A DNA stretch of 33,720 nucleotides from a virus: IMG/VR virus record IMGVR_UViG_3300047554_000667, positions 1 to 33,720 of that record; one strand, given 5' to 3'. Below the pieces are notes generated by a model. The model made no database searches and had not been told where the DNA came from. It saw only the letters and a list, made by a program, of their open reading frames with translations. Position numbers and translations under genes: made by a program. Below are positions 1-33,720 of the stretch, piece by piece. Every line of letters begins with the position of its first letter. Positions within the stretch are counted from its first letter, which is position 1.

Positions 1-204
1 GCAGCAACTAAAGAAAAAATTGCAGCCAGGTATGTTGTAACCAGAAGACAAAAAAGATTAGGAAAAGTTCGTAAATGCAAAAACTGCAACAAGGATTTAT
101 CAATATATAATGATGAAGTTCTTTGTTATGATTGCAATGTTAATCCAAAAGATGTTTTAAAAGCACTTAAGCAAATTAAGGGGTTTACAAATGGTAAAAA
201 ATAA
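1..204 (+). CDS. Small zinc-ribbon protein, 5' partial
   Basis: The reading frame is open from the first base of the window and stops with TAA at 202-204, so the N terminus is missing and 67 residues are visible. A basic stretch (TRRQKRLGKVRK) is followed by two cysteine pairs, CKNC and CYDC, about 20 residues apart, which is the pattern of a small zinc ribbon. The tail is lysine rich. It overlaps the start of the RuvC-like gene by 14 bases, so the two are probably translated together. The function is not recognised; binding of nucleic acid is only a guess from the charge and the cysteines. Confidence 0.7.
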   Translation, partial: AATKEKIAARYVVTRRQKRLGKVRKCKNCNKDLSIYNDEVLCYDCNVNPKDVLKALKQIKGFTNGKK

Positions 205-799
205 ATGGGGGTTAGAACTTCCACCTAAAACCATATGTGCTATAGATGCTAGTACGACCAGCCTTGCATTTGCATTATTTACAACAGACGAAGGTAAATT
301 TGGGCAGACTCTTGGAACTGTTGGCAAGATAAAGTTTGATGGCAAAGATATCTACGAAAAGGTCATAGATGCAGGGAAAAAGGTTAAAGCATTTTTAGAT
401 TACTATGGTGGGTTTGAGGCCATTGTTATTGAGCATACAGTCTTTATGAATAGCCCTAAAACTGCTGCAGACCTTGCTTTGATTCAGGGTGCAATTCTAG
501 GCGCAGCAGGCCAAGCGGGTACTAAGGTAATAGGAAAAGTATCTCCTATTACATGGCAAAACTATATAGGTAATAAAAAAATATCTAAAGATGAGCAGTT
601 ATTTATTAGATCTCAGAATCCAGGAAAATCTGTTTCTTGGTACAAAACCTATGAAAGAAATCTAAGAAAAGAACGAACCATTAGATATATTAATACTATT
701 TATGATAGAAAAATTAATGATAATGATGTGGCAGATGCTTGTGGTATTGGGCATTGGGCACTGTCTAACTGGGGTAAAGCAATAGGAGTTGACAAATAA
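191..799 (+). CDS. RuvC-like Holliday junction resolvase
   Basis: A 202-residue RNase H-fold nuclease of the phage RuvC type. It would cut branched DNA (Holliday or replication junctions) before or during packaging. Acidic residues sit where the family needs them: D19 in the opening strand (CAIDASTTSLAF), E81 after a hydrophobic strand (IVIEH), and D179 and D182 in the C-terminal helix (DNDVADACG). The ATG lies inside the end of the preceding gene. It is followed after 4 bases by a small HTH gene and, further on, by terminase, which fits a role in resolving packaging substrates. The family assignment comes from motif spacing, without a database search. Confidence 0.85.
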   Translation: MVKNKWGLELPPKTICAIDASTTSLAFALFTTDEGKFGQTLGTVGKIKFDGKDIYEKVIDAGKKVKAFLDYYGGFEAIVIEHTVFMNSPKTAADLALIQGAILGAAGQAGTKVIGKVSPITWQNYIGNKKISKDEQLFIRSQNPGKSVSWYKTYERNLRKERTIRYINTIYDRKINDNDVADACGIGHWALSNWGKAIGVDK

Positions 800-803
800 G
801 GTT

Positions 804-959
804 ATGGCTGCTAAACTATATACATCAGAGGCTTTTATGCGTAAGCGCTATCTTATGGATAAGAAGACTCCAGAGGAGATTGCAAAGGAGTGTGGATGCA
901 CAGTGGAAACTGTATATGTATACCTTGCTAAATTTGGACTAAGGAAGTCAAAAAGATGA
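804..959 (+). CDS. Small helix-turn-helix protein
   Basis: A 51-residue basic protein. The central segment (TPEEIAKECGCTVETVYVYLAKFGL) reads as a helix-turn-helix of the sigma-70 region 4/resolvase kind, with a Cys-containing turn and a second helix ending in LAKFGLRK. The start ATG follows the RuvC-like stop by 4 bases. The stop TGA overlaps the ATG of the next gene (ATGA arrangement), so translation is likely coupled. It could be a small DNA-binding regulator or a terminase accessory protein; the sequence does not decide. Confidence 0.65.
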   Translation: MAAKLYTSEAFMRKRYLMDKKTPEEIAKECGCTVETVYVYLAKFGLRKSKR

Positions 960-1078
960 AGAACGTTAAAAGGGTTGTGTTATTAGTTACAGTGCTAGGC
1001 ACACTTATCACTACTGCATTTATGTTAATGATGAAGAATATGCCAAACGTTTTTGATTGGGATTTAGACGATGAGTAA
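956..1078 (+). CDS. Small single-pass membrane protein
   Basis: A 40-residue frame. Basic residues at the N terminus (MKNVKR) precede one hydrophobic segment (VVLLVTVLGTLITTAFMLMM, about residues 7-26), and the tail is acidic (DWDLDDE). The topology should be a short cytoplasmic N terminus with one membrane helix. It overlaps the previous gene by 4 bases and the next by 8, which supports a real gene in a packed operon. The function is unknown. Confidence 0.6.
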   Translation: MKNVKRVVLLVTVLGTLITTAFMLMMKNMPNVFDWDLDDE

Positions 1079-1313
1079 TAATTTACAGATTACAGTAGAC
1101 CAAGTAAACCATCCTTTACATTACACCTCCGATCCTTCTGGTGTAGAGTGTATTCAGATCACTCGTCACAGAAACTTTAACATAGGTAATGCATTCAAGT
1201 ATTTATGGAGAGCAGGACTTAAAGATGAAGAGAAAACTATTCAAGATCTTGAAAAGGCAATCTTCTATATTAAAGATGAAATCAATCGTTTAGAAGGAAA
1301 ATATGTCAACTGA
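1071..1313 (+). CDS. DUF3310 protein (T7 gp1.7-like)
   Basis: An 80-residue protein with the family's characteristic opening (VNHPLHYT followed by GVECIQITRHRNFNIGNAFKY) and the later LWRAGLKDEEKTIQDLEKA segment. DUF3310 proteins are common in phages and include T7 gp1.7, reported as a nucleotide kinase, so a role in deoxynucleotide metabolism is possible. It starts within the end of the upstream small membrane gene and overlaps the terminase small-subunit candidate by 11 bases. The family call is strong and the activity inferred. Confidence 0.85.
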   Translation: MSNNLQITVDQVNHPLHYTSDPSGVECIQITRHRNFNIGNAFKYLWRAGLKDEEKTIQDLEKAIFYIKDEINRLEGKYVN

Positions 1314-1836
1314 AGAAGAACTAGTCAAGCATCTAGATCAAGTAAACCTAGTAGTTGAGGAATACCTTAAGGGTAATGATCCAACAGTAATCTCTAAGCA
1401 GTTATCTATTCCAAGACAAAGAGTTGTAGCATTAATCAATGAGTGGAAGGTTATGGCTTCTGCTAATGATGCTATTCGTGCTCGTGCAAAAGAGGCACTC
1501 GCAGCAGCAGATACACACTACAGCAAACTTATTGCAAAATCTTATGAAGTTATAGATGAAGCATCTATGACAAATAACTTAGGTGCAAAAACACAAGCAA
1601 TTAAACTAGTTATGGACATTGAGTCTAAAAGAATTGACATGTTGCAAAAGGCTGGCTTACTTGAAAATAAAGAGTTAGCAGAAGAGATGATGCAGATTGA
1701 AAAAAGACAAGAAGTTTTAATGGTTATTTTAAAAGATATTGCTTCTCAGTATCCAGAAGTACGTGATGAAATTATGAGAAGACTATCTTCAATTGCAAAA
1801 GAAGATGAGACGGTTACAATAGTTCATGGCGTATGA
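1303..1836 (+). CDS. Probable terminase small subunit
   Basis: A 177-residue protein directly upstream of, and overlapping by 11 bases, the large terminase gene. The N-terminal third contains a helix-turn-helix (VISKQLSIPRQRVVALINEW, about residues 29-48), followed by long, charged, helix-forming sequence rich in Ala, Lys and Glu, as in the DNA-recognition plus oligomerisation layout of small terminases. It should bind the packaging site and deliver DNA to the large subunit. The call rests mainly on position and layout, since small terminases diverge quickly. Confidence 0.7.
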   Translation: MSTEEELVKHLDQVNLVVEEYLKGNDPTVISKQLSIPRQRVVALINEWKVMASANDAIRARAKEALAAADTHYSKLIAKSYEVIDEASMTNNLGAKTQAIKLVMDIESKRIDMLQKAGLLENKELAEEMMQIEKRQEVLMVILKDIASQYPEVRDEIMRRLSSIAKEDETVTIVHGV

Positions 1837-3598
1837 TGATTTTTTAGAAGCACTCAAGGATAACCCATTTGAAGAAATGCCTGTGGATGCACGAACCTTT
1901 GTTGAAGGCGAAGATTTTCTTGGACAACCAAAACTATCTGAAATACAATATGACATTATTGAGGCAATGAGTCAGATATATAGAAAAGAAGAACTGCAAG
2001 AAATCTTTGGAACAGAAGATGGTGCAAAATATTTTAATAAGTATACAAAAAATGAAATCATTCTTCAACTTGGCAAGGGTAGTGGTAAGGACTTTACATC
2101 CACAGTGGCATGTGCCTATATTGTCTATAAGTTGTTATGTTTAAAAGACCCTGCAAGATATTTTGGTAAACCATCTGGAGATGCTATAGACCTAATCAAT
2201 GTTGCTATTAACGCCCAACAAGCAAAGAATGTTTTCTTTAAAGGCTTCAAAACAAAAATTGAAAAATCTCCATGGTTTGCTGGTAAGTATAATCCAAAAG
2301 CGGACTCCATTGAGTTTGATAAGGGGATTACAGTTTATTCTGGTCACTCAGAGCGTGAATCACACGAGGGTTTAAACCTTTTACTTGCAGTGCTTGATGA
2401 AATTTCTGGTTTTGCTACAGAAATTGGAACAGGAAATGATCAAGGAAAAACTGCTGATAATATCTATAAGGCCTTCCGTGCTTCTGTAGATTCTCGATTT
2501 CCTGATTTAGGTAAAGTTGTTTTACTTTCATTCCCTCGTTTTCAGGGTGACTTTATTTCTCAGCGGTATGATGATGTAGTTATCGAAAAAGATACTATCG
2601 ACAAAACACATACTTTTATTATTAACCCACTTCTACCAGAAGAAGATAAAGATAATCAACTAACAATTGAATGGACAGAAGATCATATTAAATCATATAA
2701 GTATCCAGGAGTGTTTGCATTAAAACGTCCTACATGGGATGTGAATCCAACAAGAAAAATTGATGATTTTAAAATTGCTTTTTTAACTGATCTTGGTGAT
2801 GCAATGCAGCGTTTTGCTTGTGTTCCAACTTATGCCTCCGATGCATTCTTTAAGCAAGTAGACAAAGTTCGATCATGTATGACTTTAAGAAATCCAATAG
2901 ATAATTTTAGAAGATTTGATGAATCATTTAAGCCAGATCCAGATAAAATTTATTATGTACACGCAGACCTTGCACAAAAGCATGACAAATGTGCTGTTGC
3001 AATTGCTCACGTAGATAAGTGGGTAAACATACAGGTAATTAATAACTATGAACAGGTGGCTCCAATTGTTGTAGTAGATGCTGTAGCATGGTGGGAACCA
3101 AAAGTAGAAGGACCAGTAAATCTTTCTGAGGTAAAACAATGGATACAAAATCTTCGTAGACTTGGTTTTAATATAGGACTTGTTTCGTTTGACCGCTGGC
3201 AATCCTTTGATATCCAGAATGAACTCAAGCAGGTTGGAATGAGAACTGATACTGTTTCTGTTGCTAAGAAGCACTATGAGGATATGGCAATGCTAGTATA
3301 CGAAGAAAGACTGGCTATGCCAGCAATCGAACTTCTGTTCGAAGAGTTAACAGAATTAAAAATTATGAAAAATGATAGAGTTGATCACCCACGAAAAAAG
3401 TCAAAAGACTTGGCTGACGCTGTGTGTGGGGCTATCTTTGGGGCAATATCACATACCCCAAAGGACCTTAATCAAGAAATTGAGGTACATACTTTCAGGG
3501 ATAGACCAAAAGTTGACACCTATGAAGACAACGTGATACAATATAAACCTATGCCAAAAGAGGTCAAAGACTATTTGGATAGATTTAATCTACTATAA
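1826..3598 (+). CDS. Terminase large subunit
   Basis: A 590-residue ATP-driven DNA packaging motor. The ATPase domain has a P-loop at about residues 82-90 (LGKGSGKDF, a phage-style variant Walker A) and a Walker B with catalytic Glu at about 185-192 (LLLAVLDE). The C-terminal RNase H-like nuclease shows D381 (VHADLAQKHDKCA), D456 (VSFDRW) and D528/D531 (KDLADAVCGAIFGA), the expected metal-binding acids. The length is normal for the family. It overlaps the small-subunit gene, and the next gene begins 17 bases after its stop. The domain order is complete with no sign of decay. Confidence 0.93.
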   Translation: MAYDDFLEALKDNPFEEMPVDARTFVEGEDFLGQPKLSEIQYDIIEAMSQIYRKEELQEIFGTEDGAKYFNKYTKNEIILQLGKGSGKDFTSTVACAYIVYKLLCLKDPARYFGKPSGDAIDLINVAINAQQAKNVFFKGFKTKIEKSPWFAGKYNPKADSIEFDKGITVYSGHSERESHEGLNLLLAVLDEISGFATEIGTGNDQGKTADNIYKAFRASVDSRFPDLGKVVLLSFPRFQGDFISQRYDDVVIEKDTIDKTHTFIINPLLPEEDKDNQLTIEWTEDHIKSYKYPGVFALKRPTWDVNPTRKIDDFKIAFLTDLGDAMQRFACVPTYASDAFFKQVDKVRSCMTLRNPIDNFRRFDESFKPDPDKIYYVHADLAQKHDKCAVAIAHVDKWVNIQVINNYEQVAPIVVVDAVAWWEPKVEGPVNLSEVKQWIQNLRRLGFNIGLVSFDRWQSFDIQNELKQVGMRTDTVSVAKKHYEDMAMLVYEERLAMPAIELLFEELTELKIMKNDRVDHPRKKSKDLADAVCGAIFGAISHTPKDLNQEIEVHTFRDRPKVDTYEDNVIQYKPMPKEVKDYLDRFNLL

Positions 3599-3615
3599 AG
3601 AAAAGGAAATACTTA

Positions 3616-4689
3616 ATGAATTCATTTAAGAAGATCGCCCTTGGTATGGTTGCAGCCATCACTTTGGGTACACTTGTTGCAACACCTGCAAGTGCTGCCA
3701 CCACAACTCTAACAGTTGGTGGATCATCACCTGCAACTGCTGGTACAACAGCAGCAACTGCAATTGCACTTCCAGTTCCTGCAGATAACTCTGTAGATTC
3801 TGCGGATGCTCTTAAGATTGCACTAACTGGACTTGATACAGGTACAGTTGTTTCTGCAGTCGCAACTAACGGAAAGATCGTAACTGCTCTTGCTACATCA
3901 GCAGCACCAGTTACAGCATCTGCTGGTTCATCATCAGCATCAGTCAGCACTGGCACAGGTACCACTGCTGATTTTTATGTTTTCACAACAACTACAGCAG
4001 CAGGTTCTGTTGCAGTTACAATTGGTGGAAATGTAACAACCTACTATTTTGCTGGTACTGCTGGCGCACTTAATACAATTGCCCTTGAAGGAGCAACATC
4101 AGGTGCTGCTGGTACAACATACACAGCAACAGTTCGTGGATATGACGTATTTGGAAATGCTAAGGGCGGAGCATCAATCAGCCTTCAGTATATTACACCA
4201 TCTGCTTCAACAACATACTCACTAACAACTGATACAGTAACAGCAACTCTTGGATCAAAGACACAGGATGTAGCACTTCCAGCATCTGGATCAGTTACGC
4301 TTGTTGCTACAGCAACAGTTGCATCTGCAGTTACAGGTCTTGCAGCACCACTTGGTGTTATTGTTAAGACTGCTACAGTTCGTGATCTTGCTGCAGAACT
4401 AACTGCAAAGAATGCTGAACTTGCTACAGCGGTTGCACAACTTGCTGCTGAAAAGGCTGCAGGAGCAAAGGCCCTCGCTGATGCAAAGGCACTTGCTGAT
4501 GCAGAACTAGCAAAGTCTAAGGCAGAAACTGCTAAGGCTGTTGCAGATCTTGCAACTGCAAATGCTGCACTTGCTAAGGCTAATGCCGACAATGCTGCAG
4601 CACTTGCTGCGGTAAAGAAGGCATTTAATGCTCTTGCTGCAAAGTGGAACAAGGCTAATCCAAAGTCTAAGGTTGCCACACTTAAGTAA
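3616..4689 (+). CDS. Exported Ala/Thr-rich protein with coiled-coil tail
   Basis: A 357-residue protein with a textbook signal peptide: a basic start (MNSFKK), a hydrophobic core (IALGMVAAITLGTLVATPA) and an ASA-type cleavage site near residue 27. The middle (30-255) is Ser/Thr/Gly/Ala rich and beta-strand prone, with an Ig-like look around TYTATVRGYDVFGNA. Residues of about 255-335 are Ala-rich heptads of coiled coil (AELATAVAQLAAEKAA). A basic tail follows. A Shine-Dalgarno (AAAAGGAA) precedes the ATG, and a terminator follows directly. A Sec signal is unusual beside terminase. It could be a host-surface-like adhesin or S-layer mimic, or a virion decoration; the function is not established. 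Confidence 0.75.
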   Translation: MNSFKKIALGMVAAITLGTLVATPASAATTTLTVGGSSPATAGTTAATAIALPVPADNSVDSADALKIALTGLDTGTVVSAVATNGKIVTALATSAAPVTASAGSSSASVSTGTGTTADFYVFTTTTAAGSVAVTIGGNVTTYYFAGTAGALNTIALEGATSGAAGTTYTATVRGYDVFGNAKGGASISLQYITPSASTTYSLTTDTVTATLGSKTQDVALPASGSVTLVATATVASAVTGLAAPLGVIVKTATVRDLAAELTAKNAELATAVAQLAAEKAAGAKALADAKALADAELAKSKAETAKAVADLATANAALAKANADNAAALAAVKKAFNALAAKWNKANPKSKVATLK

Positions 4690-4705
4690 TTAATACTTAA
4701 AGGTT

Positions 4706-4738
4706 GGGGAGTCAGGAAACTGGCTCCCTTTCTTTTTA
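4706..4738 (+). terminator. Rho-independent terminator
   Basis: A stem of about nine pairs (GGGGAGTCAG with CTGGCTCCC, one G-T pair) closed by a GAAA tetraloop at 4716-4719 and followed by a T-rich tract (tttcttttta). It lies 16 bases after the exported-protein stop, so it ends the terminase-to-3616 transcript and isolates the next promoter. Confidence 0.9.
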
Positions 4739-4746
4739 TAATAAAC

Positions 4747-4778
4747 TGATATAATAACCTTATTAGACATTAGTCTAA
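4747..4778 (+). promoter_or_regulatory. Extended -10 promoter with dyad at the start site
   Basis: TGA-TATAAT at 4747-4755 is an extended -10 box. Transcription would begin near 4762, right at a perfect inverted repeat TTAGAC-ATTA-GTCTAA (4763-4778). A dyad placed there could be an operator or a 5' stem on the PA14-protein mRNA. No convincing -35 is visible. A second -10-like TCTAAT (4774-4779) lies seven bases before the GTG at 4787. Confidence 0.55.
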
Positions 4779-4786
4779 TCTAAGGG

Positions 4787-6982
4787 GTGAGGAGAATAAA
4801 AAAATTAATACTAAGATCAGTTTTTATAACAGCACTCTTAGCACTGTGGCTACTAATATTCCCACAGGATACCGCTCATGCTGATGAAGTTAGTACAGTA
4901 CAAGTAGCCCCTTCAGACACATCTACAGTAACAAGTTTAACGCCAGTAGCCATTATTGAGTCAGCACAGGCTGCAATTACTCAGGCTGAAAGTACAACGG
5001 CAGCAATAGAAACCCAAGCAGAAGCCATTACAGGGTCTACAGAGACAGTTACAGCCACTATCGCACAGGCTCAGACCTCTATTGATCAAGCCCAAGCAGT
5101 AGTAGATAGTGCTACTGTGGCTATGGCTCAAGTCGATTCTTCCACTGTTTTAGTTGCTGAGGCTGAAGAAAACGTTACAATTGCAGAAATAGCAGTAGAA
5201 TCTCAAACAGCAGTCGTGGAAGATAAAACTATAGTCGTAGAGTCTGCAACAGCGGTTGTTGAGGCTAATACAAGCCCAGGTTTAACAATGACAGTTTATC
5301 AGGATATTGGATATAATAATGCACCACCTCAAGGAACGGGAACAGTTACTTTAGTTACAACAGATACAAATGGTATTAATGAACAATGGGGTGGCGGAGG
5401 TCCTGCTAATACATACCCTGAAGATTTTCAGGTTAAGTGGGAAGGAATTTGGACTCCACAATATACTGGAACACAATGGATTTATGCAAATGCAGATGAT
5501 GGAACACGCCTGTATCTTGATGGTCAGTTAGTAATTAATGATTGGTATGACAAGGGTGGTGGTGGATCTACTGCTGCTATTCCAACCACTGCTGGAGTAG
5601 GAAAAGATTTTGAATTTTGGTTTTATGAAAATGGTGGCGGAGCAGGTGTTCAACTATATAGGTACAATGGGGATGGTTCATGGTCAATTATTCCTGCATC
5701 TGAATTCTCTACAACATCTGCAACACCAGAACAAATTCAAACACTTCAGACGGCACAAACAAATCTTGAAGTTGCACAAGCAACCCTGGATGTTCTTGAG
5801 GCAGACCTTGCAACCGCTGAAGAGGATTTAGTTGAAGCAGAAGAAAATCTTGAAGTAGCGGAAAATAATTTAGAAGCAGCAGTCATTGCAGTTGCAGTAG
5901 CAGTAACAACTATGAATAATAATGTAACAGCAGCACAGACATTAGTTGTTTCAACACTTGCTGCAGAAGAGGCTGAAAGAGCAAGGATAGCAGAAGAAGC
6001 AAGACAAGCGGAGATCGCTAGACAAGCAGCACTAGCAGCAGAGGCTGCAAGAGTTGCTGCACAGCAAGCATACGAAGCAGAGCAAGCAAGGATTGCTGCA
6101 GAACAAGCAAGAATTAAAGCAGAGGCTGAAGCCAAAGCAGCAGAAGAGGCTGCAGCAAAAGCAGAGGCAGACAGAATTGCTGCTGAAGAAGAAGCAAAAA
6201 GATTAGAAGCAGAGCGCATTGCCGCTGAAGAGGCTGCAAAGAAAGCAGAAGAAGAGGCTAAGGCTAAGGCAGATGCTGAGGCTAAAGCAGAGGCTGATCG
6301 TCTAGCAGCAGAAGCAGAGGCTAAGGTTAAAGAAGAAGCAGAGGCTAAGGCCGAAGCAGAAAGATTAGCAGAAGAAGAGGCTAAGGCTAAAGCAGATGCT
6401 GAAGCAAAATCAAAAGCGGAAGAGGAAGCAAAAGCATTAGAAGCAAAGAAAGCAGAGGAAGCAGCAAAAGCCAAGGCAGAAGAAGAAGCCTTAAAGAAGG
6501 CTGCCGAAGAAGGTAAATTAACTGAAGCACAAAAAGAAGCAGTAGTAGAAAATCTAGTAGCAAACTTACAACCAGGAGAATCTATATCAGCAGCAGAAAT
6601 AAAAGCATCTGGGGTATCATATGCAGATTTACCACCAGCAACTCCAGTAGAAGTTAGAACAGATGAAAATGGCAACGCATTAATTATTACAGCAGAAGTC
6701 GCTGCACAGGTTGAACTTGTTTCTAACCCAGCAGCATTAGTTGAAGAGTTATTTACAGATCCTGGAGCAGCGCTTGCTGCACTTGGAAGTATTGGAGCAG
6801 ATATGACTCCAGCAGAAAGAGAAGAGGCAACTGAAATGGTTGTAGCAACAGTAGTGGCAGCAGGTGCAGCACTTAATGCTGTAGGTGCAGCAACTGGTGG
6901 ATCAGCACCAACAGGTGGTGGTTCATCTGGACCAAGTGGTGGAACAAACTCAGGTGGTTCGAGGAGGAATGAAAGATGGTAA
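4787..6982 (+). CDS. PA14-domain surface protein with long coiled coils
   Basis: A 731-residue protein. A basic N terminus and hydrophobic core (RSVFITALLALWLLIF) with an AHA-type site near residue 32 look like a signal peptide or anchor. Residues of about 40-162 are helical repeats (IAQAQTSIDQAQAVVDSA). A PA14-type beta domain covers about 165-305 (WEGIWTPQYTG, then ADDGTRLYLDGQLVI). Ala/Glu/Lys coiled coil runs from about 315 to 600, and the C terminus is Gly/Ser rich. PA14 domains bind glycans, so adhesion to the host envelope is the simplest reading. The start is uncertain: GTG 4787 has almost no spacing from any Shine-Dalgarno, whereas the GAGGAG at 4789-4794 has no ATG behind it. Confidence 0.75.
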   Translation: MRRIKKLILRSVFITALLALWLLIFPQDTAHADEVSTVQVAPSDTSTVTSLTPVAIIESAQAAITQAESTTAAIETQAEAITGSTETVTATIAQAQTSIDQAQAVVDSATVAMAQVDSSTVLVAEAEENVTIAEIAVESQTAVVEDKTIVVESATAVVEANTSPGLTMTVYQDIGYNNAPPQGTGTVTLVTTDTNGINEQWGGGGPANTYPEDFQVKWEGIWTPQYTGTQWIYANADDGTRLYLDGQLVINDWYDKGGGGSTAAIPTTAGVGKDFEFWFYENGGGAGVQLYRYNGDGSWSIIPASEFSTTSATPEQIQTLQTAQTNLEVAQATLDVLEADLATAEEDLVEAEENLEVAENNLEAAVIAVAVAVTTMNNNVTAAQTLVVSTLAAEEAERARIAEEARQAEIARQAALAAEAARVAAQQAYEAEQARIAAEQARIKAEAEAKAAEEAAAKAEADRIAAEEEAKRLEAERIAAEEAAKKAEEEAKAKADAEAKAEADRLAAEAEAKVKEEAEAKAEAERLAEEEAKAKADAEAKSKAEEEAKALEAKKAEEAAKAKAEEEALKKAAEEGKLTEAQKEAVVENLVANLQPGESISAAEIKASGVSYADLPPATPVEVRTDENGNALIITAEVAAQVELVSNPAALVEELFTDPGAALAALGSIGADMTPAEREEATEMVVATVVAAGAALNAVGAATGGSAPTGGGSSGPSGGTNSGGSRRNERW

Positions 6983-7146
6983 AACTATTAAAAGACCTAC
7001 TTGATCAACAATGGACACTCCTAGGCATGTTTATCGCTTGGGTGGTTTTAGATGGTAGTGCTAAAACAGTTGTTGGTTATGGAATTATAATTACATGTCT
7101 AACTTGGATATTAAGTTATCCAATTAGAAATAGAGAGGAGGACTAA
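6976..7146 (+). CDS. Holin-like small membrane protein
   Basis: A 56-residue protein with two hydrophobic segments (about residues 14-27 and 34-48) joined by a short turn (DGSAKT), and charged ends (MVKLLKDLLDQQ, RNREED). This is the hairpin topology of class II holins. The ATG overlaps the end of the PA14 gene by 7 bases behind a strong GAGGAGG. Another small membrane protein follows after 2 bases. A lysis role is inferred from topology and neighbours only. Confidence 0.6.
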   Translation: MVKLLKDLLDQQWTLLGMFIAWVVLDGSAKTVVGYGIIITCLTWILSYPIRNREED

Positions 7147-7148
7147 AT

Positions 7149-7448
7149 ATGAATAGCATAACAAATATTTGGAATATCCTTATGCGTATTGTTGCGGTCT
7201 TTGCAGCAAATGCATTAGCCGTTATCGGCGCAGGAGCAATTGCAGGAATCTCAGTCGCAAAGGCCATGACAGTTGCAGGGCTCAGTGCTGTGGCAGTTGT
7301 AGTTGAAAAGTTGGCTCGTGCATTTATGGATGATGGAAAACTTACAAGAGATGAGATTAATGCAGCATTTTCTACTACAGATAAAAATGCAGTAACTGTA
7401 CAAGATGCAGCAGTAGAATCACGCAGAAAAAAATCAAAGACAGCATAA
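7149..7448 (+). CDS. Putative holin or membrane protein with basic tail
   Basis: 99 residues. The first half is hydrophobic and Ala/Val rich (about residues 10-53, enough for one or two helices). The second half is soluble and ends in a basic cluster (ESRRKKSKTA). A Shine-Dalgarno (GAGGAGG) lies 8 bases before the ATG, overlapping the end of the preceding holin-like gene. Two adjacent small membrane proteins of this type often act as holin and partner in actinophages. The gene ends just before a strong sigma-70-type promoter, so it probably closes this operon. Confidence 0.6.
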   Translation: MNSITNIWNILMRIVAVFAANALAVIGAGAIAGISVAKAMTVAGLSAVAVVVEKLARAFMDDGKLTRDEINAAFSTTDKNAVTVQDAAVESRRKKSKTA

Positions 7449-7468
7449 TTAAGCATATCTAACTATGT

Positions 7469-7498
7469 TTGACAGCCCTCTCTGGGTAATGGTATACT
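7469..7498 (+). promoter_or_regulatory. Consensus sigma-70 promoter
   Basis: TTGACA at 7469-7474, an 18-base spacer and TATACT at 7493-7498, preceded by TGG, which makes it also an extended -10. Transcription should start near 7504 and gives a leader of about 25 bases with a Shine-Dalgarno (AGAGGGGG). An imperfect inverted repeat spans the promoter: AGCCCTCT at 7474-7481 and AGAGGGGGCT at 7514-7523. It could hold an operator. Confidence 0.85.
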
Positions 7499-7529
7499 TT
7501 AGTATATCTATCTAGAGGGGGCTTTTGCC

Positions 7530-8054
7530 ATGACTTGTATTGCTGTAGTAAAACATGAAGATAAAATCTACATGGCTGGAGATCGTGGTGCGTCAGATGA
7601 CGGTACCATTCTAGCACTTGATGCACCTAAAGTTTGGAAGATTGGTCCATACTTAATTGGTTATGCGGGAGCAATGGACGGAGAAAGAATTCGTTACAAT
7701 TTTAAACCAACTGCACCAAATATTAAAGATACAGATAAGTTTATGCAGACAAAATTTGTAAAAGAACTTCGTGATTTCTATAATGAGTTCTGGGTAGACA
7801 CATCTAAAGATGGAGATCTTGGTTTGATCATTGCAGTTCGTGGTGAAATATATGAACATAGTTCTGCAGATATGTCTTTATCTAAATATACACTTCCATA
7901 TCTTGCAATGGGGTCAGGTGCAGAATATGCATATGGTGTTTTATATGCTACAGATAAACAAAAAAATGCAAGAAATAGAGTGCAACAGGCAGTATCAGCA
8001 GCAATTAAATTTAGTCCATCATGTATGGGGCCAGTTGACATTGTCAGTATCTAA
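7530..8054 (+). CDS. HslV/proteasome-beta-like Ntn hydrolase
   Basis: A 174-residue protein of almost exactly HslV size. The opening MTCIAVVKHEDKIYMAGDRGAS matches the HslV pattern in which Met removal exposes a catalytic Thr. The AGD motif supplies the conserved Asp, APKVWKIG the Lys region, and GSGAEYAYG the conserved GSG turn. A free N-terminal Thr nucleophile would cleave peptides or amides. No HslU-like ATPase is in the window. The gene has its own strong promoter and sits between holin-like genes and a subtilase. The fold call is good; substrate and assembly are unknown. Confidence 0.75.
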   Translation: MTCIAVVKHEDKIYMAGDRGASDDGTILALDAPKVWKIGPYLIGYAGAMDGERIRYNFKPTAPNIKDTDKFMQTKFVKELRDFYNEFWVDTSKDGDLGLIIAVRGEIYEHSSADMSLSKYTLPYLAMGSGAEYAYGVLYATDKQKNARNRVQQAVSAAIKFSPSCMGPVDIVSI

Positions 8055-8063
8055 GTGTATACT
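8035..8063 (+). promoter_or_regulatory. Consensus promoter, predicted leaderless
   Basis: TTGACA (8035-8040), a 17-base spacer and TATACT (8058-8063), embedded in the end of the Ntn hydrolase gene. The next ATG (8070) begins six bases after the -10 box, where transcription itself should start, and no Shine-Dalgarno is present. This is the best -35/-10 example of the leaderless layout seen repeatedly in this window. Confidence 0.8.
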
Positions 8064-8069
8064 GAATAT

Positions 8070-8276
8070 ATGAATCATACAAACGAAAAAAATTTATCAC
8101 CAGAAGAACAAGAGTTTGGTATCTGGCTTTCAAACGGTATCGATAGAGGATGGGTAACACCACCCTATTGCAATACTCACGACGGCGGATACGAATATAT
8201 GGGAGAAGAAGAAGTAGAAGAATGGGAAGCAGGAGGCGACCCATGTTGTCATGTCATCAGATTGATGATATCGTAA
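8070..8276 (+). CDS. Small acidic protein of unknown function
   Basis: 68 residues from the ATG at 8070. An in-frame GTG at 8055 lies within the promoter and is not a likely start. The sequence is acidic with a GIWLSNGIDRGWVTPPYC segment, an EEEVEEWE run and a CC pair near the end. No family is recognised, although the SNGI-x-RGWV-x-PPYC pattern looks conserved. The subtilase start follows 18 bases later. Confidence 0.7.
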   Translation: MNHTNEKNLSPEEQEFGIWLSNGIDRGWVTPPYCNTHDGGYEYMGEEEVEEWEAGGDPCCHVIRLMIS

Positions 8277-8294
8277 AAAATGAAAAGGAATAAA

Positions 8295-9074
8295 ATGAAG
8301 AAGATCCTAGCACTAGTAGCAGTATTATTTTCAGTTGTAGCACCAGTTCAATCACAAGCAGCAGTCGGTGAGCGTATTGTAATCATTGATAGTGCATTCA
8401 ATCTATCACAAATTAGTGGAAGTGTTGAGTTTGTTTGTATTGCATCCGATAAGTGTGTTAATAAGACAAGTTCAAACATCGATCACGGCACACAAATGGC
8501 TTTGGTTGCTCGTCAACAGAATCCGTCTGCAACACTTGTATTAGTACAGGGAGCACCAATAAGCAAAAGGGGAGTCGCATCTGATGTCAATCTAATTGGA
8601 CTAATTTCAGCACTTGATTTTGTAAATAATAATTCGTCAAATGTTTCTGGAGTATCATTTTCAAGATATATAAATGCTACAGGGAAATTGGCTGGACAAT
8701 GTTTTCCAGCAGCAGTTGCACCTTATACGCCACAATCTGGATTTGACAGGGTCAAGTCTTCTGTTATTGCATTAAATCAAAAGGGTATTCAGGTTTATGC
8801 AGCAGCAGGAAACACGGTCTCAAAAACAATTGATTTTCCAGCATGTGTTTCCGAAGTAGTTTCTGTTGGATCGTATATTTATGGTAAATCATATCGTGGT
8901 GGAAACGTAGATGTCTTGGCAACGCTATCGGCACCAGATAATACATCAACAATTAAAAACCTTATTCCAAATGTATCAATAGGGTTTTCAACTTCTGTTG
9001 CTACTGCTGCGGTTGCAGCAAACTCAAAGGCATTGGTATCATCATCAGATATGGTAACAGTGGTCTCTAACTAA
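8295..9074 (+). CDS. Exported subtilisin-like serine protease (S8)
   Basis: 259 residues from ATG 8295, which has AAGGA five bases upstream; an ATG at 8280 in frame has no Shine-Dalgarno. A signal peptide covers about residues 1-22 (MKKILALVAVLFSVVAPVQSQA). The complete subtilase machinery is visible: D32 (IVIIDSAF), H64 (DHGTQMALVA), oxyanion Asn N173 (AAAGN) and S234 in FSTSVATAA, the counterpart of GTSxA. It is short and lacks an obvious propeptide. It would act outside the cytoplasm on host surface or extracellular proteins, perhaps during release or against other phages. The family call is strong; the role is inferred. Confidence 0.85.
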   Translation: MKKILALVAVLFSVVAPVQSQAAVGERIVIIDSAFNLSQISGSVEFVCIASDKCVNKTSSNIDHGTQMALVARQQNPSATLVLVQGAPISKRGVASDVNLIGLISALDFVNNNSSNVSGVSFSRYINATGKLAGQCFPAAVAPYTPQSGFDRVKSSVIALNQKGIQVYAAAGNTVSKTIDFPACVSEVVSVGSYIYGKSYRGGNVDVLATLSAPDNTSTIKNLIPNVSIGFSTSVATAAVAANSKALVSSSDMVTVVSN

Positions 9075-9083
9075 GAGATCCTA

Positions 9084-9156
9084 TGGACTGTAGTTCAGTT
9101 GGTAGAACACTCGACTGTTAATCGAGATGTCGCAGGATCGAGACCTGCCAGTCCAG
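9084..9156 (+). tRNA. tRNA-Asn (GTT)
   Basis: A cloverleaf with acceptor arm TGGACTG/CAGTCCA, a D-arm (TAGTTCAGTTGGTAGA) and anticodon arm CTCGA-ctgttaa-TCGAG with GTT at 34-36. The T-arm (GCAGG-atcgaga-CCTGC) has A in place of the usual second T. CCA is not fully encoded (GCA follows). It lies 9 bases after the subtilase stop. Confidence 0.93.
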
Positions 9157-9161
9157 CAAAG

Positions 9162-9170
9162 TGATATAAT
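9162..9170 (+). promoter_or_regulatory. Extended -10 promoter for endolysin
   Basis: TGA-TATAAT directly after the tRNA-Asn gene. The predicted leader is about 23 bases and contains a strong AGGAGG before the endolysin ATG, so this transcript is leadered, unlike many others here. No clear -35 is seen. Confidence 0.65.
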
Positions 9171-9199
9171 ATACTTATATAGATTATAGGAGGCCACCA

Positions 9200-9985
9200 A
9201 TGGCAGCAAAAGGAACAAGAGAACTTCTTCTAGAAATTATTCAGAAAGAAGTTGGAACCGTAGAAGGTCCAAAAGATAATGAAACAAAGTATGGTGCATA
9301 CACAAAGGCAAACTTTTTACCATGGTGTGGATCATTTGTTAACTGGTCAGCAAATCAGGCTGGCATAAAGGTTCCAAACACAGTTTATACACCAGCAGGT
9401 GTAGCAGCATTTAAGAAGGCTGGTAAGTGGGTTCCAGTTAAAAACAATAAACCACAGCCAGGATGGGTAGTTTATTTTGATTTCCCAGGTGGAAGAGACA
9501 TTGATCACGTTGGTTGGGTATTAAAGGACAATGGTGATGGAACCGCTTGGTGTATTGAAGGAAATACATCTGCAGATGGTAAGAAGGGCTCCCAATCAAA
9601 TGGTGGTGAATGTGCAAAGAAACTTCGTGCATATGGTCCAAATAAGAAGGGGCTTCCAGTATTTATTGCAGGGTACGGAGCAGTTGATTATCCAGATGCT
9701 CCAGTACAAGAAGTTAAAACACTTGAAGAAAAGAAGGTGGCACTTGCAGAAGTTGCAAAATCACAGGGTGTTGAAGTGCCAGCAGTCAAACTATTTAAGC
9801 CAATTAAAAAGGGTGCCAAGGGTCAGGCTGTTAAGAATGTTCAGGCTCTACTTAAGATCAATGCTGATGGTGAGTTTGGTCCAGGAACTGAAAAGGCTGT
9901 TAAGGCTTTCCAAATTAAAGAAAAAATCAAGCCAACAGGCATTGTTGATGAAGAAACATTTCGTCGACTAAAGGGAGTAAAGTAA
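9200..9985 (+). CDS. Endolysin: CHAP-type hydrolase plus PG-binding domain
   Basis: A 261-residue two-domain lysin. The N-terminal catalytic part is of the CHAP/NlpC type: C43 in PWCGSFVNW, H103 in DHVGWV, and E120/N122 in IEGNTS. A linker (165-195) leads to a peptidoglycan-binding type 1 repeat at about 200-260 (KGAKGQAVKNVQALLKI, then DGEFGPGTEKAVKAFQ). It should cut peptide bonds or the amide in the host wall. A Shine-Dalgarno (AGGAGG) precedes the ATG. There is no signal peptide, so export depends on a holin. The stop touches the DUF2061 gene. Confidence 0.88.
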   Translation: MAAKGTRELLLEIIQKEVGTVEGPKDNETKYGAYTKANFLPWCGSFVNWSANQAGIKVPNTVYTPAGVAAFKKAGKWVPVKNNKPQPGWVVYFDFPGGRDIDHVGWVLKDNGDGTAWCIEGNTSADGKKGSQSNGGECAKKLRAYGPNKKGLPVFIAGYGAVDYPDAPVQEVKTLEEKKVALAEVAKSQGVEVPAVKLFKPIKKGAKGQAVKNVQALLKINADGEFGPGTEKAVKAFQIKEKIKPTGIVDEETFRRLKGVK

Positions 9986-10186
9986 ATGGAATCTACAAAG
10001 CGTACGCTATTAAAAACTTTCAGTTGGGAAACTTTTCATTTAATTGGTGTAGCAGGAGTTATCTATTTGTTTACTGGCGAATGGGAATACGCTAGTCTCG
10101 GTGCTCTTCTATACATAGGCTGGGAAGCACTTGGATATTTTATTCATGAGCGAATCTGGGCAAAGTTTGGTAAAGGAGTTAGATAA
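9986..10186 (+). CDS. DUF2061 membrane protein, copy 1
   Basis: A 66-residue protein with two hydrophobic segments and the family frame: a basic K-R-x-x-LLKTFSWE start, a YLFTGEW turn and a closing GYFIHERIWAKFG. A second copy lies at 13217-13420 with the same HER-G/I-W ending. From memory, DUF2061 genes often neighbour sulfate-activation genes in bacteria, which fits the CysC-like genes nearby. The molecular role is unknown. It begins directly after the endolysin stop. Confidence 0.8.
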   Translation: MESTKRTLLKTFSWETFHLIGVAGVIYLFTGEWEYASLGALLYIGWEALGYFIHERIWAKFGKGVR

Positions 10187-10290
10187 TGCGTATTAAGATT
10201 ATTAAGTTTGTTGTAAAAGTACTTGGATATGAATGGGGCGGAGATAATTTAAATGCTCCCATTTGGACAGTAAAAGCAAAGAAGAAATAA
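10186..10290 (+). CDS. Very small basic protein
   Basis: 34 residues (starting MRIKIIKFVVKVLGYEWGG and ending in KAKKK). The start shares a base with the DUF2061 stop (TAATG), and the end shares a base with the next gene in the same way, so it belongs to a coupled chain. No family is recognised; amphipathic N-terminal helix likely. Confidence 0.55.
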   Translation: MRIKIIKFVVKVLGYEWGGDNLNAPIWTVKAKKK

Positions 10291-10475
10291 TGCCATCATA
10301 TGATTATGACTGTATGTCTTGTGCAAAAAGATATACAAAAGTGAGATCTATGTCTGAAGATGATCCAGGGTATCTGTGTGATGCTTGCAATAAACCATTG
10401 GTTCGTGTATACTTAAATGCAGGGTTCATTCTAAATGGATCTGGATTTTATTCAACAGACAATAGAAAGAAGTAG
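10290..10475 (+). CDS. FmdB-type zinc-ribbon protein
   Basis: 61 residues beginning MPSYDYDCMSCAKRY, with a second pair CDACNK and the family ending GFILNGSGFYSTDN. This matches the CxxC...CxxC ribbon of FmdB regulatory proteins, common in actinobacteria. I chose ATG 10290 (TAATG overlap with the previous gene) over the upstream in-frame ATG 10263 because the family begins at MPxYxYxC. It is possibly a small regulator. Confidence 0.8.
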   Translation: MPSYDYDCMSCAKRYTKVRSMSEDDPGYLCDACNKPLVRVYLNAGFILNGSGFYSTDNRKK

Positions 10476-10481
10476 TATACT

Positions 10482-10715
10482 ATGAATACAATGATTGAGA
10501 CATCTGAAAAAGAAAAAGAGTGGGTTCTAAAGGCAACAGATAGATGTGACTCTTGTTCTGCTCAAGCCCTAGTTCAAGTAACTGGTCTTAATGGTGATTT
10601 AATGTTTTGCGGTCATCATTATAATAAGATTATGGATAACCCAGATGGATACAAAAAGATGATGTCTTTTATGATTAATATTGTTGATGAGCGAGAAAAA
10701 ATATCTAAGGAATAG
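10482..10715 (+). CDS. DUF7455-type zinc protein
   Basis: 77 residues from ATG 10482 (74 from ATG 10491). The core DRCDSCSAQALVQV...GDLMFCGHHYNKI matches the short CxxC...CxHH proteins that are widespread in actinobacteria and their phages. The cysteines and histidines should bind one zinc. A -10-like TATACT sits directly before ATG 10482; if it is used, the transcript would start near the second ATG at 10491. The function is unknown. Confidence 0.75.
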   Translation: MNTMIETSEKEKEWVLKATDRCDSCSAQALVQVTGLNGDLMFCGHHYNKIMDNPDGYKKMMSFMINIVDEREKISKE

Positions 10716-10718
10716 TTG

Positions 10719-11309
10719 ATGCATATTCATGAAAAAGAATATGACAAAATTCTGTTTGTACACATACCAAAAACTGCTGGTACGTCAGTATTAAATGCAA
10801 TTAAAGAAAAGGGATTAGACCCTTGGGATAGAAAGTCTAATGATTATCCTAGGGGTCATATTCCTTTATTTCTTTTAAAAAAGCAGATAGCACAAAATGA
10901 ATCAGTTTTTTCTTTTTCTGTTGTTAGAAATCCATACACTAGAACCTATAGTTGTTTTCATCAATTTAATAAAACTAATAAAACAAATTTATCCTTTATT
11001 GAATATTTAAAAAATATACAACGTAATAATATTTCTAAGATCACGCCGTTGTTGCACTTACCGCAATACTTATATCTTATTAATGAGTATGGAACTTTAG
11101 ATACTGATAGAATATATAAATTTGAAAATCTAAAAGAATTAGAAAATGATCTTAGATTAGAATTAGCAGTTGACAACATAGGCAAATATATGGTAGAATT
11201 ATATAATCAAGACTATACAAGCGAAGCAATAGATTTAGTATCATACATATATAAGTCAGATTTTGATCGTTTTGAATATTCTAAAGAGTTTGTACGATTG
11301 GGCGAATAA
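10719..11309 (+). CDS. Sulfotransferase-like protein A
   Basis: A 196-residue member of the sulfotransferase fold (Sulfotransfer_2-like). The 5'-phosphosulfate loop is at residues 17-23 (PKTAGTS after the strand ILFVHI). The 3'-phosphate-binding element is at about 69-78 (VRNPYTRTYS) followed by CFHQF. Such enzymes move sulfate from PAPS to sugars, proteins or small molecules. ATG 10719 has AAGGA upstream. Three bases later an oxygenase gene starts, and two CysC-like genes follow, an arrangement consistent with local PAPS supply. The acceptor is unknown. Confidence 0.75.
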   Translation: MHIHEKEYDKILFVHIPKTAGTSVLNAIKEKGLDPWDRKSNDYPRGHIPLFLLKKQIAQNESVFSFSVVRNPYTRTYSCFHQFNKTNKTNLSFIEYLKNIQRNNISKITPLLHLPQYLYLINEYGTLDTDRIYKFENLKELENDLRLELAVDNIGKYMVELYNQDYTSEAIDLVSYIYKSDFDRFEYSKEFVRLGE

Positions 11310-11311
11310 TT

Positions 11312-11869
11312 ATGAGCAAATTAGAAGAAGATTTTAATTTTAAAAGACATGGTTCTTTTAATATTGATGCTATTAAGTCCCACATTGCAAACTTTGTAGA
11401 TGAATGGTTTATTGATATTTCTAGACAGTTGCAATATGCAAACCACAAAGATACAGAGTCTTATTTTATATATAAGTCAGATCTTACTTGGAGTAAAGGT
11501 AGTGAGTTTGCTTATGAACAAAAATCTCAAGATGATGTTTTGGTTCAGTTAGTAGAGCCAATAGTAAAAACTTTAGAAGATATTCATAATGGCATAAGGG
11601 GAAATGTTTTGTTAATAAAACTAAAATCAAAACAGAACATCCCAAGCCACTTTGATGATGGAGACTATTTAATTTATTCAAGAAGGCATCATGTTCCTAT
11701 CATTACAAGCAATGATACAATGTTTGGAGTTGGACTAGAAAGTATTAATATGGCCGAAGGTGATTGCTGGGAAATTAATAATACTAGGCTTCACTCTGTT
11801 AAAAACAATAGCAATATAGACAGGGTGCATTTACTAGTTGATATTATGCCAAAGGGAGAAATAAAATGA
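11312..11869 (+). CDS. Asp/Asn beta-hydroxylase-like 2OG-Fe(II) oxygenase
   Basis: A 185-residue protein. Iron ligands H113 and D115 (IPSHFDDGD), distal H161 (NNTRLHSVKNNSN) and 2OG-binding R171 (DRVHLLVDI) form the pattern of the Asp_Arg_Hydrox family, as does RRHHVPI. It would hydroxylate a side chain using O2 and 2-oxoglutarate. It lies between the sulfotransferase-like gene and the CysC-like pair, overlapping the latter by 4 bases (ATGA). The substrate is unknown. Confidence 0.82.
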   Translation: MSKLEEDFNFKRHGSFNIDAIKSHIANFVDEWFIDISRQLQYANHKDTESYFIYKSDLTWSKGSEFAYEQKSQDDVLVQLVEPIVKTLEDIHNGIRGNVLLIKLKSKQNIPSHFDDGDYLIYSRRHHVPIITSNDTMFGVGLESINMAEGDCWEINNTRLHSVKNNSNIDRVHLLVDIMPKGEIK

Positions 11870-12378
11870 TTATACAATTAATGGGGATGGACTCTGAAAC
11901 CAGAGAAAAAATTGGAAGAGAGTTTGCCAAGAAGATTGACGCTTGGTACTTAGACAGCAGAGATCTTCCAATGGGCCATACACAGCCACAGCAGGCAAGA
12001 TGGCTTAGGGTTGTTGCAAAAGCCTACGATAGAAATAACCGTGGTCATATTGTCACCAGCGGGTTTTTTGCTACGGCAGAATCACGTGAGCAATATCGTA
12101 TTGAGGGTGGTAGACAAGTTCCAGATTTTTCTGTTTATATTGATACAATACCTCATGATCAATTTCATACAATTCCAGGGTATGTAGAACGTGTTGTTCA
12201 AAATATTGATGACCATAGCAAGGACGAAATGCAAAGACTAGATTATTGGGAAGAACCAGCAGAAGAAGACTATGATTTAATAATTAAAGATGGTTCAAAT
12301 ATTTCTGAGGCTGCAAATATTATATTTGAAGAGTATAATAAAAAAATGGTTGATTATAAGATAGTTACTAGGGGATAG
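11866..12378 (+). CDS. CysC-like protein lacking the P-loop
   Basis: A 170-residue protein whose layout follows adenylylsulfate kinase: an opening strand (MIIQLMG), a DSRDL segment where the kinase has DGDxVR, a central helix (QARWLRVVAKAYDRNNRG), the strand HIVTSGFFATAESREQYR where kinases have IVxxFISPxxxxR, then FSVYIDT. The first loop reads MDSETREKIG instead of GxxGxGKS/T, so ATP binding in the usual way is not expected. It sits directly before the intact kinase fusion. It may be an inactive partner or a repurposed binding protein. Confidence 0.6.
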   Translation: MIIQLMGMDSETREKIGREFAKKIDAWYLDSRDLPMGHTQPQQARWLRVVAKAYDRNNRGHIVTSGFFATAESREQYRIEGGRQVPDFSVYIDTIPHDQFHTIPGYVERVVQNIDDHSKDEMQRLDYWEEPAEEDYDLIIKDGSNISEAANIIFEEYNKKMVDYKIVTRG

Positions 12379-12386
12379 GGAAAACA

Positions 12387-13154
12387 ATGATTATTCTTTT
12401 TATTGGACTGCCAGGGGCAGGAAAAACTAGCATTGCTGGAGCAGTAAGTGATAGGGTTAATGGCCTACATCTTAATGCAGATGAAGTACGTAATGGTGTC
12501 AATAAGGATTTAGGTTTTACTACAGAAGATCGTATTGAGCAAGCCCGTCGCATGGGAGAACTAGCAAGACTTATGGAACGCAAACAGGAGCGCCCAGTCA
12601 TTGTTGATTTTGTATGTCCAACAGAAGAAACACGTAGAGCCTTTGGTGAAGCAGATTTAGTTGTTTGGGTAGATACTATTAAAGAAGGTCGCTTTGATGA
12701 TACAAATAAACTTTGGGAAGATCCACAGTACTACGATCATCGCATTGAAGTAACTGGAGATGATTATCTAGATTCGCTTCCAACAAGAGCAATTACGGTT
12801 GTTCGTAAGTTTGGTCTAATTGATTGGAAGGAAGATACAGTACTTCTCCTTGGTCGCTACCAACCTTGGCATGAAGGACATCGTGCTCTTTATGAAGAGG
12901 CAAAGAAGAGAGCCTATCAAGTCGTTATTGGTGTTAGACATACTTCAGGCATGACACCAAAGGATCCTCTACACTTCCATGAAGTTAAGCAGCACATACT
13001 TAATGATGTTCCAGATGCATTTGTGGTTAAGATGCCTAATATTACTAACATTGTATATGGTCGTGATGTTGGATATAAGATTGAGCAAGTAGATTTGGGG
13101 GAAGCGATTCATGCTATTTCGGCTACTCAAAAGCGTAAAGAATTGGGCATTTGA
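12387..13154 (+). CDS. CysC-like kinase fused to nucleotidyltransferase
   Basis: A 255-residue fusion. The N-terminal domain (1-140) has P-loop GLPGAGKT at 7-14, NADEVRNGVNKDLGFTTEDR at 30-49 and VIVDFVCPTEETRR at 71-84, very close to APS kinase. The C-terminal domain (150-255) has GRYQPWHEGH at 156-165 and ISATQKR at 244-250, the two signature motifs of HIGH-type nucleotidyltransferases such as NMN adenylyltransferase. It might make PAPS, act on a nucleoside such as nicotinamide riboside, or activate a phosphorylated metabolite. Neighbouring sulfotransferase-like and DUF2061 genes favour a sulfate link. The activity is unproven. Confidence 0.75.
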   Translation: MIILFIGLPGAGKTSIAGAVSDRVNGLHLNADEVRNGVNKDLGFTTEDRIEQARRMGELARLMERKQERPVIVDFVCPTEETRRAFGEADLVVWVDTIKEGRFDDTNKLWEDPQYYDHRIEVTGDDYLDSLPTRAITVVRKFGLIDWKEDTVLLLGRYQPWHEGHRALYEEAKKRAYQVVIGVRHTSGMTPKDPLHFHEVKQHILNDVPDAFVVKMPNITNIVYGRDVGYKIEQVDLGEAIHAISATQKRKELGI

Positions 13155-13216
13155 TTTTATTTTTGATAATAAACTTGCAGATGTAGAAACACGACTATAT
13201 GTTAGGGAAATAAAAG

Positions 13217-13420
13217 ATGACAGTAACAAAGGCTAGATCATTTGCTAAAGCATTAAGTTATCGTATTTGGGGAACACTTTCCTCATTTGTTGTCGCCTAT
13301 GTTTTAACAGGAGATGCTACGCTCTCAGGTGCAATTGCATTTTGGGAAACGGTAGTTAAAGTATTTATATACTACGCACATGAGCGTGGTTGGAACTATA
13401 TACAATGGGGGAGAAAATAA
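13217..13420 (+). CDS. DUF2061 membrane protein, copy 2
   Basis: A 67-residue protein with the family frame: KARSFAKALSYRIWGTLSS, a first membrane helix, the VLTGDATLSGAIAFWE turn, a second helix and a closing YYAHERGWNYI. It is clearly related to the copy at 9986-10186. It follows the kinase-nucleotidyltransferase fusion after 62 bases with no gene, and its stop shares a base with the nuclease start (TAATG). Confidence 0.82.
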   Translation: MTVTKARSFAKALSYRIWGTLSSFVVAYVLTGDATLSGAIAFWETVVKVFIYYAHERGWNYIQWGRK

Positions 13421-13827
13421 TGTATGAGTATTATGTAAGAAAAGTAGAGAACGTAGTAGATGGAGATACCATTGACGTACTAATTGATTTAGGGTTTGAC
13501 ATCTTATTTGCATCTCGTGTAAGACTGGCTGGTATTGATACCCCTGAATCTCGTACAAAGGATCTTGCTGAGAAAGCACTTGGTCTAGAAGCCAAGGAGT
13601 ACCTAAAGAAGTCCCTAAAGGATGCCAAGTCTGTTGTAATTAAGACTGAAAAAATGGACTCGTCTGAGAAGTATGGTCGTATTTTGGGCTGGGTATATAC
13701 AGACGGAAATACAGTATCCCTAAACGACATGATGATCAATGACGGTTATGCATGGGGATACCTAGGCGATACCAAGGTCAAAGATTTTGATGTACTAGCA
13801 AAGGCTAGAAAGAAGTCTGGGAAATGA
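13420..13827 (+). CDS. SNase-like (thermonuclease) nuclease
   Basis: 135 residues from ATG 13420. The OB-fold nuclease signature is present: VVDGDTIDVLID, then VRLAGIDTPE with the catalytic Arg and Glu, and EKYGRILGWVY supplying the second Arg. Such enzymes cleave DNA or RNA with calcium. An upstream in-frame ATG at 13390 overlaps the DUF2061 gene; 13420 has GGGGGAG at the right distance. There is no signal peptide, so it would act inside the cell, perhaps on host nucleic acid. It overlaps thioredoxin by 4 bases. Confidence 0.85.
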   Translation: MYEYYVRKVENVVDGDTIDVLIDLGFDILFASRVRLAGIDTPESRTKDLAEKALGLEAKEYLKKSLKDAKSVVIKTEKMDSSEKYGRILGWVYTDGNTVSLNDMMINDGYAWGYLGDTKVKDFDVLAKARKKSGK

Positions 13828-14075
13828 GTCACGTACTTTATTTTACAGCAGATTGGTGTAATCCATGTCAAAGAACTAGACCAATTGCAGAAGAACTAAA
13901 ACGAGACGGAGTAATTGACTTTGTATTTGTTGATGCAGACTCTGAAGTTGAACTTGTAAAAAAGTTTCAAATTAAAACAGTACCAACTTATATTCTTATT
14001 GAGAATAATATTGAAACAAAAAGAATGAATGGTGCTAAAACTCGACAAGACTTCTTAGATTTTATTGGAGAGTAA
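13824..14075 (+). CDS. Thioredoxin-like protein
   Basis: 83 residues. The redox motif WCNPC is at 11-15 after YFTAD, and the cis-proline segment KTVPTYIL and a compact fold without insertions follow, as in glutaredoxin/thioredoxin proteins of phages. It could reduce ribonucleotide reductase or keep phage enzymes reduced; no such reductase is in the window. The start overlaps the nuclease end (ATGA) and the stop shares a base with the next ATG. Confidence 0.85.
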   Translation: MSHVLYFTADWCNPCQRTRPIAEELKRDGVIDFVFVDADSEVELVKKFQIKTVPTYILIENNIETKRMNGAKTRQDFLDFIGE

Positions 14076-14302
14076 TGACATTAAAAACTCAAGCACTGCT
14101 TGAACATTTAGTTTTACAAGGGGCACTGGAGGTTTCTGGTTTTGATATAGATTCTGGAGAAACTCTTTATACTATTACGGATAAACTAAGAGAGGTTTCA
14201 CCAGCAATGTATATGGATCTGGAACAAACTTTTAAACAGAACATGTATCAGATGATTGATCAGGGTCCTAGGATTATGCAATGGAGAATTAACCTTGAGT
14301 GA
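14075..14302 (+). CDS. Unknown protein, first of a tandem pair
   Basis: 75 residues. The core LQGALEVSGFDIDSGETLYTITDKLREVSP is repeated in the next gene as NGALEVAAIDMETGEALYRFTDKLKEISP, so the two arose by duplication. It is predicted to be alpha/beta and soluble. The sequence is similar to small phage proteins of unknown function. It is coupled to thioredoxin through a shared base (TAATG). Confidence 0.65.
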   Translation: MTLKTQALLEHLVLQGALEVSGFDIDSGETLYTITDKLREVSPAMYMDLEQTFKQNMYQMIDQGPRIMQWRINLE

Positions 14303-14624
14303 AGATGATTTTATAGATGCTTTAATCCTTAATGGCGCACTAGAGGTTGCTGCTATTGATATGGAAACTGGTGAAGCCCTTTATAGGTTTACAGATAAAC
14401 TTAAAGAGATATCTCCAGAACTTTATGAAACTCAGCAGGCTATGTTTCACGAGGAATTAATGGGATTATGGGAAGATGGTTTTGTTGATCTTGATCCGAT
14501 GGAGCAAAATCCAACAGTGACATTAACACCAAAGGCATTTAGCGCAACACACGTAGATAAATTAGATAATGCTAAACGTTCTACCCTAAAAGAGGTAATT
14601 CGTATCATGCTGTCAAAGCCTTGA
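14295..14624 (+). CDS. Unknown protein, second of a tandem pair
   Basis: 109 residues from TTG 14295, which has GGAG eight bases upstream and overlaps the previous stop by 8. An ATG at 14256 is in frame but lacks a Shine-Dalgarno and would overlap far more. The first 60 residues parallel the preceding protein; the extra tail (NPTVTLTPKAFSATH onward) is unique. Its TGA at 14622 also forms the TG of the next promoter. Confidence 0.65.
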   Translation: MSEDDFIDALILNGALEVAAIDMETGEALYRFTDKLKEISPELYETQQAMFHEELMGLWEDGFVDLDPMEQNPTVTLTPKAFSATHVDKLDNAKRSTLKEVIRIMLSKP

Positions 14625-14630
14625 TATAAT
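14622..14630 (+). promoter_or_regulatory. Extended -10, leaderless; uses an upstream stop codon
   Basis: TGA-TATAAT. The TGA is the stop codon of the preceding gene. ATG 14637 begins six bases after the -10 box and has no Shine-Dalgarno, so the mRNA should start at or next to the ATG. Confidence 0.7.
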
Positions 14631-14636
14631 TAAACC

Positions 14637-15041
14637 ATGACTAAATATTTTTTAGGATCATTAATTACCTTATTGGCTATTTATATTTTTGCCAAGTTTT
14701 CTTACAAAGAGCAACAAATAATTCAACAAAGTAAGATATATAGATATAGTCAAAGCCACATACATCATATTGTTAGTCCTTTTATCAATCAAAATGGTTT
14801 GGCAAAAAAAACAAAAAATACGCAAGCCAGAAAACATTTTGATAAAACTAATTTAAGAGTGATCATTGTTGAAAATGAGGCATACTGGATTAAAGATAAT
14901 ATTTTTTACACAGCACAGATGGGAAGCGATGGTATTGACAAAGAAACAACTTCTGTAGTTGACACAATGAATATGGATAAGGTACAATTGGATAAGATGT
15001 TGTTCATAATAGATCAACTGAGGGATGGGAAAAAGGAATGA
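14637..15041 (+). CDS. Membrane-anchored protein of unknown function
   Basis: 134 residues. One hydrophobic helix (YFLGSLITLLAIYIFAKF, residues 4-21) anchors a basic, His-rich soluble part (QSHIHHIVSPF, about 40-50) and a C-terminal region that may fold as a small beta domain (LRVIIVENEAYWIKDNIFY). The predicted message is leaderless. It overlaps the following gene by 4 bases. No family is recognised. Confidence 0.65.
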   Translation: MTKYFLGSLITLLAIYIFAKFSYKEQQIIQQSKIYRYSQSHIHHIVSPFINQNGLAKKTKNTQARKHFDKTNLRVIIVENEAYWIKDNIFYTAQMGSDGIDKETTSVVDTMNMDKVQLDKMLFIIDQLRDGKKE

Positions 15042-15388
15042 TTGTAGGTGTTCAGGGAACTAGTAGGTTCACTGATTATAATGTATTTTTACGTGCTATG
15101 GCTGTTGCAATGTCTAGTATGTCAAATAATGATGAGTACTTTTATATATATACCGCTGGACCAGTAAAAATTAATTCAATGGTTTCAGAGTTTGTGAACC
15201 TTTCTGAAAGAGGGATGAAGTCTCGTGGTAAAAAAATTAAGTCTTTTAAGGTTCCTCCAAGTTGGATTGAAGAGAATATTTCAGACATTAACTATTTTGC
15301 TTTTTTAAGTCAACCAGGAGAAACGGTTTCTCATTTGGTGCAAGTAGCAGAAAACAACAATACCGAAATTGGTATTTTTAGATACTAG
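15038..15388 (+). CDS. Possible SLOG/Rossmann-like protein
   Basis: 116 residues beginning MIVGVQGTSRFTDYNVFLRAM, which resembles the start of SLOG (LOG/DprA-like) proteins where a first strand and GSRxFTDY turn bind a nucleotide. Next comes a strand with a Gly (YIYTAGPVKINSMVSEF) and, later, NYFAFLSQPGETVSHLVQVAE. The length suits a minimal Rossmann fold. The call is based on pattern only and could be wrong. ATGA overlap with the upstream gene. Confidence 0.5.
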   Translation: MIVGVQGTSRFTDYNVFLRAMAVAMSSMSNNDEYFYIYTAGPVKINSMVSEFVNLSERGMKSRGKKIKSFKVPPSWIEENISDINYFAFLSQPGETVSHLVQVAENNNTEIGIFRY

Positions 15389-15400
15389 AAATGGAATAAA

Positions 15401-15610
15401 ATGATCATTAAAGAACTAGAACAAATGGAAAAAATTGTTTCATCAAATAAAAATCTTTACTGGGATGGATGGACAGTCGTAAACCGTTTTCAATCAGACA
15501 AAGGCAGAACATCGAAAAATGGTGTTTTGGTAAACTCTAAGTGGCATTTGCAGCAACGCTTTGTGCCAGATAGAAATGGCTGGGATATACCACAAAAGTT
15601 TGTGAGTTAG
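15401..15610 (+). CDS. Unknown small protein
   Basis: 69 residues. A Shine-Dalgarno-like GGAATAAA precedes the ATG. Aromatic residues are frequent (YWDGWTVVNRF, then WHLQQRFVPDRNGWDIP). No motif is recognised. It sits between the SLOG-like and WhiB-like genes on the same strand. Confidence 0.55.
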   Translation: MIIKELEQMEKIVSSNKNLYWDGWTVVNRFQSDKGRTSKNGVLVNSKWHLQQRFVPDRNGWDIPQKFVS

Positions 15611-15613
15611 TAC

Positions 15614-15898
15614 ATGAAGAAGCATGAGTGGAAAGATAATGCCCTGTGCTTAGACTATGACACAAACCTATTCTTTGATAAATATGAAGAAGATGAACTT
15701 CTAAGGCCAGCAATAGACAAACTTTGTTCAACATGTCCAATAAGCAAAAATTGTTTCGCTGTTGGAATTACTGGTAAAGAGTGGGGAGTATGGGGTGGTG
15801 TTTATCTTGAAGGTGGAGTTATCTCAAGAGAATTCAACAAGCATAGAAAGAAAGAGGATTGGTGGAATACATGGAGCAGTCTAACTATGTCAGATTAA
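15614..15898 (+). CDS. WhiB-like iron-sulfur regulator
   Basis: 94 residues with the four family cysteines C12, C38, C41 and C47 (ALCLDYD; LCSTCPISKNC) that bind a [4Fe-4S] cluster, followed by the family turn GVWGG at 58-62 and a basic tail. WhiB proteins bind sigma factor region 4 and are confined to actinobacteria and their phages, so this is strong host evidence. Phage copies can redirect host transcription. It starts 3 bases after the preceding stop without a clear Shine-Dalgarno. Confidence 0.9.
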   Translation: MKKHEWKDNALCLDYDTNLFFDKYEEDELLRPAIDKLCSTCPISKNCFAVGITGKEWGVWGGVYLEGGVISREFNKHRKKEDWWNTWSSLTMSD

Positions 15899-15911
15899 AT
15901 AGGAGTACAAA

Positions 15912-16154
15912 ATGTACACAGATGCAATGATGAGAGCATTTAGGTCTGTAGCACATTTTTGCCCTAAAGGATTTACACTAGATGTAATTGATGAAACACA
16001 TTTTATTACTTTACGTGCTCCAGAGGTTGAATTTATGAGACTCAACGGGGAGGACAAAGTTCGTGCAGTAGAGTATATGATTCGTGCTAAAAAGGCATTA
16101 GAAGATAACGGTGCTATTGTAATGCTTGTTCGTGAAGGAGGAAAAGATGTCTAA
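15912..16154 (+). CDS. Unknown small protein
   Basis: 80 residues, soluble, with an alternating alpha/beta look (GFTLDVIDETHFITLRAPEVEFMRL, then VRAVEYMIRAKKALEDNGAIVMLV). AGGAG precedes the ATG. It overlaps the next gene by 8 bases. No family is recognised. Confidence 0.65.
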   Translation: MYTDAMMRAFRSVAHFCPKGFTLDVIDETHFITLRAPEVEFMRLNGEDKVRAVEYMIRAKKALEDNGAIVMLVREGGKDV

Positions 16155-16563
16155 TATTGCAGGCTTTGTATCCTTTACTCTTTTTGTCTGTGTTTTTGTT
16201 TTTGTTGGTATTGTTGCTATAAAAACTCGTAGCCAAAACATTAAATTAAAATTACAAATTGTTGATCTGGTACAGACAAATGAAATATTAAAACAATCAT
16301 TAAACTCAAAAGATAATTCTCAAGTAGAAAAAACAGAGGGTTTTCTTAATTTTATTACACAGTCTAGGGATTGGGCATTTCAATATATTGAAGAAGTTCA
16401 AATAGGACTTAATAAATTTATTAAAGATATTGAACCAGAAATTAAATACTTTAAAGAGTATGGTGATGTCATGGGTATGCAGCCAAATTATTATTCTATG
16501 AAAAAAATTGTAGAATGCTATGAAGAATTAAAGATGCTATTACCAGAAGAGGAAAATCAATGA
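16147..16563 (+). CDS. Membrane-anchored coiled-coil protein
   Basis: 138 residues from ATG 16147, chosen for the AAGGAGG upstream. Residues 5-26 form one membrane helix (GFVSFTLFVCVFVFVGIVAI), and 28-55 a likely coiled coil (NIKLKLQIVDLVQTNEILKQ). The rest is helical and acidic. Topology resembles phage spanin-like or accessory lysis proteins, but no lipobox is present and the function is open. ATGA overlap with the XapX gene. Confidence 0.65.
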   Translation: MSNIAGFVSFTLFVCVFVFVGIVAIKTRSQNIKLKLQIVDLVQTNEILKQSLNSKDNSQVEKTEGFLNFITQSRDWAFQYIEEVQIGLNKFIKDIEPEIKYFKEYGDVMGMQPNYYSMKKIVECYEELKMLLPEEENQ

Positions 16564-16718
16564 AAGATATAATACTATCAACACTAACAGGTTTTGGATG
16601 CGGTATCGTGTTTGCTGCATTCAAATTGCCAGTACCAGCACCACCAGTTTTTGCGGGAGTCGCAGGAATTATTGGCCTATGGATTGGCTTTACAGTACTA
16701 ACACGAACTATATCCTAG
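16560..16718 (+). CDS. XapX-domain (DUF1427-like) membrane protein
   Basis: 52 residues. It matches the XapX pattern: an opening helix with GFGCGIVFAAFKLPVPAPP, then GVAGIIGLWIGF. Two membrane helices are joined by the conserved P-x-PAPP turn. It overlaps the upstream stop and is followed by GGAGG for the next gene. The family function is unknown. Confidence 0.8.
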   Translation: MKDIILSTLTGFGCGIVFAAFKLPVPAPPVFAGVAGIIGLWIGFTVLTRTIS

Positions 16719-16726
16719 GAGGAAAA

Positions 16727-16996
16727 ATGAACGAACAAATCAAGGCACTACTAGCATCATATGGACGATCAGTTCTTGGTGCAGGGCTTGCGCTATATAT
16801 GTCTGGGGTTACTGATCCTAAGACACTTGCATACTCACTATTGGCTGCACTTGCTCCAGTAGCATTGAGAGCAGTTAATCCAAATGATACAGCATTTGGT
16901 CGTTTGCCAGATGTTGCAGAGGTTGATGCTGCAGTAAAGAAGGCAACAGTAAAGAAGGCACCTGCACGTAAGAAGGCAGCGCCAAAGAAGAAGTAA
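16727..16996 (+). CDS. Holin-like membrane protein with histone-like tail
   Basis: 89 residues from ATG 16727 behind AGGAGG. Residues of about 9-50 are hydrophobic (SVLGAGLALYMSGV, then LAYSLLAALAPVALRAV), enough for two helices. The C-terminal 20 residues are Lys/Ala/Pro repeats resembling a histone H1 tail (KKATVKKAPARKKAAPKKK). Similar proteins are annotated as holins in actinophages. The tail could bind DNA or anionic lipid. It closes the plus-strand operon before a strong terminator. Confidence 0.65.
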   Translation: MNEQIKALLASYGRSVLGAGLALYMSGVTDPKTLAYSLLAALAPVALRAVNPNDTAFGRLPDVAEVDAAVKKATVKKAPARKKAAPKKK

Positions 16997-17006
16997 TATA
17001 AAAAGA

Positions 17007-17048
17007 AATAGGCTAGGAGAATAAAACTCTTAGCCTATTTTTTATTTT
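17007..17048. terminator. Bidirectional rho-independent terminator
   Basis: A stem of about 13 pairs: AATAGGCTA paired with TAGCCTATT, extended by one G-T pair and GAG/CTC around an A-rich loop. It is flanked by T-rich runs on both strands. It ends the plus operon finishing at 16996 and the convergent minus-strand oxygenase gene finishing at 17047. Confidence 0.92.
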
Positions 17049-17748
17049 AAAATAGTTCTTTAAAAATTGGCTTATAAGGAAAATCTAAGTCTTTTCTTCT
17101 TCTAGTTGTCTCAGCATCATCACCAAACTCTAAAAATGAAACTATAGTCCATCTAGGATTCCCAGCAGTAATTTCTGTAATGCGATGTTCATAAGAGTAC
17201 CCAGATGGGAAAATGAATAGTTGCTTTGCCTTTGGTTTAATCGTTACACCAAAATGAATAAACTCTAATTCTCCACCTTCGTAATCATCATTTGGATAAT
17301 AGACTAAAGAAACGGTTCTTGGTGTTGCAAAAGTATCATCCGCATGAGCACCAAAAAACTCGCCATTAGAAAATCTAGAAATTCTTAAACTTTCTCTACT
17401 TCTTGGGTCTAAATTCCAGTGATAGATATATGAGTTTACAACATCTCTAAAAGCATCGTTTGCTTCTGGATATGAGTATACCCAACACGTATCAGACTTT
17501 TTCCCATTGTCTTTTGTATACTCAACATCATCAAAAAAATCTTCACGGACCCATTTTCTTGCCCCAGGAATATCTAGATTTGTTTCCCAAAACTCAGGGG
17601 TAAGTAGTTTTTCAAAAAATGAATCTGAGTCTGGCCAGATATCATCATAAATATGAACTCCAGGAATTGGAGATGTAAATTTAAACTCATTACCTTTTTG
17701 ATCTACCGTAACGCCTTTTTTGGCATTTTCTAGTCTTTGCTGATCCAT
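17047..17748 (-). CDS. 2OG-Fe(II) oxygenase (prolyl-hydroxylase type) 1
   Basis: A 233-residue protein. Metal ligands H135 and D137 (FFGAHADD), distal H188 (YSYEHRI) and 2-oxoglutarate-binding R199 (NPRWTIVSF) are all present, within the double-stranded beta helix typified by YPNDDYEGGELEF and KPKAKQLFIFPS. An AAAGGA precedes the ATG and an extended -10 (TGG-TATAAT) lies at 17771-17779. It is divergently transcribed from sulfotransferase-like gene B. The substrate is unknown. Confidence 0.87.
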   Translation of the reverse strand: MDQQRLENAKKGVTVDQKGNEFKFTSPIPGVHIYDDIWPDSDSFFEKLLTPEFWETNLDIPGARKWVREDFFDDVEYTKDNGKKSDTCWVYSYPEANDAFRDVVNSYIYHWNLDPRSRESLRISRFSNGEFFGAHADDTFATPRTVSLVYYPNDDYEGGELEFIHFGVTIKPKAKQLFIFPSGYSYEHRITEITAGNPRWTIVSFLEFGDDAETTRRRKDLDFPYKPIFKELF

Positions 17749-17770
17749 GACACATCCTTTGCTCTCAATA

Positions 17771-17799
17771 ATTATACCATAGGTGTTTTCTGGTATACT
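17771..17799. promoter_or_regulatory. Divergent promoter pair
   Basis: On the minus strand TGG-TATAAT (17779-17771) serves the oxygenase, with a leader of about 20 bases and a Shine-Dalgarno. On the plus strand TGG-TATACT (17791-17799) lies six bases before ATG 17806, which should give a leaderless message. The two boxes are 11 bases apart, so use by polymerase may be mutually exclusive. Confidence 0.7.
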
Positions 17800-17805
17800 G
17801 GTTAA

Positions 17806-18513
17806 ATGCCTGGTTTTTTTATATCAACGCCACCTAGATGTGGAACGCATCTACTTGTTGACTCAATTGCTTTTGCTACAAAATCTTATAGTGCAAGATT
17901 TACAAAGTATTCCGAAGACTTTTGGACACATCCAGTAATCCAAGGAAGACAAAATCCTGTTATTGGTATACATGTTCATAACGAATACCCAGAACTATTT
18001 GATTTTGCAAAGAATCATAAAATAATTACAACAGAAAGGCATCCTCTTGGACAAGCCTTGTCTATTTTATTTATGTACAATCGTGGCTTCAGACCAGATT
18101 GGCCAGAAGCAGACTCCTTTGATACTAATAAATTAATTGGGATGGCTCCAAACTCTGAAAATTTTTTAGAATATTTAAACAGCAAGCAATTTTTAAGGTA
18201 TCGTAAAATAACAAAAGAGTGGGGAAAGCATGGAGAAACTTTTAGTTTTGATAAGATAGTTTTAGGAAATGCTAATGAACTATCAAGGCTAGAGGATTAT
18301 GTGGGTGCCAAAGTTGTTTTAAAAGATATTGAAAAAAGTAGGAAAAAATATAATGACGGCATTGTATTTTTGGGTGATCCAGACTTATGGAAAACTATTT
18401 TTTGTCAAGATATAGCAAATCAGGCTGCTAAACTATTCCCAGACTATGACATGGAAACTTATAAGCCCTCTCCAAGTGATGGTAATTGGACATACGCTCA
18501 ACTTATGCTATAA
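17806..18513 (+). CDS. Sulfotransferase-like protein B
   Basis: A 235-residue protein. The PAPS 5'-phosphosulfate loop is at 9-17 (PPRCGTHLL) after the strand GFFIST, and the 3'-phosphate motif is at 77-86 (ERHPLGQALS), as in the sulfotransferase fold. It is distant from proteins A and C, so the three probably differ in acceptor. It starts without a Shine-Dalgarno, six bases after an extended -10. Its stop TAA lies inside the TATAAT of the next promoter. Confidence 0.7.
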   Translation: MPGFFISTPPRCGTHLLVDSIAFATKSYSARFTKYSEDFWTHPVIQGRQNPVIGIHVHNEYPELFDFAKNHKIITTERHPLGQALSILFMYNRGFRPDWPEADSFDTNKLIGMAPNSENFLEYLNSKQFLRYRKITKEWGKHGETFSFDKIVLGNANELSRLEDYVGAKVVLKDIEKSRKKYNDGIVFLGDPDLWKTIFCQDIANQAAKLFPDYDMETYKPSPSDGNWTYAQLML

Positions 18514-18514
18514 T
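18506..18514 (+). promoter_or_regulatory. Extended -10 promoter for hsp20
   Basis: TGC-TATAAT overlapping the last codons of sulfotransferase-like gene B. The leader of about 50 bases contains GC-rich CCTGCCC...GGGGGG, which may fold, and a Shine-Dalgarno (AAAGGGG) before ATG 18572. Confidence 0.6.
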
Positions 18515-18571
18515 TATATTGCCTGCCCATTAGGGGGGTAAATTAACTTATTCGCTTGAAAGGGGAATAAA

Positions 18572-19003
18572 ATGGTAAGTACACTCGCTATGGATCTTTT
18601 TAATGATCCATTTTTTATTGGCTTCAACAAGGAGTTGAACCGCCTAAATCGTGCATATAGAACAAACTCACAATCATATCCTCCATACAACATTGTGAAA
18701 CTAGATGAAGATTCATATCTAGTTTCTATTGCTGTTGCTGGATTTGCTAAAGATGATTTAAAGGTTACTTTAGATGATCGTACCTTGCTTATTGAGGGTG
18801 AGTTAAAAGATCAAACTGATGGAAGAAAAAAGTATCCAGAAATAATTCATAATGGAATTGCTGGACGAAAGTTTTCAAGATCTTTTGCTCTTGGTGAATA
18901 TATGGAAATTACAAGCGCTGATCTAAAGGATGGTATGTTAAAGATTCAAATTGATCGTATCATTCCTGAAGAAAAGAAACCAAAAACTATTGAAATTCAG
19001 TAG
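18572..19003 (+). CDS. Hsp20-type small heat-shock protein
   Basis: A 143-residue alpha-crystallin-domain chaperone. After an N-terminal arm (MDLFNDPFFIGFNKEL), the domain shows VSIAVAGFAKDDLKVTLDDRTLLIEG and the conserved closing LKDGMLKIQI, followed by an extension resembling the I-x-I/V anchoring tail (PKTIEIQ). It would hold unfolding proteins, for example during capsid assembly. It has its own promoter and Shine-Dalgarno. Hsp20 genes are known in several large phages. Confidence 0.9.
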   Translation: MVSTLAMDLFNDPFFIGFNKELNRLNRAYRTNSQSYPPYNIVKLDEDSYLVSIAVAGFAKDDLKVTLDDRTLLIEGELKDQTDGRKKYPEIIHNGIAGRKFSRSFALGEYMEITSADLKDGMLKIQIDRIIPEEKKPKTIEIQ

Positions 19004-19014
19004 TACAATATAAG

Positions 19015-19130
19015 TGTCGGGGGAGACAGCGACATAAAATACCTGGTATGCCTCACGCAGGACCTTGGGATGGATTAGTTACCTATTCTATACGACCTGG
19101 GCCATAGTGCTTGAATCGCCTGCGTGGGGC
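19015..19130 (+). ncRNA. Candidate structured RNA between hsp20 and HNH gene
   Basis: A 12-pair stem joins 19049-19060 (GCCTCACGCAGG) to 19119-19130 (CCTGCGTGGGGC) with one G-T pair, closing a 58-base interior. A short hairpin TGTCG/CGACA precedes it (19015-19033). There is no T-run right after the stem, no tRNA cloverleaf and no open frame of note. It might be a processing signal, a regulatory RNA or part of the hsp20 3' end. The strand is assumed from the flanking genes. Confidence 0.45.
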
Positions 19131-19159
19131 TCTTAATATTTAGCGGTATAATGTTACTA

Positions 19160-19426
19160 ATGACTAACAAAGAGTTAGAGCACAGGAATAAGCAAGAGTA
19201 TAAAAGAAAACTTGCTAAGATAAAAGAGGATTCTGGCTGTGTTGATTGTGGAATTAACAACCACATTGTTTTAGATTTTGACCACCTTAGAGATAAAAAA
19301 TATAATGTATCTAGAATGATTCATGATGGTTTTTCTTGGAAAGCAATAGCAAAAGAAATAGAGAAGTGTGAAGTAGTATGTGCCAACTGTCATAGAATCA
19401 GAACACACAATAGGTTGACTGCCTAG
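19160..19426 (+). CDS. HNH-type endonuclease-like protein
   Basis: 88 residues from ATG 19160. Zinc-binding C27/C30 (CVDC) and C74/C77 (CANC) frame the HNH core, with DFDH at 39-42 and CHR at 77-79. The N terminus is basic (HRNKQEYKRKLAK). The ATG is seven bases after TATAAT (19147-19152) with no Shine-Dalgarno, so the earlier in-frame ATG at 19124 is unlikely. It could be a homing-type nuclease or a host-DNA nuclease. Confidence 0.8.
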   Translation: MTNKELEHRNKQEYKRKLAKIKEDSGCVDCGINNHIVLDFDHLRDKKYNVSRMIHDGFSWKAIAKEIEKCEVVCANCHRIRTHNRLTA

Positions 19427-19443
19427 CCCCTTTACTGTATAAT
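19415..19443 (+). promoter_or_regulatory. Consensus sigma-70 promoter
   Basis: TTGACT (19415-19420), a 17-base spacer and TATAAT (19438-19443), overlapping the end of the HNH gene. It drives two tiny genes and possibly tRNA-Gln. The leader holds AAAGGAGA before ATG 19466. Confidence 0.8.
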
Positions 19444-19465
19444 TACTATATAACAAAGGAGAATT

Positions 19466-19555
19466 ATGATACATTCACTGTTTTTAATACCTGCTTTTAT
19501 AATGGGGTATATTGCATGCTATGTTGCCATGACATATAAAGTAGATCAAGACTGA
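19466..19555 (+). CDS. 29-residue membrane protein
   Basis: A good promoter and Shine-Dalgarno precede it. The peptide is one hydrophobic helix (SLFLIPAFIMGYIACYVAM) with a short charged tail (KVDQD). The stop TGA shares a base with the next ATG. The function is unknown; such micro-membrane proteins often modulate larger membrane complexes. Confidence 0.55.
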   Translation: MIHSLFLIPAFIMGYIACYVAMTYKVDQD

Positions 19556-19695
19556 TGAGATCTGATTACTTTGACTATAAAGAGGTAAATGTTAAAACCT
19601 GTATGAAATGCCTAGATGATTCAAACGATTTGGATTTTTGGGACAAACACCAAGAACTACAAGATAACATTATTTGGTGCACAGTTAGAGATTGA
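19555..19695 (+). CDS. 46-residue protein with CxxC
   Basis: It starts at the TGATG overlap with the preceding gene. Acidic and aromatic, with one TCMKCLDD motif and a later WC. It ends 9 bases before tRNA-Gln. No family is recognised; it may bind a metal as a dimer. Confidence 0.5.
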   Translation: MRSDYFDYKEVNVKTCMKCLDDSNDLDFWDKHQELQDNIIWCTVRD

Positions 19696-19704
19696 TCTTT
19701 TTAG

Positions 19705-19775
19705 TTCCCCTTCGTATAACGGCAATACGCCACCCTTTGGAGGTGGTCATCGTGGTTCGAATCCATGAGGGGAAG
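19705..19775 (+). tRNA. tRNA-Gln (TTG)
   Basis: Acceptor TTCCCCT/AGGGGAA, anticodon arm CCACC-ctttgga-GGTGG with TTG at 34-36, and T-arm with the TTCGAAT loop. It starts with T as bacterial tRNA-Gln does. CCA is not encoded. Confidence 0.92.
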
Positions 19776-19899
19776 CGCTAATATACATATTTTCTTGGTT
19801 TGTTTATCTCTTTTACTGCTTTTCTGATCCTATACCAGGTAATAATTTTTTTTATCATTTATCCATTATATCATTCTAATCTTACAGGGGTGGTATAAT
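19776..19899 (+). promoter_or_regulatory. AT-rich gap ending in an extended -10 (leaderless)
   Basis: No gene is visible from 19776 to 19906. The gap ends with TGG-TATAAT at 19891-19899, seven bases before ATG 19907, and no Shine-Dalgarno is present. The message should be leaderless. An imperfect T-rich run (19848-19855) may help end the upstream transcript. Confidence 0.6.
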
Positions 19900-19906
19900 A
19901 ATAGGT

Positions 19907-21055
19907 ATGCCATATCGTGTAGGTGCTAAAGGAAGTTACGGTTGTTCTGGATACCCCGCTGTAAAAGAGGGTGGAGAGATCATGGGATGCCACAAGACAA
20001 GAGCGGAAGCAGCAGCACAAATATATGCAATTAATCGTAGCGAAGGAAACATAGGAAAATCAATGTCAGACTTAAAAGAAGGCGACTTCGCTATGACAGC
20101 ACATGGTTCAGATGGTGAAGTTCACATTGGGCAAGTTGTTCATGTTATGCGTGATGGAATGCTTGGTGTACCAGGAGGAGAGTACTCACTTGAAGCAACA
20201 CAAGAAAATCCAGCGGTATTAATTCAGTTATTTGAACAAGAAGAAAATGGTTTATGGGAAGCAACTAATCTTTATACAGGATGTATGATGTCATTAATGG
20301 TTGCAATTGATCCATTGCCACAAGAGGCAACAAAAGAGGAGATGGCAATGGCAGCATATGATTCATACGTAGGTAAAGCAGAAAATCCAATTATGCCAAC
20401 AGAAACATATCAGGGGTGTGACTGTGAAACATGCAAAGCATTAAATGTAAATTGTGAAAACTGTCCTGTTTGTCAGTCTGAGGGAATGAAGAGTGATTGT
20501 TGTCCAGATTTAAACAAGCAAGCCCCGTGTTGGGATGGATATGTTCAGCGTGGAATGAAGCCAGGCAAGAATGGAAAGAAAGTTCCTAATTGTGTTCCAG
20601 CAGCAAAAGCAAATGATTTGTGGGAAGATGACGATACTGTTGAATACGAAACAGATTTAGTTATTAAGGCAGACGGGTATTCGCCACCAGCAGGAGCACG
20701 ATCTGCTGCACGACGTGCAATTAAGTTTAAAGAACAGGGCAAGGCTAATGGTGCAGGAACATCTGTTGGGTGGACTCGTGCTGGTCAACTTGCAAGAGGT
20801 GAGTCACTATCATTAAGCACTGTTAAGAGAATGTATTCATACTTCTCACGACACGAGGTAGACAAGAAGGGTAAGGACTGGGGCAATACAGCAAACCCTT
20901 CTAATGGATATATCATGTGGTTAGCATGGGGCGGTGATGCAGGGTTCTCTTGGTCACGTAGAATTGTTGAAAGCGAAAAAAATAAAGCATTATTCGCTGA
21001 TTTTGGAAAAGATTATACCAAGTCAACACAGCAAACATACAGAACGGGACAATAA
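19907..21055 (+). CDS. Phage head-associated-type modular protein
   Basis: 382 residues in modules. Residues 1-50 (SYGCSGYPAV...GCHKTRAEAAAQIYAIN) match a short domain found in phage portal, protease and other head-assembly proteins. Residues 52-150 look like a beta-rich domain (LKEGDFAMTAHGSDGEVHIGQVV). A Cys-rich patch follows (CDCETCKALNVNCENCPVC), then CWDGYVQRGMKPGKNG and a C-terminal helical domain (GWTRAGQLARGESLSLSTVK, YIMWLAWGGDAGFSWS) that recurs in head-gene regions. A structural or maturation role is likely, but no protease site is evident. Confidence 0.6.
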   Translation: MPYRVGAKGSYGCSGYPAVKEGGEIMGCHKTRAEAAAQIYAINRSEGNIGKSMSDLKEGDFAMTAHGSDGEVHIGQVVHVMRDGMLGVPGGEYSLEATQENPAVLIQLFEQEENGLWEATNLYTGCMMSLMVAIDPLPQEATKEEMAMAAYDSYVGKAENPIMPTETYQGCDCETCKALNVNCENCPVCQSEGMKSDCCPDLNKQAPCWDGYVQRGMKPGKNGKKVPNCVPAAKANDLWEDDDTVEYETDLVIKADGYSPPAGARSAARRAIKFKEQGKANGAGTSVGWTRAGQLARGESLSLSTVKRMYSYFSRHEVDKKGKDWGNTANPSNGYIMWLAWGGDAGFSWSRRIVESEKNKALFADFGKDYTKSTQQTYRTGQ

Positions 21056-21204
21056 TGCCAAAGAAAAAAGCACAATCATTTAATGATACACAGATCAAAG
21101 GTGGGTGGATTGTTAAGATACGCAAAGATGGCACAATAAAGGCTAAAATAGAGCCTTATTTTGTAAATCATAAAGCACAACTAAAACCAAAAGCAGAAAG
21201 ATAG
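21055..21204 (+). CDS. Small basic protein
   Basis: 49 residues starting at a TAATG overlap with the head-type gene. Strongly basic (MPKKKAQSF and KPKAER ends) with a central WIVKIRKDGTIKAKIEPY that could be a small beta hairpin. Unknown function. Confidence 0.55.
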   Translation: MPKKKAQSFNDTQIKGGWIVKIRKDGTIKAKIEPYFVNHKAQLKPKAER

Positions 21205-21215
21205 TACTATCTGCA

Positions 21216-22151
21216 ATGTTTGAACTTCATTCACATACTTTTTATAATATTAATCCAAATACCTTTAATACTATGTGGATTCAAAACCCAGATAATAGCG
21301 CCAACTTTATATACAATATTATAAAAAATGACGATGCAAAAAATAAAAAATACACCTATAAAAATATTAACGGGTACCACATTCTAAACCACATTCCTCC
21401 AGAAAGGATTAAGGATGGTAATGAGGATTGGGAAGTAGAATATTCCTTTAATAATGATTTGTTTAGGTCAGATCATTTTCAGAGTAACCATGATGGATTA
21501 CATGTTTTGTTTGGTGGATGCTCTAATACGGAAGGCGTTGGTTCCAATATACATGACAATTGGTCTCACATGCTTTATAGAGAAATATCTAAATACAAAA
21601 AAGTTAGTGGCTATTTTAGTATAGCAAAAGGTGGTTATGGTTGGCATCAAATATTTTTAAATTTTAAAGTATATGTAGAAAAGTATGGTGCACCAGATTA
21701 TTATCTAGTTTTGCATCCAGATATAATGCGTTTTTATGAATGGAAAGATGAAAAAAAGCATTGGGGATATTCCTGGCAATATAATCAAAAGAATATAGGA
21801 AAAGATTTTTCAAGAGAAGAATATGAAACAAAGCACAGGGAAGTGTTTCCAAATTGGGTCGCTGCCATGTCTATTTTTATTGCATACTGTGAGTCAGTTG
21901 GCACTAAGTTTATATGGACTACTTGGGATAAAGAAGAGATGGAAAATATAAAAAATAGTAACTTTTTTAACTCTACATACTTTACTCCATACGTACATGA
22001 CTCAAATACAGTTAAAAGATTAAGACCAGATGGAAAATTTGAAAAAGATGACATTAACTTTAGAGATGGCCACCCTGGAAAAATTCAACAACAACTTTGG
22101 TTTGAATCATTTAGGGATGAACTAATTAAAAGAAAAGAAATCTTTCAATGA
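21216..22151 (+). CDS. SGNH/GDSL hydrolase-like protein
   Basis: A 311-residue protein. Block I appears as VLFGGCSNTEGVGS (nucleophile candidate S103) and the C-terminal catalytic pair as FRDGHPGKIQQQLW near residue 287. Together these are the signature of SGNH hydrolases acting as esterases or acetyl-transfer enzymes on glycans or lipids. The middle (YLVLHPDIMRFYEW) fits an alpha/beta fold. The start lacks a Shine-Dalgarno; TACTAT ends 5 bases before the ATG. It overlaps the RsmI-like gene by 4 bases. Confidence 0.7.
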   Translation: MFELHSHTFYNINPNTFNTMWIQNPDNSANFIYNIIKNDDAKNKKYTYKNINGYHILNHIPPERIKDGNEDWEVEYSFNNDLFRSDHFQSNHDGLHVLFGGCSNTEGVGSNIHDNWSHMLYREISKYKKVSGYFSIAKGGYGWHQIFLNFKVYVEKYGAPDYYLVLHPDIMRFYEWKDEKKHWGYSWQYNQKNIGKDFSREEYETKHREVFPNWVAAMSIFIAYCESVGTKFIWTTWDKEEMENIKNSNFFNSTYFTPYVHDSNTVKRLRPDGKFEKDDINFRDGHPGKIQQQLWFESFRDELIKRKEIFQ

Positions 22152-22915
22152 AAAAGGGTAAACTTTATTTAGTGGGACTTCCAGTGGGTAATTGGGAGGA
22201 TATGTCAGTTAGAGCATATAGATATATCAAAAATGCTAAAAATATTGTAATTGAAAGAGAAGAAGCATTTGAGAACATATGGCCAGCACTTGGAATGAAA
22301 AGGCCAGATGTAAATATAATTTCTATAGAGATGGACTCTAATGGTGGTGAACCAGGAAGATCATACGAACTCGAAAACATGGATAAAATTTTAGCATTGC
22401 TCGAATCTGGAGAAGATGTTTATATTATTTCAGATGATGGTATGCCAGGAATTGCAGATCCAGGTGAATTGATTACAAAAAAGGCTATAGAAAATGGTTT
22501 TGAGATCACAGCCACACCTGGACCATCTGTTGCAATTGCTGCAGTAGCAGTAGCAGGTTGTATGCACAACTTCTCTTTCGAGTCCTTTTTACCTTTTACA
22601 AAAGAAGAAAGAATTAAGTATTTAATGGAAAGAAGACATGTTCATGCGCCAATGGTTTTTGTTCTAAGAAATTTACAAAGAAGTCAGGATGGTTTGCCGT
22701 CTTATCATTTAGAAATACCAGAGTTTTTATCAGAAGCAGTAGAGGTTTTGGGAGGTAACAGGAAAGCAGTACTTTGCTATAACCTAACAAAGCCAAATGA
22801 AAAAGTAATACGTGGAACCATGTTGGAACTACAAAAATATTTTAACGAGACACCACGAGAGCCAGATTTAATTACTATTGTTATAGATACTGTTAATGGT
22901 TCATTTAGCGTATAA
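22148..22915 (+). CDS. RsmI-like tetrapyrrole-methylase-fold methyltransferase
   Basis: 255 residues. GKLYLVGLPVGNWEDMSVRAYRYIKNA copies the RsmI N terminus (LYLVxTPIGNLxD). DDGMPGIADPGELI parallels the D-AGTPxISDPG loop, and ATPGPSVAIAA and FEFxSFLPF-type segments follow. Host RsmI 2'-O-methylates C1402 of 16S rRNA. A phage copy may alter ribosomes, protect decoding or methylate another substrate. Its 3' end overlaps the convergent carbamoyltransferase gene by 11 bases. Confidence 0.82.
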   Translation: MKKGKLYLVGLPVGNWEDMSVRAYRYIKNAKNIVIEREEAFENIWPALGMKRPDVNIISIEMDSNGGEPGRSYELENMDKILALLESGEDVYIISDDGMPGIADPGELITKKAIENGFEITATPGPSVAIAAVAVAGCMHNFSFESFLPFTKEERIKYLMERRHVHAPMVFVLRNLQRSQDGLPSYHLEIPEFLSEAVEVLGGNRKAVLCYNLTKPNEKVIRGTMLELQKYFNETPREPDLITIVIDTVNGSFSV

Positions 22916-24344
22916 TCTTTTGGTTATATGTCTTTTCCCACAAATCAATATCTTGTTCATCATTTAACAACGGCTGTCCTTTAATATTTAAACTTGTATT
23001 AAGCAACATTGGAACACCAGTCTGTAAATAAAATTTATTTAAAGTCATCCATAGTCCTCGATGCTGTTCTCTGTTAACTGTTTGAACTCTAGATGTCCCA
23101 TCTTCGTGAACTACTGATGGTACTTGATTTGGTTTTAAACATTTAACAGTATATTGCATATACGGACTATCAAAATCCATATCAAACCATTTTGAGGCAT
23201 GCTCTTCCATTACCACTGGAGCAAAAGGCCTAAATAGTTCACGTTTCTTAATCATATTAACCTTATCTTTAATATTTGGATCACGTGGATCTGCTAATAT
23301 GCTTCTGTTTCCTAGTGCTCGTGGACCATATTCTGCTCTACCAGTTGCAACAGGTGCAACACCATTTTTTAATATAGCATCTACAATTTGTTGCACGGGA
23401 TATTCTCCACCTAAATCATATCCTAGGTATGGAGTTTTCCATTCAATATGCTTGCCATAAAGCGCTGCTGCTGCACCAAGAGAACTACCTGCATCTCCAG
23501 GATTTGGCATTATCCAAATCATATCAAACAAAAGCCATAGGGATGTGTTTGCTGAAGAGTTTAGTGCACAGCCACCCATAAATACTAAATTCTTTTTATT
23601 GGTTAATTCTTTAGCCATACCAACAAATTCCATTAATCGGCTTTGATAAACTACCTGGACAGCGGCTGCTATATCAAATTTATCCTGTTCTGTTATTGGC
23701 ATACCCCAGTCATTAATACCCTGATGAAAATTATATTTTTGTTTTGAATATGATGGAAAATATTCCACAATCTTTTTTAAATATTTATCTGGATCGCCAT
23801 ATGCTGCCATCCCCATCATGATATATTCTTCCTGATTCGGCATTAGACCTATTAATTGTGTAAATGCAGAATAGAATAAACCAAAACTAATAGGATAATT
23901 TTGCTTATATTTTAACTTAATTTTATTACCTTCGCCTACCCAAACCGTCGAAGTATTATATTCACCAATTGCATCCAATACTACAATAACAGCATCATTA
24001 AAAGGACTAGTATAGTACCCCGCTGCTGCATGTGAATAGTGGTGCTTAAAAAAGGTTGTAGGAACTCTTTTACCAAACATATTATCGACTATATACTTTG
24101 GGTTCCAGTCTCCCTGACCACCCTTTAAAAGTAGTCTGGAGGCCTTTAGAAGGGGTTTTTCATAGTAGGCTATGCGATCTGGAAAGCCATAAGACAAAGC
24201 ATTTTTAATTAAACTATCATTCACATACCAGTCATTTTTTTGTTTGCTATATCTTTCGGCATGGCCAGCAAATAATATTTCTCCGTCTTTAATTAAAGAA
24301 ACGGAGGCATCATGAGATGTCTCATTAATTCCAAGAATTATCAT
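22905..24344 (-). CDS. NodU-family carbamoyltransferase
   Basis: 479 residues. The N-terminal Kae1-like part opens MIILGINETSHDASVSLI and carries HHYSHA at 101-106 and VVLDAIGEYNTS. The C-terminal part (about 320 on) contains GRAEYGPRALGNRSILADPRDP and FRPFAPVV. Such enzymes use carbamoyl phosphate and ATP to carbamoylate sugar or antibiotic hydroxyls. It is shorter than typical 550-600 residue members, mainly at the C terminus (ends LWEKTYNQKIIR). It overlaps the upstream oxygenase gene by 4 bases in one operon. Confidence 0.9.
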   Translation of the reverse strand: MIILGINETSHDASVSLIKDGEILFAGHAERYSKQKNDWYVNDSLIKNALSYGFPDRIAYYEKPLLKASRLLLKGGQGDWNPKYIVDNMFGKRVPTTFFKHHYSHAAAGYYTSPFNDAVIVVLDAIGEYNTSTVWVGEGNKIKLKYKQNYPISFGLFYSAFTQLIGLMPNQEEYIMMGMAAYGDPDKYLKKIVEYFPSYSKQKYNFHQGINDWGMPITEQDKFDIAAAVQVVYQSRLMEFVGMAKELTNKKNLVFMGGCALNSSANTSLWLLFDMIWIMPNPGDAGSSLGAAAALYGKHIEWKTPYLGYDLGGEYPVQQIVDAILKNGVAPVATGRAEYGPRALGNRSILADPRDPNIKDKVNMIKKRELFRPFAPVVMEEHASKWFDMDFDSPYMQYTVKCLKPNQVPSVVHEDGTSRVQTVNREQHRGLWMTLNKFYLQTGVPMLLNTSLNIKGQPLLNDEQDIDLWEKTYNQKIIR

Positions 24345-25009
24345 TCTTGTCCTGTAGAATCTCTTTTAAGTTCTAAAGGTATATTATGATACCAATTTGG
24401 AAGGGCATATCTAGGACCTTTTGTTACTGGATATACCTCATGAACATAAAGAAAATTAGATGGAAAAAATAGTACGCTACCTGCTTTTGGTTTAAACTTA
24501 AGATTGGAGTGTCTAAACTCAATCTCCCCACCCTCATAGTCGTCGTTTAGATAGAGCAATACTGACAAAACTCTGCTACTAATTCCCTGATCTTGATGTG
24601 CTGGAAGGTGACCACTTTCATCATATTTCAATAGGTGCATTGTATGTTCTCTAGACTTAATATTTTTTTCAGCAAATGGATATAACTCTGTTGTGTAGTG
24701 ATGCAAAGTTTTATCTAGAGCCCCAAACAATTGTGAAGATATGCTTATTTGTTCTTCTCTATACACGTCGTCTAGTGGAATGTGCTCAACTTGTGGTATA
24801 AACTTTTGCCAACAAAACATGAGTTTGTTTGCTCCCTCGCCATAAGTCCATGCAACCCAAGGTTTTACAGATGTTCTAACAGGGGTGTTATCCTCCTGAT
24901 ATCTTTTATCTAATTCTTCAATTTCATTAATTAAAGATGCTGGATCTTTTATTACATTTGTGTAATATGCAATTCCAAGATCTAATACTTCAACGTTAAA
25001 GTTTGACAA
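24341..25009 (-). CDS. 2OG-Fe(II) oxygenase (prolyl-hydroxylase type) 2
   Basis: 222 residues from a TTG start with AAAGGA upstream; it overlaps the preceding gene by 14 bases. Iron ligands are H138 and D140 (LPAHQDQG) and H190 (YVHEV); R200 (GPRYALPNW) binds 2-oxoglutarate. LNDDYEGGEIEFRH and KPKAGSVLFFPS mark the P4H-type core, close to oxygenase 1. It lies between another oxygenase and the carbamoyltransferase, so their products may share a substrate. Confidence 0.87.
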   Translation of the reverse strand: MSNFNVEVLDLGIAYYTNVIKDPASLINEIEELDKRYQEDNTPVRTSVKPWVAWTYGEGANKLMFCWQKFIPQVEHIPLDDVYREEQISISSQLFGALDKTLHHYTTELYPFAEKNIKSREHTMHLLKYDESGHLPAHQDQGISSRVLSVLLYLNDDYEGGEIEFRHSNLKFKPKAGSVLFFPSNFLYVHEVYPVTKGPRYALPNWYHNIPLELKRDSTGQE

Positions 25010-25589
25010 GTGGATAATCCTTTGCTCTCCATTTATTTATACCAGGATGAAACTCTGGGTCAACATGCTGAGGAAGAGATGTATGCATATATAGTGCAGT
25101 GTGTCGATTTCCTCTTTGTACTGTTGTGATTCCATGTATATATTCTGTACCAGCACTTGGAAAGAATACTGCGGAGTACTGTTTTGGTTTATATTCAAAA
25201 CCTTGGTTTGGGAAATAAATAATTCCTCCATCATATTCGCTTGGATCATTTAAATATATAATAGTACTAAATTCAATCCATGGCTCAGGGCCTTGTGCAT
25301 CGATGTGGAGATCACCTTTTGTTCCTGGTGCCCAGTTAGATCCAAATGCTTTAAACACATATATATCATTTTTAAAGCCATTCAAGGCTTTGTGCATGTC
25401 ATTGGACTTATTGCCATATTTCTTTAATATATCCATTACTATTTTGTTATATGGAAATGCTGTTCCACCATATCTATCTTTATAGTATTCGGGATATGGA
25501 TTGTTTTCGGATGGATTTTTTTGTTCTGCCACAAGTATGGCTGCTTCTTCTGGTGTAATAAAATTTTCAATAACCGATATTCTGTTCAT
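24996..25589 (-). CDS. 2OG-Fe(II) oxygenase 3
   Basis: 197 residues from ATG 25589. A longer in-frame start at 25631 would cover the promoter and overlap the upstream gene, so it is rejected. H95, D97 (DLHIDAQG), H152 (YIHGI) and R162 form the active site, with LNDPSEYDGGIIYFPN in the core. TATAAT (25601-25596, minus) ends six bases before the ATG with no Shine-Dalgarno, so the message is predicted to be leaderless. It heads the oxygenase-oxygenase-carbamoyltransferase operon. Confidence 0.85.
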   Translation of the reverse strand: MNRISVIENFITPEEAAILVAEQKNPSENNPYPEYYKDRYGGTAFPYNKIVMDILKKYGNKSNDMHKALNGFKNDIYVFKAFGSNWAPGTKGDLHIDAQGPEPWIEFSTIIYLNDPSEYDGGIIYFPNQGFEYKPKQYSAVFFPSAGTEYIHGITTVQRGNRHTALYMHTSLPQHVDPEFHPGINKWRAKDYPLVKL

Positions 25590-25595
25590 ATTTAT

Positions 25596-25601
25596 ATTAT
25601 A
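25596..25601 (-). promoter_or_regulatory. -10 box, leaderless promoter
   Basis: Minus-strand TATAAT, six bases upstream of ATG 25589, lying over the stop of the methyltransferase gene (25597). A TG dinucleotide is adjacent but without the usual one-base gap. Confidence 0.6.
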
Positions 25602-26301
25602 CACCATTCGTTTTTTTAATATAAATATCATAAAAACCTAGTGGATGAAGGGCTAAAGCATCGACCTCCCAATCATTATTATAATGCAAAAATTCGTTTA
25701 CCGTCTGGTAGGTTCCATAAGGTTGATCTTCAATTACTCCATCATAAATAAGATAGTCATTTAAACCAATAATTCCACCATCGTTAATTTTTTTAGATGC
25801 TTCAGCCAAAACATTTCTGGTAACATCTCTATCATTTGTAATATCAATATAAATAAAGTCATATGTCTTGTTTACTGACTTAAGAACAACCTGTGCTTTT
25901 CCTTTAATGGTGTTCACATTTCCATGGTAGGCAAACTTTTCTTTAATGTATTCTTCGTGCGTTTCTGGTATATATAACAACTCGTGCTTCATTCCCTCGC
26001 ATTGACAAGAACCAAACTTCCTCCACGACCAACATTTTAGATCTTGATCGTAGCCATCTAATAAATCTGCTTCACTTGCATTACTTGCATCAATGAACAT
26101 CTTTGCTGAATATCCCCAAGCAACACCAATCTCTAAATAACTAATTCCCTTTTGTAAACTTTTGGCATAGTCTTCTCGTGTAGCAAAAATTTTTGCATTT
26201 TTTAATTGTGCAGGTCTTATGTTATATGCACTTTCAATTTCTTCTAAACCAAACTTCTTTGACTCGCCTGGATTTAAAGGCGCTTTGGGAACTCTTGGCA
26301 T
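25597..26301 (-). CDS. Class I SAM methyltransferase, copy 1
   Basis: 234 residues. Motif I appears as ISYLEIGVAWGYSAKMF and an acidic loop as LLDGYDQD. YDFIYIDITNDRDVTRNVLAEASKKINDGGIIGLNDY corresponds to motifs IV-V of the Methyltransf_24 type. A Cys-containing insert (FGSCQCEGM) lies in the middle. The N- and C-terminal parts (QLKNAKIF; YGTYQTVNEFLHYNNDWEV) are shared with the protein at 28069-28677. It follows the CDGSH gene after a stop/start junction (TAAATG). Confidence 0.8.
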   Translation of the reverse strand: MPRVPKAPLNPGESKKFGLEEIESAYNIRPAQLKNAKIFATREDYAKSLQKGISYLEIGVAWGYSAKMFIDASNASEADLLDGYDQDLKCWSWRKFGSCQCEGMKHELLYIPETHEEYIKEKFAYHGNVNTIKGKAQVVLKSVNKTYDFIYIDITNDRDVTRNVLAEASKKINDGGIIGLNDYLIYDGVIEDQPYGTYQTVNEFLHYNNDWEVDALALHPLGFYDIYIKKTNGV

Positions 26302-26505
26302 TTAATGACCTGAATGGCTTCCATCGCATGCAGGAAATTTTTTCGACATGCCACATACACATCGTTTTCTACGCTTTAAATTTTCTTCACTTTTTAATAT
26401 TGTTGTACCATTTTGTAACTTGATACTAACTGATCCATCAGAAATACCAATAACTTCTCCAATTATATCTTCATCTATTGCAGATACAATATCGCCATTT
26501 TTCAT
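26302..26505 (-). CDS. CDGSH iron-sulfur protein with SH3-like N-terminus
   Basis: 67 residues. The C-terminal motif at 49-64 (CVCGMSKKFPACDGSH) fits the CDGSH consensus exactly: ligands C49, C51, C60 and H64 for a redox-active [2Fe-2S] cluster. The first 45 residues (NGDIVSAIDEDIIGEVIGISDGSVSIKL) look like a KOW/SH3 barrel. The ATG has AAAGGA upstream and an extended -10 at 26552-26544. Position beside oxygenases suggests an electron or iron-sulfur supply role, which is inference. Confidence 0.85.
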   Translation of the reverse strand: MKNGDIVSAIDEDIIGEVIGISDGSVSIKLQNGTTILKSEENLKRRKRCVCGMSKKFPACDGSHSGH

Positions 26506-26543
26506 TTTGGTTCCTTTACCTTAAACCCTTTTGGGCACATATC

Positions 26544-26552
26544 ATTATATCA
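26544..26552 (-). promoter_or_regulatory. Extended -10 formed with an upstream stop codon
   Basis: Minus-strand TGA-TATAAT. The TGA is the stop of sulfotransferase-like gene C. A leader of about 30 bases follows, with a short dyad GCCCAAAAGGGT and then a Shine-Dalgarno before the CDGSH gene. Confidence 0.65.
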
Positions 26553-27221
26553 CCAATCGGCCTGGAACTCATTTATTACTTTGTGTGTTTTATTGTAAAT
26601 CTCTATCATCTCACCTAAATCTGATCGATTAGAAACAAGACTATTAATTTTATAATATATATCTGGCTTTTTGTCTACAGGTAGAAAATTATTATACCCT
26701 GGGTTCCCCTTATCATGCATAATAATTTTTGTCATTGCTTTCTTTTTTAATGTCTCAATCTGATTGTTGTTGATCTCCACATCAACAACCTTTTGAGAAA
26801 CTAAACTAATGTTAGTGGTTATTTGTTCAAATGTAAATGGTAATATATTTTCAATATTTTGTAACAAGCATTTAGAATAAGCGGCATATTGTTCAAATTG
26901 AGCGTCAATCAAAAGAGATAAGTTTGAACTATTATTTTCGTGTGGCATATTTATACCACCATTAACATTTGTTCCGTATCCACCCATTGTTTTTGTAATA
27001 ATGGATGATATTAAGTCAATTGGGTTTCTTAAAACAAAGCATTGTTTGATATCTTTAAAGTTAGCAAGAAGCATGACTGGGCTATGAGACCTAATAATAA
27101 ATTCATCTTTTAATAAACTTGGATTATACAAATCTTTTGTATTACCACTTGCTTCAGCAAGGAAAAAATTAAACCAAGCCAGACCTGTTCTTGGTGCAGA
27201 GTTTAAAATTATTTTATTCAA
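26550..27221 (-). CDS. Sulfotransferase-like protein C
   Basis: 223 residues. The phosphosulfate loop region is at 8-16 (SAPRTGLAW) after the strand NKIIL, and the 3'-phosphate motif at 64-73 (LRNPIDLISS) after CFV. The central region has an unusual Gly/Asn stretch (GGYGTNVNGG). Fold assignment is reasonable, but the loop lacks the usual Lys, having Arg at that place as some prokaryotic members do. The start has no clear Shine-Dalgarno. A 70-base T-rich gap separates it from oxygenase 4. Confidence 0.65.
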   Translation of the reverse strand: MNKIILNSAPRTGLAWFNFFLAEASGNTKDLYNPSLLKDEFIIRSHSPVMLLANFKDIKQCFVLRNPIDLISSIITKTMGGYGTNVNGGINMPHENNSSNLSLLIDAQFEQYAAYSKCLLQNIENILPFTFEQITTNISLVSQKVVDVEINNNQIETLKKKAMTKIIMHDKGNPGYNNFLPVDKKPDIYYKINSLVSNRSDLGEMIEIYNKTHKVINEFQADW

Positions 27222-27291
27222 CTTTGTATGCCCTTATTTTTTTTGCCCTATTTAGTTACCCTCATGATTAGATTAATTTTGTTTAAAACAG

Positions 27292-28032
27292 TCATTGATC
27301 TTTTTTCATAAAATCAAATAGTGCCCACTGTGAGGCGGTATACCTAAGAATACTTCCTTCGATTGCTGTAACCCCGTGACTGTAATGAAGACTTCCAGGA
27401 AAAGTAACAATGTCTCCTGTCTTCGGCTTAATCCAATAGTCATGATTTGGAAAATACAATTCACCACGTCCATAATCATCATTAAGATAAATCAAAATAG
27501 ACAGATGACCACTCCAAAGATTTGGAAATGTTTTGAGTTGGTCTTCGTAGGACATGCCCTCATCCCTTGACGGATCATTATTCTCATAATGAATATCCAA
27601 TATATCTGTGTGTGGATCAAGATATGAGCCTATTGGATGTACCATAAGCATACACTCTGCATGTTTTGTCAACTTTTCGTTCCACTTGTCTTCTGCAGCA
27701 GCAATCATTCTTGGGCCCAATTCTCTGTGATATTCTTCATATTTCTGTTGATTTGGGTTTGAATAATAGTTATTTGCCATATGCAATGGATAGCAATGAT
27801 CTCGTTCAGTATTTACCTCAAAACTCTGAATAAGGTCAATTGCTTCTGTGCATTCAGACTTACTAAAAAAGTTTTCAATAACACGTATATTGTCTATGCC
27901 AGTGCCATATTTTTGAGTAAACTTATCCTCAACCAGGTACTGATCGTGGTCCTGAAAAAAATATGGGTATCTACCATTTTTATATTTTGAGTCTGGAAAC
28001 AACTTTTTAACATTTTCATATCTATCTGCCAT
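27292..28032 (-). CDS. 2OG-Fe(II) oxygenase 4
   Basis: 246 residues. H141 and D143 (LDPHTDILD), H219 (YSHGV) and R230 (LRYTASQW) form the active site, with LNDDYGRGELYFPN and KPKTGDIVTFPG in the core. Longer than the others by an N-terminal helical part. TGG-TATAAT (28047-28039, minus) lies six bases upstream of the ATG, predicting a leaderless transcript. It is divergent from the methyltransferase at 28069. Confidence 0.86.
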   Translation of the reverse strand: MADRYENVKKLFPDSKYKNGRYPYFFQDHDQYLVEDKFTQKYGTGIDNIRVIENFFSKSECTEAIDLIQSFEVNTERDHCYPLHMANNYYSNPNQQKYEEYHRELGPRMIAAAEDKWNEKLTKHAECMLMVHPIGSYLDPHTDILDIHYENNDPSRDEGMSYEDQLKTFPNLWSGHLSILIYLNDDYGRGELYFPNHDYWIKPKTGDIVTFPGSLHYSHGVTAIEGSILRYTASQWALFDFMKKDQ

Positions 28033-28038
28033 AACAAG

Positions 28039-28061
28039 ATTATACCAGATTATGATATACT
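28039..28061. promoter_or_regulatory. Divergent extended -10 pair, both leaderless
   Basis: Minus strand: TGG-TATAAT at 28047-28039, six bases from ATG 28032. Plus strand: TGA-TATACT at 28053-28061, seven bases from ATG 28069. Only 36 bases separate the two start codons, and neither gene has a Shine-Dalgarno. Confidence 0.75.
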
Positions 28062-28068
28062 CTTAAAT

Positions 28069-28677
28069 ATGAATAAATATCCAAACATTGCACAACGGCA
28101 ACTCATAAATGCAAAAATTTATAGTAATAGGTGGGATTGGGCTGCCTCACTGCCTCGAGACTTGGATATTATTGAGGTTGGTGTAGGCTCTGGAGATTAT
28201 TCGGAGCATATGATAAAAACAATTTCACCCAAAACTTTAACACTTATTGATCAATATGATCAGTCGGACCCATTTCTTGCCAGGCCAGGACAAAAGCCAA
28301 GATTTTATGAAAATGATCATTATAATTTTATTCAAAATAAATTTAAAGAATATAAAAACGTAAAGATAATTAAGGATAATTCCGTTAGAGCATTGCCAGA
28401 ATTAATTAAAACGGGGAAAAGGTTTGATATGATATATGTTGATGCATCTCATCACTATAAAGATGTATCTCAAGACATCTTAAATGCAAGCAGCCTGCTA
28501 AAAGATAGTGGAATTCTTGCTATAAATGATTATGTATATGATGTAGAATATGAGCAGTATGGTGTCATACAAGCCACAAATGAGTTTTTGTATAATAATT
28601 CAGATTGGTATGTTATTGGTTTTGCTTTAGAAGAAAGAATGATGGCTGATATTTACTTGTCTAAGCACCCCCAGTAG
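28069..28677 (+). CDS. Class I SAM methyltransferase, copy 2
   Basis: 202 residues. Motif I is LDIIEVGVGSGDYSEHMI, the acidic loop LTLIDQYDQSD, and FDMIYVDASHHYKDVSQDIL the region typical of Methyltransf_24. The end (YGVIQATNEFLYNNSDWYV) matches the paralogue at 25597-26301. It lacks that protein's Cys insert. The last 12 bases overlap the 3' end of the opposite-strand tRNA-Arg. The substrate is unknown. Confidence 0.82.
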   Translation: MNKYPNIAQRQLINAKIYSNRWDWAASLPRDLDIIEVGVGSGDYSEHMIKTISPKTLTLIDQYDQSDPFLARPGQKPRFYENDHYNFIQNKFKEYKNVKIIKDNSVRALPELIKTGKRFDMIYVDASHHYKDVSQDILNASSLLKDSGILAINDYVYDVEYEQYGVIQATNEFLYNNSDWYVIGFALEERMMADIYLSKHPQ

Positions 28678-28737
28678 GATTCGAACCTACGGCTTACTGC
28701 TTAGAAGGCAGTTACTCTTCCGCTGAGTTATGGAGGT
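28666..28737 (-). tRNA. tRNA-Arg (TCT)
   Basis: Acceptor ACCTCCA/TGGGGGT with one T-G pair, anticodon arm ACTGC-cttctaa-GCAGT with TCT, and T-arm GTAGG-ttcgaat-CCTAC. No encoded CCA. Its 3' end overlaps the methyltransferase stop region. TCT reads AGA, a codon common in this AT-rich sequence. Confidence 0.92.
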
Positions 28738-28741
28738 AAAG

Positions 28742-28813
28742 TAGCCCCAACGGGAATCGAACCCGTCTTGCCAGATTGAAAATCTGGAGTCCTAACCGAT
28801 AGACGATGGAGCC
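28742..28813 (-). tRNA. tRNA-Glu (TTC)
   Basis: Acceptor GGCTCCA/TGGGGCT with weak first pair, anticodon arm CCAGA-ttttcaa-TCTGG with TTC, and T-arm ACGGG-ttcgatt-CCCGT. It is four bases from tRNA-Arg, so they are probably cut from one precursor. Confidence 0.92.
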
Positions 28814-28928
28814 AGGACCTAACTTTATTTGCGTCCTAGTTAGGCTTAGGTATAGAGATGGTGCACCATTCTATAAAGGCTATATGATCGACGCTTTCAC
28901 GTTACAGGGATAGTTCCTTACGCTTATG
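28814..28928 (-). ncRNA. tRNA-array spacer with palindrome and possible pseudoknot
   Basis: 115 bases without a convincing gene. It contains a near-perfect dyad at 28851-28875, centred on ATGGTGCACCAT (28858-28869), and interleaved pairs CCTAAC/GTTAGG (28818-28823 with 28839-28844) and GGAC/GTCC (28815-28818 with 28833-28836) whose order allows an H-type pseudoknot. It may be a processed small RNA or a tRNA-maturation element. The strand is assumed. Confidence 0.35.
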
Positions 28929-28999
28929 CAGAGTCTCTAGGAGTCGAACCTAGGCTTACCGCTTTGGAGACGGTAGTGCTTCCGTAACACTTAGACCCT
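28929..28999 (-). tRNA. tRNA-Trp (CCA)
   Basis: Acceptor AGGGTCT/AGACTCT with one G-T pair, anticodon arm ACCGT-ctccaaa-GCGGT with CCA, and T-arm with the TTCGACT loop. It is flanked on both sides by structured spacers. Confidence 0.92.
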
Positions 29000-29000
29000 A

Positions 29001-29169
29001 AATGCCAACCACGACTTTGATTCTTAATCTAAACCATCCGTTGGCTGTTATACCTAGTTCTCGCTTCATCATCTGATCCATGAGCCTGAACGCTTTCATC
29101 AAACGGCTGGAACACGGTAAGTTTCGGTATAACTATCTTTGTATAGATTGTTCAGATCTATACTCCGAG
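29001..29169 (-). ncRNA. Candidate structured RNA in the tRNA array
   Basis: A 169-base spacer with three perfect stems: GTATAGAT/ATCTATAC (29141-29148 with 29156-29163, seven-base loop), a long-range GTTATACC/GGTATAAC (29047-29054 with 29126-29133) and GCCAAC/GTTGGC (29004-29009 with 29040-29045). Their nested order gives one compact fold. A 33-codon frame (29099 down to 28998) has no ribosome site and runs into tRNA-Trp. It resembles a non-coding RNA more than a gene. The strand is assumed. Confidence 0.4.
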
Positions 29170-29240
29170 AGCGGATGATGAGAATCGAACTCACCCCTTC
29201 TGCTTGGAAGGCAGAGGCACTACCAATATGCAACATCCGC
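29170..29240 (-). tRNA. tRNA-Gly (TCC)
   Basis: Acceptor GCGGATG/CATCCGC, anticodon arm TCTGC-cttccaa-GCAGA with TCC, and T-arm with the TTCGATT loop. TCC reads GGA, frequent in the proteins encoded here. No encoded CCA. Confidence 0.93.
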
Positions 29241-29262
29241 AATACTCTATTTAATTATATCG

Positions 29263-29336
29263 TACACCAGGTAGGACTTGAACCTACGATAACCGAATTA
29301 TGAGTTCGGGGCCTTGACCAACTTGGCTACTGGTGC
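29263..29336 (-). tRNA. tRNA-Met (CAT), elongator or Ile2 type
   Basis: Acceptor GCACCAG/CTGGTGT, anticodon arm CCGAA-ctcataa-TTCGG with CAT, and T-arm with the TTCAAGT loop. The anticodon stem lacks the three G-C pairs of initiators, so it is elongator Met or the lysidine-modified Ile tRNA reading ATA. Sequence alone does not settle which. Confidence 0.9.
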
Positions 29337-29342
29337 TAGACC

Positions 29343-29498
29343 CTATGTGTTTGAAACTGATCTTATTCTTTTTTGGCAAGAAATACAGTTGATATAGGTT
29401 CTCATTGTAAATGGACAAGATGCCCCATATGTTTCTTTATGCCTACAAACAGACTGCTTTAGTAAATTTTTAGTTGTTTGTATAAAAAACTTGATCAT
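29343..29498 (-). CDS. Small Cys/His zinc-binding-type protein
   Basis: 51 residues from ATG 29498; the longer frame from 29567 would run through the promoter. Spaced ligands (CRHKETYGASC, then CISCQKR) suggest a zinc knuckle or a shortened HNH-like fold. Basic N terminus. TGC-TATAAT (29513-29505, minus) lies six bases before the ATG, so the transcript should be leaderless and may continue into the tRNA array, giving the array its promoter. Confidence 0.6.
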   Translation of the reverse strand: MIKFFIQTTKNLLKQSVCRHKETYGASCPFTMRTYINCISCQKRIRSVSNT

Positions 29499-29504
29499 AT
29501 ATAA

Positions 29505-29527
29505 ATTATAGCAGCACATGATATAAT
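29505..29527. promoter_or_regulatory. Divergent extended -10 pair, both leaderless
   Basis: Minus strand: TGC-TATAAT (29513-29505) for ATG 29498. Plus strand: TGA-TATAAT (29519-29527) for ATG 29534. Both gaps are six bases, and neither gene has a Shine-Dalgarno. The two boxes are only a few bases apart. Confidence 0.75.
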
Positions 29528-29533
29528 TGTCAA

Positions 29534-30106
29534 ATGACTGAATTTGAAAAACCATACCATTTTCCATATGTTTTAAAAAATTTTTTAGATCTTAGTGACT
29601 GCCCAAAAATCATTAATTTTATTGATGAGACTGTCGAGGGTAAAAATGATCATGCAAGAAGAAAATTAATTAGATATGGTATAGATTATATGAATGGTCA
29701 TACTGATCCGCTACCAGATGACGAAATAGGCAATTTAATCAAAGACTATTCTTTGAGGGCTGGAAAAATTGTTAAAATTTTATACAATATAGAAGAGGAA
29801 CTATATCTTTCTACTGTTTGGCTATCTAGACAACAGCCTGGCGCAAACATAATTAGACACATGGATACTGACTCTGGCTTTCAAAAGCAATACATGTATA
29901 GCGGTGTTTTATATTTAAATACACCCCAAAATGGTGGAGAGATTGTTTTTTCTAGACTAAACTTTTCTTATAAACCAGAAGCGGGAGACTTTATATTCTT
30001 TGAGTCTGCTGATAAGCGCTCTATTCATGGAGTAAATGCTGCAAGTGACTTTAGATACGCTATACCAATTTGGTTTACTACTGATCCAGAATATCGTATG
30101 GCTTAA
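29534..30106 (+). CDS. 2OG-Fe(II) oxygenase 5
   Basis: 190 residues. H109 and D111 (IIRHMDTDSG), H165 (RSIHGV) and R174 (FRYAIPIW) form the site; LYLNTPQNGGEIVFS and KPEAGDFIFFES are the core strands. It stands apart from the minus-strand oxygenases and is leaderless by the same signal. Its 3' end overlaps the convergent nuclease gene by 29 bases. Confidence 0.83.
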   Translation: MTEFEKPYHFPYVLKNFLDLSDCPKIINFIDETVEGKNDHARRKLIRYGIDYMNGHTDPLPDDEIGNLIKDYSLRAGKIVKILYNIEEELYLSTVWLSRQQPGANIIRHMDTDSGFQKQYMYSGVLYLNTPQNGGEIVFSRLNFSYKPEAGDFIFFESADKRSIHGVNAASDFRYAIPIWFTTDPEYRMA

Positions 30107-30500
30107 GATATCTTACTTCATCAATAATTTTATATTTAAGAGCAATATTAATCATTTCATCAGAATATGAACCTGTTTCTGGAGTGTCTGAAAAGTAAAC
30201 AACATAGTACATAGATTCATAAACCTTTTTCATTATTGAACCATTTGCAATTGCTTTCTTCACATTGTCAGTGCGCTTGGCCCCTGGCCTTTTCTTTTCT
30301 CCCTCTTTACCACCTTTGCACTCAATATACTCAAATACTTCGCCTTGTGCAACAAAGTCTACTTCACAGCCAGTGTTTGCCATATAAACATTCTTTTTTA
30401 TAGTGGTAAACCCTCTTCTATAAAGATCTTCTAATACCAATGATTCAAAGTCATCACCAGATTTTTTAGATTCTGACTGAAAGTTTACACTATTAATCAT
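30078..30500 (-). CDS. PD-(D/E)XK nuclease-fold protein
   Basis: 140 residues. E19 (DDFESLVLEDLYRRGF), D48 (GCEVDFVAQG) and E60-x-K62 (EYIECKGG) form the restriction-endonuclease-like active site. The fold resembles Mrr/VRR-type or resolvase nucleases. A Lys/Arg loop after the core (KEGEKKRPGAKR) may contact DNA. It overlaps the upstream gene by 4 bases (ATGA). It could degrade host DNA or process phage DNA ends. Confidence 0.8.
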   Translation of the reverse strand: MINSVNFQSESKKSGDDFESLVLEDLYRRGFTTIKKNVYMANTGCEVDFVAQGEVFEYIECKGGKEGEKKRPGAKRTDNVKKAIANGSIMKKVYESMYYVVYFSDTPETGSYSDEMINIALKYKIIDEVRYLKPYDILDQ

Positions 30501-31006
30501 ATGTTAATTGCTTTTTCTTGAGCAGAATTATACAGTTCCCACGATTTTTCTAAATTATATTCTTGTAGTTTTGCTACCTGATCTTCTTTGTTTGTTTGAA
30601 TTGTGTATGGTTCAACAAAAACATTTTTTTTATTTAAAACATCATTACGTAATGACTCTCTGCCAGTTTTGTTTTTATAGTTTTCTTCATCTAAGTTTAA
30701 ATTATTAAATAAATTCATTATGAAGTTATCAATATTACCAAGAATATCATGTGCTCTATAAATATACTTAGCCTCCAATGCTCTAGACATTGTACTGTTA
30801 TAATTTAAAATATGAAGTTGTAATGGTTGCCCTGTGTCTAATAAAGAGATTGTGGATACTGGATCATCGATAATTGCAAGCAATGTCGCATCTTCTGCTT
30901 GTGAATTAAATTTAAGTGGAACGTGTGGCACCTGAATTCGTTGTTCAATATGTGCTTCTGCTAAATTTTTTGCGGGACCAGGAAGGGCAATTAGGTTAAG
31001 ATTCAT
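30497..31006 (-). CDS. Unknown protein coupled to the nuclease
   Basis: 169 residues, soluble. The N-terminal half is beta-prone (LIALPGPAKNLAEAH, then LHILNYNSTMSRALEAKYIYRAHDI), the C-terminal half helical and charged. No family is recognised. The ATG lies seven bases after TGG-TATACT (31022-31014, minus) without a Shine-Dalgarno. Coupling with the nuclease suggests a shared task. Confidence 0.65.
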   Translation of the reverse strand: MNLNLIALPGPAKNLAEAHIEQRIQVPHVPLKFNSQAEDATLLAIIDDPVSTISLLDTGQPLQLHILNYNSTMSRALEAKYIYRAHDILGNIDNFIMNLFNNLNLDEENYKNKTGRESLRNDVLNKKNVFVEPYTIQTNKEDQVAKLQEYNLEKSWELYNSAQEKAINI

Positions 31007-31011
31007 AATTA

Positions 31012-31140
31012 TTAGTATACCATTGAAGAATCAAGTATGTCAAGGTTATCGGTACACTCTGAGTGGTATAAAATATAAAACCTGATATCTTCTTCGGTTT
31101 TATAAGGCAAGACCTTTCCACACAGACATTCTTTATTCAT
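31012..31140 (-). CDS. 42-residue protein with CxC
   Basis: Begins MNKECLCGKVLPYKTEED; two further features are a later Cys and an acidic tail. The ATG overlaps the stop of the membrane gene (ATGAATAA), so it is translationally coupled. The N terminus could bind a metal. No family is recognised. Confidence 0.55.
   Translation of the reverse strand: MNKECLCGKVLPYKTEEDIRFYILYHSECTDNLDILDSSMVY
31014..31022 (-). promoter_or_regulatory. Extended -10, leaderless, within the upstream gene's end
   Basis: Minus-strand TGG-TATACT, seven bases from ATG 31006. It encodes the last codons (Met-Val-Tyr-stop) of the small gene at 31012-31140. Confidence 0.7.
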
Positions 31141-31342
31141 CACGCTTCCAGTGTAAAAATGATTTAATATAGACTGCTGCATATGCTAAGGCCATTGCTA
31201 TAAATCCATATTGTTCTGTGGCTAGTGCATAAGCGATCCATAAGCACTCATTTACACATAATATAAGCCATCCCCAAATAGTTTTACGGCCAACCAGAAA
31301 TATTCCTGTAACCCCAATAAGGGCCAATATCCAAGACCACAT
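31133..31342 (-). CDS. Small multi-span membrane protein (PnuC-like fragment?)
   Basis: 69 residues with about three hydrophobic segments (SWILALIGVTGIFLVG; GWLILCVNECLWIAYALA; FIAMALAYAAVYI) and a basic end. The spacing of Trp and Gly recalls half of a PnuC-type transporter, common as a small membrane protein in actinophages. Whether it transports a nicotinamide compound is unknown. It shares a base with the upstream stop. Confidence 0.6.
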   Translation of the reverse strand: MWSWILALIGVTGIFLVGRKTIWGWLILCVNECLWIAYALATEQYGFIAMALAYAAVYIKSFLHWKRDE

Positions 31343-31467
31343 TATTTTGAGGAAGCCAAAGCCATTACTGCGTCACATGGACAAATGATAGATTCTGGAA
31401 GTTCATGAACCTTAGTGTCAATAACGATTGATGTTTTACATTCTGCACACTTATATGTATTTTTCAT
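31342..31467 (-). CDS. 41-residue zinc-ribbon-like protein
   Basis: CAEC near the start and CPCD about 20 residues later suggest a minimal zinc ribbon. TGG-TATGAT (31482-31474, minus) lies six bases before the ATG, with no Shine-Dalgarno. Its stop overlaps the membrane-protein ATG (TAATG). Confidence 0.6.
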   Translation of the reverse strand: MKNTYKCAECKTSIVIDTKVHELPESIICPCDAVMALASSK

Positions 31468-31485
31468 ACATCAATCATACCATAG

Positions 31486-31623
31486 TTAGGATGCAAGGTC
31501 AATAACAAGGTGCTTCTTGCAGACAAGAGACATGAAGTAGTCTGGCTCTTCTCCAACTAACTGTGTGTAGTCACCTGGACCATCACAATAGTGACATTTA
31601 TCTTTGGGTCTATTTTCAATCAT
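31486..31623 (-). CDS. 45-residue Cys/His protein
   Basis: CHYCDGPGDY, then CKKH near the C terminus: a likely zinc site of the CxxC...CxxH kind. TGA-TATAAT (31638-31630, minus) lies six bases upstream, and its TGA is the stop of the gene at 31636-32007. The pattern resembles small zinc proteins of actinophages, with unknown function. Confidence 0.6.
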   Translation of the reverse strand: MIENRPKDKCHYCDGPGDYTQLVGEEPDYFMSLVCKKHLVIDLAS

Positions 31624-31635
31624 TATATGATTATA

Positions 31636-32007
31636 TCATATACTGCTAAGTTTATTAATTAAAGATTCTGCAGTTTCCTTATCTAAACCCATTAATTCAT
31701 AACGGGGAAATCCTACTTTGTCGTTTTTATCCCAATATTCTGTTCCACTCAAACTTTCAGCAGCATCTCTAAGTTCCCATTTTAACTTATCACGCAAGAG
31801 TGTCTGCGCCATCTCTTCGGTTGCACACTTAGCGCTGGTCCAGTGACTAATAATATATCCATGGTGATATGCAATATAGTATGGTTCTTCTCCATATGAC
31901 CATACTTTTTCAATGATCCAGTGGCAATCACGGTCTTTATGATGATCTTTGTTTACATATTCATACCAAAGATCAGTTAGTTTAGTTATTTCTTCTTCAA
32001 GTGTCAT
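31636..32007 (-). CDS. Unknown soluble protein
   Basis: 123 residues, acidic and rich in Trp/Tyr/His (DCHWIIEKVWSYGEEPYYIAYHHGYII), with a helical C terminus. No motif is recognised. It overlaps the upstream gene by 4 bases. Confidence 0.65.
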   Translation of the reverse strand: MTLEEEITKLTDLWYEYVNKDHHKDRDCHWIIEKVWSYGEEPYYIAYHHGYIISHWTSAKCATEEMAQTLLRDKLKWELRDAAESLSGTEYWDKNDKVGFPRYELMGLDKETAESLINKLSSI

Positions 32008-32183
32008 TCAAACATCCTTGCACTAAATAAATTTCTCCATGAATGAAACGCCCATCCATTTTTGGTGCGGTAGTAGGTAAGTTCAAATATAGCATACTCA
32101 GTCCTTACATGATCAATAACTGTCTTAGTTATGTCTGAGGTATTATAGAATTTACCCTGCATTGGTCCATTAATTGCTATCAT
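32004..32183 (-). CDS. Unknown small protein
   Basis: 59 residues from ATG 32183, chosen because GGAGAGAAG precedes it; an in-frame ATG further up (32210) has no such site. Probable beta-rich fold (FELTYYRTKNGWAFHSW). Overlaps both neighbours. Confidence 0.55.
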   Translation of the reverse strand: MIAINGPMQGKFYNTSDITKTVIDHVRTEYAIFELTYYRTKNGWAFHSWRNLFSARMFE

Positions 32184-32418
32184 TTTCTTCTCTCCATCCA
32201 TCAATATCAACTATATAGTAAGTTCCCCATTTTGCATAAGGTTTATTAAGAAACCTATACATTACTGAGTGGTATTTATATCGCAAACCCCAGTTTTCAT
32301 CTTCATCTAGATAGACACACTTAAGTATATGACCTGTTGCAATATCTCCAGAGATATTTCCGACCCATCGTAATAAAATATTACTAGTCTTCTGATGTTT
32401 TATTGAATAGTTTATCAT
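32170..32418 (-). CDS. Unknown small protein
   Basis: 82 residues from ATG 32418 (a start at 32445 is possible). It contains WVGNISGDIATGHILKCVYLDEDENWGL and is beta-prone. It overlaps the preceding frame by 35 bases, so the true start may be later. No family. Confidence 0.5.
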   Translation of the reverse strand: MINYSIKHQKTSNILLRWVGNISGDIATGHILKCVYLDEDENWGLRYKYHSVMYRFLNKPYAKWGTYYIVDIDGWREENDSN

Positions 32419-32509
32419 CTTTTGGTACCCACACCTTCTTTCCATCTTTCCATATAGGCCAATAACCTAGACTACGCCAGTCCATGGACATGATCTTGGC
32501 CTCTTTCAT
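32384..32509 (-). CDS. 41-residue Trp-rich protein
   Basis: Reads MKEAKIMSMDWRSLGYW then WKDGKKVWVPKDDKL. The ATG overlaps the upstream TGA (ATGA). The compact Trp/Lys pattern and coupling favour a real gene. No family is recognised. Confidence 0.5.
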   Translation of the reverse strand: MKEAKIMSMDWRSLGYWPIWKDGKKVWVPKDDKLFNKTSED

Positions 32510-32715
32510 TGCCACTTCAATGCTAGTATAGAGTCTTTAAACTCTGGATGTTTAACAATTAACTTTTCTAACTCTTTATTATATTTTCTCTTATTACCAT
32601 AGTTTCTAGCACGTTCAAGATTTTTAAGTATACTAAGTGCTTCTCTGCCAAAATCAGGTTTGTTTGACTTAGGAAAAGCATGTGCTGAGGTTGCTTTTGC
32701 TCTATTTGACTTCAT
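32506..32715 (-). CDS. Small basic helical protein
   Basis: 69 residues from ATG 32715, preceded by GGGGGA and sharing a base with the upstream TGA (TGATG). Lys/Arg-rich helices (EALSILKNLERARNYGNKRK) suggest nucleic-acid or protein binding. The longer frame from 32826 would lie over the upstream gene. Confidence 0.55.
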   Translation of the reverse strand: MKSNRAKATSAHAFPKSNKPDFGREALSILKNLERARNYGNKRKYNKELEKLIVKHPEFKDSILALKWQ

Positions 32716-32921
32716 CAATATCCCCCTAAACACTCGTTGCGTGTATGATACAAGCGAATCTTCGTCATAATCTTTTTTGTGGGGGCATTGAGAGGTTCTG
32801 AACAAGCAGCACACTCCATATCCCATTCACCGCTAAAGAAATCATAACGTAGACCCTTGGTTCTATTATACTTCTTGGCAACAAATACTGCAAATGGATC
32901 TGGAATTTTTAAATTAATCAC
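32715..32921 (-). CDS. Small protein with CxxC, GTG start
   Basis: 68 residues from GTG 32921, which overlaps the upstream TGA (GTGA). A basic N-terminal half (FVAKKYNRTKGLRYDFFSGEW) is followed by CAACSEPL and a lone Cys near the end, possibly a zinc site. Unknown function. Confidence 0.55.
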   Translation of the reverse strand: MINLKIPDPFAVFVAKKYNRTKGLRYDFFSGEWDMECAACSEPLNAPTKKIMTKIRLYHTRNECLGGY

Positions 32922-33025
32922 TTATGATCTTTCTTAATATGATTAGTGAGTGTGTGGTGTGCAAACGCTGACCTAACCTCAATCTCACGTTTACAGTTAG
33001 GGCAGATAACGATTCTAGCGCTCAA
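32918..33025 (-). CDS. 35-residue zinc-finger-like peptide, TTG start
   Basis: From TTG 33025 inside the end of the upstream gene. Pattern CPNCKREIEVRSAFAHH...H resembles a single C2H2-type finger. No strong Shine-Dalgarno; the start is uncertain. It is coupled downstream through GTGA. Confidence 0.45.
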   Translation of the reverse strand: MSARIVICPNCKREIEVRSAFAHHTLTNHIKKDHK

Positions 33026-33155
33026 TGCTAAACCAGAACCATAGAAAGTCTATATTTAGGCTGTATCGATCAACTCTAAAGCCCAAACCAAATCCTTTCC
33101 ACGAATATCCAATATGTACCCAATAGCGATCTGCAATACGCATTTCTTTATTCAT
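33015..33155 (-). CDS. Small aromatic-rich protein
   Basis: 46 residues (four more if ATG 33167 is used). IGYSWKGFGLGFRVDRYSLNIDFLWFWFSIE is strand-rich with alternating aromatics. It overlaps the upstream membrane gene. Unknown function. Confidence 0.5.
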   Translation of the reverse strand: MNKEMRIADRYWVHIGYSWKGFGLGFRVDRYSLNIDFLWFWFSIER

Positions 33156-33318
33156 TGCGATATTCATAATCTAATAGATACTTGATGCTGTTTAAAAGGG
33201 CAAGGGCAATAAAAGCACTCTTCCAGTAGTTAATATGATTGTCCATAAAAGATAGCCCAAGAGCCATGGCCAGTATAAAGGGCGCTCCGTTAATAAAAGA
33301 TCTGTATATTTTATTCAT
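33148..33318 (-). CDS. Small membrane protein
   Basis: 56 residues with two hydrophobic segments (GAPFILAMALGLSFM; WKSAFIALALLNSI). TGG-TACTAT (33333-33325, minus) ends six bases before the ATG with no Shine-Dalgarno, so a leaderless start is predicted. The stop overlaps the next gene. Confidence 0.55.
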   Translation of the reverse strand: MNKIYRSFINGAPFILAMALGLSFMDNHINYWKSAFIALALLNSIKYLLDYEYRNE

Positions 33319-33395
33319 ATCTTAATAGTACCATAGCGAGAAGACAAAAGCAAGTAGGGTTTAAAGTTCGGCGCAAAATAGATATCCCAAACAAC

Positions 33396-33412
33396 CCCAT
33401 GCCCAACATGGG
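33396..33412. terminator. Hairpin at a gene end, weak terminator candidate
   Basis: A perfect inverted repeat CCCATG-cccaa-CATGGG, two bases beyond the stop of the minus-strand gene at 33415. The tract after it on the minus strand (gttgttt) is only weakly T-rich. The gap 33319-33414 holds no clear gene. Confidence 0.4.
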
Positions 33413-33414
33413 CA

Positions 33415-33717
33415 CTACAAGTTAGATTTATCTATATGCGTAGCCCAATAATACAAGCATTTGTCGCAGCAAGGCTTATTGAATTCGCTATCTTTGGCGG
33501 TAGCGTAATGAGCATAAATAATAGGATCTTTACGATATAGATTAGATTGATGTGTAGTAATAACACGTTTTAAATGTTCTGGCTTCATCCAAACAGGTTC
33601 ATTATCTTTCCAGTTATGGCTAAAGTTAGACTTGAGGGTTCTAAGGTTTGAAACATTTTTCTCTGTCTTAATACCTCTCCAATCCGCTTCATAGACCATA
33701 TGATCGATATAATCCAT
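33415..33717 (-). CDS. Unknown Cys/His protein at the window edge
   Basis: 100 residues from ATG 33717; the frame may extend past the window, so the start is unconfirmed. Motifs: HYATAKDSEFNKPCCDKCLYYW near the C terminus, a possible zinc site, and a Trp/Lys-rich middle. No family is recognised. Confidence 0.5.
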   Translation of the reverse strand: MDYIDHMVYEADWRGIKTEKNVSNLRTLKSNFSHNWKDNEPVWMKPEHLKRVITTHQSNLYRKDPIIYAHYATAKDSEFNKPCCDKCLYYWATHIDKSNL

Positions 33718-33720
33718 AAG

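Follow-up and report, generated by a model that had tools for sequence, protein, structure and literature searches.

A phage-encoded fusion of an APS kinase-like domain and a small nucleotidyltransferase as a candidate sulfate-activation enzyme beside a sulfotransferase

RESULTS

The window, by which we mean the whole stretch of viral DNA analysed (33,720 nucleotides, IMG/VR record IMGVR_UViG_3300047554_000667), comes from a freshwater virus, probably with an actinobacterial host. An earlier note, made from the letters alone, had seen a possible sulfation module at positions 9986-13420, and all of the open reading frames that it named are present. The interval also holds an oxygenase gene (11312-11869) that was absent from the gene list of that note. 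The gene at 12387-13154 encodes a 255-residue protein in which a kinase and a nucleotidyltransferase (NT) domain are fused, hereafter KNT. The features are as follows.

9986..10186, + strand: DUF2061 membrane protein, first copy, 66 aa (PF09834, 42.6 bits against a cut-off of 23.1)
10716..11309, + strand: ST1, Sulfotransfer_2-type sulfotransferase, 197 aa (PF03567, PHROG 3347, PAPS motifs)
11312..11869, + strand: Asp/Asn beta-hydroxylase-like 2OG-Fe(II) oxygenase (PF05118, 1.8e-13)
11866..12378, + strand: P-loop-less, pseudokinase-like relative of the KNT kinase domain (weak tblastn overlap)
12387..12812, + strand: KNT kinase domain, APS kinase-like (PF01583), with P-loop GLPGAGKT at 12405-12428
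12813..13154, + strand: KNT adenylyltransferase-like NT domain (PF01467), with sequence motifs GRYQPWHEGH (12852-12881), YGRDVGY (13056-13076) and ISATQKR (13116-13136)
13217..13420, + strand: DUF2061 membrane protein, second copy, 67 aa, directly 3' of KNT (PF09834, 65.4 bits against a cut-off of 23.1)
17806..18513, + strand: possible second sulfotransferase, tentative (motifs STPPRCGTHLL ... TTERHPLGQALS)
26550..27221, - strand: possible third sulfotransferase, tentative (motifs SAPRTGLAW ... VLRNPIDLISS, by eye)

The presence of two DUF2061 proteins and of a sulfotransferase with both PAPS-binding motifs, each claimed in the earlier note, is borne out. ST1 scores above the Pfam cut-off for PF03567 (26.2 bits, cut-off 22) and matches PHROG 3347 at 2e-16, and its best PDB-profile matches, weak at 0.008, are to heparan sulfate 2-O-sulfotransferase. 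The motifs HIPKTAG (10761-10781) and R71...S79 (10926-10952) are kept in 14 relatives, across which PKTAG, the arginine and the serine are invariant. A domain homologous to ST1 is fused with KNT in Rhizobium; for the iterated ST1 profile this fusion was trimmed to its sulfotransferase part, as the whole protein draws kinases in. The PF05118 oxygenase lies after ST1 in every ST1 locus found. The proteins at 17806 and 26550, which had been put forward as two more sulfotransferase-like genes, carry such motifs by eye, and those of the 17806 protein are kept in 12 relatives, but this protein gave no match in Pfam or PDB-profile searches and neither has Pfam, PHROG, PDB-profile or profile-profile support, so both are treated as tentative. 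One near-identical viral record was found for the 26550 protein.

The kinase domain of KNT matches PF01583 at 1.6e-15 (57.9 bits against a cut-off of 21.1), its P-loop is nearly invariant among relatives, and its AlphaFold2 model (pLDDT 90) retrieved with Foldseek only APS kinases or enzymes containing one among the 50 PDB matches listed (50/50, best E 1.9e-8), so that the description of an intact CysC-like domain stands. In an alignment of KNT kinases with Escherichia coli CysC, D, R, F and R in the DGDxxR...LGF...DR segment and F and P in FISP stay invariant, positions that we take to contact APS, and the N that comes next is Q, H or N. Judged from the alignment, the residues of the APS site appear largely kept. 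KNT thus shares with CysC the P-loop, the D..R...N.DLGF..EDR segment and the fold, with FVCP in place of FISP, but differs in the fused NT domain and in the C-terminal lid of classical APS kinases, which is replaced by an RFEDTNK...P segment. The score under the NCBIfam apsK model stays below the cut-off (56 bits against 138.7), and that match ends at around residue 85, where the lid diverges.

The neighbouring protein (11866-12378) has no Pfam or NCBIfam match, yet the tblastn results of the two queries overlap weakly, which marks it as a distant relative of the KNT kinase. A conserved DLPMGH-QPQQARWLRV block recurs in its relatives, while the GxxGxGK[ST] P-loop is absent from all 19 listed (19 phage loci). 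Hence the distant kinase relationship proposed for this degenerate CysC-like protein holds, but on its sequence it cannot serve as an ordinary kinase.

The NT domain, of about 113 residues, exceeds the Pfam cut-off for PF01467 (CTP_transf_like; 22.6 bits, cut-off 21), and its Arg184 and Arg226 are invariant. Its closest solved relatives, by both sequence and fold, are NMN adenylyltransferases of the NadM type, with which it shares a GRFQPFHxGH motif and the fold, but it falls far below the NCBIfam NadM equivalog cut-offs (26 bits against 397, and 17.9 against 181.2). We found no homology to ATP sulfurylase: the hhalign comparison with one Sat gave a probability of 4.9% over 15 columns, confined to an ISGTKIR-like motif of 15 residues, and Sat is absent from the top 50 fold matches.

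We found KNT genes in at least 600 IMG/VR stretches, a recurrence far beyond chance, and the protein is widespread in freshwater phages. The NT domain follows the kinase almost everywhere, either fused or as an overlapping gene. In 67 of 72 loci a DUF2061 gene follows KNT at a distance of no more than 1.5 kb, and a copy also recurs upstream in related phages. Sulfotransferase homologues of several subfamilies adjoin KNT or its DUF2061 gene in phages, although most loci are without one, a recognisable sulfotransferase being near KNT in 18 of 80 loci (within the fetched flanks). Two kinase-only relatives (L171, L172) also adjoin sulfotransferase-like genes. Neither cysH (PAPS reductase, PF01507) nor ATP sulfurylase (PF01747) is found in 16 KNT phage records, and the usual reading of a phage cysC as an auxiliary gene of sulfate assimilation therefore does not suit these phages. 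A contig binned with a Chitinophagaceae genome (L158) has the phage-like KNT/DUF2061 arrangement and a KNT with 59% identity to the phage protein; we took it for phage DNA that had been placed in a bacterial bin and did not count it as bacterial evidence.

In bacteria the same pairing recurs in several forms. Rhizobium sp. BK376 encodes a 555-residue fusion of sulfotransferase, kinase and NT on an 880-kb contig, and in another locus (L170) KNT and a Sulfotransfer_1 gene overlap. In a genome that forms a single contig of 2.59 Mb (L281), kinase and NT are separate genes some 0.2 kb away from a TPR-Sulfotransfer_3 gene, and elsewhere (L278) a Sulfotransfer_3 gene is 2.7 kb from KNT. In one small alphaproteobacterial order, kinase-NT genes occur in five streamlined genomes, and each of these has a cysI-cysH-DUF2061-kinase-NT operon, whose CysH and CysI exceed the NCBIfam equivalog cut-offs where tested (G438). 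One near-complete genome with this operon (G701; 1.14 Mb, tRNAs for 19 amino acids), read whole, lacks CysD, CysN, Sat and any further CysC; in two more (G569, G666) PF01747 gave no match and PF01507 no second one, which leaves no CysD, and one genome of the order, G438, also has Sat. In two further genomes (G620, G712) a Rieske-type oxygenase precedes kinase-NT, in surroundings that look like a betaine/C1 cluster, and no sulfur or sulfotransferase neighbour was seen for three KNT genes (L276, L277, L279).

The association of DUF2061 with sulfate-activation genes, put forward in the earlier note, is seen in the cysI-cysH operons, in two Mesorhizobium nod clusters, where DUF2061 lies between a sulfotransferase and cysD-cysN, and in Microvirga, where it follows cysH-cysD-cysN. 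A strict use of DUF2061 as a sulfation marker was dropped, because no sulfate gene adjoins the copies in Bradyrhizobium, Phaeobacter, Halobellus and Mesorhizobium INR15 or most of 30 alphaproteobacterial DUF2061 loci.

DISCUSSION

These data suggest that the core of the locus is probably, though by no means certainly, a compact enzyme for sulfate activation together with a membrane protein that accompanies it; in some phages a sulfotransferase would be coupled to this core. The best reading is that KNT makes PAPS and that ST1 uses it on an acceptor. The NT domain would convert ATP and sulfate to APS as a very small, non-orthologous ATP sulfurylase, a step that we infer, and the kinase domain would phosphorylate APS to PAPS, as sequence and fold strongly support. 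From its family and motifs, ST1 would then move the sulfate from PAPS to an acceptor, for which a surface glycan, a part of the virion or the product of the adjacent hydroxylase are candidates. DUF2061, by association, would be a small membrane protein that has a link to sulfate activation, with sulfate entry or anchoring of the enzymes as speculative roles. The earlier suggestion of a phage-borne route to PAPS and sulfation thus gains strong independent support from the Rhizobium fusion, the three Pfam types of sulfotransferase neighbours, DUF2061 in clusters with a nod sulfotransferase and cysDN, and the split KNT in cysI-cysH operons of genomes where no other sulfate activator was found; the support is partial, as two of the three sulfotransferases are tentative and the degenerate protein cannot be an ordinary kinase.

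The earlier note had seen no ATP sulfurylase unless the fused nucleotidyltransferase takes that role, and this is now the best-supported reading despite the lack of detectable Sat homology: in G701 the domain occupies, within the operon, a sulfate-activation slot that no known enzyme fills, and it is the best ATP sulfurylase candidate because this near-complete genome lacks any known one. An alternative that we hold unlikely is that KNT is an APS kinase for sulfation only, with APS taken from the host and another task for NT. The clear APS kinase likeness, the resemblance of NT to NMN adenylyltransferases and the kinase-only relatives beside sulfotransferase-like genes would suit it, but NT almost always accompanies the kinase, also in that near-complete genome, and the freshwater acI actinobacteria that may be the hosts reportedly have no pathway for assimilatory sulfate reduction (PMC5301498). 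The NadM likeness could also be taken to mean a NadR-like bifunctional enzyme of NAD salvage, in which the kinase would phosphorylate nicotinamide riboside or another nucleoside and NT would be an NMN adenylyltransferase; a short PnuC-like protein at position 31133 of the window (27.1 bits, cut-off 27.3) and the NADAR protein beside the distant KNT relative of Clavibacter phage 33 agree with this. We consider it improbable, as the kinase fold is that of APS kinase and not ribosylnicotinamide kinase, the NadM equivalog score is far too low, and the contexts are sulfotransferases, cysH-cysI and DUF2061.

In the Campylobacter capsule O-methyl phosphoramidate pathway an APS kinase homologue is paired with a nucleotidyltransferase, and KNT might by analogy make another activated group, e.g. 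a CDP- or ADP-linked phosphoramidate, which the "sulfotransferases" would transfer; the cysH/cysI and nod-factor sulfotransferase/cysDN contexts point to sulfate and leave this very far-fetched. A role in assimilatory sulfate reduction, raising PAPS for cysteine synthesis, is how freshwater phage cysC genes have been reported and read (PMC10914622), a set that probably includes the KNT family, given how common KNT is in such phages, and the split kinase-NT does occur in cysI-cysH operons of some bacteria. For the phages we judge it highly improbable: they lack cysH in all 16 records, their recurring neighbours are sulfotransferases, and PAPS could not be reduced in acI actinobacteria, from which the whole pathway is reported missing (PMC5301498). 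A phage that makes its own APS and PAPS would not depend on the host for either, which fits such bacteria as a plausible host group.

Among known systems human PAPSS1 has a similar layout: an N-terminal APS kinase of matching fold precedes a nucleotidyltransferase domain that carries an HxGH motif. PAPSS1, however, has about 620 residues and its second domain is ATP sulfurylase, whereas that of KNT is NadM-related. The NodH-NodPQ system of rhizobia, which sulfates Nod factors, likewise brings together a sulfotransferase, the activation of sulfate and DUF2061, and serves sulfation, not assimilation, although rhizobia activate sulfate with CysDN/C-type enzymes, where the phage would use KNT. The phage proteins of PHROG 10255 (annotated "kinase"; Stenotrophomonas DLP6, Suzuki and Bhz60, Clavibacter phage 33, Xanthomonas AhaSv) belong to the same two-domain family, with 36-40% identity to KNT over nearly the full length and a more divergent kinase, and no DUF2061 or ST1 relative was detected in the three regions opened. 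Our literature search found no discussion of DUF2061 together with cysC, nor any that treats phages jointly with ATP sulfurylase, APS kinase and sulfotransferase.

One half of KNT may represent a type of sulfate-activating enzyme not recognised before. The fuller proposal, in our judgement evenly balanced between right and wrong, is that NT would be a third, unrelated kind of ATP sulfurylase and KNT an unusually small PAPS synthase, that these phages would carry a self-contained pathway from sulfate to sulfated product in which DUF2061 would serve as the dedicated membrane protein linked to sulfate, and that some streamlined alphaproteobacteria would depend on the same enzyme for sulfate assimilation. 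If this is right, one of the best-known biological pathways would gain a non-orthologous ATP sulfurylase, sulfate activation in bacteria seemingly unable to perform it would be explained and DUF2061 would have a function-linked context, and the phage "cysC" would be the donor-making half of a sulfation system, not a booster of sulfate assimilation, in phages whose likely hosts are without PAPS.

Gene content of the proposed module

The window (33.7 kb, 36% GC) encodes a WhiB-family regulator at 15614 (PF02467, 1.3e-10; Pfam) and a DUF7455 protein, from which we infer an actinobacterial host. The genes at 9986-13420 on which the earlier note based a possible sulfation module are confirmed, with two copies of the small membrane protein DUF2061, the sulfotransferase ST1, the two-domain protein KNT and a P-loop-less kinase relative all present. 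The genes, all on the + strand, run DUF2061, zinc-ribbon protein, DUF7455, ST1, 2OG oxygenase, P-loop-less kinase relative, KNT, DUF2061, and a 98-kb record (L002) is near-identical to the window across this region.

Central genes of the 9986-13420 interval
10716-11309, +, ST1: Sulfotransfer_2, above cut-off
11312-11869, +, Asp/Asn beta-hydroxylase-like 2OG oxygenase (PF05118), absent from the earlier note's list
11866-12378, +, kinase relative without a P-loop; its DLPMGH-QPQQARWLRV block is conserved, and some occurrences lack KNT nearby
12387-13154, +, KNT: fusion of an APS-kinase-like and a CTP_transf_like domain

The 2OG-Fe(II) oxygenase genes at 11312-11869, 17047-17748 and 27292-28032 each immediately adjoin one candidate sulfotransferase, an adjacency that may be chance because the window holds six such genes. 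A modification cluster at 21216-30106 (Nol-like carbamoyltransferase, several 2OG oxygenases, two Methyltransf_24 proteins, RsmI-like TP_methylase) may be a source or a target of sulfated structures. Elsewhere lie a proteasome-subunit-like protein (7530-8054; PF00227, 5.5e-5), well conserved among related phages, and two large proteins rich in Ala, Lys and Glu whose N-termini are signal-like (3616-6982), the second with a PA14 domain.

The two domains of KNT

The AlphaFold2 model of the kinase domain (mean pLDDT 90) and the sequence profile agree that it is APS-kinase-like, and all of the 50 PDB matches listed for the model are APS kinases or enzymes containing one. In an alignment with E. coli CysC, four residues of DGDxxR...LGF...DR (D, R, F and R) and two of FISP (F and P) are invariant, and the Asn after FISP is Q, H or N in KNT. 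The C-terminal lid differs from that of APS kinases, reading RFEDTNK...P.

The closest solved relatives of the nucleotidyltransferase (NT) domain are NMN adenylyltransferases, and KNT could, less probably, be read as a NadR-like enzyme of NAD salvage, which would be suited by a short PnuC-like (NMN transporter) protein at 31133-31342, just below the Pfam cut-off. The domain scores far under the NMN adenylyltransferase equivalog scores and has two invariant arginines, Arg184 (VR motif) and Arg226 (YGR), whereas NadM-type enzymes lack an arginine at the Arg184 position in the alignments listed. We suggest that these two arginines may bind sulfate; homology of the domain to ATP sulfurylases was not detectable. 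In Clavibacter phage 33 a NADAR-domain gene (L082:4553-4993) overlaps a distant KNT relative.

Conservation in phages

KNT is encoded in at least 600 IMG/VR stretches. DUF2061 lies within 1.5 kb downstream at 67 of the 72 loci with enough sequence, locus counts here including related phages and so not independent events. At the 33 ST1 loci the oxygenase always follows (33/33), KNT comes after it in all but two (at two of the loci where it does, ~3 kb farther on), and DUF2061 usually stands behind KNT. With an iterated profile, sulfotransferase-like proteins of other subfamilies were also found adjoining KNT, directly upstream (L061/L070), directly downstream of its DUF2061 (L060/L064, L074, L076, L137) or on the opposite strand (L047/L052); Pfam supports Sulfotransfer_2 for three KNT-adjacent proteins, one above cut-off and two below. 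Most KNT phages lack a recognised sulfotransferase near KNT. Because a sulfotransferase-like gene occurs within the fetched flanks at 18/80 loci, and PF03567 matches anywhere in 8/16 long records (above cut-off in 4), KNT-DUF2061 is the core and the sulfotransferase an optional partner.

Bacterial relatives

A scan of bacterial genomes revealed a 555-residue fusion protein on an 880-kb contig of Rhizobium sp. BK376, comprising sulfotransferase PF03567 (residues 21-231), APS kinase (292-373) and nucleotidyltransferase (436-466). In another genome of that order a Sulfotransfer_1 gene (PF00685, 1.3e-26) overlaps KNT; a single-contig genome of 2.59 Mb has a TPR-Sulfotransfer_3 gene (1.7e-40) ~0.2 kb from its kinase and NT genes, which are separate there, and in a further genome (G600) KNT is 2.7 kb from a Sulfotransfer_3 gene (2.9e-18). 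As three different sulfotransferase families adjoin one enzyme, we argue for a shared donor. The sulfation model leaves unexplained two small alphaproteobacterial genomes (G620, G712) in which a Rieske-type oxygenase gene stands immediately upstream of the kinase and NT genes (L280:7260-9264; L282:7331-9301), with no sulfotransferase or cysH seen nearby in the 18 kb read, and three other bacterial genomes in which no relevant neighbour of KNT was seen.

In the Mesorhizobium huakuii and Mesorhizobium sp. AR02 nod clusters, DUF2061 has a sulfotransferase on one side and cysD-cysN on the other; in Microvirga it follows cysH-cysD-cysN. In one small alphaproteobacterial order, all five genomes bearing separate kinase and NT genes (of six genomes of the order surveyed) carry a cysI-cysH-DUF2061-kinase-NT operon, with siroheme genes ahead of it wherever the contig reaches far enough. 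CysH and CysI of G438 score above curated equivalog cut-offs; this genome has Sat. Near-complete G701, read whole (27 contigs, 1,144,502 bases, tRNAs for 19 amino acids), has no Sat, CysD, CysN or other CysC; neither G569 nor G666 matches PF01747, and each has a single PF01507 match, CysH. With known ATP sulfurylases absent from these three genomes, one near-complete and two in draft, elimination leaves the NT protein as the leading candidate to adenylate sulfate, a predicted activity.

Sulfation or assimilation

Freshwater phage cysC genes have been interpreted as assimilatory sulfate reduction genes (PMC10914622). Since PF01507 and PF01747 are absent from 16/16 KNT phage records (some maybe incomplete) and acI actinobacteria are reported without that pathway (PMC5301498), a sulfation role fits phage KNT better than assimilation. 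The sulfation idea gains support exceeding what was originally claimed for it. We hold the balance even on whether the NT domain is a new ATP sulfurylase, again a predicted activity; that the module as a whole would make PAPS and serve sulfation is, as a prediction, somewhat probable.
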